52,855 nt of DNA from Bacteroidota bacterium (GTDB lineage: Bacteria > Bacteroidota > Bacteroidia > Bacteroidales > F082), in the NCBI GenBank assembly GCA_947505205.1, contig CANNKD010000003.1:1-52855 (forward strand), read 5' to 3'. The notes under the pieces were generated by a model. It was not told where the DNA came from. It made no database searches and saw only the letters and a program-made list of their open reading frames with translations. Position numbers and translations under genes: made by a program. Position 1 is the stretch's first letter, and every line of letters starts with the position of its first letter. This document shows, piece by piece, positions 1 through 52,855 of the stretch.

Positions 1-1793
1 TGATTAGGAATTGCTTTATGTAAGTTTTCGATGCTTTGGTAAATAACGCTCACCTTGGCATTTACTTTAGGTGAGGTAACCATTTGCGCAATTTTCTCTG
101 AAATTTGACTAACGCTGAATGGCCTGTAAATATCCTTCACCACATTTACAATTTCTTCTTTGGGTAAGTGTTCCTGAGCCTTGCAGCGTTCGTAAACATC
201 AGTAATAATATGCTCCTGGTTTGTCTCCTTTATCAGGGCGATCGCTGCTCTGAAGGCTATAAAATCGCCTAATTTGGCCATATCAATACCATAACAATCA
301 GGATAGCGAATTTGGGGAGCAGAGGATGCAATAATGATATGCTTTGGCCCAAGTTTATCGAGTATTCTTACAATACTGTTACGCAAAGTTGTTCCCCTGA
401 CGATGGAATCATCCAAAACCACAAGCGAATCTCTACCTGCCTGAACCACACCATACGTAACATCGTAAATGTGAGCGACCAGATCGTCGCGTTGGTTATC
501 TTGGGTAATGAAAGTGCGTAATTTCATATCTTTCACAGCGATATCTTCAACACGCAACTGAATATTGAAAATATCTTCCAGATTTTTGTCTGTAATATTG
601 CTGCCAAGCTCTAAAATCTTTTCCTTTTTGATATTCAAACAATGGGTGTTGAGTTCCTGAACCAGTCCACGAAAGGCAGCCGAAGCGGTATTTGGAATGT
701 ATGAAAAGACAGTTTCGGTTAGATTGTGGTTTATTTCAGTAAGAATTTGTGCTACAAGCAGTTTCCCAAGCATTTTACGTTCCTGATAGATGGAGGCATC
801 TGTACCACGGGAAAAGTAAATTCGTTCGAACGAACAGGCTTTTCGTTCGGTTGGCTTTTTAAATTCAACTTCTGAAAAATAACCATTTTTCTTGATGATA
901 ATAGCATGACCTGGTTTAATCTCATGAATGTTTTCGACCTTAACGTCGAAAGCTGTTTGAATTGGCGGCCTCTCGGAAGTGACCACCACCACTTCATCAT
1001 CTTTGTAATAATATGCGGGCCTGATTCCGGCCGGATCGCGCATCACAAAAGCATCGCCATGGCCAAGCATTCCAGTGATAACATAACCTCCATCCCAATA
1101 TTGAGAAGCCTCGGTGAGGATATTCCGAATATCAAGATCTTGGGCAATTTTAAGCGTTATTTCTTTTTTTGAAAATCCTGATTTTTTGAAATTCCAGTAA
1201 ATGCGCTCGTTTTCCATGTCGAGAAAATGTCCAATTTTCTCTAAAACAGTCACGGTATCTGATGTTTCAATCGGGTATTGACCCAAATCGACTAATTTAT
1301 TGAATAACTCGTCAACATTTGTCATGTTGAAATTACCGGCTAAGACCAAATTACGTGTCATCCAGTTGTTCGCCCGAACGAATGGATGGAGATTCGAAAC
1401 GCTATTTTGTCCGAATGTTCCGTACCGAAGGTGCCCCATAAAAATCTCACCTGTGAAATCGACATTTTGCTTCAGCCATTCTACATCAAGCATCCCCATC
1501 GGTTGCTTTTCTCCTATTTCATGAAGCTTATCATATACCTGATTAAAAATATCTTTGATTGGTGCGTTTGAATTTGAACGAATCCGGTTAATATATTTCG
1601 TTCCGGGTTGCATATCAAACTTTATCGAAGCTATTCCTGCTCCATCCTGCCCTCGATTATGCTGTTTCTGCATTAATAAATGCAGTTTTTGCAGTCCATA
1701 AAATGCGGTTCCATACTTTTGAAGATAGAAATCGAGTGGTTTGAGTAATCGAACAACGGCAATCCCGCACTCGTGTTTTATTTGGTCGCTCAT
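1..1793 (-). CDS. purF: Amidophosphoribosyltransferase, long Bacteroidota form (C-terminus cut by window edge)
   Basis: Catalyses the first step of purine synthesis, PRPP plus glutamine to 5-phosphoribosylamine, in the cytoplasm. The frame is open from ATG at 1793 to the left edge (597 codons seen), so the stop lies outside the window. The N-terminus has HECGIA with the presumed Ntn-type nucleophile Cys at residue 9, followed by QHNRGQDGAGIA, the class-II glutamine amidotransferase signature. A PRPP-binding loop, VVLDDSIVRGTT, lies near residue 460. The length exceeds the roughly 500 aa of E. coli PurF and fits the long form of about 620-630 aa that I recall from Bacteroidota. The nucleophile is preceded by a short leader, so processing as in B. 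subtilis PurF is plausible. It is divergent from the GNAT gene at 1863. Confidence 0.9.
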   Translation of the reverse strand, partial: MSDQIKHECGIAVVRLLKPLDFYLQKYGTAFYGLQKLHLLMQKQHNRGQDGAGIASIKFDMQPGTKYINRIRSNSNAPIKDIFNQVYDKLHEIGEKQPMGMLDVEWLKQNVDFTGEIFMGHLRYGTFGQNSVSNLHPFVRANNWMTRNLVLAGNFNMTNVDELFNKLVDLGQYPIETSDTVTVLEKIGHFLDMENERIYWNFKKSGFSKKEITLKIAQDLDIRNILTEASQYWDGGYVITGMLGHGDAFVMRDPAGIRPAYYYKDDEVVVVTSERPPIQTAFDVKVENIHEIKPGHAIIIKKNGYFSEVEFKKPTERKACSFERIYFSRGTDASIYQERKMLGKLLVAQILTEINHNLTETVFSYIPNTASAAFRGLVQELNTHCLNIKKEKILELGSNITDKNLEDIFNIQLRVEDIAVKDMKLRTFITQDNQRDDLVAHIYDVTYGVVQAGRDSLVVLDDSIVRGTTLRNSIVRILDKLGPKHIIIASSAPQIRYPDCYGIDMAKLGDFIAFRAAIALIKETNQEHIITDVYERCKAQEHLPKEEIVNVVKDIYRPFSVSQISEKIAQMVTSPKVNAKVSVIYQSIENLHKAIPN

Positions 1794-1820
1794 TTACGCA
1801 AGGCTTATTGGAATTAATGA

Positions 1821-1828
1821 TAAATTTG
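1821..1828 (+). promoter_or_regulatory. Putative Bacteroidota -7 box for the GNAT gene
   Basis: TAAATTTG matches the TAnnTTTG -7 consensus of the Bacteroidota primary sigma factor and lies 34 nt upstream of the ATG at 1863. I see no convincing -33 TTG at the usual spacing, so the call rests on the -7 box alone. Confidence 0.35.
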
Positions 1829-1841
1829 CAAAAAGCATTCG

Positions 1842-1849
1842 CAAAATTA
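1842..1849 (-). promoter_or_regulatory. Putative Bacteroidota -7 box for purF
   Basis: Read on the minus strand this is TAATTTTG, a match to TAnnTTTG, 48 nt upstream of the purF ATG at 1793. Together with the plus-strand box at 1821-1828 it would make two face-to-face promoters whose early transcripts overlap. No clear -33 element is visible. Confidence 0.35.
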
Positions 1850-1862
1850 ATAAAATTTACGT

Positions 1863-2312
1863 ATGATTACGATCAGAGATGCAGTTGAATCAGATATACC
1901 GGCCATCGTTAGTTTTCAGGAGCGTATGGCATTCGAAACCGAAGAAATATCCCTAGAAACTCAGATTCTTCAAAAAGGTGTAAAAGCACTATTTGATAAT
2001 CCATTAAAAGGGAAGTATTTTGTTTCCATAGATGAAAAACGAGTAATCGCCACATTATTAATAACTTATGAATGGAGCGATTGGAGAAACAGAACCATTT
2101 TCTGGATTCAATCGGTTTTTGTTGATCCGATCTTCCGTCGTAAAGGTGTTTATAGGCAGATGTATGAGCATATTCAAAAATTGGCTGAAAAGGATGAAAC
2201 TGTCGGCGGTATTCGGCTGTATGTCGATCGTTCAAACTCAAATGCACAAATGACTTATACTTCATTGGGTATGAATGGCGAACATTATCAGGTATTTGAG
2301 TGGATGAAGTGA
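1863..2312 (+). CDS. GNAT family N-acetyltransferase
   Basis: A 149-aa cytoplasmic protein expected to move an acetyl group from acetyl-CoA to an amine; the substrate cannot be told. The GNAT core is visible: an N-terminal strand (MITIRDAVESD), a central strand ending in FVDPIFRRKGVY, where RRKGVY (about residues 92-97) is the acetyl-CoA pyrophosphate-binding motif A, then a helix, and a C-terminal NAQMTYTSLGMNGEHY segment typical of motif B. The length is that of a single-domain GNAT. It stands alone between divergent purF and the downstream carrier gene. ATG at 1863 is the only sensible start. Confidence 0.85.
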   Translation: MITIRDAVESDIPAIVSFQERMAFETEEISLETQILQKGVKALFDNPLKGKYFVSIDEKRVIATLLITYEWSDWRNRTIFWIQSVFVDPIFRRKGVYRQMYEHIQKLAEKDETVGGIRLYVDRSNSNAQMTYTSLGMNGEHYQVFEWMK

Positions 2313-2408
2313 GATATAATTCAAAATGTAAATTTCAAAATGCAAAATTTGATAAAATAGCTCAATAATATATGAAATTTTTAAATTCAATTTAAGTAAT
2401 ATTTTAGG

Positions 2409-4034
2409 ATGTTTAAAAAGGGGAAAGTTCCGCATACTTATGTAATTGTATTCGCAATCATTGTTATTTCGGCAATCCTGACTTGGATAATTCCACCCGG
2501 AAAGTACGTTAAGGAGTCAAAAATTGTAAACGGGGTAGAAACAAAAGTGATGACCTATTATCCGGAGAATATGCTACCGGCAATTTATGAATTGAAAGTG
2601 AAAAGTGAACCGCAAACATGGCAGGTATTTTCGGCATTGTTCAAAGGTTTTGTGCGTCAGAGTAGTATTATCGCATTTATCCTGATTATTGGCGGTGCGT
2701 TTTGGATCATGAATCAAAGCAAAGCCATTGATGTGGCTATTTTTCGGTTTTTGAAATTTGTAAAAAAGTTAGAACATAATAAGTTGATGGGCTCCATGGG
2801 CGTTGATAACCTGATTATCGTGTTGGTAATGCTCATGTTTAGTGTTTTTGGAACAGTTTTTGGAATGAGTGAGGAAACCATCGCTTTCGCGATAATATTT
2901 ATACCACTTTCAATTTCAATGGGTTACGATTCAATTGTGGGTGTTTGTATGGTGTATGTTGGGGCACACCTCGGCTTCGCTGCTTCAGTATTAAATCCTT
3001 TTACTGTGGGAATTGCACAGGGGTTAGCAGAAATTCCACTTTTTTCAGGTGTCGAATACCGGATTTTCAGTTGGTTGATCATCAATATTGTTGGAATTGC
3101 ATTTGTTTTGAGGTATGCGCACAAAATAAAAAGGAATCCATCATCATCGCCATTATATCAAGAGGACGAATATTGGCGCAAGCAGGAAGTAAGCGATGAC
3201 GATAAAATTGAATATTATACGCCCAAATCTGCTTGGTTTGTTTACGCAATGGTTGTTTTTTCAATGGTTGGATTTTCATGGGCCTATCCCGAAAGTAGCC
3301 TGAAAGTGGGATTGGATGTGATCAAAGTTTATATTTTGCCAATTTTGACATTGATATTCATTGGTTTAGGGTTTTTCTCATTACGCAAGAGTGTGCATTA
3401 TTTCATCCTGCTGTTACTTGCCTACACAGTAATATTGTTGATTGTAGGTGTTATGGCTTATGAATGGTATGTGATGGAAATAGCTACTTTGTTTCTCGCT
3501 TTAGGATTGGCAAGTGGATTAGCTATCAATAAAACAGCCAATGAATTGGCAAAATTGTTTCTCGAAGGTGTGAATGATATCTCTTCAGCCGGTATTGTTG
3601 TCGGGCTTGCAGGCGGCATCATCGTTATACTTGAAAATGGCGGCATCATTGATTCAATTATGTTTGGCTTGTCGAAATCGATGAACGATTTTGGTGATTA
3701 TGCCTCTGTAGCAACCATGTATGCTATTCAAACCATTCTCAATGTGGTAATTCCATCAGGCTCGGCAAAAGCAGCAATCACAATGCCAATCATGGCACCA
3801 TTCAGCGATTTGATTGGCGTTTCGAGGCAAGCTACCGTGATGACTTTTCTGTTAGGAGATGGCTTCACGAATATGCTTACACCAACTTCGGGCGTTTTAA
3901 TTGGTGTTTTGGGAGTTGCCCGAATCCCCTACGCAAAATGGTTTAAATGGGCATGGCCAATGATTTTGATTTTATTTATAGTGGGTTTATTATTACTGAT
4001 TCCTACTGTTACAATGAAATTGAATGGGTTTTAA
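2409..4034 (+). CDS. YfcC/DcuC-type membrane carrier
   Basis: A 541-aa integral membrane protein with about 12-13 hydrophobic segments spread over the whole length and a short basic N-terminus. The family (YfcC within the C4-dicarboxylate anaerobic carrier / ion transporter superfamily) includes carriers for dicarboxylates or amino acids. Supporting features are an early IIPPGKY segment, a central SEETIAFAIIFIP stretch, and two late conserved-looking stretches, IPSGSAKAAITMPIMAP and GDGFTNMLTPTSGV, which resemble the substrate- and ion-binding hairpins of this superfamily. The substrate is not readable from sequence. It is probably a single-gene unit; an AT-rich gap of about 200 bp follows. 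Confidence 0.8.
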   Translation: MFKKGKVPHTYVIVFAIIVISAILTWIIPPGKYVKESKIVNGVETKVMTYYPENMLPAIYELKVKSEPQTWQVFSALFKGFVRQSSIIAFILIIGGAFWIMNQSKAIDVAIFRFLKFVKKLEHNKLMGSMGVDNLIIVLVMLMFSVFGTVFGMSEETIAFAIIFIPLSISMGYDSIVGVCMVYVGAHLGFAASVLNPFTVGIAQGLAEIPLFSGVEYRIFSWLIINIVGIAFVLRYAHKIKRNPSSSPLYQEDEYWRKQEVSDDDKIEYYTPKSAWFVYAMVVFSMVGFSWAYPESSLKVGLDVIKVYILPILTLIFIGLGFFSLRKSVHYFILLLLAYTVILLIVGVMAYEWYVMEIATLFLALGLASGLAINKTANELAKLFLEGVNDISSAGIVVGLAGGIIVILENGGIIDSIMFGLSKSMNDFGDYASVATMYAIQTILNVVIPSGSAKAAITMPIMAPFSDLIGVSRQATVMTFLLGDGFTNMLTPTSGVLIGVLGVARIPYAKWFKWAWPMILILFIVGLLLLIPTVTMKLNGF

Positions 4035-4238
4035 TCTGCAATGACAACAATCCATTGTCGGTTAGGCTGAGGAAATGTGAAAAATTGATGTTAAGTTGAA
4101 GCTGTTGATGAAAAATATGTTAGGTTGGAATTGATTTTAATTTAAGCAGGAATTTTGCTCAAAATTTGAAAATAGTTGAAAATAAGTTTGAAATTATTTA
4201 CTTTTACTTTTTCAAAAAGTACCCAAATAACACAAACT

Positions 4239-5015
4239 ATGAATCAAAAGAAAATTATAATTGGTTTTATCCTAATTCTTACAGGATTATTAAACCAGCA
4301 AGGGTATTCACAATATGGAATTTTGCGAAAAGCCCAAAGCAAAGCTGAGGATAAGTTAGTTAATAAATTGTTCAAGGAAGATGCACCTGCACCGCAAACT
4401 GCGCCTTCTGGGAATAATGATGGAAACACTAACAACCCTGCAAATTCGAAGGGCTCAGGCCTGAATAATGTAGCACCTGATGTAAACGAAAGCCTTACTG
4501 AAGCCATCAAAGCCGCTGATGAGAAAAAATATGCTGATGCACGGGACGCTATTCGCAAGGCGATTATCGGTGTTGAAATCGAAATAGGTAAACTAATCCT
4601 CAAAGATTTACCCAATGAAGTGCATAAGCTTCCGATGGTTTCGGAAGAAGATAATGTTACCAGCACAGGTGTTGGTTTTGTGGGTTTGGTGATTGATAGA
4701 GTCTATCGAAAACAGGATCAACAGCTAAAATTAATGATAGGAAATGATGCTGGAATGCTTAGTGCAGTGAATATGTATTGGGCTTCTGGCATGTATCAGA
4801 CCAATCAAGATCCAAATGTGAAGGAAGTGAAGTATAAAGGATATAAAGCTTTGTTGAACTTTGACGAATCTTCAGGTTACACATTAAGTGTTCCTTTCGG
4901 ACAAACATCATTAATCACCTTCGAAGGAATTAACTTCGAAAATGAAGCTGAAATTATGGCTGCAGCGAACGAAATTGATATTGAAAAAATTAAAAGACAA
5001 TTGGGGGAACAATGA
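4239..5015 (+). CDS. Exported protein of unknown function, paralogue A
   Basis: I do not recognise a named family. The frame is open from 4176, but ATG at 4239 is preferred because it places a signal peptide at the N-terminus (MNQKKIIIGFILIL, then a likely cleavage after GYSQ), giving 258 aa. A low-complexity linker rich in Asn, Pro and Ala (about residues 45-80) leads to a helical segment (EAIKAADEKKYADARDAIRKA) and a C-terminal alpha/beta region. The C-terminal part, from about residue 95, is similar in order and motifs to the next gene (LP.E, V.R.Y, GYKAL, P..Q.SL), so the two are paralogues. The stop overlaps the next start by four bases (ATGA), showing translational coupling. Probably periplasmic. 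Confidence 0.75.
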   Translation: MNQKKIIIGFILILTGLLNQQGYSQYGILRKAQSKAEDKLVNKLFKEDAPAPQTAPSGNNDGNTNNPANSKGSGLNNVAPDVNESLTEAIKAADEKKYADARDAIRKAIIGVEIEIGKLILKDLPNEVHKLPMVSEEDNVTSTGVGFVGLVIDRVYRKQDQQLKLMIGNDAGMLSAVNMYWASGMYQTNQDPNVKEVKYKGYKALLNFDESSGYTLSVPFGQTSLITFEGINFENEAEIMAAANEIDIEKIKRQLGEQ

Positions 5016-5614
5016 AAAAGATTATCATTATTGCTTTAATAGCATTGCAATTAGCGGGAATTCAGGGTTTTACCCAAAATGTTACCGAAAAAATTAATGA
5101 AGCAAAAGCATCCTATAGTGCAGGCGATTTGGAAAATACACGTTTTGCTTTGGAACAGGCTCTACAGGAAATAAATCAAATTATTGCAAAGGAAATTTTG
5201 GATATGTTGCCTGTTGAATTAGGTGGCATGAAGAGTCTTGCCGCAGAAGATAGCTTTGCCGGAGGCGCAAGTGGCTATGCTGGCGTGTCTGTTCATAGAA
5301 GTTATAAATCAGATAAAAGTAGTATCAGCCTTGATATATTGGGTGATTCTCCAATGATAAGTTCATTAAATGCCATTTTGTCGTTGCCTTCGATTATGGC
5401 TTCCGATCCGAATCAAAAGAAAATTAAAATTGCTGGTTACAAGGCGTTACAAACAAAAAGTGTTGATGATCAAGGAGTTGTTTCGTTTTCTATTCAAATG
5501 CCTTTTGATCAGTCATTATTAAATATCGAATCGAAAGGGATTTCGGACGAGGCTCAACTATCGAAGATCCTCAACACGATCCCTGTTGCTGACATTGTAG
5601 CAAAGGCAAAATAA
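5012..5614 (+). CDS. Exported protein of unknown function, paralogue B
   Basis: A 200-aa protein with a clear signal peptide (MKKIIIIALIALQLAG, likely cleaved near GFTQ). A helical segment resembling one TPR-like hairpin (KASYSAGDLENTRFALEQAL) is followed by an alpha/beta domain shared with the upstream gene: an LPVE motif, VHRSYKSD, a predicted strand SISLDILGDSP, KIAGYKALQ and a terminal PFDQSLLNIE segment. It lacks the low-complexity linker of its neighbour. The coupled ATGA start and the shared domain point to tandem duplication followed by divergence and to a joint function. It ends 13 bp from the convergent cation-exporter gene. No catalytic motif is apparent. Confidence 0.75.
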   Translation: MKKIIIIALIALQLAGIQGFTQNVTEKINEAKASYSAGDLENTRFALEQALQEINQIIAKEILDMLPVELGGMKSLAAEDSFAGGASGYAGVSVHRSYKSDKSSISLDILGDSPMISSLNAILSLPSIMASDPNQKKIKIAGYKALQTKSVDDQGVVSFSIQMPFDQSLLNIESKGISDEAQLSKILNTIPVADIVAKAK

Positions 5615-5627
5615 AGCGCTGGTTTTA

Positions 5628-6524
5628 TTACAGCTCTTTGGGGGCAGATGAATTTTGAACCAGTCTGTTTTCATCCTCAGGCTCATAATGTATATGTACT
5701 TCGCATCTGGGTATCTTTTCTATAATCAATTCCTCAATGTGATGTGAGATCTCATGCGCTTCCTTTAGACTTAGGTTTGGGTTCAGGTGAACCGTCAGAT
5801 TAATAAAAGTATCTGCGCCTGAAACTCGTATTTTGAGATCATGAAAATAGGAAATTTCATCTAGCGAACCAACGAATTTTCTTACATCATCAACCAATGC
5901 ATTAGGAGCTGTGTCTAACAAGATTTCAATTGCTTTTCTTCCAAGTTTATATGAAATCATGGTGACAATCACAGCCACTATTAATGCGGCAATCGAATCG
6001 GCATAGAAGTAGCCAAAATGTGCAAAAACCAAACCTACAAGTACAACGGATGAACTCCAGATATCAGTAGAAAAATGAAGCGCATCAGCTTCCAGAGCCT
6101 GACTATTGTATTTTTTTGCTACTTTATATAATGCGCGGGAGCGTGTGTAATCGATTATTATTGAAGTGATTACGATAATATAACTCCAAACATTAACTTC
6201 TATTTTGGTGTTACCAGAGAGCAATCGGGTTATTGCTTCATAAACTATCCAAACGCAGGTAATCAATAAAAGTAATGTCTCGATCAATGCAGATAAATTT
6301 TCAATTTTTCCATGGCCATAATGATGCTCTTTATCAGCAGGTTTATCCGAAACGCGAACTGAAAACCAGGTGATGACTGCTGCAACCAAGTCGAGACCGG
6401 AGTGCAAAGCCTCCGAAATAATACCCAAACTACCTGTGAGAAGGCCGACAATAAGTTTTATACCAGTTAAAAAAATTGCCGCAATGACTGATAAACCAGC
6501 AACTCTTGTTTTTTCGTTATTCAT
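5628..6524 (-). CDS. Cation diffusion facilitator family transporter
   Basis: A 298-aa inner-membrane exporter of divalent cations (Zn2+, Mn2+, Fe2+ or Co2+) driven by proton exchange. The CDF signature SEALHSGLDLVAA (about residues 37-49) supplies one face of the transport site, and a HFSTD stretch in the middle membrane region supplies the paired H...D. HHYGHGK (about 67-73) is the usual loop before TM3. A C-terminal cytoplasmic ZT-dimer-like domain of about 90 aa ends in HIHYEPED. The family length is about 300 aa, so the gene is complete. It begins 6 bp after the stop of the M14 peptidase gene on the same strand, which suggests co-transcription. Confidence 0.9.
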   Translation of the reverse strand: MNNEKTRVAGLSVIAAIFLTGIKLIVGLLTGSLGIISEALHSGLDLVAAVITWFSVRVSDKPADKEHHYGHGKIENLSALIETLLLLITCVWIVYEAITRLLSGNTKIEVNVWSYIIVITSIIIDYTRSRALYKVAKKYNSQALEADALHFSTDIWSSSVVLVGLVFAHFGYFYADSIAALIVAVIVTMISYKLGRKAIEILLDTAPNALVDDVRKFVGSLDEISYFHDLKIRVSGADTFINLTVHLNPNLSLKEAHEISHHIEELIIEKIPRCEVHIHYEPEDENRLVQNSSAPKEL

Positions 6525-6530
6525 TCTATA

Positions 6531-8321
6531 TCAATTGTTTATTGATTGTAATTCAACCATATCCATAACGCGACCGATCGGATAAACCATGTATTTTTGA
6601 TCCCACCAGGGAGTTTTGCTGTAAAACCAATTGAGATGCTCTTCCGGATCTTTGGCAAAACTTGTGTCATTTTGTTTTATTAATTCAAATTCAGCTTTTA
6701 GTTCAGGAGTTGAATCGAGCATTTTGCGGGCTAATGGCTCCATCACATAAGATTCGGCGTATTCCTTTTGTTCAAAAATCTGATTAAAGAAACCCCACTC
6801 TAACAAAGAGCCGTTGCCATTGGGCTCCAATAAATGTGCAATAATCGGAGCAAGTGGCTGATCCATAAGTATTAAAATGCTTCCTTTTGGATACATTATC
6901 TTTGATGCTCTTGTTTCAAATTCCATTTTCGAAACACGGAATCTGCCTTCATAGGGTTTTGAATGCCAATCTATTTTTGTAAAAAAATACGTTTCGACAT
7001 TGATTGAAGTTGGTGTTTCAATCTGTTGCATTTTAACACCATGATATTTAAGACGTTGGATGATATCTATCCATTCAGCAGGTAAGATATATGCCTCGGG
7101 AAGTGTTACAAAAGTTGTTGGTTTGCAATGATCAAAAAGAGATAATTTCATGATTATAGGTTTTTGATTGTCATAAACAAACCAGTCTCCATCTGTCAAA
7201 TCGCTTTTTTGTACCTGATAGTCAAAACCCTTGAACTCAACTTGACTGCTGTCGGTCATGTCAACGCTGAATTTTGTTGGGAATGGCATGCCTCGGAATG
7301 CTTTTGATGCAGTGAATAAATCGGCTTTTTGAATGAGTTCAGACAAGATTTTATATTCTTGATTCAGCAGTTCAATAGTGGAAAGAATGATTTGTTTTGT
7401 AGCCTCAACACGCTGATTGTAAGGTTTTAACATATGTGTTTCAATGAGTAAACCAGGTCGATTTCGCATGGCTGTGTAACCTTGTGAAAACATCGGGCCT
7501 GCCACACCCGAAAGCAATCCACTGCGCGGATCATACCAATTTCGGAACGAAACATAAGGAAATATCAACATATTTTTGCTTTCCATTTGTGATGTCACAA
7601 AAGGCAGGTAAACAGAGGTTTGCCAGTTTGTAAGTGCAGCTTGCATATTTCCACTTAATTCCAATCCATAAGTGATTACATATTGATAATCTGCACCATC
7701 TGTCGTATGTGTGTCGATAAAAAACTCAGGCTGCCATGTGTTGTATAGCTTCAGCCAGGCCTGCATTTCTGGTGTATCAGCTTTCAGAAAATCACGGTTT
7801 AGGTTCAAATTTTGTGCAGTAGTTCGCCATCCCATCTCAGTCGGCCCATTTTGGTTGATACGGCCATACTTGCTAAAACGTTCATGGCCATCAACATTAA
7901 ATATTGGGATAAACAATATACTTACATGGTCGAAGAAGTTTTCATTCGTTTTGTTTACGACTAAATCTCTCATTAACATTAACATAGCATCCTTGCCTTC
8001 CGATTCTCCGGCATGGATACAAGCTTCAACCAACAGTATGATTCTGCCTTTTTTCCTGATTTCAGTCGGATTGGCTAATCCATCTTTGTCATAAATTGTG
8101 TAAACCAAATCACGTTGTTGTGGACTTTTACCAAAAACGCCAATATTTAGTTTATCTGATTGGTTATCAAGTCGATAAATAAAATCCATTGTTTCCAGGT
8201 AACGTGGCGTTGCTACACAACCCGATTTTTCATAATAGGTTTGCCAATCAGTATTCTGACTGAATAATTCAAACTTAAATATAGTGAATAGCGAAATGAA
8301 AAGAATCGTATAAAATTTCAT
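6531..8321 (-). CDS. Exported M14 family zinc carboxypeptidase
   Basis: A 596-aa protein with an N-terminal signal peptide (MKFYTILFISLFTIFKFELFSQ). The catalytic M14 domain occupies roughly residues 40-330: HAGES gives zinc ligands His103 and Glu106, NLNRDF gives the substrate-binding Asn-Arg region, DTHTTDGADYQ gives the third ligand His, and GLLIETHML carries the candidate catalytic Glu. About 250 further residues form a C-terminal region of unknown fold. It would trim C-terminal residues from peptides in the periplasm or outside the cell. I see no T9SS sorting domain at the C-terminus, so it is probably not T9SS cargo. It leads a two-gene unit with the CDF exporter. Confidence 0.85.
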   Translation of the reverse strand: MKFYTILFISLFTIFKFELFSQNTDWQTYYEKSGCVATPRYLETMDFIYRLDNQSDKLNIGVFGKSPQQRDLVYTIYDKDGLANPTEIRKKGRIILLVEACIHAGESEGKDAMLMLMRDLVVNKTNENFFDHVSILFIPIFNVDGHERFSKYGRINQNGPTEMGWRTTAQNLNLNRDFLKADTPEMQAWLKLYNTWQPEFFIDTHTTDGADYQYVITYGLELSGNMQAALTNWQTSVYLPFVTSQMESKNMLIFPYVSFRNWYDPRSGLLSGVAGPMFSQGYTAMRNRPGLLIETHMLKPYNQRVEATKQIILSTIELLNQEYKILSELIQKADLFTASKAFRGMPFPTKFSVDMTDSSQVEFKGFDYQVQKSDLTDGDWFVYDNQKPIIMKLSLFDHCKPTTFVTLPEAYILPAEWIDIIQRLKYHGVKMQQIETPTSINVETYFFTKIDWHSKPYEGRFRVSKMEFETRASKIMYPKGSILILMDQPLAPIIAHLLEPNGNGSLLEWGFFNQIFEQKEYAESYVMEPLARKMLDSTPELKAEFELIKQNDTSFAKDPEEHLNWFYSKTPWWDQKYMVYPIGRVMDMVELQSINN

Positions 8322-8335
8322 AAATAATTAATTAT

Positions 8336-8364
8336 CAAATATATAGCGGAAATATTTCAAACAA
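8336..8364 (-). promoter_or_regulatory. Putative promoter of the M14 peptidase - CDF unit
   Basis: On the minus strand TTG (8364-8362) is followed after 18 nt by TATATTTG (8343-8336), a good match to the Bacteroidota -33 / TAnnTTTG -7 pair. It lies 14 nt upstream of the ATG at 8321. The MITE-like element begins 30 bp further upstream, so it leaves this promoter intact. Confidence 0.4.
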
Positions 8365-8405
8365 TGAGTTAACAAATATAGAAAATTAAATTAGCACTAT
8401 TGTCC

Positions 8406-8450
8406 AACTGATTTTTCTTAATCCGCGTAGCGGATTAAGAAAAATCAGTT
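8406..8450. repeat. Perfect 21-bp inverted repeat, 3-nt loop
   Basis: The 21-base arms at 8406-8426 and 8430-8450 are exact reverse complements, separated only by GTA. The outer four bases of the left arm overlap the left terminal repeat of the MITE-like element. No run of T follows on either strand, so a simple terminator is unlikely. Confidence 0.95.
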
Positions 8451-8460
8451 AAGCATTGCT

Positions 8461-8532
8461 TTACAATACTGTATCCACTTCGTGGAATTCACCGTTGGTC
8501 CTGCCAGTCGCAGGCTGGATAAAGTATTGTAA
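8461..8532. repeat. Nested palindrome, 10-bp outer arms with inner stems
   Basis: TTACAATACT (8461-8470) pairs exactly with AGTATTGTAA (8523-8532). Inside, TATCCA pairs with TGGATA, a small hairpin TCCAC-TTC-GTGGA sits on the left, and CCTGC-CAGTC-GCAGG on the right. The arrangement could fold into a branched, cloverleaf-like structure in single-stranded DNA or RNA. Confidence 0.85.
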
Positions 8533-8686
8533 CAAAAACGACCTCAATTGACCTTTTACCTCGTAGAAGTTTGATTAGTTAAAGGATTCAATTGTCTCAA
8601 ATATTTTCAATTGGACAGTAGTGTACAATTATATGAAACTGGAGTTGAGCAAATTGCAATTTGAATTTTACTTTTTTCAAATTACC

Positions 8687-9580
8687 TTAGTCTTCAAGTT
8701 TTTCTTTGAGTGACTTAAATCCACTTCCTAAAATTTCATTTGCATCGAGAACCGTTAAAAAGGCTTTGGGATCAATTTCATGAATATATTCCTGCAACAT
8801 GGCCATTTCGCGCCGGTTCACAACAGTAAAAATGATCGTTTTTTTAGATCCGTTATACATGCCGGTACCATGAATATACGTGCCACCTCGATTTAAGTCG
8901 TTGATTATTTTATCGCGGATTGCCTCGAAATGATCAGATATAATGAACAAGGTTTTATCGTAGGAGATGCCTTGCAGTACTGTATCGATCATTTTTCCGC
9001 AAATAAAAATAACAATAAGCGAATAGAGTGGGATTTTCCAATCCTTAAAAATGATCAATCCCAACATAACAATAACCGAATCTACATAGATAAGAAGTTG
9101 TCCTACAGGAAGTTTTGTATATTTACTGATAATCATGGCTACAATATCCGTTCCACCTGAGGTAGCTTTCGCTTTAAAAATAAGACCCAGTCCAAAGCCT
9201 AAAAAAACACCACCAAAAATTGAGGAAAGCAAGGGTTCATTCTCAACAAGAGGGGCAGATCCGAAAAATAAGCTTAAACCATCTACGAATATTGCAGTGA
9301 GCGAAAATCCAACAATGGTTTTGTAGCCAAATCGGGGTCCTAAAATCTTCATTCCAATAATCGTCAATGGAATATCCATCATCAATGCTGTCATCCCGAC
9401 AGGCAGATTGAAAAGATAATGAATGGCGATTGCAATCCCATAAACACCACCTGGCATTATTTTGTAAGGTGTAATAAAGAAAACAAAGCCGGCAGCAAGG
9501 ATGAATGAACCGATGATGATGAGCGCGTAATTGATAAACCATTTCTTTGAAAAGACCTTATCTCGTTGTAAAAATGCCAT
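8687..9580 (-). CDS. YitT family membrane protein (DUF161 / DUF2179)
   Basis: A 297-aa protein with five to six membrane segments in the first two thirds (YitT_membrane) and a C-terminal soluble DUF2179 domain of about 80 aa, readable as the segment from GISYDKTLFIISD to FLTVLDANEILGSGF. Typical motifs are KIMPGGVYGIA near the first helix, GLGLIFKAKATSGGTDIVA in the middle, and GTYIHGTGMYNGSKKTIIF in the soluble domain. The family is widespread in Bacteroidota and Firmicutes; its transport role is not established. The length agrees with the family (280-300 aa). It appears to be transcribed alone from the putative -7 box at 9607-9614. Confidence 0.9.
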   Translation of the reverse strand: MAFLQRDKVFSKKWFINYALIIIGSFILAAGFVFFITPYKIMPGGVYGIAIAIHYLFNLPVGMTALMMDIPLTIIGMKILGPRFGYKTIVGFSLTAIFVDGLSLFFGSAPLVENEPLLSSIFGGVFLGFGLGLIFKAKATSGGTDIVAMIISKYTKLPVGQLLIYVDSVIVMLGLIIFKDWKIPLYSLIVIFICGKMIDTVLQGISYDKTLFIISDHFEAIRDKIINDLNRGGTYIHGTGMYNGSKKTIIFTVVNRREMAMLQEYIHEIDPKAFLTVLDANEILGSGFKSLKEKLED

Positions 9581-9606
9581 TTAAGTTTATTGGTAAATAT
9601 TTTTGA

Positions 9607-9614
9607 CAAAGATA
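9607..9614 (-). promoter_or_regulatory. Putative -7 box for the YitT-family gene
   Basis: On the minus strand TATCTTTG matches TAnnTTTG exactly, 26 nt before the ATG at 9580. A -33 element is not clear. Confidence 0.4.
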
Positions 9615-9860
9615 GCCTGTTTCATTTCATAAAGGTCGGTGGATCATCAAAACACCACGAATATTGCCATAGAAATTGTTTACGGGTCAATTATTATCAA
9701 ATTGAGATTTGTAAATGCAATAAATAAATGAAACTTTGGTTTTAGCAATAACTTTTTTGCTGAATTCAACAAAATATACGACTATTTTGAGTTATTTATG
9801 AAGAGTTTACATAAAAATAATTACTTTAGCCGAACAGAATATGAATTGGTAAATCTTTTG

Positions 9861-10817
9861 ATGCACTTGAATACCAGATATTTAATCGTACTATTTTACG
9901 TTTTCGTGCTTCATGAGGTCGGTTTTTCTCAGCAGGCACCCGTTTTCACGCACCATAGTTATACAAATATGTTTGTTAACCCGGGTTATGCCGGTATGGG
10001 CGAAGGGATCTGTTTGAATGGAATCATCCGTCAGCAATGGGCCGGATTTAAAGACGCAGAAGGAAACAGCGTTGCACCTGAAACATTTCTCATTACAGCA
10101 GACGCACCGGTTAAAAAACTGAAAGGTGGCTTGGGTGGTTCAATCGTTTCAGATAAACTTGGTTTTGAAGAGAATATCGGCGTAAATCTGGGTTATTCAT
10201 ATCATATTGATGTTGGTGGAGCCGATCTTGGAATTGGCGCAGCTATCAATTTTTTAAACAGATCTGTAGATTTTTCAAAATTTAAACCCCAGACCACAGG
10301 CGACCCTTTACTTTCCAGTGGAAAGCAAAGCGATATGCTATTTGATGCGAATCTTGGGTTATTTTGGCGTGTGCCTGAGAATTATTATGTTGGAATTTCT
10401 GTTACAGATCTCTTACAATCGAAAGGAAAGCAACTCACCGATAATCCAGGTTCTGGTTTTGTTGGCGACCGCACTTTTTATTTTGTTGCGGGATATCAGC
10501 TAAGATTTGCAAATAGTCCTGCCTACGAATTTTTACCTGCATTAAGCGTCATGACCAATACCGTTTCTACACAATTTAATGTTTCCGGAACCGTTGTGTA
10601 CAATAAACGATTCTGGGGCGGCGTTAATTATCGGTATCAGGAAAGTGTTGGTTTGATGGTTGGAATGTCAGTAAAGGATTTTAGATTAGGATATGCGTAT
10701 GATATAAATACATTCGGTTTAGGTGTTCCTGGATCACACGAAATTAGCCTTGGTTATTGCTTTAAAATAAATGCAGACAAGGGAGTTCGGAGTTATCGAA
10801 ACATCAGATATTTATAG
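9861..10817 (+). CDS. porP: PorP/SprF family type IX secretion outer membrane protein
   Basis: An outer-membrane beta-barrel protein of the PorP/SprF family, which partners the PorKLMN/GldKLMN complex. The frame is open from 9798, but ATG at 9861 places a signal peptide directly at the N-terminus (LNTRYLIVLFYVFVLHEVGFSQQ region), giving 318 aa instead of 339. After it comes the family hallmark: a short strand with NMFVNPGYAGM, then RQQWAGF, alternating hydrophobic/polar strands, and a C-terminal barrel strand HEISLGYCFKI. It is first of five co-directional genes ending with gldN, the usual porP-K-L-M-N order. Confidence in family is high; the exact start is uncertain. Confidence 0.88.
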   Translation: MHLNTRYLIVLFYVFVLHEVGFSQQAPVFTHHSYTNMFVNPGYAGMGEGICLNGIIRQQWAGFKDAEGNSVAPETFLITADAPVKKLKGGLGGSIVSDKLGFEENIGVNLGYSYHIDVGGADLGIGAAINFLNRSVDFSKFKPQTTGDPLLSSGKQSDMLFDANLGLFWRVPENYYVGISVTDLLQSKGKQLTDNPGSGFVGDRTFYFVAGYQLRFANSPAYEFLPALSVMTNTVSTQFNVSGTVVYNKRFWGGVNYRYQESVGLMVGMSVKDFRLGYAYDINTFGLGVPGSHEISLGYCFKINADKGVRSYRNIRYL

Positions 10818-10956
10818 AATCGGTGACTGAAATCAAAAAAAAATATTGTCGAGTTAACTATTTTTATAATTTTGACCGTTTTATTTACGGTAAAACAATG
10901 GGAGGAATGGGTCAAGTGCCCATTTATTAAACGCTTAAATACATTAATCAGGAACA

Positions 10957-12330
10957 ATGAAGAATATACTTTATTACGCATTCGCGTTAATGATTCTTGC
11001 AAGTTGCAGTAACACAAATCAAGGCGAATTGGTTGGCGTCAGAAAAAAATCTAAGCCTTTTTATCAGCCTGATCCATATGGCATGGTTTTCATCCCGCAG
11101 GGAAGTTATACGATGGGTATTGGAGGTGAAGATATCACTTATGGACAATTAAATGAGCCAAAAACAATCTCGGTTTCTGCCTTTTTCATGGACGAAACAG
11201 AAATCACAAACAATGAATACCGTGAATTTGTTTATTGGGTCCGCGATTCAATTGCCCGTACAATACTGGGTGACGTGCTTCCTGATGAGTTTTTGATCAG
11301 TGAAAACAAAAAAACTGGTGAAGTATATGATCCTCCCTATTTGAACTGGAAAACACCCATTGAATGGAGTGGTGATAACCAGGATGTTAGAGATGCACTT
11401 GAATCAGGCTTATATCTTCCTGATTTTGAACGCTACTTTCGCCGTAAAGAAATTGATACACGTAAACTCAATTATGAATATTATTGGGTTGACCTTCAGG
11501 CAGCAGCAAAAAAGGAATTCAAAGAAGGATCAGATTTCAGAAATGCCGGTTTGGCAAATCGTCCACAAGGACTCACAAACAGATCAGTGTATGTTCGCAA
11601 AGAGATGATTAACGTTTATCCCGATACTTTATCCTGGATTCATGATTATACCTATTCCTTCAACGATCCATTGACTGAAAAATATTTCTGGCATCCTGCT
11701 TACGATCACTATCCGGTGGTTGGTGTTAACTGGAGTCAGGCACGCGCTTTCTGTGTTTGGAGAACCGAAAAACTCAATTCTTATATGAGAGCTCAAAAAG
11801 GCGAGGTCGCTCTGGCAGAGTTCAGATTACCTACCGAAGCTGAGTGGGAATGGGCAGCACGTGGCGGAAACAATCTCAACCCTTATCCATGGGGCGGACC
11901 CTACACACGAAACGAACAAGGTTGTTTCCTGGCAAACTTTAAACCACTTCGTGGTAATTATATCGTCGATGGCGGATTACGTACAGTGATCGTTGGTCAT
12001 TATCCACCAAACGATTGGGGATTATACGATATGTCAGGCAATGTTTCTGAATGGACAAATAGTGCATTTGATCCGGCTTCATACAATTTTACCTGGGATA
12101 TGAACCCTAATTATACTTATACTGCCAAAGAAAGTGATCCACCAGCAATGAAAAGAAAAGTTGTTCGCGGCGGATCGTGGAAAGACATCGAATATTACCT
12201 GCAAGTTACTTCTCGTGCCTACGAATTTCAGGATACCGCAAAATGTTATATCGGTTTCCGTACAATTCAACCTTTCTTAGGTAGAAACAAAGGTGATAAC
12301 CCATCAAAAGCATCAAGAGTTTACAGATAA
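10957..12330 (+). CDS. gldK: Type IX secretion / gliding lipoprotein GldK (PorK)
   Basis: A 457-aa outer-membrane lipoprotein that forms the periplasmic ring of the T9SS with GldN. The signal peptide ends in a lipobox LASC with the acylated Cys at about residue 17. The body is a formylglycine-generating-enzyme-like (SUMF1) fold: GMVFIPQGSYTMG near the start, FFMDETEITNNEYREFV, VNWSQARAFCVWR, RLPTEAEWEWAARGG, and GNVSEWTNSAF plus RGGSWKD near the end. The length fits GldK/PorK (about 450-490 aa). It follows the porP-like gene by 139 bp and precedes gldL by 36 bp. Confidence 0.95.
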   Translation: MKNILYYAFALMILASCSNTNQGELVGVRKKSKPFYQPDPYGMVFIPQGSYTMGIGGEDITYGQLNEPKTISVSAFFMDETEITNNEYREFVYWVRDSIARTILGDVLPDEFLISENKKTGEVYDPPYLNWKTPIEWSGDNQDVRDALESGLYLPDFERYFRRKEIDTRKLNYEYYWVDLQAAAKKEFKEGSDFRNAGLANRPQGLTNRSVYVRKEMINVYPDTLSWIHDYTYSFNDPLTEKYFWHPAYDHYPVVGVNWSQARAFCVWRTEKLNSYMRAQKGEVALAEFRLPTEAEWEWAARGGNNLNPYPWGGPYTRNEQGCFLANFKPLRGNYIVDGGLRTVIVGHYPPNDWGLYDMSGNVSEWTNSAFDPASYNFTWDMNPNYTYTAKESDPPAMKRKVVRGGSWKDIEYYLQVTSRAYEFQDTAKCYIGFRTIQPFLGRNKGDNPSKASRVYR

Positions 12331-12366
12331 TCAATAATTTATATTAACCTCAATTTTTATTATACA

Positions 12367-13392
12367 ATGGAATTTAGCAAGCTAGTAAGAAGCAAAGGAT
12401 ACAAAAACTTCATGTCGAAGCTCTATGGTATTGGAGCAGCCATAGTTATCGTTGGTGCGTTATTTAAAATCAACCATTATAACTATGCAAACGAAATGCT
12501 AATTGTTGGTTTAAGTACAGAAGCACTCATCTTTTTCTTTTCGGCCTTCGAGCCACCTCACGTTGAACCTGATTGGAGTCTTGTTTATCCTCAATTAGGC
12601 GGAATGTATAACCATTCTGAGGTTGAGAAAGAATTAGAAGGTAAAAAAACTGCCACACAAAAACTTGATCAAATGTTCAAGGAGGCGAATATAGAGTCGA
12701 GTACACTCGACAGATTGAGCAAAGGACTTCAAAAATTAAGCGAAAACGCATCACAGATGGGTGATATTTCTAATGCAGCCGTTGCTACAAATGAATATGT
12801 TGATACCATTAGAGGTGCTTCAAAATCCGCCTCAGAGCTTGCCGGAAATTATAAAAAAGCTTCCGAAGTCTTAGGAAAAGATGCAACTGCTTCTGTTGAA
12901 TATATCGAAAATATGAAATCAGCTTCCGCTAGTGCTGGTAAACTGAGCAATGCTTATATTCAGGCAGCAGATATTATCAAATCTGATATGAACTCAACGG
13001 AAGAATTCGCCGGTACAGTGAAAGCAGCAGCCAGTTCAGCAAAGCAATTAGCCGAAACGTATGCAAAATCATCTGCACTTATCAGTAAATCAGTTGAAGC
13101 CCTTGATTTTGGATCAATTGACGGATTAGCCTATAACAAGCAATTGCAGCAAATTGCGACAAATCTTGCCCAATTGAATTCTGTTTATGAGCTTCAATTA
13201 CAAGGAAGTACGAAAGCAAGTGAAACGGCCGAAAAAATGCAACAGTCGATGAATGTTTATCTCGATAAAATCAATCAAACTGCTGCCAATGCTGCTCAAT
13301 TTAACGACCAACTTACTGAGTTATCGACTCGTATGAGTGCGTTAAACAAAGTTTATGGCAATATGTTGTCGGCTATGACCGTTAAGGCATAG
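12367..13392 (+). CDS. gldL: Type IX secretion motor protein GldL (PorL)
   Basis: A 341-aa inner-membrane protein which, with GldM, forms the proton-driven rotary motor of type IX secretion and gliding. Two N-terminal membrane helices are visible (about residues 19-35 and 44-61) with the family signature GLSTEALIFFFSAFEPP. Glu52 within the second helix corresponds by position to the glutamate that the family uses for proton coupling. The remaining 270 residues are Ala/Ser-rich and helical, with repeated heptad-like segments (SKSASELAGNYKKASE, SASAGKLSNAY, SSAKQLAETYAKSS) suggesting a long cytoplasmic coiled coil. It lies between gldK and gldM. Confidence 0.95.
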   Translation: MEFSKLVRSKGYKNFMSKLYGIGAAIVIVGALFKINHYNYANEMLIVGLSTEALIFFFSAFEPPHVEPDWSLVYPQLGGMYNHSEVEKELEGKKTATQKLDQMFKEANIESSTLDRLSKGLQKLSENASQMGDISNAAVATNEYVDTIRGASKSASELAGNYKKASEVLGKDATASVEYIENMKSASASAGKLSNAYIQAADIIKSDMNSTEEFAGTVKAAASSAKQLAETYAKSSALISKSVEALDFGSIDGLAYNKQLQQIATNLAQLNSVYELQLQGSTKASETAEKMQQSMNVYLDKINQTAANAAQFNDQLTELSTRMSALNKVYGNMLSAMTVKA

Positions 13393-13436
13393 GCTTTCTG
13401 TAAAATTATTAATGATTAAATTAAAGACATTATAAA

Positions 13437-15098
13437 ATGGCCGGATACAAAGAAACCCCAAGGCAGAAGATGATCGGTATGCTCTATTTGGTGCTTACTG
13501 CCTTGTTGGCCCTCAACGTTTCCAAAGATATTCTTAATGCATTCCTAGTTGTAAATGATAGTATGGAAAGCTCAAACGAGAGTTTTTATACAAAGATAAG
13601 CAGTGAGTATGCGAAATTTGAAAGTCAATATCGGTTAAACCCCGGTAAGACTCAGGAATATTGGGACAAAGCTCAGGAAGTTCGCCTGAAATCTATCACA
13701 CTGATACAATATATTGATAACATCAAACAAGAAGTAGTTGCCCGTTCTGAGAAAGTTTCTGTTGATCAGGCACGTGAGCTCTTTTTTACCAAGAAACAAG
13801 AACCAAATCCATTCAAGCCGGGTGAGATGTACGATAAATACACTGTAGATCTTACACTTGTTCAAACGAAGGATAAATTTGATGAACCAACCAATTATAT
13901 GATTGGTCAAAATAGAAATGGTAAGGCCTATGAATTGTCTGGAAAATTGAAGGAATATCGTCAGTTTATCCTCAGTGTTATTGGGGAACAATATGGCGAT
14001 AAACTTGGATTAAGAACAGATGGAAATTATAAAGATGGCTCAGGATCACCTCAAAGCTGGGAGGTGTACAACTTCTACAATACCATTCTTGCTGCTAACG
14101 TAACTATTTTAAATAAAATCATCGCAGAAATCCAGACCGGTGAGTTCGATGCTATTAATAACCTTTATAGCAATATTTCCGAAAAAGATTTTAAGTTTGA
14201 TAAGGTCGTTGCCAAGGTCATTCCAAAATCACAATATGTGCTGATGGGTAGCAAATATGAAGCTGAAATTATGGTTGCAGCATATGACTCAAAAACACCA
14301 TCAACCGTTAAAATTGTTCGCGGTACTGATAAAGCTACTGAAGGAAATTTGGGTGGTGCGCAGGTGATTAAAAGTGAGGAAGGCACAGCAAAATTAGAGT
14401 TTGCTGCCGCTGCGGCCGGACCTCAAAGATATGCCGGGGTTATCGAAATGTTTGATCCATCGACAAATGAACTTGCACGTTACAGTTTTAATGCTGACTA
14501 TATTGTGGTTCCACGAACACTTACTGTGGCACCTTTGAAAATGAATATCTTGTACAGCGGTTTAAAAAACCCTGTTTCTGTGAATGCACCTGGTATCCCA
14601 TCTGAATTGATTACACCTACCATCAGCAAAGGAAAAATGACAAAAAAGGATGATGGAACCTATGATGTTGAAGTTGTTTCAGGTGAGAAAACAGTAGTGA
14701 TCTCTGCTTCAGCCAAAGTTGGTGAAAGTACCATGGATTTGGGAAGTTTTACCTTCAGGATTAAGCGTGTACCTGATCCGGTTGCAAAAATTGCAAATAT
14801 TACGGATGGCCAGATTGAAAAGAATCGCTTGATTGGCGCGAGAGCGATCATTCCTGAGTTGGTTGACTTTGATTTTGGTGATTTCAATTATGAAATTGTT
14901 TCCTACCAAATGACAACTTATCGTGGTGGTGACTTACAGACCACAGGAACTATTAAAGGAAATGTCTTTAATGAAACTGCAATGAATTTCATCAAAAATG
15001 CTCAAAAAGGACAGAAATTATATTTTGAGAAAATTCAGGCTAAAGGTCCCGATGGAACAATGCGTACATTAAACCCGATTAACTTAGAGATAAATTAG
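13437..15098 (+). CDS. gldM: Type IX secretion motor protein GldM (PorM)
   Basis: A 553-aa protein with one N-terminal membrane helix (about residues 12-30, GMLYLVLTALLALNVS) followed by a large periplasmic region, matching the GldM layout of four successive periplasmic domains that reach from the GldL motor to the GldK/GldN ring. It starts MAGYKETPRQKMIG, the conserved GldM opening. The helical first domain (to about 220) gives way to beta-rich domains carrying segments such as SKYEAEIMVAAYDS and FTFRIKRVPDPVAKI. The length agrees with GldM (510-560 aa). It is spaced 44 bp from gldL and 23 bp from gldN. Confidence 0.95.
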   Translation: MAGYKETPRQKMIGMLYLVLTALLALNVSKDILNAFLVVNDSMESSNESFYTKISSEYAKFESQYRLNPGKTQEYWDKAQEVRLKSITLIQYIDNIKQEVVARSEKVSVDQARELFFTKKQEPNPFKPGEMYDKYTVDLTLVQTKDKFDEPTNYMIGQNRNGKAYELSGKLKEYRQFILSVIGEQYGDKLGLRTDGNYKDGSGSPQSWEVYNFYNTILAANVTILNKIIAEIQTGEFDAINNLYSNISEKDFKFDKVVAKVIPKSQYVLMGSKYEAEIMVAAYDSKTPSTVKIVRGTDKATEGNLGGAQVIKSEEGTAKLEFAAAAAGPQRYAGVIEMFDPSTNELARYSFNADYIVVPRTLTVAPLKMNILYSGLKNPVSVNAPGIPSELITPTISKGKMTKKDDGTYDVEVVSGEKTVVISASAKVGESTMDLGSFTFRIKRVPDPVAKIANITDGQIEKNRLIGARAIIPELVDFDFGDFNYEIVSYQMTTYRGGDLQTTGTIKGNVFNETAMNFIKNAQKGQKLYFEKIQAKGPDGTMRTLNPINLEIN

Positions 15099-15110
15099 AA
15101 CACAAATTTT

Positions 15111-15116
15111 AGGAGG
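15111..15116 (+). promoter_or_regulatory. Strong Shine-Dalgarno site for gldN
   Basis: A full AGGAGG sits 5 nt before the ATG at 15122. Bacteroidota seldom use Shine-Dalgarno pairing and no other gene in this window shows one this strong, so it fixes the gldN start and may raise its translation relative to gldM. Confidence 0.75.
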
Positions 15117-15121
15117 AAAAC

Positions 15122-15970
15122 ATGAAAAAATTCATCATCGCACTTTTTGTTTTGGGCTTCGTTATGAGCACATCGCAAAAGCTTTCCGCTCAAATTCTTG
15201 ACGAAAAGCCTGTAGATGGGTTGTTCCCAAGCGATGGAACCATTAATAAAGATCCGATCCCTTTTCCATATATCCGTCAGGCGGATGTAATGTGGTCGAA
15301 GCGAATTTGGCGTGAAATCGATTTTCGTCAGAAAATCAACCAACCGTTTTACTATCCGATTGAGTCGCATAACAATTGGAGAAGTTTTATCAATGTGGTT
15401 TTGGATGGTTTGAAAGAAAGTCAATTTACGGCTTATGATGTTTCAAACACCGATGAATTGCTGGTTCCTACTTCTTACAAGGATATCGTTGCAAAACAAT
15501 CCGATACGTCCTATATTACTCAGCGCAGATCATCCCCGCCTTATGATGAATATGATACGGTTATCATCCGCGATTTCGATCCAAGTCAGGTTATGCGTTT
15601 GCGTATTAAGGAAGATTGGTATTTTGATAAACAACGTTCGCAAATGATGGTTCGTATCATTGCTTTGTGTCCTGTTTTGATGGTGGAAAAAGATGGAAAA
15701 GAAATTCCTCAGCCTTTGTTCTGGATTTCTTATGCCCAGGCTCGCAAAGTATTGGCAAAAGCTGAGGTATTTAATCGCCAGAATTCAGCTGAGAAACGCA
15801 CTTATGACGAAATATTCTGGAAACGTATGTTTGACAGTTATATCATCAAGGAAGAAAATGTGTATGACCGCAAGATCAACCAATATTCAACCGGTGTGGA
15901 TGCGTTGCTGGAATCTGAAAGAATAAAAATGGATATTTTCAATTATGAACACGATTTGTGGGAATATTAG
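15122..15970 (+). CDS. gldN: Type IX secretion / gliding protein GldN (PorN)
   Basis: A 282-aa exported periplasmic protein that assembles with GldK into the T9SS ring. The signal peptide is MKKFIIALFVLGFVM, with cleavage likely near KLSAQ. The family pattern is readable: RQADVMWSKRIWREIDFRQKINQPFYYP near the N-terminus, KEDWYFDKQRSQMMVRIIALCP in the middle, FWISYAQARKVLAKAEVFN, and FDSYIIKEENVYDRKI near the end. It is somewhat shorter than some GldN proteins but carries all these blocks. It is last in the porP-K-L-M-N operon, followed by an intrinsic terminator at 15993-16022. Its start is fixed by a perfect Shine-Dalgarno site. Confidence 0.95.
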   Translation: MKKFIIALFVLGFVMSTSQKLSAQILDEKPVDGLFPSDGTINKDPIPFPYIRQADVMWSKRIWREIDFRQKINQPFYYPIESHNNWRSFINVVLDGLKESQFTAYDVSNTDELLVPTSYKDIVAKQSDTSYITQRRSSPPYDEYDTVIIRDFDPSQVMRLRIKEDWYFDKQRSQMMVRIIALCPVLMVEKDGKEIPQPLFWISYAQARKVLAKAEVFNRQNSAEKRTYDEIFWKRMFDSYIIKEENVYDRKINQYSTGVDALLESERIKMDIFNYEHDLWEY

Positions 15971-15992
15971 GATCTATCAAAATAATAGAAAG

Positions 15993-16022
15993 AACTCTGC
16001 TTAATAGGCAGGGTTTTTTTTT
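15993..16022 (+). terminator. Intrinsic terminator after the T9SS operon
   Basis: An 8-bp stem (AACTCTGC with GCAGGGTT, one G-T pair) with a 7-nt loop runs directly into nine T. It begins 23 nt after the gldN stop and separates the operon from recG. Confidence 0.85.
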
Positions 16023-16076
16023 GCCCATTACTGAAATGGCAATTCACTATCTTAGCAGCATCAAATATAAATAGAA

Positions 16077-18179
16077 TTGATAAGCCTCTTAGATACTAAA
16101 ATTGAGTTTTTGAAAGGTGTAGGTCCCAAAAGGGCAGCCTTCCTGAACAAGGAGTTGAATATATTCACATTCAACGACTTACTCAATTATTTCCCTTTCC
16201 GGCATATTGATAAAAGCCGAATTTATAAGGTTTCTGAGATAGTTGATGACTCAATTTATTATCAACTTGTTGGGAAAGTAGATAATGTTAAATCTTTTGG
16301 AAGCCCACGTATAACGAGGATTACAGCCAGTTTTACCGACGAATCCGGTAGTATTGAATTGGTTTGGTTCAAAGGCTTAAAATGGATCAAAAGCAGGTTT
16401 ATCTGTCAACAGAAATACCTTTTATTTGGCAAAGCTTCTGTTTTTAACAATATGTACAATTTTGTGCATCCTGATATTGATGATTATAATCCTGAAGATT
16501 TTACACAAGGTGAGAGTTTGCAGGGAGTTTATTATTCCACCGAAACCCTCAAGACGCAAGGATTGGGGTCGCGGCAAATTGCGAAATTGATAAAGACACT
16601 TTTGTTTCAGGTAAAGGATCATATTCAGGAAGTATTGCCCAAATATATTCTGGATAATGAAGTCCTTACTCAGCGTGCAGAAGCCTTCTGGAATATACAT
16701 TTACCAGCAGGAACACAAGATTTAAACCGATCGGTTAAGCGTTTAAAATTTGAAGAATATTTTTTCTTTCAGTTACAAATACTACACAATAAAAAGAACA
16801 GAGAACTCTATGTGAAAGGTTATCCATTTAAAGTTGTTGGAAGCTATTTTAATGATTTCTATGCCAATTATTTGCCGTTTCAGCTAACAGAGGCACAAAA
16901 ACGTGTTATCAAAGAAATCAGACTGGATTTGGGATCGGGAATGCAGATGAATCGACTCTTGCAAGGCGATGTGGGAAGTGGAAAGACAATCGTTGCATTA
17001 ATGGTAATGCTTATCGCACTCGACAATGGATTTCAGGCTGCTCTGATGGCCCCGACTGAGATTTTAGCAAACCAACATTATATTTCAATATGCGCATTGC
17101 TCGAAAAAATGCCTGTTGAAATTGCTTTGTTAACAGGTTCAACAAAAGCCAAACATCGAAATATAATCCATGAAAACCTGCAAAATGGCAAGCTTCAGAT
17201 TCTCATTGGAACGCATGCTTTGATTGAAGAAAATGTTCAGTTTCATCATCTTGGAATAACGATTATTGACGAGCAACATCGCTTTGGCGTAGCACAACGC
17301 GCAAGAATGCAGGAGAAAAATGAATATCCTCCACATATCCTTGTAATGACTGCAACACCCATTCCAAGAACATTAGCCATGACACAATACGGCGATTTAA
17401 ACCAATCGCGGATTGACGAATTGCCACCGGGAAGAAAACCTGTTGAAACGATTCATCTTTTTCAAAATCAGCGGTTAAAAATGTTAGGTTTTATTAGAAA
17501 ACAGATCGCCGCAGGAAGACAGATTTATATCGTTTATCCGCTAATCAGGGAATCTGAGAAGTTAGATTTGATTCACCTTGAGGAAGGATATGAAAGTTTG
17601 TTGCGCGATTTTCCGGAACCCGAATATCGTATATGTATGGTTCATGGACAAATGAAAGCTGCCGACAAAGATTTTGAAATGCAACGTTTTGTGAAAGGTC
17701 AGGCTCATATTATGGTTGCTACAACCGTAATCGAAGTCGGCGTTAACATCTCAAATGCATCGGTCATGGTGATCGAACATGCCGATCGATTTGGGCTTTC
17801 ACAATTACATCAGCTGCGCGGTAGAGTGGGAAGAGGAGCCGACCAATCTTACTGTTTACTGATGACCGATTTTAAATTGACAGGCGAAGCAAAATCGCGG
17901 ATGGCGACAATGGTGCGAACCAATGATGGTTTCGAGATTGCCGAGGTTGATTTACAATTGCGTGGCCCGGGCGAAACGCAGGGAACACGCCAATCGGGAC
18001 AGCTTGAATTTAAATTAGGTAATTTGTTGCAAGATGAGAATCTTATCAAAAACATCCGCGGACTTGTAAATCAGCTATTAGACGTTGATCCACAATTGCT
18101 TAGACCGGAAAATCAAATCACGAAAGAGCATTTCGAAAAACTATTCAAAAAAACATTTGACTGGAGCAGGGTAAGTTAA
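16077..18179 (+). CDS. recG: ATP-dependent DNA helicase RecG
   Basis: A 700-aa superfamily-2 helicase that rewinds and branch-migrates stalled replication forks and Holliday junctions. The N-terminal wedge/OB domain covers about residues 1-160 (LKGVGPKRAAFL is the RecG opening). Helicase motifs: Walker A GDVGSGKT near 298-305, DEQHRFG near 396-402, motif III TATPIPRT, and motif VI QLRGRVGRG. The length equals that of the family (about 690-710). An in-frame stop at 16068 leaves TTG at 16077 as the only start that keeps the conserved N-terminus. It is convergent with the SPFH gene, whose stop is 11 bp away. Confidence 0.95.
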   Translation: MISLLDTKIEFLKGVGPKRAAFLNKELNIFTFNDLLNYFPFRHIDKSRIYKVSEIVDDSIYYQLVGKVDNVKSFGSPRITRITASFTDESGSIELVWFKGLKWIKSRFICQQKYLLFGKASVFNNMYNFVHPDIDDYNPEDFTQGESLQGVYYSTETLKTQGLGSRQIAKLIKTLLFQVKDHIQEVLPKYILDNEVLTQRAEAFWNIHLPAGTQDLNRSVKRLKFEEYFFFQLQILHNKKNRELYVKGYPFKVVGSYFNDFYANYLPFQLTEAQKRVIKEIRLDLGSGMQMNRLLQGDVGSGKTIVALMVMLIALDNGFQAALMAPTEILANQHYISICALLEKMPVEIALLTGSTKAKHRNIIHENLQNGKLQILIGTHALIEENVQFHHLGITIIDEQHRFGVAQRARMQEKNEYPPHILVMTATPIPRTLAMTQYGDLNQSRIDELPPGRKPVETIHLFQNQRLKMLGFIRKQIAAGRQIYIVYPLIRESEKLDLIHLEEGYESLLRDFPEPEYRICMVHGQMKAADKDFEMQRFVKGQAHIMVATTVIEVGVNISNASVMVIEHADRFGLSQLHQLRGRVGRGADQSYCLLMTDFKLTGEAKSRMATMVRTNDGFEIAEVDLQLRGPGETQGTRQSGQLEFKLGNLLQDENLIKNIRGLVNQLLDVDPQLLRPENQITKEHFEKLFKKTFDWSRVS

Positions 18180-18190
18180 GTCACAATTTC

Positions 18191-19087
18191 TTACTTCCCA
18201 TCAATCATCAATGGAATATTTTTCTTTGTATCGAGAATGATAAGTTTTGCATTCGGTGAAGTGGCAATGGCTTTAATCATCTCATATTGAAGCTGTTTGT
18301 CGCTCAAACCGGTGCTTAAAATAGTTTGATAATCAGCAATGCCTTGTGCTTCAACACGTTTACGCTCAGCTTCCTGTTTTTCCTTCTGAAGTACGAAAGT
18401 CATTTTCTGGGCATCCTGTTCGGCATTAATCTTCGATTCAATGGAGGCTTTCACTGATTCGGGCAAGGTAATATTTCTCACTAATAATTGTTCTAATACT
18501 AATCCGCGCTCCTGAAAGTTTTTCTCAATTGCTGCGAAAATCTTTGATTGAAACTCATCTCGTTTTAAAGAATACAAAGACACAGCTTCATAATAAACAG
18601 CATTGTCTCTAATCTTTGTGCGGCAAATTGGCCTTACAATGGTATTAACATAGTCAGCACCGATATTTTTCAAAATATTTGGTGCTTCCGTTGGCAATAC
18701 CCGGAATAAAACGGTTAAGTCAATTACTACTTCTAGTCCATCAGCCGAAAGCACACGAATGGCATCGTCACCCAATTTACTTCCTTCATCCGTAACAAGT
18801 GACATAGTGTAATTTTGCGTTCTGATATCGAACATCACCACTTCTTTCAATGGGTTGATGATGTTTAGGCCACTCTCAAGTGTTTTGTTATCCACTTTAC
18901 CAAAAAGTTTTTGAACGCCTACCATTCCGGGTTCAACCTGAACCAACGAAGCTACAAAAAGTCCGCCTGCAACGATTAGGGCACCAATGATACGGATGGT
19001 TGTGCTGTGCTCTTTCAAAGGTGAATCAATGCGGGTAACAGCAATTCCCACAAACAATACCAAGAATCCAATTAATACTATACTCAT
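18191..19087 (-). CDS. SPFH / prohibitin family membrane protein
   Basis: A 298-aa protein with two hydrophobic N-terminal segments (about residues 2-18 and 31-50) followed by an SPFH (band 7) domain beginning QVEPGMVGVQKLFGKV and continuing through TDEGSKLGDDAIRVLSADGLEVVIDLTVLFRV. A Glu/Lys-rich coiled coil follows (INAEQDAQKMTFVLQKEKQ). Proteins of this kind form large ring or cage oligomers around membrane proteases such as FtsH in bacteria; that partner is inferred from the family and not seen here. Its length and layout match bacterial prohibitin homologues. It is convergent with recG and divergent from pheT. Confidence 0.88.
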   Translation of the reverse strand: MSIVLIGFLVLFVGIAVTRIDSPLKEHSTTIRIIGALIVAGGLFVASLVQVEPGMVGVQKLFGKVDNKTLESGLNIINPLKEVVMFDIRTQNYTMSLVTDEGSKLGDDAIRVLSADGLEVVIDLTVLFRVLPTEAPNILKNIGADYVNTIVRPICRTKIRDNAVYYEAVSLYSLKRDEFQSKIFAAIEKNFQERGLVLEQLLVRNITLPESVKASIESKINAEQDAQKMTFVLQKEKQEAERKRVEAQGIADYQTILSTGLSDKQLQYEMIKAIATSPNAKLIILDTKKNIPLMIDGK

Positions 19088-19226
19088 AAGGCTTTTGTTT
19101 TAAAAGATTAATAATGTGTAAAGTTACATCTATTCCACATTGATATCAACTATCATTTCGAACGTTCGGAAAATCTTCGGTGAACATTGTTGATGAACAA
19201 AACATGACACTTTGGCAATTTATCCG

Positions 19227-19234
19227 TATTTTTG
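19227..19234 (+). promoter_or_regulatory. Putative -7 box for pheT
   Basis: TATTTTTG matches TAnnTTTG exactly, 23 nt before the pheT ATG at 19258. The expected -33 TTG is not at the usual distance. Confidence 0.4.
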
Positions 19235-19257
19235 TGGTCTTAATAGCATAGCATTTT

Positions 19258-21720
19258 ATGAAGATTTCGTATAATTGGCTCAAGCAATACATCAATATTG
19301 ATTTGCCCGCACAAATAGTTTCAGAAGCTCTTACCTCTGTAGGTCTTGAGGTTGAGGATTTTACCTCTTTTGAAACCATCAAGGGAAGTTTAAAAGGAAT
19401 TGTAACCGGCAAAGTAATCACTTGCGCAAAGCACCCGAATGCCGATAAACTAAGCCTGACAACAGTTGATGTTGGTCAGCCTGAATTACTCTCAATTGTT
19501 TGTGGAGCACCCAATGTAGCAGCCGGACAAAAAGTATTGGTTGCGACTATTGGCACATTGATTTACAGCGGAAATGAGTCTTTTGAAATAAAAAAAAGCA
19601 AAATCAGGGGAGAAGTTTCAGAAGGAATGATATGTGCTGAAGATGAACTTGGATTAGGAACTTCGCATGACGGAATCATGGTGCTTCCCGAATCAACTGA
19701 AATCGGTTTACCTGCTTCGCATTATTTTCCGGTGGAAGAGGACGTAATATTTGAAATCGGTCTCACGCCAAACCGTTCCGATGCGGCTTCACATATCGGT
19801 GTTGCACGCGATTTGGTTGCTGTACTCAATTTCAGAGCCGGAAAAACGGTTTACCGACTTATAAAACCATCTGTTGATGATTTTAAAATTGACAATAACA
19901 ATTTGAATATTGTTATTGAAGTTGTTGATCATCAGGCTTGTCCGCGCTATTCAGGGATTATGCTTGATAACATAAAAGTGGCTCCTTCACCAGAATGGTT
20001 GAAAAACAGGCTTTTATCAATAGGCATCAGACCAATTAACAATATCGTTGATATTACAAACTATATTTTATTTGAAACCGGTCAACCACTTCATGCCTTC
20101 GATGCCAAAGAGATAAAAGGGAACAAAATAATTGTAAAAAAGCTTCCTGCAAATACGCCTTTTGTTACATTAGACGAAACAGAAAGAAAACTGGGTGCTT
20201 ACGATCTGATGATTTGCAACGAAAAAGAGGGAATGTGCATTGCAGGTGTTTTTGGTGGTTTATACTCAGGAGTCGGTGAACAAACAACCAGTATTTTTCT
20301 CGAAAGTGCATGTTTTGAACCGAAGACTATTCGCCGAACTTCAAAAAGTCATACTCTACAGACAGATGCATCCTTCCGTTTTGAACGAGGAACCGACCCG
20401 AATATCACAGTTTATGCGCTCAAACGTGCAGCAAACCTCATCAAAGAAATTTCCGGAGGAACTATTTCTTCCGAATTAAAAGATATCTACTCAAAGCCGG
20501 TACAAACAGCAATTGTCGATCTGACTTCAGCGTATTTAAACAAAATTGCAGGTCAGTCAATTCCATTTGAACAGGCTAAGTCTATTCTTTTAGATTTGGA
20601 AATCAAAGTGTTACATTTTGATGCAGAAAAAATGAAACTTGAAATTCCAAGCTGTAAGGTGGATGTTTACCGTCCGGCTGATGTGGTAGAGGAAATTTTG
20701 CGTGTTTACGGATACGATAATATTTTGATTCCGGAAAAATTGAACGCTTCTGTGAACGTAAGTGCTGGAATCGATACCGACAAAATGCAACACTTGGCTT
20801 CAGATATGCTGAGTGCCAAAGGTTTTTATGAAATCATGAATAACTCATTAACTAAATCAGCTTATGCTGAAAATCATCCGTTTTTCGATGCTTCAAAGAA
20901 TGTGGTGATGCTTAATCCACTCAGCAAGGAATTGGATGTGATGCGTCAGAGTCTGCTTTTTGGAGGTTTGGAAACGATCTCGTATAACCAGAATCGCAAG
21001 AATTTCGATTTAAAACTCTATGAATTTGGTAAAATATATTCGTATCAAGCCGCAAAAATATCGGCTGAAAATATGCTTGCGCCTTATAATGAATCGGTTA
21101 GCCTTGATTTGTTTTTAACCGGTAATCGAAACGAAGAAATTTGGAACGACACGCCAAATCCAGTTGATTTTTACGATTTGAAACATATTTTCGAAAGTGT
21201 TATCCTGCGATTGAATATCGACCGCAAAAAAGTTTCCATTCATGAAGTAAGCGACACAATATTCGAGTTAGCTCTTTCGTACAAATTGGGTGAAACGGAA
21301 ATCGGTAAAATTGGCAAGCTTACACAACAAACCTTAAAACAGTTTGATGTAAAAAAACCGGTTTTTTATGGTACAATCCATTGGAATACACTGCTTGCGC
21401 TTATACCAGAACGCCCGATAAAATATTTTTCTGTCCCAAAATATCCAGCAGTCCGGCGTGATTTGGCACTTGTTCTTGATAAAAACATCAGGTTCGATGA
21501 ACTCAAAACGTTGGCTTTCGCAACCGAAAAACAATATTTACAGAATCTAAGTATTTTCGATGTGTATGAAGGTGATAAAATTGCCCAAAATAAAAAGTCG
21601 TATGCATTGAGTTTCATTCTGTTAGACAAAGAAAAAACACTCACCGACCAGGTGATCGAGAAAACAATGTCTCGTTTGCAACAAGCTTTTGAAAAACAAT
21701 TTGGGGCGGTTTTGCGTTAA
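19258..21720 (+). CDS. pheT: Phenylalanine--tRNA ligase beta subunit
   Basis: An 820-aa subunit of the (alpha-beta)2 enzyme that charges tRNA-Phe; it holds the editing and tRNA-binding parts while PheS, not in this window, holds catalysis. Domains in order: a short N-terminal helix (MKISYNWLKQYINID), an EMAP/OB-like tRNA-binding domain (about 40-155, with HPNADKLSLTTVDVG), the B3/B4 editing domain (about 210-400, with HAFDAKEI and LESACFEPKTIRRTSK), B5 (about 405-475), the catalytic-like core, and a C-terminal FDX-ACB anticodon-binding domain starting KYPAVRRDLALVLD. The length is normal for bacterial PheT (790-830 aa). Confidence 0.96.
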   Translation: MKISYNWLKQYINIDLPAQIVSEALTSVGLEVEDFTSFETIKGSLKGIVTGKVITCAKHPNADKLSLTTVDVGQPELLSIVCGAPNVAAGQKVLVATIGTLIYSGNESFEIKKSKIRGEVSEGMICAEDELGLGTSHDGIMVLPESTEIGLPASHYFPVEEDVIFEIGLTPNRSDAASHIGVARDLVAVLNFRAGKTVYRLIKPSVDDFKIDNNNLNIVIEVVDHQACPRYSGIMLDNIKVAPSPEWLKNRLLSIGIRPINNIVDITNYILFETGQPLHAFDAKEIKGNKIIVKKLPANTPFVTLDETERKLGAYDLMICNEKEGMCIAGVFGGLYSGVGEQTTSIFLESACFEPKTIRRTSKSHTLQTDASFRFERGTDPNITVYALKRAANLIKEISGGTISSELKDIYSKPVQTAIVDLTSAYLNKIAGQSIPFEQAKSILLDLEIKVLHFDAEKMKLEIPSCKVDVYRPADVVEEILRVYGYDNILIPEKLNASVNVSAGIDTDKMQHLASDMLSAKGFYEIMNNSLTKSAYAENHPFFDASKNVVMLNPLSKELDVMRQSLLFGGLETISYNQNRKNFDLKLYEFGKIYSYQAAKISAENMLAPYNESVSLDLFLTGNRNEEIWNDTPNPVDFYDLKHIFESVILRLNIDRKKVSIHEVSDTIFELALSYKLGETEIGKIGKLTQQTLKQFDVKKPVFYGTIHWNTLLALIPERPIKYFSVPKYPAVRRDLALVLDKNIRFDELKTLAFATEKQYLQNLSIFDVYEGDKIAQNKKSYALSFILLDKEKTLTDQVIEKTMSRLQQAFEKQFGAVLR

Positions 21721-21792
21721 TCGTTTGTGGTTTCTGCTTTAGCATTGAAAATGCGTAATTTTACAATAAGATAAGAAGATAGGATTTTGAAT

Positions 21793-23025
21793 ATGGACAT
21801 TCAGGCAATCAAACAAAGGTTTGGCATTATTGGACATGATCCTTATCTCGAACGTGCCATTCAAGTGGCCGTGCAGGTGGCGCCAACCGACTTAACTGTT
21901 TTAATTACGGGTGAGAGTGGCACTGGAAAAGAGGTTTTCCCGAAAATTATTCATCAATCCGGTGCGCGCAAACATGGTGCCTATATTGCTGTTAACTGCG
22001 GTGCCATTCCGGAAGGAACGATCGATTCGGAGCTTTTTGGGCACGAAAAAGGAAGTTTCACGGGTGCTCACGAGGCACGCAAAGGTTATTTTGAAGTTGC
22101 CGATGGTGGAACAATATTTCTGGATGAAGTAGCAGAGCTACCCATTTCAACGCAGGTTCGTTTATTGCGTGTGCTCGAATCGGGCGAATTTATCAAAGTT
22201 GGATCGTCGAAAGTGATTAAAACCGACGTGAGAATCGTAGCCGCATCAAATGTAAATATCCCTGACGCCATTGAAAAAGGAAAATTCAGACAGGATTTAT
22301 ACTACCGTTTAAATACCGTGCCAATCATCATTCCACCTTTGCGAAACCGGCGATCAGACGTCTATTTACTTTTCAAAAAGTTTGCTTCTGATTTTGCAGA
22401 GAAATACCGCATGCCACCGTTACAATTGACTGAAGATGCGGTTGTTGTGTTGGAAAACTTCCGTTGGCCGGGTAATATCCGCCAGCTAAAAAATGTTACG
22501 GAGCAGATTTCTATCATTGAGAAAAGCAAGAATATCAATGGTCAGATTTTGAGTTTGTATATTCCCAACGAGGGTGGTTCAAATTTGCCAATGTTGTTGC
22601 GAAAAGAACAGAATGACGAGAAAATATCGGATCGTGATTTGCTCTATAAAGTGCTTTTTGATATGAAAAAAGATTTGGTCGAGCTTCGTGAAACGGTGCA
22701 TAATTTGGTTGGGCAGGAAATGAATGAGCCTGCAGGTCACGCAGTTAAAAAGCCATTGATTTATAAAATGGGCTCTAAAGATGATGATCTTGAAGAAGAA
22801 TTCAATCATCCTGCACGTATTGAAGTGCTGCGTGATGATCATCCGGGTCGAATTCATCCTTCCGAAGTAATTGAAGAGGAATTGTCTCTCGAAAAAAAGG
22901 AAATTGATATGATTAAACAAGCCCTGAACAAACACAGTGGAAAGCGCAAAAATGCTGCTCAAGAACTCGGAATCAGCGAACGAACACTCTATCGGAAGAT
23001 TAATGAATATGGAATTAATCTGTAA
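21793..23025 (+). CDS. Sigma-54-type AAA+ transcriptional activator without receiver domain
   Basis: A 410-aa transcription activator. The AAA+ domain starts almost at the N-terminus: Walker A GESGTGKE near residues 39-46, the sigma-54 contact loop as GSFTGA (a Ser variant of GAFTGA) near 86-91, Walker B TIFLDEVAEL near 107-116, and an RWPGNIRQLKNV block. A linker of about 100 charged residues (NEGGSNLPML to EVIEEELSLE) precedes a Fis-type helix-turn-helix (KNAAQELGISERTLYRKI). No phospho-acceptor or sensor domain is present, so control must come from partners or expression. ATG at 21793 is preferred over TTG at 21787. lptE starts 5 bp after its stop. Confidence 0.9.
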   Translation: MDIQAIKQRFGIIGHDPYLERAIQVAVQVAPTDLTVLITGESGTGKEVFPKIIHQSGARKHGAYIAVNCGAIPEGTIDSELFGHEKGSFTGAHEARKGYFEVADGGTIFLDEVAELPISTQVRLLRVLESGEFIKVGSSKVIKTDVRIVAASNVNIPDAIEKGKFRQDLYYRLNTVPIIIPPLRNRRSDVYLLFKKFASDFAEKYRMPPLQLTEDAVVVLENFRWPGNIRQLKNVTEQISIIEKSKNINGQILSLYIPNEGGSNLPMLLRKEQNDEKISDRDLLYKVLFDMKKDLVELRETVHNLVGQEMNEPAGHAVKKPLIYKMGSKDDDLEEEFNHPARIEVLRDDHPGRIHPSEVIEEELSLEKKEIDMIKQALNKHSGKRKNAAQELGISERTLYRKINEYGINL

Positions 23026-23030
23026 ATCTC

Positions 23031-23558
23031 ATGATCAAACAACAATATTGTTTACGTAAATATCTCAAAATCATATACTTAGTAGTGGCTTCATTCGTGT
23101 TAAATGCCTGTGGCATTTACTCTTTTACGGGTGCTTCTATTCCGGCCGGAGCCAAAACGATTTCCGTTCAATATTTCCCAAACAACGCCATGTTGGTTGA
23201 GCCGACCTTAAGTATTCAATTTACAACGGCTTTGCGTGAAAAATTTCAGAGTCAAACGACATTGCAGATGCTAGATAATGGCGGTGATCTTGCTTTTGAA
23301 GGCGAAATAATTGATTTCAAAACTTCGCCGGTTGCTATTCAAAATGACCAAACAGCTGCCTTAAACAGGCTTTCGATCACTGTAAATGTGAGGTTTTTCA
23401 ATAAACTTGATCCAAGTAAAGAATTTGAGAGTAAATTTACACAGTATATTGATTATCCGAGTGAACAGGATTTTAATTCCGTTAAAGGAACGTTGATTCC
23501 CGGAATTGTTCAGATAATTGCGGATGATGTATTTAACAAAGCCGTGGTGAACTGGTAG
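23031..23558 (+). CDS. lptE: LptE family LPS-assembly lipoprotein
   Basis: A 175-aa lipoprotein expected to plug the LptD barrel and help place LPS in the outer leaflet of the outer membrane. The N-terminal signal ends in LNAC with the Cys at residue 27, followed by GIYSFTGASIPAGAKTISVQYFPN, the characteristic opening of the Bacteroidota LptE family. The rest is a compact alpha/beta domain (LSIQFTTALREKFQSQTTL, DLAFEGEIIDFKTSPVA, LSITVNVRFFN). The length is typical (165-185 aa). It lies 5 bp after the AAA+ activator gene and precedes the TPR gene, an arrangement suggesting one envelope-related transcription unit. Confidence 0.88.
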   Translation: MIKQQYCLRKYLKIIYLVVASFVLNACGIYSFTGASIPAGAKTISVQYFPNNAMLVEPTLSIQFTTALREKFQSQTTLQMLDNGGDLAFEGEIIDFKTSPVAIQNDQTAALNRLSITVNVRFFNKLDPSKEFESKFTQYIDYPSEQDFNSVKGTLIPGIVQIIADDVFNKAVVNW

Positions 23559-23615
23559 GTTGACAGCGCAACATCGATGCAAAAGTGTTGAGATTAGAGA
23601 AAAAAATATTTTTGA

Positions 23616-24482
23616 ATGAACAAAATAGAATTTATCAGTTACATCAAAGAGCCCGAAAAGCTCAATCGTGACACCATTGCCGATTTGATGGATATGGCTG
23701 TTAAATTTCACTATTGCAGTACGTTACACGTATTGCTGGCAATGAATTTATTCAAAGAAAACCATATTATTTACCAAAGCCAGCTTAAATTAGCTGCCGG
23801 AATTGTTAGCGAACGAAATATTCTTCGTAAACATATTCAGAAAATTCAGGTTCTAAAAGATCCCGTAAGTTTGCCCGATGAATATCGAGAAAAACCAAAA
23901 GTAGAACCAATTGTTGTTAATGTTCAGCCAACTGAACCAGTGGTTATTCCGTTGCAAACACCTGAAATAGAAATAGTTGAAACAATCGTTGAGCCGGTTC
24001 AGGACGAAAGTATCTCACCGTTTGATCAACCACAAGTCGTGTCGGAAGTTTTATCAGCATCGACGCTTCAGTTTGTGGATGAAGATGAAATAGAAGCACG
24101 GCAATTGAAACAGCAGTCTGTTGACGAGCTAAAACGTATAGTTGAAGAGCGGATTAAGCAATTGAAATTGGAGAAAAATGAGGAACCTGACCTTGATCCA
24201 ACTCAACCGCACACAAAACAAGAGATTATCGAGAGATTTATCAAAACAAATCCAAGAATCTCAAAACCACAACATGAATTTTTTGATCCGATGACACATG
24301 CCCAGCAAAGTGTGGTTGATCAGGAGAATATTGTAAGTGAAACATTAGCAAATATTTATGGCAAACAAGGTCATTTTGATAAGGCTATAAGTATTTATGA
24401 AAAATTATGTTTGAAATATCCAGAAAAAAGTAGTTACTTTGCAGCCCTTATTGAAGAGGCTAAGAAGAATAAAAACATTTAA
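23616..24482 (+). CDS. TPR-containing protein of unknown role
   Basis: A 288-aa protein without signal peptide or membrane helix. The N-terminal 85 residues are helical (LNRDTIADLMDMAVKFHYCSTLHVLLAMNLF). A Pro/Glu/Val-rich low-complexity linker (about 85-150) and a charged helix (QSVDELKRIVEERIKQLKLEKNE) follow. The end carries one clear tetratricopeptide repeat (ETLANIYGKQGHFDKAISIYEKLCLKYP). The single TPR and linker suggest an adaptor. It sits between lptE and secG with short gaps, a neighbourhood I recall as recurring in Bacteroidota; the precise function is unknown. Confidence 0.75.
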   Translation: MNKIEFISYIKEPEKLNRDTIADLMDMAVKFHYCSTLHVLLAMNLFKENHIIYQSQLKLAAGIVSERNILRKHIQKIQVLKDPVSLPDEYREKPKVEPIVVNVQPTEPVVIPLQTPEIEIVETIVEPVQDESISPFDQPQVVSEVLSASTLQFVDEDEIEARQLKQQSVDELKRIVEERIKQLKLEKNEEPDLDPTQPHTKQEIIERFIKTNPRISKPQHEFFDPMTHAQQSVVDQENIVSETLANIYGKQGHFDKAISIYEKLCLKYPEKSSYFAALIEEAKKNKNI

Positions 24483-24492
24483 AATTAACACA

Positions 24493-24825
24493 ATGTACGT
24501 TTTCATTTCAATTTTAATTCTGATAGTCAGTGTTTTACTGGCACTTATCGTATTGGTTCAAAACTCAAAAGGCGGTGGTTTGGCTTCAAACTTTGCTGCT
24601 TCAAACCAGTTTATGGGTGTTCGCCAAACGGCTGATTTTCTTGAAAAAGCTACCTGGACTATGTCGATTGCCCTGTTAGTATTGAGTTTGGTTGCAACAA
24701 TGGCAATTCCAAAATATAATAACCAAGGCGATCAGGTTAAGAGCGAAGTGCAAGAGCAGATTGATAAAACAGCTAAACCTGTTGATTTTCAAGCGCCTCC
24801 TGCAAAGGACGAAAACGCTGAATAA
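24493..24825 (+). CDS. secG: Preprotein translocase subunit SecG
   Basis: A 110-aa inner-membrane subunit of SecYEG. Two membrane helices are visible (about residues 2-20 and 56-75), separated by the conserved cytoplasmic loop LVQNSKGGGLASNF...FMGVRQTADFLEK. The C-terminal tail is charged and Bacteroidota-like (EVQEQIDKTAKPVD). The frame is open from 24439, overlapping the TPR gene, but ATG at 24493 puts the first helix at the N-terminus as in all SecG, so that start is chosen. It ends the activator-lptE-TPR-secG cluster and is followed by a strong intrinsic terminator. Confidence 0.93.
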   Translation: MYVFISILILIVSVLLALIVLVQNSKGGGLASNFAASNQFMGVRQTADFLEKATWTMSIALLVLSLVATMAIPKYNNQGDQVKSEVQEQIDKTAKPVDFQAPPAKDENAE

Positions 24826-24852
24826 AGACTTTGCGACAGTCGATTGTCGTGT

Positions 24853-24890
24853 AAAATGTCAGAATGTCACTTCATTCTGACATTTTTTTT
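24853..24890 (+). terminator. Intrinsic terminator after secG
   Basis: A perfect 14-bp stem (arms 24853-24866 and 24873-24886) with a 6-nt loop; the stem's closing T bases extend into an eight-T run. Its A-rich 5' arm would also allow termination in the reverse direction. Confidence 0.9.
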
Positions 24891-24900
24891 GTTTATCCAT

Positions 24901-24930
24901 TTTGGCACAAAATGTGACATACTTATCCTG
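24901..24930 (+). promoter_or_regulatory. Weak candidate promoter for groES-groEL
   Basis: TTTG (24901-24904) is followed after 19 nt by TATCCTG (24924-24930), a poor match to TAnnTTTG. The spacing is right and it lies between the secG terminator and groES, about 56 nt before the ATG. No CIRCE repeat is present here. Confidence 0.25.
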
Positions 24931-24986
24931 TCCGGCTCGAACGGATTCTTAATCGATAATAAATAACCTTAAAATTTATACATATC

Positions 24987-25265
24987 ATGGGAAATTTGAA
25001 CATTAAACCATTGGCCGACAGGGTGTTGATTCAACCTGCTGTTGCCGAAAAGAAAACTGCAAGCGGAATTATTATTCCGGATACTGCAAAAGAAAAACCT
25101 CAAAGAGGAAACGTTGTTGCCGTTGGACCCGGAACAAAAGACAATCCGATCACACTTGAAGTTGGTAATACTGTGTTGTATGGCAAATACGCAGGTACCG
25201 AAATCAATGTGGATGGAATCGATTATTTAATCATGCGCGAAGCCGACGTGATTGCAGTTATCTGA
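24987..25265 (+). CDS. groES: Co-chaperonin GroES
   Basis: A 92-aa cytoplasmic co-chaperonin; seven subunits cap the GroEL cavity. The sequence shows the canonical blocks: [13 protein letters not shown] at the start, the mobile loop [21 protein letters not shown] with the IIIP anchor for Gro[10 protein letters not shown], and a C-terminal [12 protein letters not shown]. The length is typical (90-97 aa). groEL follows after 33 bp on the same strand, so the two form the usual bicistronic heat-shock operon. It is preceded by the secG terminator, hence separately transcribed. Confidence 0.97.
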
Positions 25266-25298
25266 TAATTAATAAAATAACTTAAAAAAACTAATACA

Positions 25299-26936
25299 AT
25301 GGCAAAAGATATCTTATACAATATCGAAGCTCGCGACAAACTCAAAAAGGGTGTTGACGCATTGTCGAATGCTGTGAAAGTTACTTTGGGACCAAAAGGT
25401 CGCAATGTAATTATCGAAAAATCGTATGGCGGACCACAAATCACCAAAGATGGTGTAACGGTTGCTAAAGAAATTGAATTGACCGACCCTGTTGAAAATA
25501 TGGGCGCTCAAATGGTGAAGGAAGTTGCTTCCAAAACCAACGATCAGGCCGGCGACGGTACAACCACCGCAACTGTGTTGGCTCAGGCAATCATCACAAC
25601 AGGTTTGAAGAATGTTACCGCCGGTGCCAATCCGATGGATCTGAAGCGTGGTATTGATAAAGCTGTTACAGCTGTTGTTGCCTCGTTACACGCTCAATCA
25701 CAAAAAGTGGGTGATAGCAACGAAAAAATTAAGCAAGTTGCTTCTATATCAGCAAACAATGACTTCACAATCGGTGCATTGATCGCTGAAGCTATGGACA
25801 AAGTGAAAGCCGAAGGTGTTATAACTGTTGAAGCTGCCAAAGGTATCGAAACCTACGTTGAAGTAGTTGAAGGTATGCAGTTCGATCGCGGTTACATTTC
25901 TCCTTATTTCGTAACAAGTGCCGAAAAAATGGAAGTTGTTTACGAAAATCCATTCATCCTGATCTATGATAAGAAAATCTCGATCATGAAAGATTTGCTT
26001 CCTGTTCTTGAAAAAGCTTTACAGACAGGCAAACCATTGATCATGATTGCTGAAGATGTTGAAAGCGAAGCATTGGCCACTTTGGTAGTGAATCGTTTGC
26101 GTGGTTCGTTGAAAGTGGCAGCTGTAAAAGCTCCCGGCTTTGGTGATCGTCGCAAGGAAATGCTCGAAGACATCGCTATCCTTACCGGTGGAACTGTTAT
26201 TTCGGAAGAAAAAGGTTACCGTTTGGAAGATGCCACACTCGATTTGTTAGGTGAAGCAGACAAAGTGACCATCGACAAAGAAAATACAACCATCGTGAGT
26301 GGTAAAGGTGCCAAAGAAAATATCGCTGCCCGTGTTGCTCAAATCAAAAAGCAAATTGAAGTAACCACTTCAGATTATGACAAAGAAAAATTACAGGAAC
26401 GTTTGGCTAAATTAGCCGGTGGTGTTGCTGTAATTTATGTCGGAGCAGCCAGCGAAATGGAGATGAAAGAAAAGAAAGACCGCTTTGAAGATGCTTTGGC
26501 TGCCACACGTGCTGCCAACGAAGAAGGTATCATCCCGGGTGGTGGAATCGGTTTCATTCGTGCCATTGAAGCAATCGCCAATATGAAAGGTTTGAATGAA
26601 GATGAAACCACTGGTATCGCTATCATCAAACGTGCGTTGGAAGAACCACTGCGTCAGATTGTTGAAAATGCAGGATTGGAAGGTTCTGTTGTTGTAAACC
26701 GTGTGAAAGAAGGCAAAGGTGACTTTGGTTTCAATGCCCGCACCGAAGTTTACGAAAATCTTTACGAAGCTGGTGTTATCGACCCGACTAAAGTGGCTCG
26801 TATCGCACTTGAAAACGCTGCTTCTGTTGCCGGAATGTTATTGACCACAGAATGTGTGTTGGTTGAGCACAAAGACCCAAATGCACAAGCCCCACAAATG
26901 CCAAATATGGGTGGTGGCATGGGCGGAATGATGTAA
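25299..26936 (+). CDS. groEL: Chaperonin GroEL
   Basis: A 545-aa 60-kDa chaperonin that folds proteins in an ATP-dependent double ring with GroES. Diagnostic features: the N-terminal equatorial [32 protein letters not shown] region, the ATP-binding [14 protein letters not shown] near residues 85-98, the family signature [20 protein letters not shown], the [15 protein letters not shown] segment, and the Gly/Met-rich tail ending GGGMGGMM. The length is normal. It ends the operon and is followed by a strong terminator at 26960-26996. Confidence 0.98.
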
Positions 26937-26959
26937 AAATCATTAAACTCCAAATATAT

Positions 26960-26996
26960 AAAAACCGTCTCGTTTCAAAACAAGACGGTTTTTTTT
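26960..26996 (+). terminator. Intrinsic terminator after groEL
   Basis: An 11-bp perfect stem (26960-26970 with 26983-26993) plus an inner GTTT/AAAC pairing in the loop, running into eight T. It lies 23 nt after the groEL stop. Confidence 0.9.
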
Positions 26997-27138
26997 GTTT
27001 AACTCTCTGGTGCAAATTTATAATCTGCACCCTATAACAATGGATCTGTTATCCAAAAAAATATATAACAAAAGAAAAACCCCAAAGCCCATTGCAGGTG
27101 CGTTTGAATAATGACCAATAAGCAAATTGAATTTTATT

Positions 27139-27146
27139 TACTTTTG
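27139..27146 (+). promoter_or_regulatory. Putative -7 box for the DUF4468-like gene
   Basis: TACTTTTG followed by C matches the TAnnTTTG consensus exactly and lies 26 nt before the ATG at 27173. A -33 element at normal spacing is not evident. Confidence 0.45.
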
Positions 27147-27172
27147 CATCAACACCAAGTAAAAAGAGGAAT

Positions 27173-27718
27173 ATGCAACGCAAACTTTTCATGCTGTTTT
27201 TTATAGGAACAATGGGGTTTTCAAACCTGTTAACTGCCCAAACCAAAGAAATTCCATTTGATAATGATGAGAAAAAGATTAAGTTTCAGGAAGTTATAAA
27301 CGAAACCGGAACCCAGAAAGAGCTTTTTAATCGTTGTGTGTATTGGCTCAATGGCTACTACAAAGATCCGGTACGGGTTACCATTGTGCGCGATGAACCC
27401 ACCGGAAAAATCATGGGCAAACACAGCATCCGACTGAAAAATATTGATAAAGACAGTGTTGTAACTGAAGGACCGACAGTATTTTATGAATTTACCATTG
27501 AAGTACGTGACGAACGCTATCGTTATACCATCACCGAGCTTTTACTGAAAAGTGCCTCACGTTTCGAAATTGAGCGCTGGCTCGATAAAAACGATCCGCT
27601 CTATAATACACAATACACCGCTTATCTCGATCAGATTGCCGTTTTTGTGGACGAATGGGCAGTGGTTTTAAAGGAAAAAATGAAACCAGAACCTACCAAA
27701 AAAGCCGATTCATGGTAA
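27173..27718 (+). CDS. Exported DUF4468-like protein
   Basis: A 181-aa exported protein: the signal peptide is MQRKLFMLFFIGTMGFSN with likely cleavage at LTAQ. The mature part follows the layout I associate with DUF4468, a TBP-like fold found in Bacteroidota: KIKFQEVINETGTQKELFNRCVYW at the start, a central DEPTGKIMGKHSIRL, then YEFTIEVRDERYRYTITELL. The last 60 residues are helical and charged. The function of the family is unknown. It appears to be a single-gene unit between the groESL terminator and the mevalonate operon promoter. Confidence 0.65.
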   Translation: MQRKLFMLFFIGTMGFSNLLTAQTKEIPFDNDEKKIKFQEVINETGTQKELFNRCVYWLNGYYKDPVRVTIVRDEPTGKIMGKHSIRLKNIDKDSVVTEGPTVFYEFTIEVRDERYRYTITELLLKSASRFEIERWLDKNDPLYNTQYTAYLDQIAVFVDEWAVVLKEKMKPEPTKKADSW

Positions 27719-27721
27719 ATA

Positions 27722-27752
27722 TTGATTTTATCATTGATAATCCGTTACTTTG
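27722..27752 (+). promoter_or_regulatory. Putative promoter of the mevalonate operon
   Basis: TTG (27722-27724) is followed after 20 nt by TTACTTTG (27745-27752), one mismatch from TAnnTTTG. A transcript starting about 7 nt downstream would have a leader of about 30 nt before the HMG-CoA reductase ATG at 27791. Confidence 0.45.
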
Positions 27753-27790
27753 TAGCGTTTTAAGCATTGTTTTAAAATAACCTAACTGCG

Positions 27791-29119
27791 ATGCGTAGGA
27801 AAAGAGACATCATCATCAAAGGCTTTTCGAAACTCCTGAAAGAGGATAAGCTCAAGCTTGTTGCCGAATATTTTGAGAATCCGGGCGAAGTAATTTCATT
27901 ACTGAAAAGTTTCTGGCATACCGATGCAAGCCAGCAAAAGCTGTTTGATGAATTCAGCGAAAACACCATTTCAAATTTTTATATCCCTTACGGAATAGCA
28001 CCAAACGTGATGATCAACGGACGCAATTATCTTGTCCCGATGGTTATTGAAGAAAGTTCGGTTGTGGCTGCTGCATCTGCTGCCGCCAAATTCTGGAGCG
28101 AAAGAGGCGGATTTCATTCCGAAATACTTGGCACAACCAAAATCGGTCAGGTACATTTTAGCTGGTCGGGTGAACCGCACACACTTTTTACTTTGTTGCC
28201 GGCATTAAAGAAATATTTGATCGAATCGGTGAAACCCATCACCGCCAATATGGAAAAACGCGGTGGCGGTATCGTTGCCATCGAGTTGATCGATATGACG
28301 GATAAAATTGATGATTATTATCAGTTGCGCGCACATTTCGAAACAAAAGATTCGATGGGAGCCAACTTCATCAATTCAGTGCTCGAAGAATTCGGACAAT
28401 CATTAAAAGTATTTTTAGCAGAACAGTATCAGCTTTCGGATGATGACCGCCAATGCGAAATCATCATGGCCATTTTGTCAAATTACACACCCGAGTGTGT
28501 AGTTAAAACATGGGTTGAATGTAAGTTTAGTGAACTGGAAAATGTGGACGAACGTCTCACTGGAGAGGAATTTGCATTAAAATTTGAGAAAGCAGTTAAA
28601 ATTGCACAAGTTGATCCATACCGTGCAACCACACACAACAAAGGAATTTATAATGGCATCGATGCGGTGGCCATCGCCACAGGAAACGATTTTAGAGCCA
28701 TTGAAGCAGCCGGACATACTTACGCTTCGCGCAATGGACAGTACGAAAGCCTTTCGTGGGTTGAGATAGAAGATGATACTTTCCGGTTTATCCTCGAAGT
28801 GCCATTGGCAATGGGAACCGTGGGTGGTTTAACATCTTTGCATCCGCTGGCAAAGCAATCGTTGCATCTGTTGGGCAATCCATCCGCTCCTGAATTGATG
28901 ATGATTTCGTCGGTGATGGGAATGGCGAATAATTTCTCGGCCGTCAAATCACTCACTACCAAAGGCATTCAAGCCGGTCACATGAAAATGCACTTGTTCA
29001 ATATCCTCAATCATTTCAAAGCAAATGACGTAGAAAAATCGGCAGCGGTTGAATTTTTTAAGGATCAAAAGGTATCCTTCGCAAGTGTTGGTCAATATAT
29101 TGATTCCATCCGAAAATAA
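27791..29119 (+). CDS. Hydroxymethylglutaryl-CoA reductase, class II type
   Basis: A 442-aa cytoplasmic enzyme reducing HMG-CoA to mevalonate, the committed step of the mevalonate route to isoprenoids. Class-II features include the catalytic Glu in VIEESSVVAAAS, the substrate loop KDSMGANFIN, the catalytic Lys in THNKGIYNGIDAVAIATGND, a GTVGGLTSLHPLAKQSL block, and the catalytic His in QAGHMKMH near the C-terminus. Annotation pipelines often call class II enzymes degradative, but the three downstream kinase and decarboxylase genes show a biosynthetic role here. It is first of four genes; the next start is 1 bp after its stop. Confidence 0.93.
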   Translation: MRRKRDIIIKGFSKLLKEDKLKLVAEYFENPGEVISLLKSFWHTDASQQKLFDEFSENTISNFYIPYGIAPNVMINGRNYLVPMVIEESSVVAAASAAAKFWSERGGFHSEILGTTKIGQVHFSWSGEPHTLFTLLPALKKYLIESVKPITANMEKRGGGIVAIELIDMTDKIDDYYQLRAHFETKDSMGANFINSVLEEFGQSLKVFLAEQYQLSDDDRQCEIIMAILSNYTPECVVKTWVECKFSELENVDERLTGEEFALKFEKAVKIAQVDPYRATTHNKGIYNGIDAVAIATGNDFRAIEAAGHTYASRNGQYESLSWVEIEDDTFRFILEVPLAMGTVGGLTSLHPLAKQSLHLLGNPSAPELMMISSVMGMANNFSAVKSLTTKGIQAGHMKMHLFNILNHFKANDVEKSAAVEFFKDQKVSFASVGQYIDSIRK

Positions 29120-29120
29120 A

Positions 29121-30053
29121 GTGAAACGCATTTTGCATTTCAGATCAAACGGAAAACTTTTACTCACAGGTGAATATCTTGTGTTGCGGGGTGCCAAAGC
29201 ACTGGCAGTTCCTCTAATTAAAGGTCAATCCATTGAAATTGAAGAGATTGAAAATGAAGGTAATCCACACATTATGTGGCATGCTTTTGCGCCAGATAAG
29301 CTCTGGTTTAAAACATCATTCGAACTTCCATCTTTGGATATCATGGCAACGGATGACCGCAAACGATCAGCAAAATTGCAATTGATATTATTGACATTGA
29401 AGCAGTTAAATACTTCCATTTTTGATGGAAAGATTACCTATAAGATAAAAACCCAACTCGAATTTGAACCCGAATGGGGTTTCGGAAGCAGTTCAACACT
29501 TATCGCAAACCTGACTCGTTGGGCAAAAGTTGATCCATATACCTTATTAAACCTGTCAATTGGCGGTTCGGGCTATGATATTGCATGTGCAACTGCAACA
29601 AAACCATTGTTTTATCAACTTAAGTTAATGCGTCCAATTGTTCAGTTCGTGGAATTTAAGCCACCTTTTGCCGATAATCTATACTTGGTCTATCAAGGAA
29701 ATAAGCAAGATTCGGGCGATTCAATCGTGAAATTTAACCAACAAACTAACAAGTTCTCACTCGAAAAGGAAATTGCCCAAATATCTGAAATTAGCGAACA
29801 AATAGCCACAACACAAACATATTCAATGTTTTGTGATTTAATGGATGAACATGAAGCCATCTTAGGAAATTTGCTTCAGACAGCTCCTCTGAAAACAAAA
29901 TTTCCCGACTTCGACGGACATATCAAGTCGTTGGGTGCCTGGGGTGGCGACTTTTTTTTGGCTATTTCAGAGCTACCAACAGAGCAAATTTTTGCTTACT
30001 TTGCCGGAAAAGGATTGCAAACCATTTTCAAGTATAACGAACTGATTTACTGA
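29121..30053 (+). CDS. GYDIA-type GHMP kinase, candidate phosphomevalonate kinase
   Basis: A 310-aa GHMP-superfamily kinase. The frame is open from 29049, overlapping the previous gene, but GTG at 29121, 1 bp after the reductase stop, gives the expected N-terminus RILHFRSNGKLLLTGEYLVLRG. The ATP-binding GHMP motif appears as WGFGSSSTLIANL near residue 125, and SGYDIACA matches the GYDIA signature of a Bacteroidota family. Its position in the operon and the absence of any other candidate suggest it phosphorylates 5-phosphomevalonate, but mevalonate itself cannot be excluded from sequence. It is followed after 3 bp by mvaD. Confidence 0.85.
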   Translation: MKRILHFRSNGKLLLTGEYLVLRGAKALAVPLIKGQSIEIEEIENEGNPHIMWHAFAPDKLWFKTSFELPSLDIMATDDRKRSAKLQLILLTLKQLNTSIFDGKITYKIKTQLEFEPEWGFGSSSTLIANLTRWAKVDPYTLLNLSIGGSGYDIACATATKPLFYQLKLMRPIVQFVEFKPPFADNLYLVYQGNKQDSGDSIVKFNQQTNKFSLEKEIAQISEISEQIATTQTYSMFCDLMDEHEAILGNLLQTAPLKTKFPDFDGHIKSLGAWGGDFFLAISELPTEQIFAYFAGKGLQTIFKYNELIY

Positions 30054-30056
30054 ACC

Positions 30057-31163
30057 ATGACGAAGGAAAATCTACACGAAAACTATATTTCGGAAGCTAT
30101 TAAAGGATTTGATTATAGTTCGTTTCAAACCGAAGTAAGTTGGCAGAGTCCGTCGAATATTGCCTTGGTAAAATACTGGGGCAAACACGGAAATCAACTT
30201 CCAAATAATCCGTCTATTAGTTTCACACTGAGCCAATCGCGCACCGAAACAAAAGTAAATGTAACAGCAAAAGGCAATATTACGAACTCATTTTCTTTCC
30301 TTTTCGAAGGAAAAGAAGCTCCCGAATTTGGCAAAAAAGTGCAGCAATATCTGCATTCTCTTTCGTGCTATTTCCCTTTTGTTCATGAGCTTGCTTTCGC
30401 CATCGAAAGCCGGAATACCTTTCCACATTCTTCCGGGATTGCTTCATCGGCTTCATCCATGAGCGCGTTGGCAGCTTGTTTGCTCGATATCGAAAACCAA
30501 ATGTTCGGTAAGGAATCAGGAAATATTAACTTAAAAAAGGCATCGTATATTGCTCGTTTAGGGTCTGGAAGTGCTGCCAGATCTGTGTTTCCTTATGCTT
30601 CGGAATGGGGCAAAACCAATGCATTACACGAAAGTTGTAACGAATTCGCGCTTCCGTTGGCCAACAGCTTGCATCCGGTTTATCAAAATTATCACGACAG
30701 TATTTTACTCATTCATTCAGGCGTTAAAGCTGTTTCAAGCCGTGCCGGACATGTTTTGATGGAGACAAACCCATTTGCCGATGCTCGCTATCAGCAAGCA
30801 AATCACAATACAAGTGAATTACTTAATGTTCTGAAAACCGGCGATTTAGATGCTTTTATTCGCATCACGGAAGCCGAAGCCATGCAATTGCACGCACTGA
30901 TGATGGTTTCAGAACCTTCTTTTATTTTGATACAACCTAATACACTGGCTGCCATTGCTGCAATACACGATTATAGAAAACAAACAGGCATTCCGTTGTG
31001 TTTTACCTTGGATGCTGGTCCTAATATTCATTTGCTTTATCCCGAATCGTATCGTAAAGATGTTCTGCACTTTATACAACACGAATTGTTGCTATTTTGC
31101 AATCAACAGCAATGGATCGATGACAGGTTGGGATTAGGAACATCAAAAATCGTAACCTTTTGA
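30057..31163 (+). CDS. mvaD: Diphosphomevalonate decarboxylase
   Basis: A 368-aa GHMP-fold enzyme making isopentenyl diphosphate from 5-diphosphomevalonate with ATP and loss of CO2. Family motifs: SPSNIALVKYWGKHG near residue 33, NNPSISFTLS, the ATP loop HSSGIASSASSMSALA, RLGSGSAARSVFP, and the catalytic Asp in FTLDAGPNIHLLYP. The N-terminal 25 residues extend beyond the core. It lies 3 bp after the GYDIA kinase, and its stop region abuts the mevalonate kinase gene, so the four genes form one operon. Confidence 0.95.
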   Translation: MTKENLHENYISEAIKGFDYSSFQTEVSWQSPSNIALVKYWGKHGNQLPNNPSISFTLSQSRTETKVNVTAKGNITNSFSFLFEGKEAPEFGKKVQQYLHSLSCYFPFVHELAFAIESRNTFPHSSGIASSASSMSALAACLLDIENQMFGKESGNINLKKASYIARLGSGSAARSVFPYASEWGKTNALHESCNEFALPLANSLHPVYQNYHDSILLIHSGVKAVSSRAGHVLMETNPFADARYQQANHNTSELLNVLKTGDLDAFIRITEAEAMQLHALMMVSEPSFILIQPNTLAAIAAIHDYRKQTGIPLCFTLDAGPNIHLLYPESYRKDVLHFIQHELLLFCNQQQWIDDRLGLGTSKIVTF

Positions 31164-31180
31164 GACCTAACCGAGATACG

Positions 31181-32077
31181 ATGCATGGAAAAATCATGCT
31201 GTTTGGCGAGTACAGCCTGATTTGCGGTTCGATGGGGCTGGTGGTTCCATTCAAAAGTGTTTCAGCTTCGTGGGATTGGATAAAATTGAATGAAAACAAT
31301 GCTGATTCACGGAAATCAAATGCGCATTTATTTCGGTTTTTAGAATTTTTAAACCAGAAGCCAACCTTTCAAAAGGTATTGCAGCTTGAACAATTTCAAC
31401 AAGATTTGGAAAAAGGTTTGTATTTAAAGTCTTCAATTACACAAGGTTACGGAATAGGAAGTTCTGGCGCTTTAGTAGCAGCTCTGTTTAAACGATATTC
31501 ACAAAATGAGAATTCCCATACGATTATAGAGTTGCGAGCTATTTTTTCAGAAATGGAATCCTATTTCCATGGAAGCAGTTCGGGTATCGATCCAATTAGT
31601 TGTTATTTGGGTGAAACGGTTTTGATTGATGAAAATGGCGATATTAGCTGTATAGAAAATCCAATTCCGGGTGATGAAAGCAGTATTAAAGCCTATTTGA
31701 TTGATACTAAAATGCCACGTGAAACGGCTCATTTGATGCGTTATTTTGATGAACAATTGCATCAGTATCGATTCTTTAAAAAGATGCAGGATCAGCTTAT
31801 TCCGGCTGTTAATTCGGCTATTCAACAATTTAGTAATGACGAAACAGATGCCTTTTTCCAATCATTAAAAACAATTTCGGATTTTGAACTAACATATCTC
31901 GAACCCATGGTGCCATTGGTGTTACGCGAATTTTGGCAGGCTGGTTTGAGTACCGAAAACTATTTCATGAAACTTTGTGGTGCAGGTGGTGGGGGCTATA
32001 TATTGGTGTTTGCAAGGGAGGATTCTGCCTTGGATGAGATCGGAAATCATTTTGAGATGATAAATTTAAGCGAATAG
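31181..32077 (+). CDS. Mevalonate kinase
   Basis: A 298-aa GHMP kinase expected to phosphorylate mevalonate at O5. ATG at 31181 starts the conserved HGKIMLFGEYSLICGSMGL; a TTG at 31160 overlapping the mvaD stop is possible but adds nothing conserved. Further motifs are the ATP loop QGYGIGSSGALVAA near residue 90, HGSSSGIDPISCYLG carrying the catalytic Asp region, and the C-terminal LCGAGGGGYILVFA. It completes HMG-CoA reductase, GYDIA kinase, mvaD and mevalonate kinase; only HMG-CoA synthase and the acetyl-CoA thiolase step are absent from this locus. Which of the two kinases acts first is inferred from family resemblance. Confidence 0.88.
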   Translation: MHGKIMLFGEYSLICGSMGLVVPFKSVSASWDWIKLNENNADSRKSNAHLFRFLEFLNQKPTFQKVLQLEQFQQDLEKGLYLKSSITQGYGIGSSGALVAALFKRYSQNENSHTIIELRAIFSEMESYFHGSSSGIDPISCYLGETVLIDENGDISCIENPIPGDESSIKAYLIDTKMPRETAHLMRYFDEQLHQYRFFKKMQDQLIPAVNSAIQQFSNDETDAFFQSLKTISDFELTYLEPMVPLVLREFWQAGLSTENYFMKLCGAGGGGYILVFAREDSALDEIGNHFEMINLSE

Positions 32078-32167
32078 GTTTCCAATATTTACAGGCTATT
32101 TACCTGGATTTCTGCAATTACGCTTAAATACTTTTCCAAAATCTATATGTTTCGATGGAATGTTGCG

Positions 32168-32175
32168 TACATTTG
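32168..32175 (+). promoter_or_regulatory. Putative -7 box upstream of a 15-codon ORF and the DUF975 gene
   Basis: TACATTTG matches TAnnTTTG. Transcription would begin near 32182, only about 9 nt before the small ORF at 32191 and about 87 nt before the DUF975 start. Confidence 0.4.
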
Positions 32176-32190
32176 ATTTCTAATATAACA

Positions 32191-32238
32191 ATGGAGACCA
32201 GAAACCATTTATCAAACGGAGTCAGACCGAAAGGCTAA
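32191..32238 (+). other. Possible 15-codon leader ORF before the DUF975 gene
   Basis: ATG at 32191 opens a 15-residue frame (METRNHLSNGVRPKG) ending in TAA at 32236-32238, 30 nt before the DUF975 start. It would lie at the very 5' end of the transcript predicted from the -7 box at 32168. It could be a leader peptide or chance; no amino-acid run suggests attenuation. Confidence 0.25.
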
Positions 32239-32268
32239 ACGAGTAGGAGATAATTAAATCTTGAAGTA

Positions 32269-32865
32269 ATGAAAACAGAAAATGTTGTTTTGATGCAAAT
32301 GGCAAAAGATTCCCTGAAAGGAAACTGGGGACTGGCTGTTGGAACATTCATCGTGTATTTTTTGGTTGTAGGTGCTGTTCAGTCACCCTCAATAGTTTTT
32401 CCAAGTACAGGAGTACTTTCCTTGATTATTGCTGGCCCCATGGCACTCGGATTTGCCATCTTTTCACTTGCCATGTCGCGCAAGCAGGATCCACGGCTTG
32501 AGCAAATATTTTTTGGGTTTAAATTGTTTTTGCAGGCACTCGGGCTTTACATTCTGATGGTCATATTTACTATTTTATGGATGTTACTGTTGATTGTCCC
32601 GGGCATCATTGCAGCACTTTCATATTCGATGTCTTTTTTCATTTTGGCAGATGACAACAGTATTGGTGCAATGCAAGCCATTGACAAAAGCAAAGCGATG
32701 ATGCAAGGTTACAAGGCAAAGTTATTCAGGTTATATCTTCGGTTTGCCGCCTGGGGTTTATTGTGTATTTTAACGCTTGGCATAGGTTTCTTATGGCTTG
32801 TGCCATGGGTACAGGTTACGATGGCGAAGTTTTATGATGATATCAAAGAAGAAAATCAAATATAA
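32269..32865 (+). CDS. DUF975-like integral membrane protein
   Basis: A 198-aa inner-membrane protein with about four to five hydrophobic segments. The N-terminal MAKDSLKGNWGLAVGTFIVYFLV and the later KSKAMMQGYKAKLFRLYLRFAAWGLLCILTLGIGFLWLVPW fit the DUF975 pattern, in which an amphipathic start is followed by helices and a conserved Trp/Pro-rich end. The function is unknown. The gene stands alone between the mevalonate operon and a terminator that serves both it and the convergent beta-barrel gene. Confidence 0.7.
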   Translation: MKTENVVLMQMAKDSLKGNWGLAVGTFIVYFLVVGAVQSPSIVFPSTGVLSLIIAGPMALGFAIFSLAMSRKQDPRLEQIFFGFKLFLQALGLYILMVIFTILWMLLLIVPGIIAALSYSMSFFILADDNSIGAMQAIDKSKAMMQGYKAKLFRLYLRFAAWGLLCILTLGIGFLWLVPWVQVTMAKFYDDIKEENQI

Positions 32866-32900
32866 ATGTAACCTATTAATATACAGTTTTATATAAATAA

Positions 32901-32935
32901 AAAAAGGGAAATACATAATATTTCCCTTTTTTTTT
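32901..32935. terminator. Bidirectional intrinsic terminator
   Basis: A 13-bp perfect stem (32901-32913 with 32919-32931, loop CATAA) is flanked by A on the left and a nine-T run on the right, so it can stop transcripts from the DUF975 gene and from the convergent gene ending at 32953. Confidence 0.85.
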
Positions 32936-32952
32936 GTTTTAGTCAAATACGA

Positions 32953-33654
32953 TTAATAAACCTTAGTTGGACTTGGTTTTTCGTAGTCAAAATTTTTGAA
33001 AATCGAAGAGCTCAATGAGAAATAGAAAACATTGGCCTTTAAACCGGCATACGGTTTGTTTCCGTTCGAGTAAGTGTAATCCTGATTGAGTAGTTCGCTT
33101 AAATAATATTTGAACTTCAGATTCATGCCATAAGGAAACTGAACGCCAACGAGGAATCCGTGTTGAAACCATTCGTTACGATCGCTGAACCAATCAACGA
33201 TTTTATCAGTTTTAACGTCGTTTTCAAAAGTTTTTTCTTTGTAAACAAATGGGAATTCGATTTCGTAACCGGCATAAAAGAACATTTTTTTCAGGTCACC
33301 GATCTTGAATCCAAGTGGAATACCAATGTTGTACGTTCTGAATTTCTTTTTTACTGTGTAATTGGTTTGATCTCCGTTTTGGTCTTTGCTGTAGCCATCA
33401 TAGATAAAACCAACATTTCGGACTGCCAGTCCGGTGAAAATACCAAAATGTTCATTGATGTCGGTGTTAAACATACTTTGAATATTTAAAACCGGTGCCC
33501 AACGCATAACCGAACTTTCACTTTTGCCATTGTCTTGGATGTCAGCAAACGAGAAAATCATTTCACCACCTGAGGTGACATAAGATTTTGATTGGCTAAA
33601 TCCAGTTACCTTAATAACCAACAAAAGAACTGCGAGAATGTAAATTTTTTTCAT
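32953..33654 (-). CDS. Outer membrane beta-barrel protein of unknown function
   Basis: A 233-aa protein with a signal peptide (MKKIYILAVLLLVIKVTGFSQS), using ATG at 33654; an upstream in-frame ATG at 33681 would only add a charged tail before the signal peptide. The mature region shows alternating amphipathic strands of barrel type, such as HFGIFTGLAVRNVGFIYDG, FRTYNIGIPLGFKIGD, KMFFYAGYEIEFPF and NLKFKYYLSELL. The size suggests an eight- to ten-stranded barrel of the porin-family/OmpW-like sort common in Bacteroidota. No ligand is deducible. Confidence 0.75.
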   Translation of the reverse strand: MKKIYILAVLLLVIKVTGFSQSKSYVTSGGEMIFSFADIQDNGKSESSVMRWAPVLNIQSMFNTDINEHFGIFTGLAVRNVGFIYDGYSKDQNGDQTNYTVKKKFRTYNIGIPLGFKIGDLKKMFFYAGYEIEFPFVYKEKTFENDVKTDKIVDWFSDRNEWFQHGFLVGVQFPYGMNLKFKYYLSELLNQDYTYSNGNKPYAGLKANVFYFSLSSSIFKNFDYEKPSPTKVY

Positions 33655-33712
33655 ACTATTTTTTTTAGTTTTATTAATCACCTTTATTTAAAAGGCTAAA
33701 ATGGTCGCAAAG

Positions 33713-34213
33713 TTAAAGAATTTCATTATCAGATAGCGTATGATTATTTTGATTTTTTTTCCTGAAAATGACTAAAAAAGAAACATACAATACAATTCCA
33801 AAAGGTATCGAAATAATTGTCCAGCTCAAAATGGCATAAGTGTGATAAACACCAAGTGTTTTAATTCCAGTGAGCAATCCGGGTTCAAAAGCTTGTTTAA
33901 TTTGTGCGATACCTATTAAAAAATCAGGCTGATTCAATAAGTATGCTCCTGCACGCATAAAAGGAATGATCAACACCACCTGAAAAATGGCTAATAACCA
34001 TTGAACAGATTGTACGATTAGTAAATTTTGTCGAAAGATGGCAGTTAGCAACAAACTAACCAAGGTTGTAGCTCCAAAAACAGGGAACAAACCCGAAACG
34101 ATACCGATTGTTACCGAGAGTGCGAGTTTTTTAGGGCTCAAACCAGCTTTAGGAACCAACTTAAATGGCTTCAGAAACTTTTCTACAATTGAATCAACAA
34201 GTTTTAATGTCAT
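33713..34213 (-). CDS. DUF2062 domain-containing membrane protein
   Basis: A 166-aa membrane protein with about three to four helices. The DUF2062 pattern is present: KPFKLVPKAGLSPKKLALSVTIGIVSGLFPVFGATTLVSLLL at the start, where the G(L/I)FP..G motif is characteristic, then a membrane-spanning end (AILSWTIISIPFGIVLYVSFLVIF). The family function is unknown, and its members often sit near envelope or glycosyltransferase genes. It is transcribed on the minus strand, with the exported Nif3-like gene 36 bp upstream. Confidence 0.8.
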   Translation of the reverse strand: MTLKLVDSIVEKFLKPFKLVPKAGLSPKKLALSVTIGIVSGLFPVFGATTLVSLLLTAIFRQNLLIVQSVQWLLAIFQVVLIIPFMRAGAYLLNQPDFLIGIAQIKQAFEPGLLTGIKTLGVYHTYAILSWTIISIPFGIVLYVSFLVIFRKKNQNNHTLSDNEIL

Positions 34214-34249
34214 ATTATTGATTTACAAAATATTATAATTTCTGAAAGC

Positions 34250-35113
34250 TTAATATGACCAATAAGCGGCGCCATTTTCGATAAAATATATTGGAATATC
34301 TTTGACAAAACCTTTCATCCATTGCGCGCAAAATTCCATACCAGCCTCTTCTGATGATATATGACCGAGGAAAATTACAGCTTTGATTCTGCCTTGTTGA
34401 ACGGCATCACGCGTATATTCATAAGTTTCCCATTGCGGTGATTCTCCGGTGATAACGATGTCAATATTCTCATTTTCAAGTAACTGTATATGTAACTCAC
34501 TCCCGGGTGGGCCAGCAGCAAGAAACACGTTGAATAATTGAGTTTCTGGATTTCCGACAACATAAAATGAATTTCCGGGGAATTTACTCTTTAAAACAGC
34601 CAGAAGGTCCTTCAGACTCATTTCAGGTAAATGGAATAGGTCAAGATGTTCATCTGCAGCATATTTACTCCAGCCTAACTTTGAAGTCATACCCGAAAGT
34701 ATTCCATCAGGTTTCATACTATGGATATAATCGTGAAATCGCCAGATCACCAGTTGATGGTCGTTGATGTATTTTTTCTTTTCAAGAAAAACAGGATCAT
34801 TTTTAAGATATTCTGTTTCGTCGAGATGATTGTAATAAACGGGTTCGTGTGTGACGATGATGTTGCAGCCCTTGTCAACGGCTTGTTTCAGAACATCCAT
34901 TGTCGCAAACATACAAGTTATAATACCGCTGACTGTTGTTTCAGGATTCCCTTCTTTTATCATATCAACCGTGTTTGGAATTATTGCTGCACCTGTATTT
35001 TTGATGATTTCGTTAGTGATTTCGTTGACAGTCTGGTTGGGTTTTAAGGGAATTTTTTGTCCGGAGAGTGAAGTTGACAGGATGCAGCCCAACAGAAACA
35101 CAGGTATTTTCAT
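34250..35113 (-). CDS. Exported Nif3-like dinuclear-metal protein
   Basis: A 287-aa Nif3-family protein. ATG at 35113 gives an N-terminal signal peptide (MKIPVFLLGCILSTSLSGQ); the 16 extra residues of the longer frame would bury it. Family landmarks: an N-terminal segment with a IITCMFATMDVLKQAVDKGCNIIVTHEP run, where His89 and His96 resemble the metal ligands, and C-terminal GHISSEEAGM, where His251 and Glu255 complete the dinuclear site. Nif3/GTP-cyclohydrolase-I type 2 proteins are normally cytoplasmic, so the export signal is unusual. The reaction is unknown. A lipobox reading (LLGC) is possible but lies too early. Confidence 0.78.
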   Translation of the reverse strand: MKIPVFLLGCILSTSLSGQKIPLKPNQTVNEITNEIIKNTGAAIIPNTVDMIKEGNPETTVSGIITCMFATMDVLKQAVDKGCNIIVTHEPVYYNHLDETEYLKNDPVFLEKKKYINDHQLVIWRFHDYIHSMKPDGILSGMTSKLGWSKYAADEHLDLFHLPEMSLKDLLAVLKSKFPGNSFYVVGNPETQLFNVFLAAGPPGSELHIQLLENENIDIVITGESPQWETYEYTRDAVQQGRIKAVIFLGHISSEEAGMEFCAQWMKGFVKDIPIYFIENGAAYWSY

Positions 35114-35278
35114 GATCAAAAATTTGGTGTTCGTATTTTTTTCTTTTCGGGATGTTATCATTTTTTGGAAGAATCAGACATCTCTCTTTCCGCAAAGTTA
35201 TTATTTTCTGCCTTTTCTTTTTTTTCTCGAAACGCGGAAGAAATACCATAGGATATCCAAGGTATTTTGGAAATTCGA

Positions 35279-36745
35279 TTACTCACTTGAAGCTTTTTTC
35301 AATTCGTACACATGCCAGAATCGAGAGCGTTCTATCCAGTGGTTAAAATTAAAATGGCTTACCCAAGGCGGATAAGAGGTATAAATCAGTTCAGGTTTTA
35401 ATCCCATGCCAGCTTGCAGAATAGGGATATACGAAGCAATCAGGCTCACCGTATCCTTCGAAAAATGGATGTTTTGCAATGAATCTACCTTCTGAAATGT
35501 AAGTGAACTCCTTTTGTAAAAATGGATGTCAACTTTGGCACGGTGAAAGGGGTTGTCTCCTGGAAAATAGAGTTTTACAGGGGTATCGTATTTGTCCCAA
35601 ATTTTTTTATACAATGCAATTTGTTCGTCGGCTGGACGGAAAATCAGAACGGTTAGCATGACCAAATTCAGATACCAGAAGAGTTTCATACCAATTTTCA
35701 GTAAATGATGGTCGAGGATTTCGTATCCCTTTTTCTGAAGGATAAAGTCGGCACATCGAATGATCATGATAGGAAGAAAACCGATGATTGGGAAAAGGAA
35801 GCGTAGCTCTTTATGTGAAATTAGAAAATGAGCCAGCAAGAATGGAACCATTGTCCAGGTCAGGATGTCTTTTGAAAAAAAAATGAAATAAAGAATTACT
35901 GCCAAGATTAAAACAAGACTCAGCGGGGGAAACGCATTCATGAAGGTTTGAGACAGATAGCTCCACCATGGATTCGTTCCGAACTCTGCAGCTTTGCCAA
36001 GTAGAAGGTTCTGCTGAAAATAATTCCATGATGTGAGCACCCATTCGCTATAATACCATCGATCAATCACTATTCCCAAACCAAATACAACAGCTATACC
36101 GGCTACGAAAAAAAATAAATGTTTGAATCCGGGTCTCTGGATTATCACTAACCACAGCGCAAAGCCAAATATCATGAAGGCAACCTGGTATCTTACAAGG
36201 AAGGATAATCCCAAAACTACTCCTGTTATAAAATAATCAGCTGGTTTAATCCTATTTCTGAGAAAAAACCACGCCAGTCCAATGATGAATACTCTGCCCG
36301 CAACGGTTTCAGATGAAAAACGGACGCTATTGTATGGAATGAACCACATAAAAAACGAAAGCAATAGAAATGCATAAAGTAATTTCCGGTTCGAAATATC
36401 AGGCGCGTATAGCTTGATTATCATGTGAATACTCAAAAAGGTGAGTGAAGCTGATAGCAACCGGATGATAAATGCTATCATAAACGGGTTTGTGAGTCCA
36501 GTTAGTGAGAGTGTTTTATAAATTGAATAAACAATCAGCGGCTGAAAAGCGGGGCGCATCTTAACATCATATTCCCAGGGTAGATTAACTTTCTCAGTAA
36601 GCCCAAGTTTTAAACCGGCAAATTCGAGTACTTGAAAATGTTCGTCAAAATGATTGAAACCTACAGAGAACCAAGCCGTAAGAACAAAAATCAGTGCTCC
36701 AATCATGTAAATGTTTTTCTTTGTTTTACTTTGTTCATTCAGCAT
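35279..36745 (-). CDS. GT22-like (ALG9/PIG-B type) polytopic mannosyltransferase
   Basis: A 488-aa inner-membrane GT-C glycosyltransferase with about 10 hydrophobic segments. Two family marks stand out: FDEHFQ near residues 33-38, the acidic motif in the first external loop of GT-C enzymes, and HKELRFLFP near residue 315, matching the HKE.RF signature of GT22 enzymes (ALG9, ALG12, PIG-B). These transfer mannose from a polyprenyl-phosphate donor. The last 100 residues form a soluble domain. The acceptor is unknown. It stands alone on the minus strand, divergent from the DUF2721 gene. Confidence 0.75.
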   Translation of the reverse strand: MLNEQSKTKKNIYMIGALIFVLTAWFSVGFNHFDEHFQVLEFAGLKLGLTEKVNLPWEYDVKMRPAFQPLIVYSIYKTLSLTGLTNPFMIAFIIRLLSASLTFLSIHMIIKLYAPDISNRKLLYAFLLLSFFMWFIPYNSVRFSSETVAGRVFIIGLAWFFLRNRIKPADYFITGVVLGLSFLVRYQVAFMIFGFALWLVIIQRPGFKHLFFFVAGIAVVFGLGIVIDRWYYSEWVLTSWNYFQQNLLLGKAAEFGTNPWWSYLSQTFMNAFPPLSLVLILAVILYFIFFSKDILTWTMVPFLLAHFLISHKELRFLFPIIGFLPIMIIRCADFILQKKGYEILDHHLLKIGMKLFWYLNLVMLTVLIFRPADEQIALYKKIWDKYDTPVKLYFPGDNPFHRAKVDIHFYKRSSLTFQKVDSLQNIHFSKDTVSLIASYIPILQAGMGLKPELIYTSYPPWVSHFNFNHWIERSRFWHVYELKKASSE

Positions 36746-36920
36746 CTTTCAGTGGTTTTGATGTTAAAAATAATCATTTGTTTACCAATTCTACAACTAA
36801 AAATTGAATAACGATTGAATATTCCTCTAAACCACAGTTTTATCCTTTAAATCGATAGGTTAAATATCAATATTCTGCGCGTGAAGCTGTCTTTTTATAA
36901 AAAATACCCGCTAAAACCCG

Positions 36921-36928
36921 TACTTTTG
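36921..36928 (+). promoter_or_regulatory. Putative -7 box for the DUF2721 gene
   Basis: TACTTTTG followed by C is an exact match to TAnnTTTG, 22 nt before the ATG at 36951. Confidence 0.45.
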
Positions 36929-36950
36929 CCCTCAATAATTTCATGAAGAA

Positions 36951-37436
36951 ATGTACGATATCAATTCTGTCAACCTCATTCAGTCGATGCTGGCTCCGGG
37001 TCTTATGATTTCGGCCTGTGGGCTGCTTTTGTTAGGAATTCACAACAAATATGGTTTGGTCGTAAACCGCATTCGCACCCTTGAGGAAGAAAAACGTAGA
37101 ATCATTGCGATTCATCGAAAAGATGGCCTCGACCCCGATCAAAAAGTTCGATTTAACAGTATTGTCATGCAAGTTGAAAAGTTTGAATTCAGGATAAAAT
37201 TGGTTCGGAATGCGGTGTTTTTCTATACGCTTGCCGTTGCCTTCTTCGTTTTGAGTTCGTTAGCAATAGGATTCAATATTATGACAGGTTTGAGTGGTTT
37301 TCAAACGCTTTCGCTCATACTCTTTTTAACTGGAATGACTTCTGTACTGGTTGCCATCATCTTTGCTGCCCGCGAAGTTTGGAAAGGCTACGCTATCGTT
37401 AGAATTGAAGTGAAAGAAAGTGAGATAGCATTATAA
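36951..37436 (+). CDS. DUF2721 domain-containing membrane protein
   Basis: A 161-aa protein with three hydrophobic segments: MLAPGLMISACGLLLLGIH at the start and two at about residues 90-110 and 117-140. The middle soluble part holds NKYGLVVNRIRTLEEEKR and a long charged helix. The layout PxxMISACGLL followed by NRxR is that of DUF2721, a small family of inner-membrane proteins of unknown role. The length matches. It is monocistronic between divergent and convergent neighbours. Confidence 0.82.
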   Translation: MYDINSVNLIQSMLAPGLMISACGLLLLGIHNKYGLVVNRIRTLEEEKRRIIAIHRKDGLDPDQKVRFNSIVMQVEKFEFRIKLVRNAVFFYTLAVAFFVLSSLAIGFNIMTGLSGFQTLSLILFLTGMTSVLVAIIFAAREVWKGYAIVRIEVKESEIAL

Positions 37437-37537
37437 CATTATTGAACATAGTTTGCTGAAAAGATTGTTTAGAGGTGGTTAAAAACCTAAATGAATAAAA
37501 TCAGATCAAACGAAGCCAAAATTGCACTCATAAAGGT

Positions 37538-39061
37538 TTAATTTTCAGCCATTTTGTGCTGCAGCACTTCTGAAAGTGGTCTTTTGGTCAGTGCTGACTC
37601 AATCCATGCGGTGAAATTAAATATTTGAAGTATTTTGTTCTCAAACACATCATGTTCTATCTCGTCTAATTCCTTTTTCGATTTATTCCAGACTTGCAGG
37701 CGTTTAAAGGATTGAGATGGAACAGGTTTGCTTAAAAACTTAAAGAGGTATCTTTCAATTCTATAATTGCGCTCATATCCGCCAATATCGCGCATTAAGG
37801 TTCTGATTTCGTATTTGATTAAATCGATGTTGTTTAGTTTGTAAAGAATGATTAGATTTACCAATCGAATTGTACGAAATAAGGGTAACGAAAAATAGTA
37901 TTTGCCTTGTAAAATAATCTGATTCAAGAACTTATGTGCTTTTTGATATTCACCGTTTCCAAAAAACACCAATGAAGTATATAAGCTCAATTCAGCCTGA
38001 CGAGAGCGTGGAAGGGAATTAAATTTATCGTAAAGTGACTCTTTATAGCTTGCCATCAGCGCATTGCACGCCGAAAAGTCGCCACCATCAAGAAATGGAA
38101 AAAGCTCGTATAAAAAGGTCGTGCAAACAACATTCAGCTTGAAACTCGCCGATTCGCACTCAATACTTTTTAATTGAGTAACAAAATAAGTCATTCCCTC
38201 GTAATTTCTGATGCTTCGCAAGCTTTCGAGAATTCCTTCAAGCGTGTGCAAATAGTAAACGGGCGGCTTGTTCCAGAGATGTTTGTTTTCTTCAAACAGA
38301 TTGTTCAATTCGTAATATGAGTTTAAGGCCGACTGGTTGTCGCCAACACTGATTAAGTAGTTTGATTGAAATAATTGGTGCAGTTTATTGATTTCAAAAT
38401 TATCAACATTGAGCGATGAAACCAGACTTATTTCGCTATAAACCAAATCATTCAATTCATCCTTTTGTTTTTGCGTGCGGATCTGACTCTTATTTAAAAT
38501 ACGGTGTTTAAGGATTTCGTATAAAGACGATTGCTCATTGATTTTTCGAATATATTTTAGTGATTCAGTAATCCTGAAATGCTTTTTGAGCAAGGTTTTC
38601 TCGTCAATTTGTGGAAATCCGGCTGCCAACAAATAATCCAGTTCGAGTCGCAATGCCAAAAGCATAACATTATGATTTTCAAACTTCTCGGCTTGTTTAA
38701 TCACTTCTTCAAGAATATCCAGGCTTTCATTTATGAGTGATTTCTCGTACAATATTCGCGCATGGATAATTCTTTTATACAGATACGATAAGCTATCCTG
38801 ATCCTTTCTTAGATTGAGCATGGTTTCCAGCAGCAGTTCAAAAAGGTATTTTCCTGCGGTTTCGAAGTTTGCTTTTGGATTCTGGTTTGTGAACAATTGC
38901 TGAAATTCCACTTTAGTCAACGAAGGATGTTTATCGATAATATCATATAACATCAGATAATCAGGTAGTTGTTTATTGCGTCCGGATCTCAATCTAAATG
39001 CTTTCTTTTCAGCATGTGATAAAGAATGAACTAATGTTATAAGTGACTGGATTTTCGACAT
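37538..39061 (-). CDS. Large all-helical protein of unknown function
   Basis: A 507-aa cytoplasmic protein; no signal peptide or membrane helix. It is predicted almost wholly alpha-helical with TPR-like hairpins (e.g. EKSLINESLDILEEVIKQAEK, FFGNGEYQKAHKFLNQIIL). The N-terminus (SLSHAEKKAFRL and YLMLYDIIDKH) resembles a recurring class of Bacteroidota helical proteins that I have seen annotated only as hypothetical. No catalytic or DNA-binding motif is apparent. It is divergent from the ribokinase-SusCD operon, with 260 AT-rich bases between, so it could regulate that operon, but nothing in the sequence shows this. Confidence 0.65.
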   Translation of the reverse strand: MSKIQSLITLVHSLSHAEKKAFRLRSGRNKQLPDYLMLYDIIDKHPSLTKVEFQQLFTNQNPKANFETAGKYLFELLLETMLNLRKDQDSLSYLYKRIIHARILYEKSLINESLDILEEVIKQAEKFENHNVMLLALRLELDYLLAAGFPQIDEKTLLKKHFRITESLKYIRKINEQSSLYEILKHRILNKSQIRTQKQKDELNDLVYSEISLVSSLNVDNFEINKLHQLFQSNYLISVGDNQSALNSYYELNNLFEENKHLWNKPPVYYLHTLEGILESLRSIRNYEGMTYFVTQLKSIECESASFKLNVVCTTFLYELFPFLDGGDFSACNALMASYKESLYDKFNSLPRSRQAELSLYTSLVFFGNGEYQKAHKFLNQIILQGKYYFSLPLFRTIRLVNLIILYKLNNIDLIKYEIRTLMRDIGGYERNYRIERYLFKFLSKPVPSQSFKRLQVWNKSKKELDEIEHDVFENKILQIFNFTAWIESALTKRPLSEVLQHKMAEN

Positions 39062-39271
39062 GGTATTCTGGCTTTTATTTGCCTGATAATTTGCTTAATT
39101 ACTGAAGAACTTCTGTTTCGTGATGTATTTAATGAAGTAAATGTATGAAATATTTTAAATTATTAATTATCTTATATTTATAATATTTTAAAATACAGAA
39201 TATCAAATATATAGTATCATTTAGTGAATAATATATCCATATTTAGATTATTGAAATTGATAAATTATTGA

Positions 39272-39302
39272 TTTTTTTTATCGGGATAACCAGATAAATT
39301 TG
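39272..39302 (+). promoter_or_regulatory. Putative promoter of the ribokinase-SusCD operon
   Basis: TAAATTTG (39295-39302) matches TAnnTTTG exactly. A TTTT at 39272-39275 lies 19 nt upstream in place of the -33 TTTG. The transcript would start near 39309, giving a leader of about 13 nt before the ribokinase GTG at 39322. No operator repeats are evident. Confidence 0.4.
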
Positions 39303-39321
39303 TCAAAAAAATATTAGAAAA

Positions 39322-40239
39322 GTGAATTCAGGTAAAAAAATCGTAGTAGTAGGCAGCTGTAACACCGATATGGTAATTAAGGCGGAGCGCCTTCCCATTC
39401 CGGGTGAAACCATTCTTGGTGGAACTTTCTTGATGAATCCAGGCGGTAAAGGCGCCAATCAGGCAGTTGCTGCAGCCCGTTTGGGCGGTGATGTCACGTT
39501 GATCTCAAAAACAGGAAATGATGTATTCGGAAAGCAATCTGTAGTTTTGTATAACTCTGAAAACGTGAATACTGATTTCATTTCATCCGATTCAAAGCTG
39601 CCATCGGGTGTTGCCTTAATTACTGTTGATTCGATGGGCGAAAATTGCATCGTGGTCGCTTCGGGCGCTAATGCAAATTTGAAACCTTCTGATATTGACA
39701 AAGCGATGAAAGCAATTGATAACAGTGATTTTGTTTTAATGCAGCTCGAAATACCACTTGAAACGGTTGAATATGTTGCCGAAATTGCTTCAGCAAAAGG
39801 GAAAAAAGTAATTTTGAATCCCGCTCCTGCCCGTGCTTTATCCAACTCACTTTTAAAACACCTCGATCTCATTATTCCAAATAAAAGTGAAGCCGAAATC
39901 TTATCCGGAATCAAGGTAACTGACATCGAAACAGCCAAACAGGCTGCTGAAATTATTGCCAAAAAAGGTGTTGATAATGTGGTCATTACACTCGGATCGC
40001 AAGGTGCGCTCATCCGTGAAAAAGATTCATTTCAATTTGTTGCCGCACATAAAGTGGAAGCAGTTGACACAACCGCTGCCGGCGATACTTTTTGTGGCGC
40101 ACTTTGTGTCGGCCTTTCGGAAGGAAAAACGATTTTAGAGTCGGTGAAACTTGCTGTCAGAGCCTCAGCAATTACAGTTACACGTATGGGAGCGCAGTCG
40201 TCGCTGCCTTACAGATCAGAATTATCTTTAATAGAATAA
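39322..40239 (+). CDS. rbsK: Ribokinase
   Basis: A 305-aa PfkB-family kinase converting D-ribose to ribose 5-phosphate in the cytoplasm. Ribokinase marks: GSCNTDMV near residues 11-18 with the ribose-binding Asp, GGKGANQAVAAARLGG (41-56), and DTTAAGDTFCGAL (about 248-260) with the catalytic Asp and anion hole. It starts with GTG at 39322 because no nearby ATG keeps the conserved first strand. It leads an operon with SusC/SusD, ADP-ribosylglycohydrolases and esterases; the following gene starts 19 bp after its stop. Ribokinase at the head of a SusCD locus argues that ribose is the sugar released. Confidence 0.9.
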   Translation: MNSGKKIVVVGSCNTDMVIKAERLPIPGETILGGTFLMNPGGKGANQAVAAARLGGDVTLISKTGNDVFGKQSVVLYNSENVNTDFISSDSKLPSGVALITVDSMGENCIVVASGANANLKPSDIDKAMKAIDNSDFVLMQLEIPLETVEYVAEIASAKGKKVILNPAPARALSNSLLKHLDLIIPNKSEAEILSGIKVTDIETAKQAAEIIAKKGVDNVVITLGSQGALIREKDSFQFVAAHKVEAVDTTAAGDTFCGALCVGLSEGKTILESVKLAVRASAITVTRMGAQSSLPYRSELSLIE

Positions 40240-40258
40240 TCAATTTAATTAATTGATA

Positions 40259-43213
40259 ATGAAACAAATATATTCACATAGAAGCATGAATTACAGCCAC
40301 ATAAGATTTGTATTTGGACTGTTTTTAGCTCTGCTAATTGTCGGTTTGCAGGCACAATCTGTCGAACAGCTAACGATAAACGGAACAGTTATGGATGCCG
40401 GAAACGGCCTTACACTTCCAGGTGTGAGCGTTTCGACAAAAGGTACCACAATGGGAACCGTGACCGATTTTGATGGAAAATTCAATATCACAGTGGCTAA
40501 AGGAACCGCCCTTGTATTTTCGTTTATTGGATACGAAAGTTCAGAAGTTATCACCGTAAAAAGTGAAACGATCCTGATTAAACTTAAAATAGCAATTGCC
40601 TCACTCGATGAGGTCGTTGTTATAGGTTATGGAAACACCACAAAAAAGGAAGTTACCGGATCGATTGCAACCGTAAAGTCAGAAGATTTTAACAAGGGAG
40701 CTTACAACAATCCTATGGGATTATTGCAGGGAAAAGTAGCAGGTTTAACGATTGTGAAGCCGAATGGTGCTGATCCTCAAGCTGGTTACAATATCATTCT
40801 GCGAGGAACAAATACGCTCACTTCGGGGCAGGGACCACTGGTTATTATTGATGGAGTTGCCGGAGCAGATATGAAAAACATTAGTCCGGATGAAATTGAA
40901 TCTATGGACGTATTGAAAGATGGTGCGGCCGCTGCCATTTACGGAACGCGTGGCTCGAATGGCGTTATCATCATCACAACGAAAAGAGCAAAACAGGGAT
41001 CGGCCAAGGTTGAATATACAGGTCAGCTATCGGTACAGGTTGCGCCTCGTGGAGTTGCAAATCTTTCGGCAGAAGAGTTCCGTCAGGCAATTGAACAATA
41101 TGCGCCCGATAAGGTTGGAAATATCTACGATGCAAATACCGATTGGTTCAGCGAGATAACACGCACCACGCCTTTCAGTATGAAAAATAATCTCGCATTC
41201 AGTGGCGGAACCGACAATTTTTCGCACCGGACAACGATTTATATTGACAATGCCAATGGTTTACTCAAAGACAATGAGTCGAATAAATATCTTTTGCGAT
41301 CAAATGTTTCACAAAAAGCACTGGGCGGTCTGTTGTTGCTCGATTACAATCTCAGTTACAGTATGCGCAATTACAAACCTGCAAATTATGACCTTTTTTA
41401 TCAATCATTCATCCGGAATCCAACAAGTTCAGTTTATGACCCGGAAAACACTTATTCAGGTGGTTATACCACTTTGGAAGGGATAGATTATTATAATCCT
41501 GTGGCCATGCTCAACGAACGTGTTCGTGAAGGAAAAACCACTGATGCAGGTGGAAATGTGCGTGCAACATTAAATTTGACCAAAGACTTAAGATGGATCA
41601 ATTTCCTTTCGATTGAACAATCGGAATGGGAAGATTTATCATACAAAACCAAATATTACCCAAGTATGTTAGGCAAAGGAGGAGAAGCAGAAATCAGTAA
41701 TGGCCGGAGCAGCAATCTGCAATACGAAAGTACATTCAATTATACAAAATCAGTCGGAAATCATAATTTTCAAGGATTGGCCGGCTATTCATTTCAGGAA
41801 TTAGAGTCGAATACATCATATATGGTCAATTCAGGATTCGATTCTGATTTGTATGGACCACATAATATTGGAGCCGGTTCGGCTTTGGGAGAAGGAAAAG
41901 CCGAAATGGGTTCCTACAAAGAAAGTAGCCGTCTCATCTCATTTTTTGGTCGTGTGATGTACAATTTCAATGAACGCTATCTTGCAGCAGCTTCGTTGCG
42001 GCGCGAAGGATCGTCGAAGTTTGGAGAGAATAACAAATGGGGATGGTTTCCATCAGCAAGTTTTGGATGGCGCATCAATAAGGAAGAATTTATGACTGAT
42101 GTAAAATGGGTGAATGACCTGAAATTTCGTGTCGGTTATGGCGTTACCGGAAATCAAAATTTCGGAAATTATAAATCATTGATTATGATGGGAGTAGCCG
42201 GTAAATTCTTTTATAACGGCGAATGGATAAATACCTATGAACCAACATCAAATCCAAATCCGGATTTACGTTGGGAAAAGAAACAAGAACTGAATGCAGG
42301 AGTTGATTTTGCTATATTTAACAATCGTTTCAGCGGCGCGTTGGATTATTATTACCGTCAAAGCACCGACCTGCTTTATACCTATAATGTGCCTTATCCA
42401 CCTTATATTTATCCTGAATTATTCACCAATGTTGGTACAATCAGCAATCAGGGAATTGAACTTACAGTGAATGCATTAGCGATGAAAAAAGGTAAATTTA
42501 TTTGGAATACGACACTCACTTTTAGTAAAAATATCAATAAACTGGTCAAATTTACAAATGACGAATTCACAAGTAAATACATCGAAACCGGCTGGCTTGG
42601 CGGCGCATTTCCCCTCTACGCCATGCGCGTTGAAGAAGGAAAACCTTTGGGGACATTCTATGGTCCTGTTTGGCTCGGCCTCGATGAAAATGGGTATGAC
42701 AAATTCAAAAATGCCAATCCAATCGGAAAAGTAAATCCGGAAGACTGGGAACCTATTGGTAACGCAAATCCTTTCTGCAGCATCGGCTGGAGCAATTCAT
42801 TCAACTATAAGTATTGGGACATGAATCTTTCATTGCGTGCCAATATTGGAGGTCAGGTGTTGAATATGTACCGTTTATATTACGAAAACTGGAAAAGTTT
42901 AGGTCGTAATATAGTTCACACACAACTCGAAACGCCTGAGTTTGTTGGAAACGGACAATATTCGTCGAAATATGTTGAAAATGCCACGTTTGTGAAACTT
43001 GATAATATCTCGGTAGGATACAATTTTCCGATGCAATCAAAATACATTTCTAAACTGAGGGTGAATCTGACTGCCCAGGATGTGTTTACAATCACTGGTT
43101 ACAAAGGTCTCGATCCCGAAGTGAATTTGAGTGGATTAGAGCCTGGAATTGAGCGTTTGTACTATTATCCACGTACAACTTCGGTCACATTAGGTGTAAA
43201 TGTTACATTTTAA
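40259..43213 (+). CDS. SusC/RagA family TonB-linked outer membrane importer
   Basis: A 984-aa TonB-dependent outer-membrane transporter. ATG at 40259 is chosen; TTG at 40253 adds only two residues, and ATG at 40286 is an alternative that shortens the signal region (MNYSHIRFVFGLFLALLIVGLQAQ). An N-terminal carboxypeptidase-regulatory-like domain (about 35-115; NGTVMDAGNGLTLPGVSVSTKG) precedes a TonB box DEVVVIGYG and a plug domain with GLLQGKVAGLTIV and GTRGSNGVIIITTK, typical of SusC. The barrel follows and ends LGVNVTF with the terminal aromatic. The length is normal. Its substrate is not readable from sequence; the operon context suggests a ribose-bearing molecule. Confidence 0.94.
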   Translation: MKQIYSHRSMNYSHIRFVFGLFLALLIVGLQAQSVEQLTINGTVMDAGNGLTLPGVSVSTKGTTMGTVTDFDGKFNITVAKGTALVFSFIGYESSEVITVKSETILIKLKIAIASLDEVVVIGYGNTTKKEVTGSIATVKSEDFNKGAYNNPMGLLQGKVAGLTIVKPNGADPQAGYNIILRGTNTLTSGQGPLVIIDGVAGADMKNISPDEIESMDVLKDGAAAAIYGTRGSNGVIIITTKRAKQGSAKVEYTGQLSVQVAPRGVANLSAEEFRQAIEQYAPDKVGNIYDANTDWFSEITRTTPFSMKNNLAFSGGTDNFSHRTTIYIDNANGLLKDNESNKYLLRSNVSQKALGGLLLLDYNLSYSMRNYKPANYDLFYQSFIRNPTSSVYDPENTYSGGYTTLEGIDYYNPVAMLNERVREGKTTDAGGNVRATLNLTKDLRWINFLSIEQSEWEDLSYKTKYYPSMLGKGGEAEISNGRSSNLQYESTFNYTKSVGNHNFQGLAGYSFQELESNTSYMVNSGFDSDLYGPHNIGAGSALGEGKAEMGSYKESSRLISFFGRVMYNFNERYLAAASLRREGSSKFGENNKWGWFPSASFGWRINKEEFMTDVKWVNDLKFRVGYGVTGNQNFGNYKSLIMMGVAGKFFYNGEWINTYEPTSNPNPDLRWEKKQELNAGVDFAIFNNRFSGALDYYYRQSTDLLYTYNVPYPPYIYPELFTNVGTISNQGIELTVNALAMKKGKFIWNTTLTFSKNINKLVKFTNDEFTSKYIETGWLGGAFPLYAMRVEEGKPLGTFYGPVWLGLDENGYDKFKNANPIGKVNPEDWEPIGNANPFCSIGWSNSFNYKYWDMNLSLRANIGGQVLNMYRLYYENWKSLGRNIVHTQLETPEFVGNGQYSSKYVENATFVKLDNISVGYNFPMQSKYISKLRVNLTAQDVFTITGYKGLDPEVNLSGLEPGIERLYYYPRTTSVTLGVNVTF

Positions 43214-43231
43214 TTAAAGCACAGTACAGTC

Positions 43232-44740
43232 ATGAAAACCATAAAATTTACTATTTACGCCACTTGTCTGACGTTTGTGTTCATACTCGCATCCTGCACC
43301 AAACTCGATGAGGTAGTTTATTCAGAAATTCCACTCGATAAGTTTTTCCAATCTGAAGAAGAAGTGTTGATGAATGCCGGACGAGCATACACTAAACTAC
43401 AACGTTATCCTGAAGAATTCAGTTTGTGGACGCTCACCCAGATCGCTTCCGACGAAATGGTGGCACCGGGCCGCGATGATGGCTGGGTGTGGGACAATGG
43501 CCGTTGGGATGAAATTCACACACATCAGATCGATCCAAATAATAAGATTCTCACTTTAGCCTGGAACTCTGTTTTCGAAGGTATAAGCGCTTGTAATGAA
43601 GTGATTTACGAAACAGAACAAACTGATATTACTTTTCCTGAAAAGGATCGAATTGTAGCAGAAATAAAAATACTCAGGGCGTTTTTGTATTACTGGGGAA
43701 TCGACAATTGGGGTAATATTCCATTTTCTGTTGATTTTACCGATAAAAATCTTTCAGAACAGAAAAATCGTCAGTTCATTTTCGATTATATTGAACAGGA
43801 TATTCTTGACAACATCGAAATACTTCAGGCAACTCCCCAACCGTCTTATTATGGTCGTGTTACGCAGGGAATGGCTTATACATTGCTCGCAAAATTGTAT
43901 ATAAATGCGCAGGAATGGATTGGCGTGAATAAATTTCAGGAGGCTGTTGATGCCTGTGATAAAGTGATCGCAATCAATGGTTATCAAATCGAAAATGACT
44001 ACTTTACAAATTTTAAAGTACACAACGAAAGCTCTCTGGAAAATATTTTTGTAATCCCGATGCATTCAGTTTACACCAAAGATCGTTTTTATTGGTATAC
44101 ACTCACACTCAACGATGCGAGCCGCGCCACTTTCAATTTCAAAGGTCAGATGTGGGATGAATTTATTTTAGAACCCGGTTTTTTAGATAAGTTTTCGGAG
44201 AACGATTTACGTAAGAAATCTTTCCTTTTTGGACAGCAAAAAGACAAAGAAGGTGTTGATATCATCATCGATGGTGAACCCTTTATATACACACCTACGG
44301 TGGATAATTATATGGCACGCAAAAAATGGGAAGGTGCACGTTGCGCCAAATATGAATACCAGGATGGCCTGGAATATTATGCTACAGATATGGAAAACGA
44401 CTTCGTGTTGTTTCGCCACTCCGACGTGCTTTATACAAAATTAGAAGCTTTGTGGAGATTGGGTCGTGGAGGAGAAATGCTCGCTGATGCCGATTTACAA
44501 AAAATCAGAACCCGTGCCGGCCTCGAGCCACTTCAACTTTCTGACTTAACGGATGCTGAGTTTTTAAATGAATTGGGTCGCGAATTTGCCTGGGAAGGTC
44601 ATCGCCGTCAGGATCAAATTCGTTTTGGTGTTTGGGGAAATAGCGGGTGGAACAAACCTGTTTCTGGTGCAAATGCCAAACTTTTCCCTATTCCACAATC
44701 CATTTTAAATACAAATTCAAACCTTGTCCAAAATCCATAA
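43232..44740 (+). CDS. SusD/RagB family surface nutrient-binding lipoprotein
   Basis: A 502-aa lipoprotein that caps the SusC barrel and binds the substrate at the cell surface. The signal peptide ends in LASC with acylated Cys22. The SusD pattern is present: an N-terminal LDEVVYSEIPLDKFFQSEEEVLMNAGRAY, the helical TPR-like core (ILRAFLYYWGIDNWGNIPF, YTLLAKLYINAQEW), and a C-terminal LNELGREFAWEGHRRQDQIRFG, the classic end of the family. It follows SusC after 18 bp and precedes the first ADP-ribosylglycohydrolase by 4 bp, so all are co-transcribed. Confidence 0.95.
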   Translation: MKTIKFTIYATCLTFVFILASCTKLDEVVYSEIPLDKFFQSEEEVLMNAGRAYTKLQRYPEEFSLWTLTQIASDEMVAPGRDDGWVWDNGRWDEIHTHQIDPNNKILTLAWNSVFEGISACNEVIYETEQTDITFPEKDRIVAEIKILRAFLYYWGIDNWGNIPFSVDFTDKNLSEQKNRQFIFDYIEQDILDNIEILQATPQPSYYGRVTQGMAYTLLAKLYINAQEWIGVNKFQEAVDACDKVIAINGYQIENDYFTNFKVHNESSLENIFVIPMHSVYTKDRFYWYTLTLNDASRATFNFKGQMWDEFILEPGFLDKFSENDLRKKSFLFGQQKDKEGVDIIIDGEPFIYTPTVDNYMARKKWEGARCAKYEYQDGLEYYATDMENDFVLFRHSDVLYTKLEALWRLGRGGEMLADADLQKIRTRAGLEPLQLSDLTDAEFLNELGREFAWEGHRRQDQIRFGVWGNSGWNKPVSGANAKLFPIPQSILNTNSNLVQNP

Positions 44741-44744
44741 TTGC

Positions 44745-46739
44745 ATGAGAATTCGAATTAATATATTGATAATCATTTTGTTTACTTCGATTTCTATTTT
44801 CGCTCAAAAGAAGAATGAAGTTGTTTCGTCAAAAATTTCAATTGAAATGAGCGTGTTGCATGATAAAATTGCAGCAGCCTGGATCGGACAGATGATTGGA
44901 AATATGTACGGATTGCCACATGAAGGTAAATACGTAAATGCTCCAGGTGCCGAAAAATGGCCTTATGGCTACAGCAAAAGTTTGGACAAATTAAAAAAAT
45001 ATGAGGGCGCTTTTTCGGATGATGATACCGATGTTGAATATATGTATCTGCTTCAGATGCTGAAGTTTGGCCCAGAACCTACGTATGTTCAATTAAGCAA
45101 AGCCTGGATGTATCATATCCGCGATCGTGTTTGGCTGGCCAACCGTGCCGCACTTGGATTGATGCATTTTGGATATACGCCACCTTTCACTGGAATGAAG
45201 GATTTGAATCCACATTGGTTTCAGATTGACCCTCAATTGATTAATGAAATTTGGGCTGTTACAGCACCGGGCATGGTAAATTATGCTGCTGTTAAATCGG
45301 AATGGGCTGCCCGCATCACTAGCGATGATTGGGGTGTGGAGCCAACCATTTTTTATGGTGCCATGTATTCGGCAGCTTTCTTCGAAAATGATATCGATAA
45401 GTTGATTGAGATTGGCAAAAACGCACTTCCAGAAAATGGTCGGTTCAAAAATACTGTAACCGAAATGATTACGCTTCATAATAAATATCCCAAATGGCAG
45501 GATGCGTGGGCTGAAATGGCACAAAAATATTATGTAAACGAACCACAAATGACGAAAACCATCTGGAATGCCAATCTAAATGGTGCTTGTGCCGTGTTGG
45601 CCATGCTATATGGTGAAGGAAATTTTCAGCGAACACTCGATTTATCTTGCGCCATGGGTTTCGATGCTGATAATCAAGCAGCTACTGTTGGCGGATTGAT
45701 GGGAGTAATTTACGGAATGAAAGGATTACCAGAAAATCTTTACCTGCCCATTGAAGGTTGGAAGCTTCCGTTTAACGATAAATACATCAATATCACACGA
45801 TTTGAGTTGCCTGATGCAAAAATTTCGCAGATTATTGACAGCACACTAAAAATGGCGATTAATTTAGTTAAACAATATGGCGGCTCAGTTTCGGGCCGAA
45901 AAGGCAAAGAAATAGTGACCATCAATCCTAATGCTACCTTTAATGCGCCGCTTGAGTTTTATGTCGGTCCAAAACCGGCTTTGGAAGTTGGTAAAGCAAT
46001 TGATTTTGATTTTTATACTTCAGCAAACAAACAGTATGAATGGTCATTGAAGGAAGGAAATTTACCCGAAGGAATTAGCTTTGAAAATGGGAAAATATTT
46101 GGAACACCTATTAAATCAGGTTATTACACAATTTCACTATGGATAAGTGATGGAAAACAAAACATCTCAAAATCGTTTGAATTATTGGTTCGAAATCAAA
46201 ATATTGCCTTAACAGCCGATACCATTTTTGCAAATGTGCGAGAACTTAACAATGCTGTGTTGGATTCATGTTGGTTTACCTTTGGCAAGCCAATTTATGC
46301 GCCAAATGTAAACGTGATTAATGACGGAATAACATACGGCGAGGGGCAGATTTTTTATAGTTTGGCTGCCAAAGCAAATATTCCAAAAGTGGATTATTAT
46401 GGATTTGGATGGAAAACCGAACAAAATATTAGTATGATTGCTTTTCAAAGTGGTTGTCTGGAAGAATTTGGTGGCTGGTTTACCTCGCTTAATGTGCAGT
46501 ATCTCAACGATAAAGGAAAATGGGTTTCGGTAAGTAATTTGAAAATGAGCCCGGAATTACCCGCAAGTGATGTTGTTTTTATCCAGCCTCAAAATGCTGA
46601 ATATATTTTGAGTTTCGAATCGGTTTCTACCAAAGGAATTCGCATAATTGGTGATGCAGCTGTTGCAAAACATTGGAACAAATACACCAAAAAAGTTTCA
46701 GGTTTTACTTCTATTACTGAGTTAAGTGTTTATGAATAA
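44745..46739 (+). CDS. Exported ADP-ribosylglycohydrolase family protein with C-terminal Ig-like region
   Basis: A 664-aa exported protein; ATG at 44745 is used so that the signal peptide (INILIIILFTSISIFAQ) begins at once. The ARH/DraG-like domain covers about residues 35-390. Metal-site motifs are SDDDTDVE (Asp92-94, Thr95, Asp96) and GFDADNQAATVGGLMG (Asp307, Asp309), close to the canonical DDT and DxD pairs. Next comes a putative Ig domain (about 400-485; LPEGISFENGKIFGTP is the hallmark) and then a beta-rich C-terminal region of about 170 aa that may bind a carbohydrate. It would hydrolyse N- or O-ADP-ribosyl or related ribosyl bonds outside the cytoplasm. 4 bp after susD. Confidence 0.82.
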   Translation: MRIRINILIIILFTSISIFAQKKNEVVSSKISIEMSVLHDKIAAAWIGQMIGNMYGLPHEGKYVNAPGAEKWPYGYSKSLDKLKKYEGAFSDDDTDVEYMYLLQMLKFGPEPTYVQLSKAWMYHIRDRVWLANRAALGLMHFGYTPPFTGMKDLNPHWFQIDPQLINEIWAVTAPGMVNYAAVKSEWAARITSDDWGVEPTIFYGAMYSAAFFENDIDKLIEIGKNALPENGRFKNTVTEMITLHNKYPKWQDAWAEMAQKYYVNEPQMTKTIWNANLNGACAVLAMLYGEGNFQRTLDLSCAMGFDADNQAATVGGLMGVIYGMKGLPENLYLPIEGWKLPFNDKYINITRFELPDAKISQIIDSTLKMAINLVKQYGGSVSGRKGKEIVTINPNATFNAPLEFYVGPKPALEVGKAIDFDFYTSANKQYEWSLKEGNLPEGISFENGKIFGTPIKSGYYTISLWISDGKQNISKSFELLVRNQNIALTADTIFANVRELNNAVLDSCWFTFGKPIYAPNVNVINDGITYGEGQIFYSLAAKANIPKVDYYGFGWKTEQNISMIAFQSGCLEEFGGWFTSLNVQYLNDKGKWVSVSNLKMSPELPASDVVFIQPQNAEYILSFESVSTKGIRIIGDAAVAKHWNKYTKKVSGFTSITELSVYE

Positions 46740-46750
46740 GTTAGTTAATA

Positions 46751-48373
46751 ATGAATAATCAAAATATAAAATTACTTTTTGTACTGCTGATCAGTTTTAT
46801 TTTTTCGATCAATTGCAAAGCGCAATTCGAAAAAATGAGTGAAACTGTACTTACAAGCGAACAATTGCAAAACAAAATCAAAGGCGGTTGGGCTGGCCAA
46901 ACGATTGGAGTGGTTTATGGAGCGCCGGTCGAATTTAAATATCAGGGTTCCATTATTCCTGATTATCAACCTATTCCATGGCGTGAAGGCTACGTGAAAT
47001 ATTGGTGGGATAAAAAACCTGGCTTATTCGATGATATTTATACCGATTTGAATTTCGTGAATGTTTTCGAAAAATATGGTTTGGATGTTTCCATGGACAC
47101 TATTGCAAACCATTGGGCATCAACAGAATATCATCTGGCGCATGCAAATCAGGCTTCCAGATACAACATTTTGAACGGAATAATTCCACCTCAATCTGGA
47201 TATTGGAAAAACAATCCGCATGCCGATGATATTGATTTTCAGATTGAAGCTGATTTCATTGGTTTAATGGCGCCTGGAATGGTGAATTCGGCTACCGAAA
47301 TCGCTAATCGTGTTGGACATATCATGAACAGTGGCGATGGCTGGTATGGCGGTGTGTTTGTTTCGGCATTGTATTCGTTGGCCTTCACAACCAATAATGT
47401 TGACGAAATTGTGGAGCAATCCCTGAAAACCATTCCCGAAGGCACAAAATTTCATGATTGCATTGCTGATGTGGTTAAATATCACAAACAATTTCCTGAC
47501 GACTGGCAGGCATGCTGGTTCGAGATTCAAAAACGTTGGAACAATGATGTTGGCTGCCCAAAAGGTTGCTTTTTATCGTTTAATATTGATGCAAAAATCA
47601 ATTCGGCTTATGTGGCGATTGGCTTGCTTTACGGCAAGGGAGATTTCACGAAATCAATCGATATTGCAACCCGCTGCGGACAAGATGCAGATTGTAATCC
47701 GGCTACTGTTGGTGGGGTTTTGGGCGTAATGTTGGGATATGATCGTATTCCTGCTTTTTGGTTGAAACCCTTGCAGGAGATTGAAACTTTGAATTTTGAA
47801 GGAACACCGATGTCATTAAATCGTGCCTACGAATTGAGTTTTAAACATGCTACAAAAACGATTCAACTTGCAGGCGGAAAGTTTACTGACGATAAATTTT
47901 CAATTCCTTACCAAATGCCTGTTGCTGTTGCGTTTGAGCAAAATTTTGAAAGAACTTTTCCTGTTTTCCGCGATCGTTTCGACCGTTCTTTTACCAATGT
48001 ATTAACCTATGAGTTTAGCGGAAACGGTTATATTTTTTATGGAAACCTTGTGAAAAAATCTAAAATTGATGAAAACTATATCGACCGTGTTTCGAAACGT
48101 GTTGGCTCAGAAGTTTTTGGTCTGGCTGAACTGACCGATCCTTATGTAGCTGAATTAGAGGTATATATTGATGGAAAACTTGACGAAACGATTAAACTTC
48201 CTATGAAAAACACATCGAGACGGCTTGAGCCGTCTTGGAAATATCAATTGAACGAAGGCAAACATACTGTTTATTTGAAATGGTTGAATCAGCATCCGGA
48301 TTATGAAATCAGAATCAATGATATCATGATATATTCAGAAAATCAACCTGTTAGCAATCTTCCTAAAAATTAA
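46751..48373 (+). CDS. Exported ADP-ribosylglycohydrolase family protein, DDxYxD subtype (copy 1)
   Basis: A 540-aa exported protein with signal peptide MNNQNIKLLFVLLISFIFS and likely cleavage near KAQ. The ARH-like domain opens KGGWAGQTIGVVYGAPVEF (45-62). Its first acidic motif reads FDDIYTD (Asp94, Asp95, Asp99) in place of the DDT run, while the second, GQDADCNPATVGG, keeps Asp312 and Asp314. A C-terminal beta-rich domain of about 140 aa (AELEVYIDGKLDETIKLP, LNEGKHTVYLKWLNQ) resembles an accessory binding domain. The next gene is a clear paralogue with identical motif spacing. The substrate is inferred to be a ribosyl bond, possibly not ADP-ribose itself given the altered motif. Confidence 0.82.
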   Translation: MNNQNIKLLFVLLISFIFSINCKAQFEKMSETVLTSEQLQNKIKGGWAGQTIGVVYGAPVEFKYQGSIIPDYQPIPWREGYVKYWWDKKPGLFDDIYTDLNFVNVFEKYGLDVSMDTIANHWASTEYHLAHANQASRYNILNGIIPPQSGYWKNNPHADDIDFQIEADFIGLMAPGMVNSATEIANRVGHIMNSGDGWYGGVFVSALYSLAFTTNNVDEIVEQSLKTIPEGTKFHDCIADVVKYHKQFPDDWQACWFEIQKRWNNDVGCPKGCFLSFNIDAKINSAYVAIGLLYGKGDFTKSIDIATRCGQDADCNPATVGGVLGVMLGYDRIPAFWLKPLQEIETLNFEGTPMSLNRAYELSFKHATKTIQLAGGKFTDDKFSIPYQMPVAVAFEQNFERTFPVFRDRFDRSFTNVLTYEFSGNGYIFYGNLVKKSKIDENYIDRVSKRVGSEVFGLAELTDPYVAELEVYIDGKLDETIKLPMKNTSRRLEPSWKYQLNEGKHTVYLKWLNQHPDYEIRINDIMIYSENQPVSNLPKN

Positions 48374-48378
48374 CAAAC

Positions 48379-49944
48379 ATGACTAAATCATTAATATATC
48401 TTATTGTATTTATTCTACTGGTCTCATTTTCAACACAGGGTAACTTTTCTTACGCACAACTTCCGCAAAAGGTAGAAATGAGTTCCGGCACTTTAAAGGA
48501 TAAAATTAAGGGCGGTTGGGCTGGACAAACCATTGGTTGCACTTTTGGTGGGCCAACGGAATTCAAGTTTAAAGGCACCATGATTCAGGATTATCAAAAA
48601 ATGATTTGGTACGATGATTATATCAAAGAAACTTATGAAGTTGATCCGGGCTTGTATGATGACGTTTACCTCGATTTTACTTTTGTTGAAGTGCTTGAAA
48701 GAGTGGGATTGAATGCGCCGGCCGATTCATTTGCCGTTTCTTTTGCCCGCGACGATTACAAGCTGTGGCATGCCAATCAGGCGGCGCGTTACAATATTTT
48801 AAATGGAATCATGCCGCCAGCATCGGGCCATTGGCTGAATAATCCGCATGCTGACGATATCGATTTTCAGATTGAAGCCGATTTTGCAGGCATGATGTCG
48901 CCCGGAATGATTAATACCGCATCGGAAATATGTGACCGCACCGGACATATTATGAATTATGGCGATGGCTGGTATGGTGGCGTTTTTATGGCAGCAATGT
49001 ATGCAACTGCCTTTGTTTCAGATGATATCAATTTTATTGTTTCGCAAGGTTTAAAACCAATTCCTGAACAAAGCAGGTTTTATGCTGCCATTCATGATGT
49101 AATTGCGTGGCACAAGCAATATCCAACCAACTGGAAACAATGCTGGTTCGAGTTTGAGAAGAAGCATACTTCAGAAAAAGGTTGTCCGGAAGGTGTTTTC
49201 AATGCTTTCAATATCGATGCCAGCGTGAATGCTGCTTATGTGGTTATTGGGCTTCTTTATGGCGAAAAAGATTTCTTTAAAACCATGGATATCGCCACGC
49301 GTTGCGGTCAGGATTCTGATTGCAATCCGGCAACAGCAGCCGGTATTTTAGGTGTGATTCTTGGTTACAATAATATTCCGGCTTACTGGAAACCAGCGAT
49401 TGAACAAGTTCAGGATGTCAAATTCCCGTATTCTGAATTAACACTCAATCAGGTTTACGATTTGAGCTACAAACATGCTACGCAACTTATTGAACAAGAA
49501 GGTGGTAAAGTTAAAAATGATTTGGTTACAATCAAAGTTCAGAAACCTGAAATCTTGCGATTGGAACAATCTTTTGAAGGAATTTACCCAACAAAAGAGC
49601 TTTTAATTCGTACAGATCATCTGGATAACGATATCACAATCGACTTTGAAGGAGCTGGAATCGTGGTGTTGGGGAATGTGAAAAGTCAGTGTGCAGTTTC
49701 TAAAAGCGATTATGTGGCTCAGTTGGAAATATATATCGACGGTGTGAAAACCGACGAATTTCCAATGCCATACGATTATATCGTTCGCAAATATGATATT
49801 TACCATAACTATAATCTCGCACAAGGAAAACATCATCTGGAAGTGAAATGGGTGAATAAAAACCCTGATTTCAGGATGTATTTTCGCTCGTATGTGGTGT
49901 ATGACAAAGAACCTGCAAAATCCGGTCATCAAGAAATTAGATAA
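48379..49944 (+). CDS. Exported ADP-ribosylglycohydrolase family protein, DDxYxD subtype (copy 2)
   Basis: A 521-aa paralogue of the preceding protein, 5 bp downstream. Signal peptide MTKSLIYLIVFILLVSFST, likely cleavage near SYAQ. Landmarks occur at the same residue numbers as in copy 1: KGGWAGQTIGCTFGGPTEF (45-62), YDDVYLD (Asp94, Asp95, Asp99), and GQDSDCNPATAAG (Asp312, Asp314). Long stretches between are near-identical in pattern, such as NNPHADDIDFQIEADF and GDGWYGGVF. The C-terminal accessory beta domain is kept (QLEIYIDGVKTDEF, LAQGKHHLEVKWVNKNP). The pair probably arose by tandem duplication and now may differ in specificity. Confidence 0.82.
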   Translation: MTKSLIYLIVFILLVSFSTQGNFSYAQLPQKVEMSSGTLKDKIKGGWAGQTIGCTFGGPTEFKFKGTMIQDYQKMIWYDDYIKETYEVDPGLYDDVYLDFTFVEVLERVGLNAPADSFAVSFARDDYKLWHANQAARYNILNGIMPPASGHWLNNPHADDIDFQIEADFAGMMSPGMINTASEICDRTGHIMNYGDGWYGGVFMAAMYATAFVSDDINFIVSQGLKPIPEQSRFYAAIHDVIAWHKQYPTNWKQCWFEFEKKHTSEKGCPEGVFNAFNIDASVNAAYVVIGLLYGEKDFFKTMDIATRCGQDSDCNPATAAGILGVILGYNNIPAYWKPAIEQVQDVKFPYSELTLNQVYDLSYKHATQLIEQEGGKVKNDLVTIKVQKPEILRLEQSFEGIYPTKELLIRTDHLDNDITIDFEGAGIVVLGNVKSQCAVSKSDYVAQLEIYIDGVKTDEFPMPYDYIVRKYDIYHNYNLAQGKHHLEVKWVNKNPDFRMYFRSYVVYDKEPAKSGHQEIR

Positions 49945-49949
49945 ATATA

Positions 49950-51560
49950 ATGAACAGTAAATCAAAGGGAAATATTATTTTGTTTTTCGCTTTATTAGGC
50001 GTTCTTGCTTCAGGATTTGTTTCCTGCAAGAAAGATTTGCCTAAAGTGGAAGATCCAAAGCCTTTTGTTCGCTTACTGAAAAATCAACAGTTTAAGAGTA
50101 AATTGTTGCATCGTGATTTTGATTATGCCGTGTTGTTGCCAATAGAATATGAGGATTCAACGCAATCATTTCCAGTCGTTTACCTTTTGCATGGCTGGGG
50201 CGATGACGCAACTGCTTGGTACAACGATGGTTTGATTCAGTATTACGTTGACCAGAATGCGGCAAATACGGTTCCCATGATTTATGTGATGCCAAGTGGT
50301 TTCAATTCCTATTATGTGAATAAGTTTAATGGTCAATATCCTTATATGGATATGTTTGTAAATGAGTTAGTTCCAATGGTTGATTCTCTTTTTAGAACTA
50401 ATAAAAATGCTACACAACGTGCCGTGATGGGTTATTCCATGGGCGGTTTTGGCGCTATGATTTTACCGGTCAAAAATCCGGAAGTTTTCAAAACGGGTGT
50501 TGCGTTAAGCATGTCGTTCCGCACCAATGAACAGTATCTCAACGAAACACAAAGTGTTTTCGATTACCAATGGGCGCCCCTTTTTGGTGGTTCTGGAATG
50601 AGTGGTGAAGCACGTTTTACGGAATATTTTAAGGAAAATAGTCCGTTTCAATTTCTTCAAAATTCTGAAGATCAATCGATGATGGGATTGAATTTGTTTT
50701 TTGATTGTGGCGATGACGAAGAAAGTTTGTCCGAAACAAACAACGAATTGCATTCTATGTTACGAGACCGAAATATCCCACACGAATACCGCATGCGAAA
50801 TGGTTTCCATAACTGGGATTATTGGAAAAAATCACTGCCTGAAGCACTGAAATTTATTAGATATGCTGTTCAAAATATTCCATATCCATCACAAAACGAA
50901 CTTGTTAACTATGGTGCAGAAATTTCAGAAGATAGAATTGTAGAATTTCAGCTTGAAAATAGTTTTCAAAATTATCGTGTCGTATTGCCCGCTAATTACA
51001 CGAATGAATCCTCGGATTATCCTGTTATTTTGGTGTTTCACGAAAGCGAATTGAATGTTCCGCCGATGCCTTCCAACAAAATGTTGAGTTTGTTGAATAA
51101 CCAAATTCTGGCAACAAAACTACCTTCTTCAATTTTGGTAGAGGTGCCGGTTTTAGGAAGTGAAATTACGCTTGAAACCGCACAAAATATTATAAATGAA
51201 TTAGATATAAATTATCGGACAAGCAATAATCGCAATCAGTGGATTATGATTGGAAACCGAAGTGGTGGCAAAATTGCTTATGACTTGATTCCTCAACTTT
51301 CCGAAAAAATTCATACCTGTTTGTTGTTTGATGCCCAACTTCCGGAAAATCCAACAGCGGATGGTGGAAGTTTGACTTATTACCTCGATATTTGCGATGA
51401 GGGACAAAATTACATGGCAAACAATGCACTTTATTTGAACTGCCGAAACAATGTAATTCCTCACGAATACCGCGTACGACAAGGCTTGGGAACGTATTTC
51501 GATTTTTTAAATGGCCTGTTTGAATCTGTAAGTTTCATGAATAAAAACCTAAAAGCGTAA
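49950..51560 (+). CDS. Exported double-domain esterase with degenerate second domain
   Basis: A 536-aa probable lipoprotein (signal ending FVSC, Cys26, 5 bp after the previous gene). Residues 45-310 form an esterase-D-like alpha/beta hydrolase: oxyanion HGWGDD (81-86), nucleophile GYSMGG with Ser163, a likely Asp in FFDCGDDE (about 252-256), and His287 in NGFHNW. Residues 320-536 repeat the fold in degenerate form: VVLPANY/YPVILVFHE, nucleophile-like GNRSGG with Ser438, then HEYRVRQGLG where the catalytic His aligns with Gly514. The second half is therefore probably inactive. The first could remove acyl or aromatic esters. It shares its layout with the next gene. Confidence 0.8.
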   Translation: MNSKSKGNIILFFALLGVLASGFVSCKKDLPKVEDPKPFVRLLKNQQFKSKLLHRDFDYAVLLPIEYEDSTQSFPVVYLLHGWGDDATAWYNDGLIQYYVDQNAANTVPMIYVMPSGFNSYYVNKFNGQYPYMDMFVNELVPMVDSLFRTNKNATQRAVMGYSMGGFGAMILPVKNPEVFKTGVALSMSFRTNEQYLNETQSVFDYQWAPLFGGSGMSGEARFTEYFKENSPFQFLQNSEDQSMMGLNLFFDCGDDEESLSETNNELHSMLRDRNIPHEYRMRNGFHNWDYWKKSLPEALKFIRYAVQNIPYPSQNELVNYGAEISEDRIVEFQLENSFQNYRVVLPANYTNESSDYPVILVFHESELNVPPMPSNKMLSLLNNQILATKLPSSILVEVPVLGSEITLETAQNIINELDINYRTSNNRNQWIMIGNRSGGKIAYDLIPQLSEKIHTCLLFDAQLPENPTADGGSLTYYLDICDEGQNYMANNALYLNCRNNVIPHEYRVRQGLGTYFDFLNGLFESVSFMNKNLKA

Positions 51561-51561
51561 T

Positions 51562-52855
51562 ATGAAGAAGTATTGTATTTCTTTCCTTTTATTTTTGCTT
51601 TTGGCGGGCAATTCTATCGTTTTCGGACAGCTGTTAACGATGGAAAGTCTTGCCATGCAAAGCAAGATTTTAAAACAGGAAGTACGCTTTTCGATTAACT
51701 TACCTGAGAATTATTATATTGACAATCAACGTTTTCCGGTAGTTTATCTGCTGCATGGTTTGGGCGACGACGAAACTTCGTGGCTCGAATATGGCCGGAT
51801 CGAACAAATTTCTTCTCAATTGATTGATGAAAATCAGATTGTTCCGATGATTTATGTGATGCCTCAGGGGTTTCGATGCTATTATTCAAATAGTTACGAT
51901 TCGAGTTTTATGTATCGCGATATGTTTGTGAAAGAATTTGTTCCTTATATAGATAGCATGTTTCACACAAAAGCCGAACAGAGCCAACGAGCCACAATTG
52001 GTTATTCGATGGGTGGTTTTGGTGCCATGATGTTACCCTTAAAAAACCCTGAAATGTTTGGTATTTCGGTTCCTTTGAGTATGTCGGTGCGAACCGATGA
52101 TCAGTATAAAACGGAAGAAGCTTCAGGTTGGGATAATCAATGGGGTAAAACATTTGGTGGCGTGGGTAAAATCGGAAACGACAGAATTACAGATTTCTAC
52201 AAACAAAATTCACCGTTTTATGTGTTAAGCAAATTCACCAATAAAATCATTCCATTGATTTATATGGTAAATGGTGACAAAGAAGAAACCTTAGCAAAAA
52301 GCAACGAAGAATTGAATATTTTGATGTGTAAATTGAATATTGAGCATGAATATCGCGTAAATGAAGGTGGTCATAGTTTCAAGTTTTGGAATGCAAATAT
52401 GCCAAATGCACTCAGGTTTGTGAGTGATGCTTTTGAAGGTAAAACTTATCGTGGTGATGAAGTGCAATATATTGAACCAATGCCTTTTAACGATGATCAA
52501 ATGAAACAAGTTTCAGCTAATGGCAAAACGATCACAGTTTTTTTGCCAGAGAGTTATCATCAGTCAAGCCGAAATTATCCGGTAATATATTTTGAGGGTG
52601 ATGAATTTGAAATTCATGCAATATGTGAGGTGACAAATAACTTGATAAAACAAAATATTATACCTGAAATGATTTTAGTTTTCTTTCGATCCGGGGATAT
52701 GGATGAAATGCGAAAAACCATTAAAGAAACTGAAAATCAATTTCGTATAAGGAAAGACTTTCGATTTAGAGCATATCTAACTCTATCTGGCAGCTCAATC
52801 TTAGAAGAAGTGAAAAAAGATGAATTTCGGATGATTGTACTTTCGGATGCAGGAA
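51562..52855 (+). CDS. Exported double-domain esterase paralogue (C-terminus cut by window edge)
   Basis: The frame is open from ATG at 51562, 1 bp after the previous stop, to the right edge (431 codons). Signal peptide MKKYCISFLLFLLLAGNSIVFGQ. The first domain is a complete esterase: HGLGDD (65-70), GYSMGG with Ser149, NGDKEE (Asp239), and GGHSFKFW with His271. From about residue 320 a second, diverged copy begins (VFLPESY, then YPVIYFEGDE); its nucleophile region reads LTLSGSS without a clear G-x-S-x-G. The architecture equals that of the upstream gene, so the pair is a tandem duplication. Both lie at the 3' end of the ribokinase-SusCD-ADP-ribosylglycohydrolase operon, which may continue beyond the window. 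Confidence 0.82.
   Translation, partial: MKKYCISFLLFLLLAGNSIVFGQLLTMESLAMQSKILKQEVRFSINLPENYYIDNQRFPVVYLLHGLGDDETSWLEYGRIEQISSQLIDENQIVPMIYVMPQGFRCYYSNSYDSSFMYRDMFVKEFVPYIDSMFHTKAEQSQRATIGYSMGGFGAMMLPLKNPEMFGISVPLSMSVRTDDQYKTEEASGWDNQWGKTFGGVGKIGNDRITDFYKQNSPFYVLSKFTNKIIPLIYMVNGDKEETLAKSNEELNILMCKLNIEHEYRVNEGGHSFKFWNANMPNALRFVSDAFEGKTYRGDEVQYIEPMPFNDDQMKQVSANGKTITVFLPESYHQSSRNYPVIYFEGDEFEIHAICEVTNNLIKQNIIPEMILVFFRSGDMDEMRKTIKETENQFRIRKDFRFRAYLTLSGSSILEEVKKDEFRMIVLSDAG

Follow-up and report, generated by a model that had tools for sequence, protein, structure and literature searches.

A rus-type locus with three ADP-ribosylglycohydrolase-fold proteins and two esterases adjoins citrate genes across Bacteroidota, suggesting a ribose-citrate conjugate as its substrate

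The window analysed here, by which we mean the whole 52,855-nucleotide stretch from a draft Bacteroidota genome (Bacteroidales, F082), ends in eight tightly packed open reading frames on the + strand (39322-52854 in the ORF listing). Counted from ATG starts, the ribokinase gene is separated from susC by 19 bp, susC from susD by 18 bp, susD from GHA by 4 bp and GHA from GHB by 11 bp, while the 3' half is spaced by 5 bp (GHB-GHC), 5 bp (GHC-EST1) and 1 bp (EST1-EST2). These coordinates confirm the eight same-strand genes and 1-19 bp spacings described in an earlier sequence-only reading, and its claim of signal peptides on all products except the kinase agrees with the hydrophobic N-terminal segments visible by eye on all but that protein. 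A Pfam search of the eight genes found PfkB, SusC and SusD domains, three PF03747 domains and two PF00756 domains. The features of the locus are as follows.

37538..39061, - strand: RusR-family regulator (BT2802 family ribose utilization protein), 507 aa, divergent to the operon; NCBIfam NF058569
39062..39321, no strand: RusR-ribokinase intergenic region, presumed control region; the divergent layout is also found in relatives
39322..40239, + strand: ribokinase; TIGR02152, NF008353
40253..43213 (ATG at 40259), + strand: SusC/RagA TonB-dependent importer; TIGR04056
43232..44740, + strand: SusD-like surface lipoprotein; PF07980, PF14322
44724..46739 (ATG at 44745), + strand: GHA, ADP-ribosylglycohydrolase-fold protein with an Ig-like (He_PIG) and beta-rich C-terminal region; PF03747
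46751..48373, + strand: GHB, ADP-ribosylglycohydrolase-fold protein; PF03747
48379..49944, + strand: GHC, ADP-ribosylglycohydrolase-fold protein with a C-terminal beta-sandwich; PF03747
49950..51560, + strand: EST1, PF00756 esterase with a degenerate second half; Pfam, PDB match 7xrt
51562..52855, + strand: EST2, second PF00756 esterase, truncated by the contig end; Pfam, matching C-terminus on contig C94:3-827

The divergent regulator gene, missed by the earlier reading, which had reported no visible regulator, matches NF058569 with 627 bits (cut-off 550) and has no Pfam family. The kinase passes both ribokinase models (TIGR02152, 380 bits, cut-off 300; NF008353, 353 bits, cut-off 341) and its closest PDB matches are ribokinases. 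SusC scores 740 bits on TIGR04056 (cut-off 368), and the SusC and SusD proteins are only about 30% and 24% identical to the pair in a RUS locus of Bacteroides oleiciplenus. The window takes up its contig over the full length, and a second contig, C94, overlaps its end (579 versus 588 bp, 92%), and the join between the two rests on this overlap in a draft genome together with synteny. Just past the window edge, C94 encodes a GRP/ureide-type permease (PF07168, 76 bits, cut-off 27), which is where the earlier reading had suggested that a permease might lie. Its proposals that the locus is kin to rus and that ribose is produced and then trapped as its 5-phosphate are supported, the kinship by the RusR family, ribokinase, SusCD and permease.

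The rus PUL of Bacteroides thetaiotaomicron, first described, it is said, by Glowacki et al. in 2020, reportedly spans BT2803-BT2809 with the regulator RusR. Our locus resembles it in its RusR-family regulator, ribokinase, SusC/SusD pair and GRP/DMT-type permease, but it lacks a nucleoside hydrolase and has three ARH-fold enzymes, two esterases and citrate genes alongside. In Parabacteroides, six short RUS loci (L154, L156, L158, L159, L162 and L163) all have the permease, RusR and ribokinase together with a PF03747 enzyme of GHC type, and the PF03747 enzymes of four of them fall in the GHC tree group; they differ in that five of the six have a nucleoside hydrolase and none has SusCD, GHA, GHB, EST1/EST2 or citrate genes. 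RUS loci vary, and we know of no assigned substrate for most variants. Rus-type ribose harvesting is already known; what is new here is the citrate link.

Seven of the order's 295 genomes, the window's own among them, share the operon's gene order, which is also found in named Bacteroidota genomes, so the gene block is not a product of chance. The earlier reading had called the enzyme set one it had not met; it is instead a conserved block that recurs across Bacteroidota. Its proposed comparison of gene order across the phylum was run and found the block kept in order.

All three glycohydrolases score well above the PF03747 cut-off of 26.2 bits (GHA 102, GHB 130, GHC 134). GHB is 45% identical to GHC; in the tree, GHB clusters with its counterparts from related loci, and GHC with PF03747 enzymes from other RUS loci. 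Sequence searches with single GHC or GHA found no solved relatives at E 0.01, whereas a GHC/GHB profile matched ARH-type chains (best 6dre, E 4e-7); with a GHA profile the single, weak match (E 0.85) was to another kind of protein. Structure models were made for GHC and GHA. The GHC model (pLDDT 88) has the ARH3 fold (VIA Z 32.1, rmsd 2.6 Å, 298 residues), and the GHA model (pLDDT 79) has a Foldseek match to ARH3. The catalytic-domain fold of GHC is thus that of the ADP-ribosylhydrolases ARH3, ARH1, DraG and Tri1 (Z 27-32), but identity to these is only about 10-17%, and the trio are apparently secreted and have the metal-ligand Thr replaced, with extra C-terminal beta domains in GHA and GHC.

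We take the canonical dinuclear-metal motifs of ADP-ribosylhydrolases to be T/S-D-D-T and GxDxDT/S. The Glu of motif 1 and the Asp pair of motif 3 align with ARH-type chains, and the Asp residues and N-terminal Glu are kept throughout the trio. GHB and GHC relatives have Tyr or Phe just ahead of the Asp pair of motif 2, GHA keeps S-D-D, and the Thr/Ser of motif 3 is Cys in GHB and GHC (Ser in one) and Asn in GHA. Because the metal-ligand Thr positions are changed, the activity of GHA, GHB and GHC is not certain. Judged by structure titles, the ligands in solved ARH3 complexes include alpha-1''-O-methyl-ADP-ribose and alpha-NAD+, both alpha-ribosides.

The family name and the ARH3 fold would suit a RUS whose substrates are ADP-ribosylated proteins, poly-ADP-ribose, O-acyl-ADP-ribose or debris of nucleotides, much as the earlier reading had proposed, and a paper on iron places a nucleoside hydrolase in the B. 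thetaiotaomicron rus locus (PMC10434189). We rejected ADP-ribose, poly-ADP-ribose or nucleotide debris as the main substrate and consider such a locus very improbable. No nucleoside hydrolase, nudix hydrolase, nucleotidase or phosphatase was found in the eight genes or the next two on C94, and on the curated ADP-ribosyl-hydrolase equivalog models the trio reach 15-20 bits, far below the cut-offs of 490 (Tri1, NF041672) and 337 (DraG, TIGR02662). The metal motifs altered in the trio are canonical in the genome's own paralogue on contig C72. An ADP-ribosylated protein is unsupported as the target because its hydrolysis gives ADP-ribose while ribokinase needs free ribose, and the citrate genes described below would be left unaccounted for.

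The two esterases score 116 and 123 bits on PF00756 (cut-off 22), and both carry a GYSMGG serine motif, in EST1 within the first domain. The best PDB match of EST1 is a ferulic acid esterase (7xrt), in an alignment that keeps SMGG, GDD and H. Both proteins resemble CE1/feruloyl-type esterases, and other RUS-like loci join a GHC relative to other esterases (BD-FAE in L049, AXE1 in L052). Oligosaccharides are the usual cargo of SusCD importers. These points would fit a RUS for an O-acylated ribofuranosyl polysaccharide (O-antigen, capsule or exopolysaccharide), in which the esterases would cleave off acetyl or comparable groups, the ARH-fold enzymes would act as ribofuranosidases and citrate would be a matter of shared habitat or co-fermentation. 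We consider this rather unlikely. ARH enzymes act on alpha bonds, whereas the ribofuranosyl residues known from polysaccharides are mostly beta, and the citrate neighbours, to which we now turn, would have no explanation.

In the window's own genome, C94 continues from the EST2 tail through the permease and a DUF4595-like lipoprotein to convergent genes for CitMHS, CitF and CitDE. Being convergent, these citrate genes are on a transcript separate from the operon. CitMHS scores 542 bits on TIGR00784, "citrate:proton symporter" (cut-off 260), and Pfam identifies the lyase subunits (PF04223 for CitF, 435 bits; PF06857 and PF03328 for CitD-CitE). The window's copies fall below the equivalog cut-offs (TIGR01584 citF, 482 bits against 501; TIGR01588 citE, 253 against 443; TIGR01608 citD, 58 against 63.5), while the citF of a related locus, L182, lies above (517 versus 501). 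The CitF on C94 is the sole CitF match in the genome. The CitF, CitD-CitE fusion and CitMHS or DASS transporter are those of citrate lyase clusters (CitD, CitE, CitF and a transporter), but, unlike ordinary clusters, they are tied here to a ribose SusCD operon.

We therefore compared related loci, defined by GHC beside EST1. Thirty-eight were laid out, and dropping three cut by contig ends (L189, L227, L240) left 35; GHA was looked for in all but G321, G322, G323, G326 and G329, in which GHB lies beside GHC. Gene labels come from BLASTP against reference proteins, with Pfam and NCBIfam checks on representatives. The permease is present in 31 of the 34 loci not cut before its position, L181 being counted as without it where an overlapping reverse ORF was called at the expected site. 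A citrate-type transporter and/or citrate lyase adjoins the block in 33 of the 35. In type I loci, DASS, CitMHS or CitDE-CitF stands beside the operon in 25 of 27 (the exceptions are L183 and L239), on its 3' side. All eight type II loci (five in Cyclobacteriaceae and one each in Flammeovirgaceae, Gelidibacter and Lutibacter) have DASS-CitDE-CitF on the 5' side, between RusR and ribokinase, with families assigned by Pfam on L114 and, in the four loci read, a gap of 221 to 651 bp between CitF and ribokinase. Two loci fall outside the 35 (L122 and L139), in which RusR adjoins DASS-CitDE and the glycohydrolases were not seen. L139 belongs to Gelidibacter salicanalis PAMC21136 and comprises the 5' half of the type II locus, citrate genes included; in Gelidibacter japonicus Bio7-1 (L177) the glycohydrolase trio is present.

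Only 14 of the 35 have citrate lyase itself at the locus, the remaining loci with a citrate-type gene having a transporter alone. Most relatives carry DASS where the window's genome has CitMHS, so that unrelated transporter types substitute for each other among loci. On the GHC tree the loci do not sort into clades by transporter: the CitMHS label needs four changes, all four forced by well-supported branches, and the window's locus is sister to a DASS locus; the label's clustering is mild (27 of 500 shuffles are as low), on a tree of one protein in which short branches mark near copies (L181/L230, L237/L238, L233/L235). The best PDB match of DASS is the Na+/citrate transporter SLC13A5, barely ahead of a dicarboxylate one and so not discriminating for specificity; DASS transporters also carry dicarboxylates or sulfate.

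Might these genes instead be used to acquire metals or to ferment citrate anaerobically in general, having been captured at a site beside RUS operons where insertions are frequent? Citrate fermentation is ordinary among anaerobes, and 124 of the 295 genomes of the order have a CitF. In favour of a tie to the block, however, CitF is present in all seven genomes with the trio, against 117 of the 288 others. We think such capture improbable, since a single site would not yield citrate genes placed 5' in type II loci, 3' in type I loci and convergently in the window's genome and G043, with differing transporters. Other RUS loci were also seen without citrate genes: none of 20 loci with the permease but without the GHA+GHB pair has one, although, as ±10 kb around RusR was covered and several of these loci end before the operon's far end, this control is weaker than the count implies, and none was found at four further RUS-like loci (L241, L242, L250, L253; L252, which is the same record as L165, and the cut L251 were left out). 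The 33 of 35 against 0 of 20, in several layouts and with unrelated transporters, is also what an acylated polysaccharide would leave without account. A motif scan of 42 RusR-kinase regions found no clear operator common to RUS and citrate promoters; the 12-mer AAAAATCAATAA, on either strand, occurs in 6 of these AT-rich regions, and 20 shuffles gave at most 4.

Because citrate genes almost always adjoin the block in related bacteria, an undescribed natural ribose-citrate compound is its probable food, and we judge it moderately probable that the locus is a rus-type RUS variant specialised for such a conjugate. From the gene content, families, folds, block conservation and citrate neighbours observed, we infer the substrate, which bond each enzyme cuts and in what order, and what RusR does, as follows. 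The conjugate, probably with both alpha-ribofuranosidic and ester bonds, could be oligomeric, polymeric or a smaller ribosyl-citrate compound. SusC and SusD would bind it and carry it across the outer membrane. Outside the cytoplasm, EST1 and EST2 would cut the ester bonds and free carboxylate groups (citrate), and the three ARH/DraG-fold glycohydrolases would cut alpha-ribofuranosyl-oxygen bonds to give free ribose. Ribose would pass the inner membrane through the GRP/ureide-type permease to be phosphorylated by ribokinase, while citrate would enter via CitMHS, in whose place most relatives have DASS, and be split by citrate lyase CitDE-CitF. RusR may act as the sugar sensor.

Ribocitrin, a dextransucrase inhibitor of Streptomyces, has a ribose-citrate structure. 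It would join both presumed products, but it is a small molecule and the likeness is one of structure alone. In Streptomyces from freshwater sediment, one paper reports a tentative LC-MS detection of ribocitrin (PMC13136089). Literature searches on ribosyl-citrate and on a Streptomyces dextransucrase inhibitor containing citric acid and ribose found no paper, one on ribofuranosyl polysaccharides with citric acid listed a single mushroom review, and one on ADP-ribosylglycohydrolases with ribokinase and SusC led to the paper on iron. No paper came from these, either: searches on citrate lyase with ribose, SusC and polysaccharide utilization and on ADP-ribosylglycohydrolase in polysaccharide utilization loci, both with the 2020 RUS survey outside their reach. 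A bolder form of the ribose-citrate proposal, which we hold as a doubtful conjecture, is an undescribed, ribocitrin-like polymer of alpha-ribofuranose and citrate with alternating glycosidic and ester bonds, for which the ARH/DraG fold would have been turned three times into secreted alpha-ribofuranosidases; if so, the polymer, or a family of ribosyl-citrate metabolites, should be widespread where carriers of the locus live, given how far the locus has spread.

With citrate named by the neighbours as a second product, "some ribose-bearing molecule" becomes a specific, testable prediction. If it is true, environmental bacteria would eat an unrecognised ribose-citrate natural product or polymer, and secreted proteins of the ADP-ribosylglycohydrolase fold, usually annotated as ADP-ribose enzymes, would have their first extracellular substrate class. 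Gelidibacter strains, with their type II locus, are possible test organisms.

ORF calling recovered the eight operon genes as near-contiguous frames on the plus strand, and Pfam upheld the families that the sequence-only reading had assigned to them (ribokinase; SusC and SusD; three PF03747 ADP-ribosylglycohydrolase-fold proteins, GHA, GHB and GHC; and two PF00756 esterases, EST1 and EST2), confirming the operon as described. Upstream lies a divergent gene of 507 aa that has no Pfam family but matches the NCBIfam model NF058569 (‘BT2802 family ribose utilization protein’) over its full length with 627 bits (cut-off 550). RusR of Bacteroides thetaiotaomicron is described in PMC12596196 as governing the Rus PUL BT2803-2809, including the putative ribose transporter rusT. 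The kinase passed two ribokinase equivalog models, and its top PDB matches are ribokinases. The locus is thus grouped with the ribose-utilization systems (RUS) by its regulator and its kinase, and the kinship to rus that had been proposed was right. RusR rarely exceeds its cut-off in the order, doing so in 9 of 295 genomes, six of which have the gene block of the window. In genome G006, two RusR genes score above this cut-off (contig C61, locus L250; contig C238, locus L251), and a separate kinase and permease accompany each of them.

The source assembly is a 3.49 Mb draft in 288 contigs and the window spans contig C3 from end to end, so its right edge is a contig break rather than a gene boundary. 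Contig C94 of the same genome opens with an EST2 C-terminus and overlaps the window at 92% (the last 579 bases of the window, the first 588 of C94), as expected for an assembly break caused by strain variation; we infer the join itself. Extended in this way, the operon would continue through the end of EST2 to a 335-aa permease (PF07168) and a 256-aa lipoprotein whose DUF4595 match is sub-threshold. Of the two components that had been missed and placed tentatively past the edge, a permease is present on C94, while the regulator is the upstream gene within the window. The lipoprotein, at L225:1994-2764, comes after the permease, and most loci of this type have a relative of it in that position. 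Farther along C94, in convergent orientation, are genes for a CitMHS transporter (542 bits against TIGR00784, ‘citrate:proton symporter’, cut-off 260), for CitF, the only one in the genome, and for a CitD-CitE fusion (CitDE).

Next, we compared gene order across Bacteroidota, as had been suggested with the original reading. A tandem of three PF03747 genes occurs in 7 of the order's 295 genomes, counting that of the window, and all seven keep SusC-SusD-GHA-GHB-GHC-EST1-EST2 in the same order (the G043 contig stops inside the kinase and the window's own inside EST2). Named genomes were scanned with the RusR profile and the best 80 of 115 relatives taken; among these, the closest to the window were MAGs whose record titles read Bacteroidetes or Bacteroidales, and several of them bear sample names that we take to be lakes. 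The same block recurs in a second layout, type II, in which RusR is followed by DASS-CitDE-CitF (DASS being another citrate-type transporter) and then by ribokinase-SusC-SusD, in records of Cyclobacteriaceae, Flammeovirgaceae, Gelidibacter and Lutibacter. GHC-EST1-EST2 and the permease lie downstream in seven of eight type II loci, L176 being cut in EST1; GHA is present in four genomes, all those queried with it, and GHB adjoins GHC in the remaining four.

Other arrangements were also seen. At L150:558-2531 and L152:8034-9995, a GHA-like protein (50-51% identity) adjoins a RusR-type gene, with neither GHB nor esterases in the stretch examined, possibly an intermediate RUS form. RUS-like clusters at L052:3926-8329 and L053:11539-15880 (ribokinase, a GHC relative and permease) also contain sulfatases, joined in L052 by an AXE1-type esterase, which may point to a further substrate that bears ribose.

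We mapped 38 loci, of which 35 were informative for citrate genes; these share ancestry, some being near copies, and are not independent trials. In type I, a citrate-type gene adjoins the operon in 25 of 27 loci (DASS in 18, CitMHS in six, CitDE-CitF with an MFS protein in one; the exceptions are L183 and L239), and in type II DASS-CitDE-CitF lies 5’ of the operon in 8/8. Citrate lyase proper is at the locus in 14/35. Neither transporter, CitDE nor CitF was found in the 10 kb flanking RusR on either side in 20 RUS loci with the permease but without the GHA and GHB pair (several operons being cut), nor were citrate genes found in four further RUS-like loci. When the 35 GHC proteins are placed on a tree, the CitMHS label requires four changes, all four of which well-supported branches make unavoidable, and the window, itself a CitMHS locus, has a DASS locus as its sister. 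Relative to random labels, the CitMHS group is only mildly clustered (a value as low arose in 27 of 500 shuffles), in keeping with repeated exchange. Citrate is the common denominator while position, orientation and transporter family vary, and this is the main argument for the citrate link. That the citrate genes are simply captured neighbors of the RUS operon appears improbable to us; in its favor, one of the control loci turned out to be a duplicate, and the CitF, CitE and CitD parts of the window genome miss their equivalog cut-offs, scoring well within those of Pfam, which also upheld CitF and CitD-CitE at type II locus L114. CitF is found in 7/7 of the order's genomes with the PF03747 tandem versus 117/288 others, on a different contig from the RUS operon in the six besides the window's. 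The citrate genes are convergent to the operon in the window genome, and CitF and ribokinase are separated by 221-651 bp in the four type II loci read, so the two gene sets may not share a transcript. DASS specificity is ambiguous. In a scan for an operator shared by the two sets, a 12-mer occurred in 6 of 42 AT-rich RusR-kinase regions, against a maximum of 4 in 20 shuffles.

The predicted structure of GHC (pLDDT 88) superimposes on ARH3 over residues 33-371 (Z 32.1, rmsd 2.6 Å, 298 residues), and in the model its C-terminal beta domain is similar (Z 9.8) to the domain with which CE2-type esterases begin. GHA (pLDDT 79) matched ARH3 in Foldseek (E 2e-6), its modeled tail matching sialidase- and galactosidase-type multidomain proteins with low TM-scores. 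In profile alignments, which are weak for the N-terminal part, the motif 1 Glu and motif 3 Asp pair line up with their counterparts in DraG, MJ1187 and the 6dre hydrolase; the motif 2 Asp pair does so with MJ1187. The position preceding the motif 2 pair is Tyr or Phe in GHB and GHC relatives. At the motif 3 Thr/Ser position, GHB and GHC have Cys (Ser in 1/22 rows, L046); GHA has Asn there and keeps S-D-D in motif 2. On a tree, GHC groups with PF03747 enzymes of other RUS loci, GHA stands apart, and the GHBs cluster without firm support (82/71). This placement suggests that GHC is the enzyme common among RUS loci and that GHA and GHB are what sets the window's variant apart. The fourth PF03747 protein of the genome (L001:1444-2559, contig C72) retains TDDT and GGDSDS, the canonical metal motifs, has no signal peptide by eye, and is likely a true intracellular ADP-ribosylhydrolase. 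EST1 and EST2 share 40% identity over 351 residues, and each has one intact-looking PF00756 domain and a degenerate second half weakly similar to the first; the PDB entry nearest to the EST1 domain is a ferulic acid esterase.

The ribokinase implies that free ribose would enter the cell, presumably through the permease, which is of the sugar/ureide type that RUS loci carry, and the citrate transporters and lyase imply that citrate would enter as well. ARH enzymes act on alpha-ribofuranosyl bonds, and among the solved structures of ARH3 are complexes with alpha-1''-O-methyl-ADP-ribose and with alpha-NAD+ (PDB titles). The secreted ARH-fold enzymes are predicted to cleave such bonds, and the secreted esterases acyl bonds. 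The simplest substrate that would use all of these parts is a ribose-citrate conjugate, and we consider it moderately likely that the locus is a RUS variant for such a compound. Because oligomers are the usual cargo of SusCD pairs, a ribose-citrate material of larger size is no less likely. The ADP-ribose-type target proposed initially was not supported; the comparison points to citrate as the unexpected second product beside ribose, from which a sharp substrate prediction follows. Ribocitrin, a Streptomyces dextransucrase inhibitor that we take to have a ribose-citrate structure, may offer a precedent for such a compound. PMC13136089 reports its tentative LC-MS identification in freshwater-sediment Streptomyces. 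Searches of the openly licensed literature, which leaves out most subscription papers, turned up no account of ribosyl-citrate and none of citrate lyase alongside SusC and ribose genes.

Elsewhere in the window, four consecutive genes at 10957-15970 resemble, by eye, the gliding/type IX secretion set GldK-GldL-GldM-GldN, and three GHMP-type ORFs in a row at 29049-32077 resemble mevalonate-pathway enzymes (diphosphomevalonate decarboxylase, mevalonate kinase), likewise by eye.
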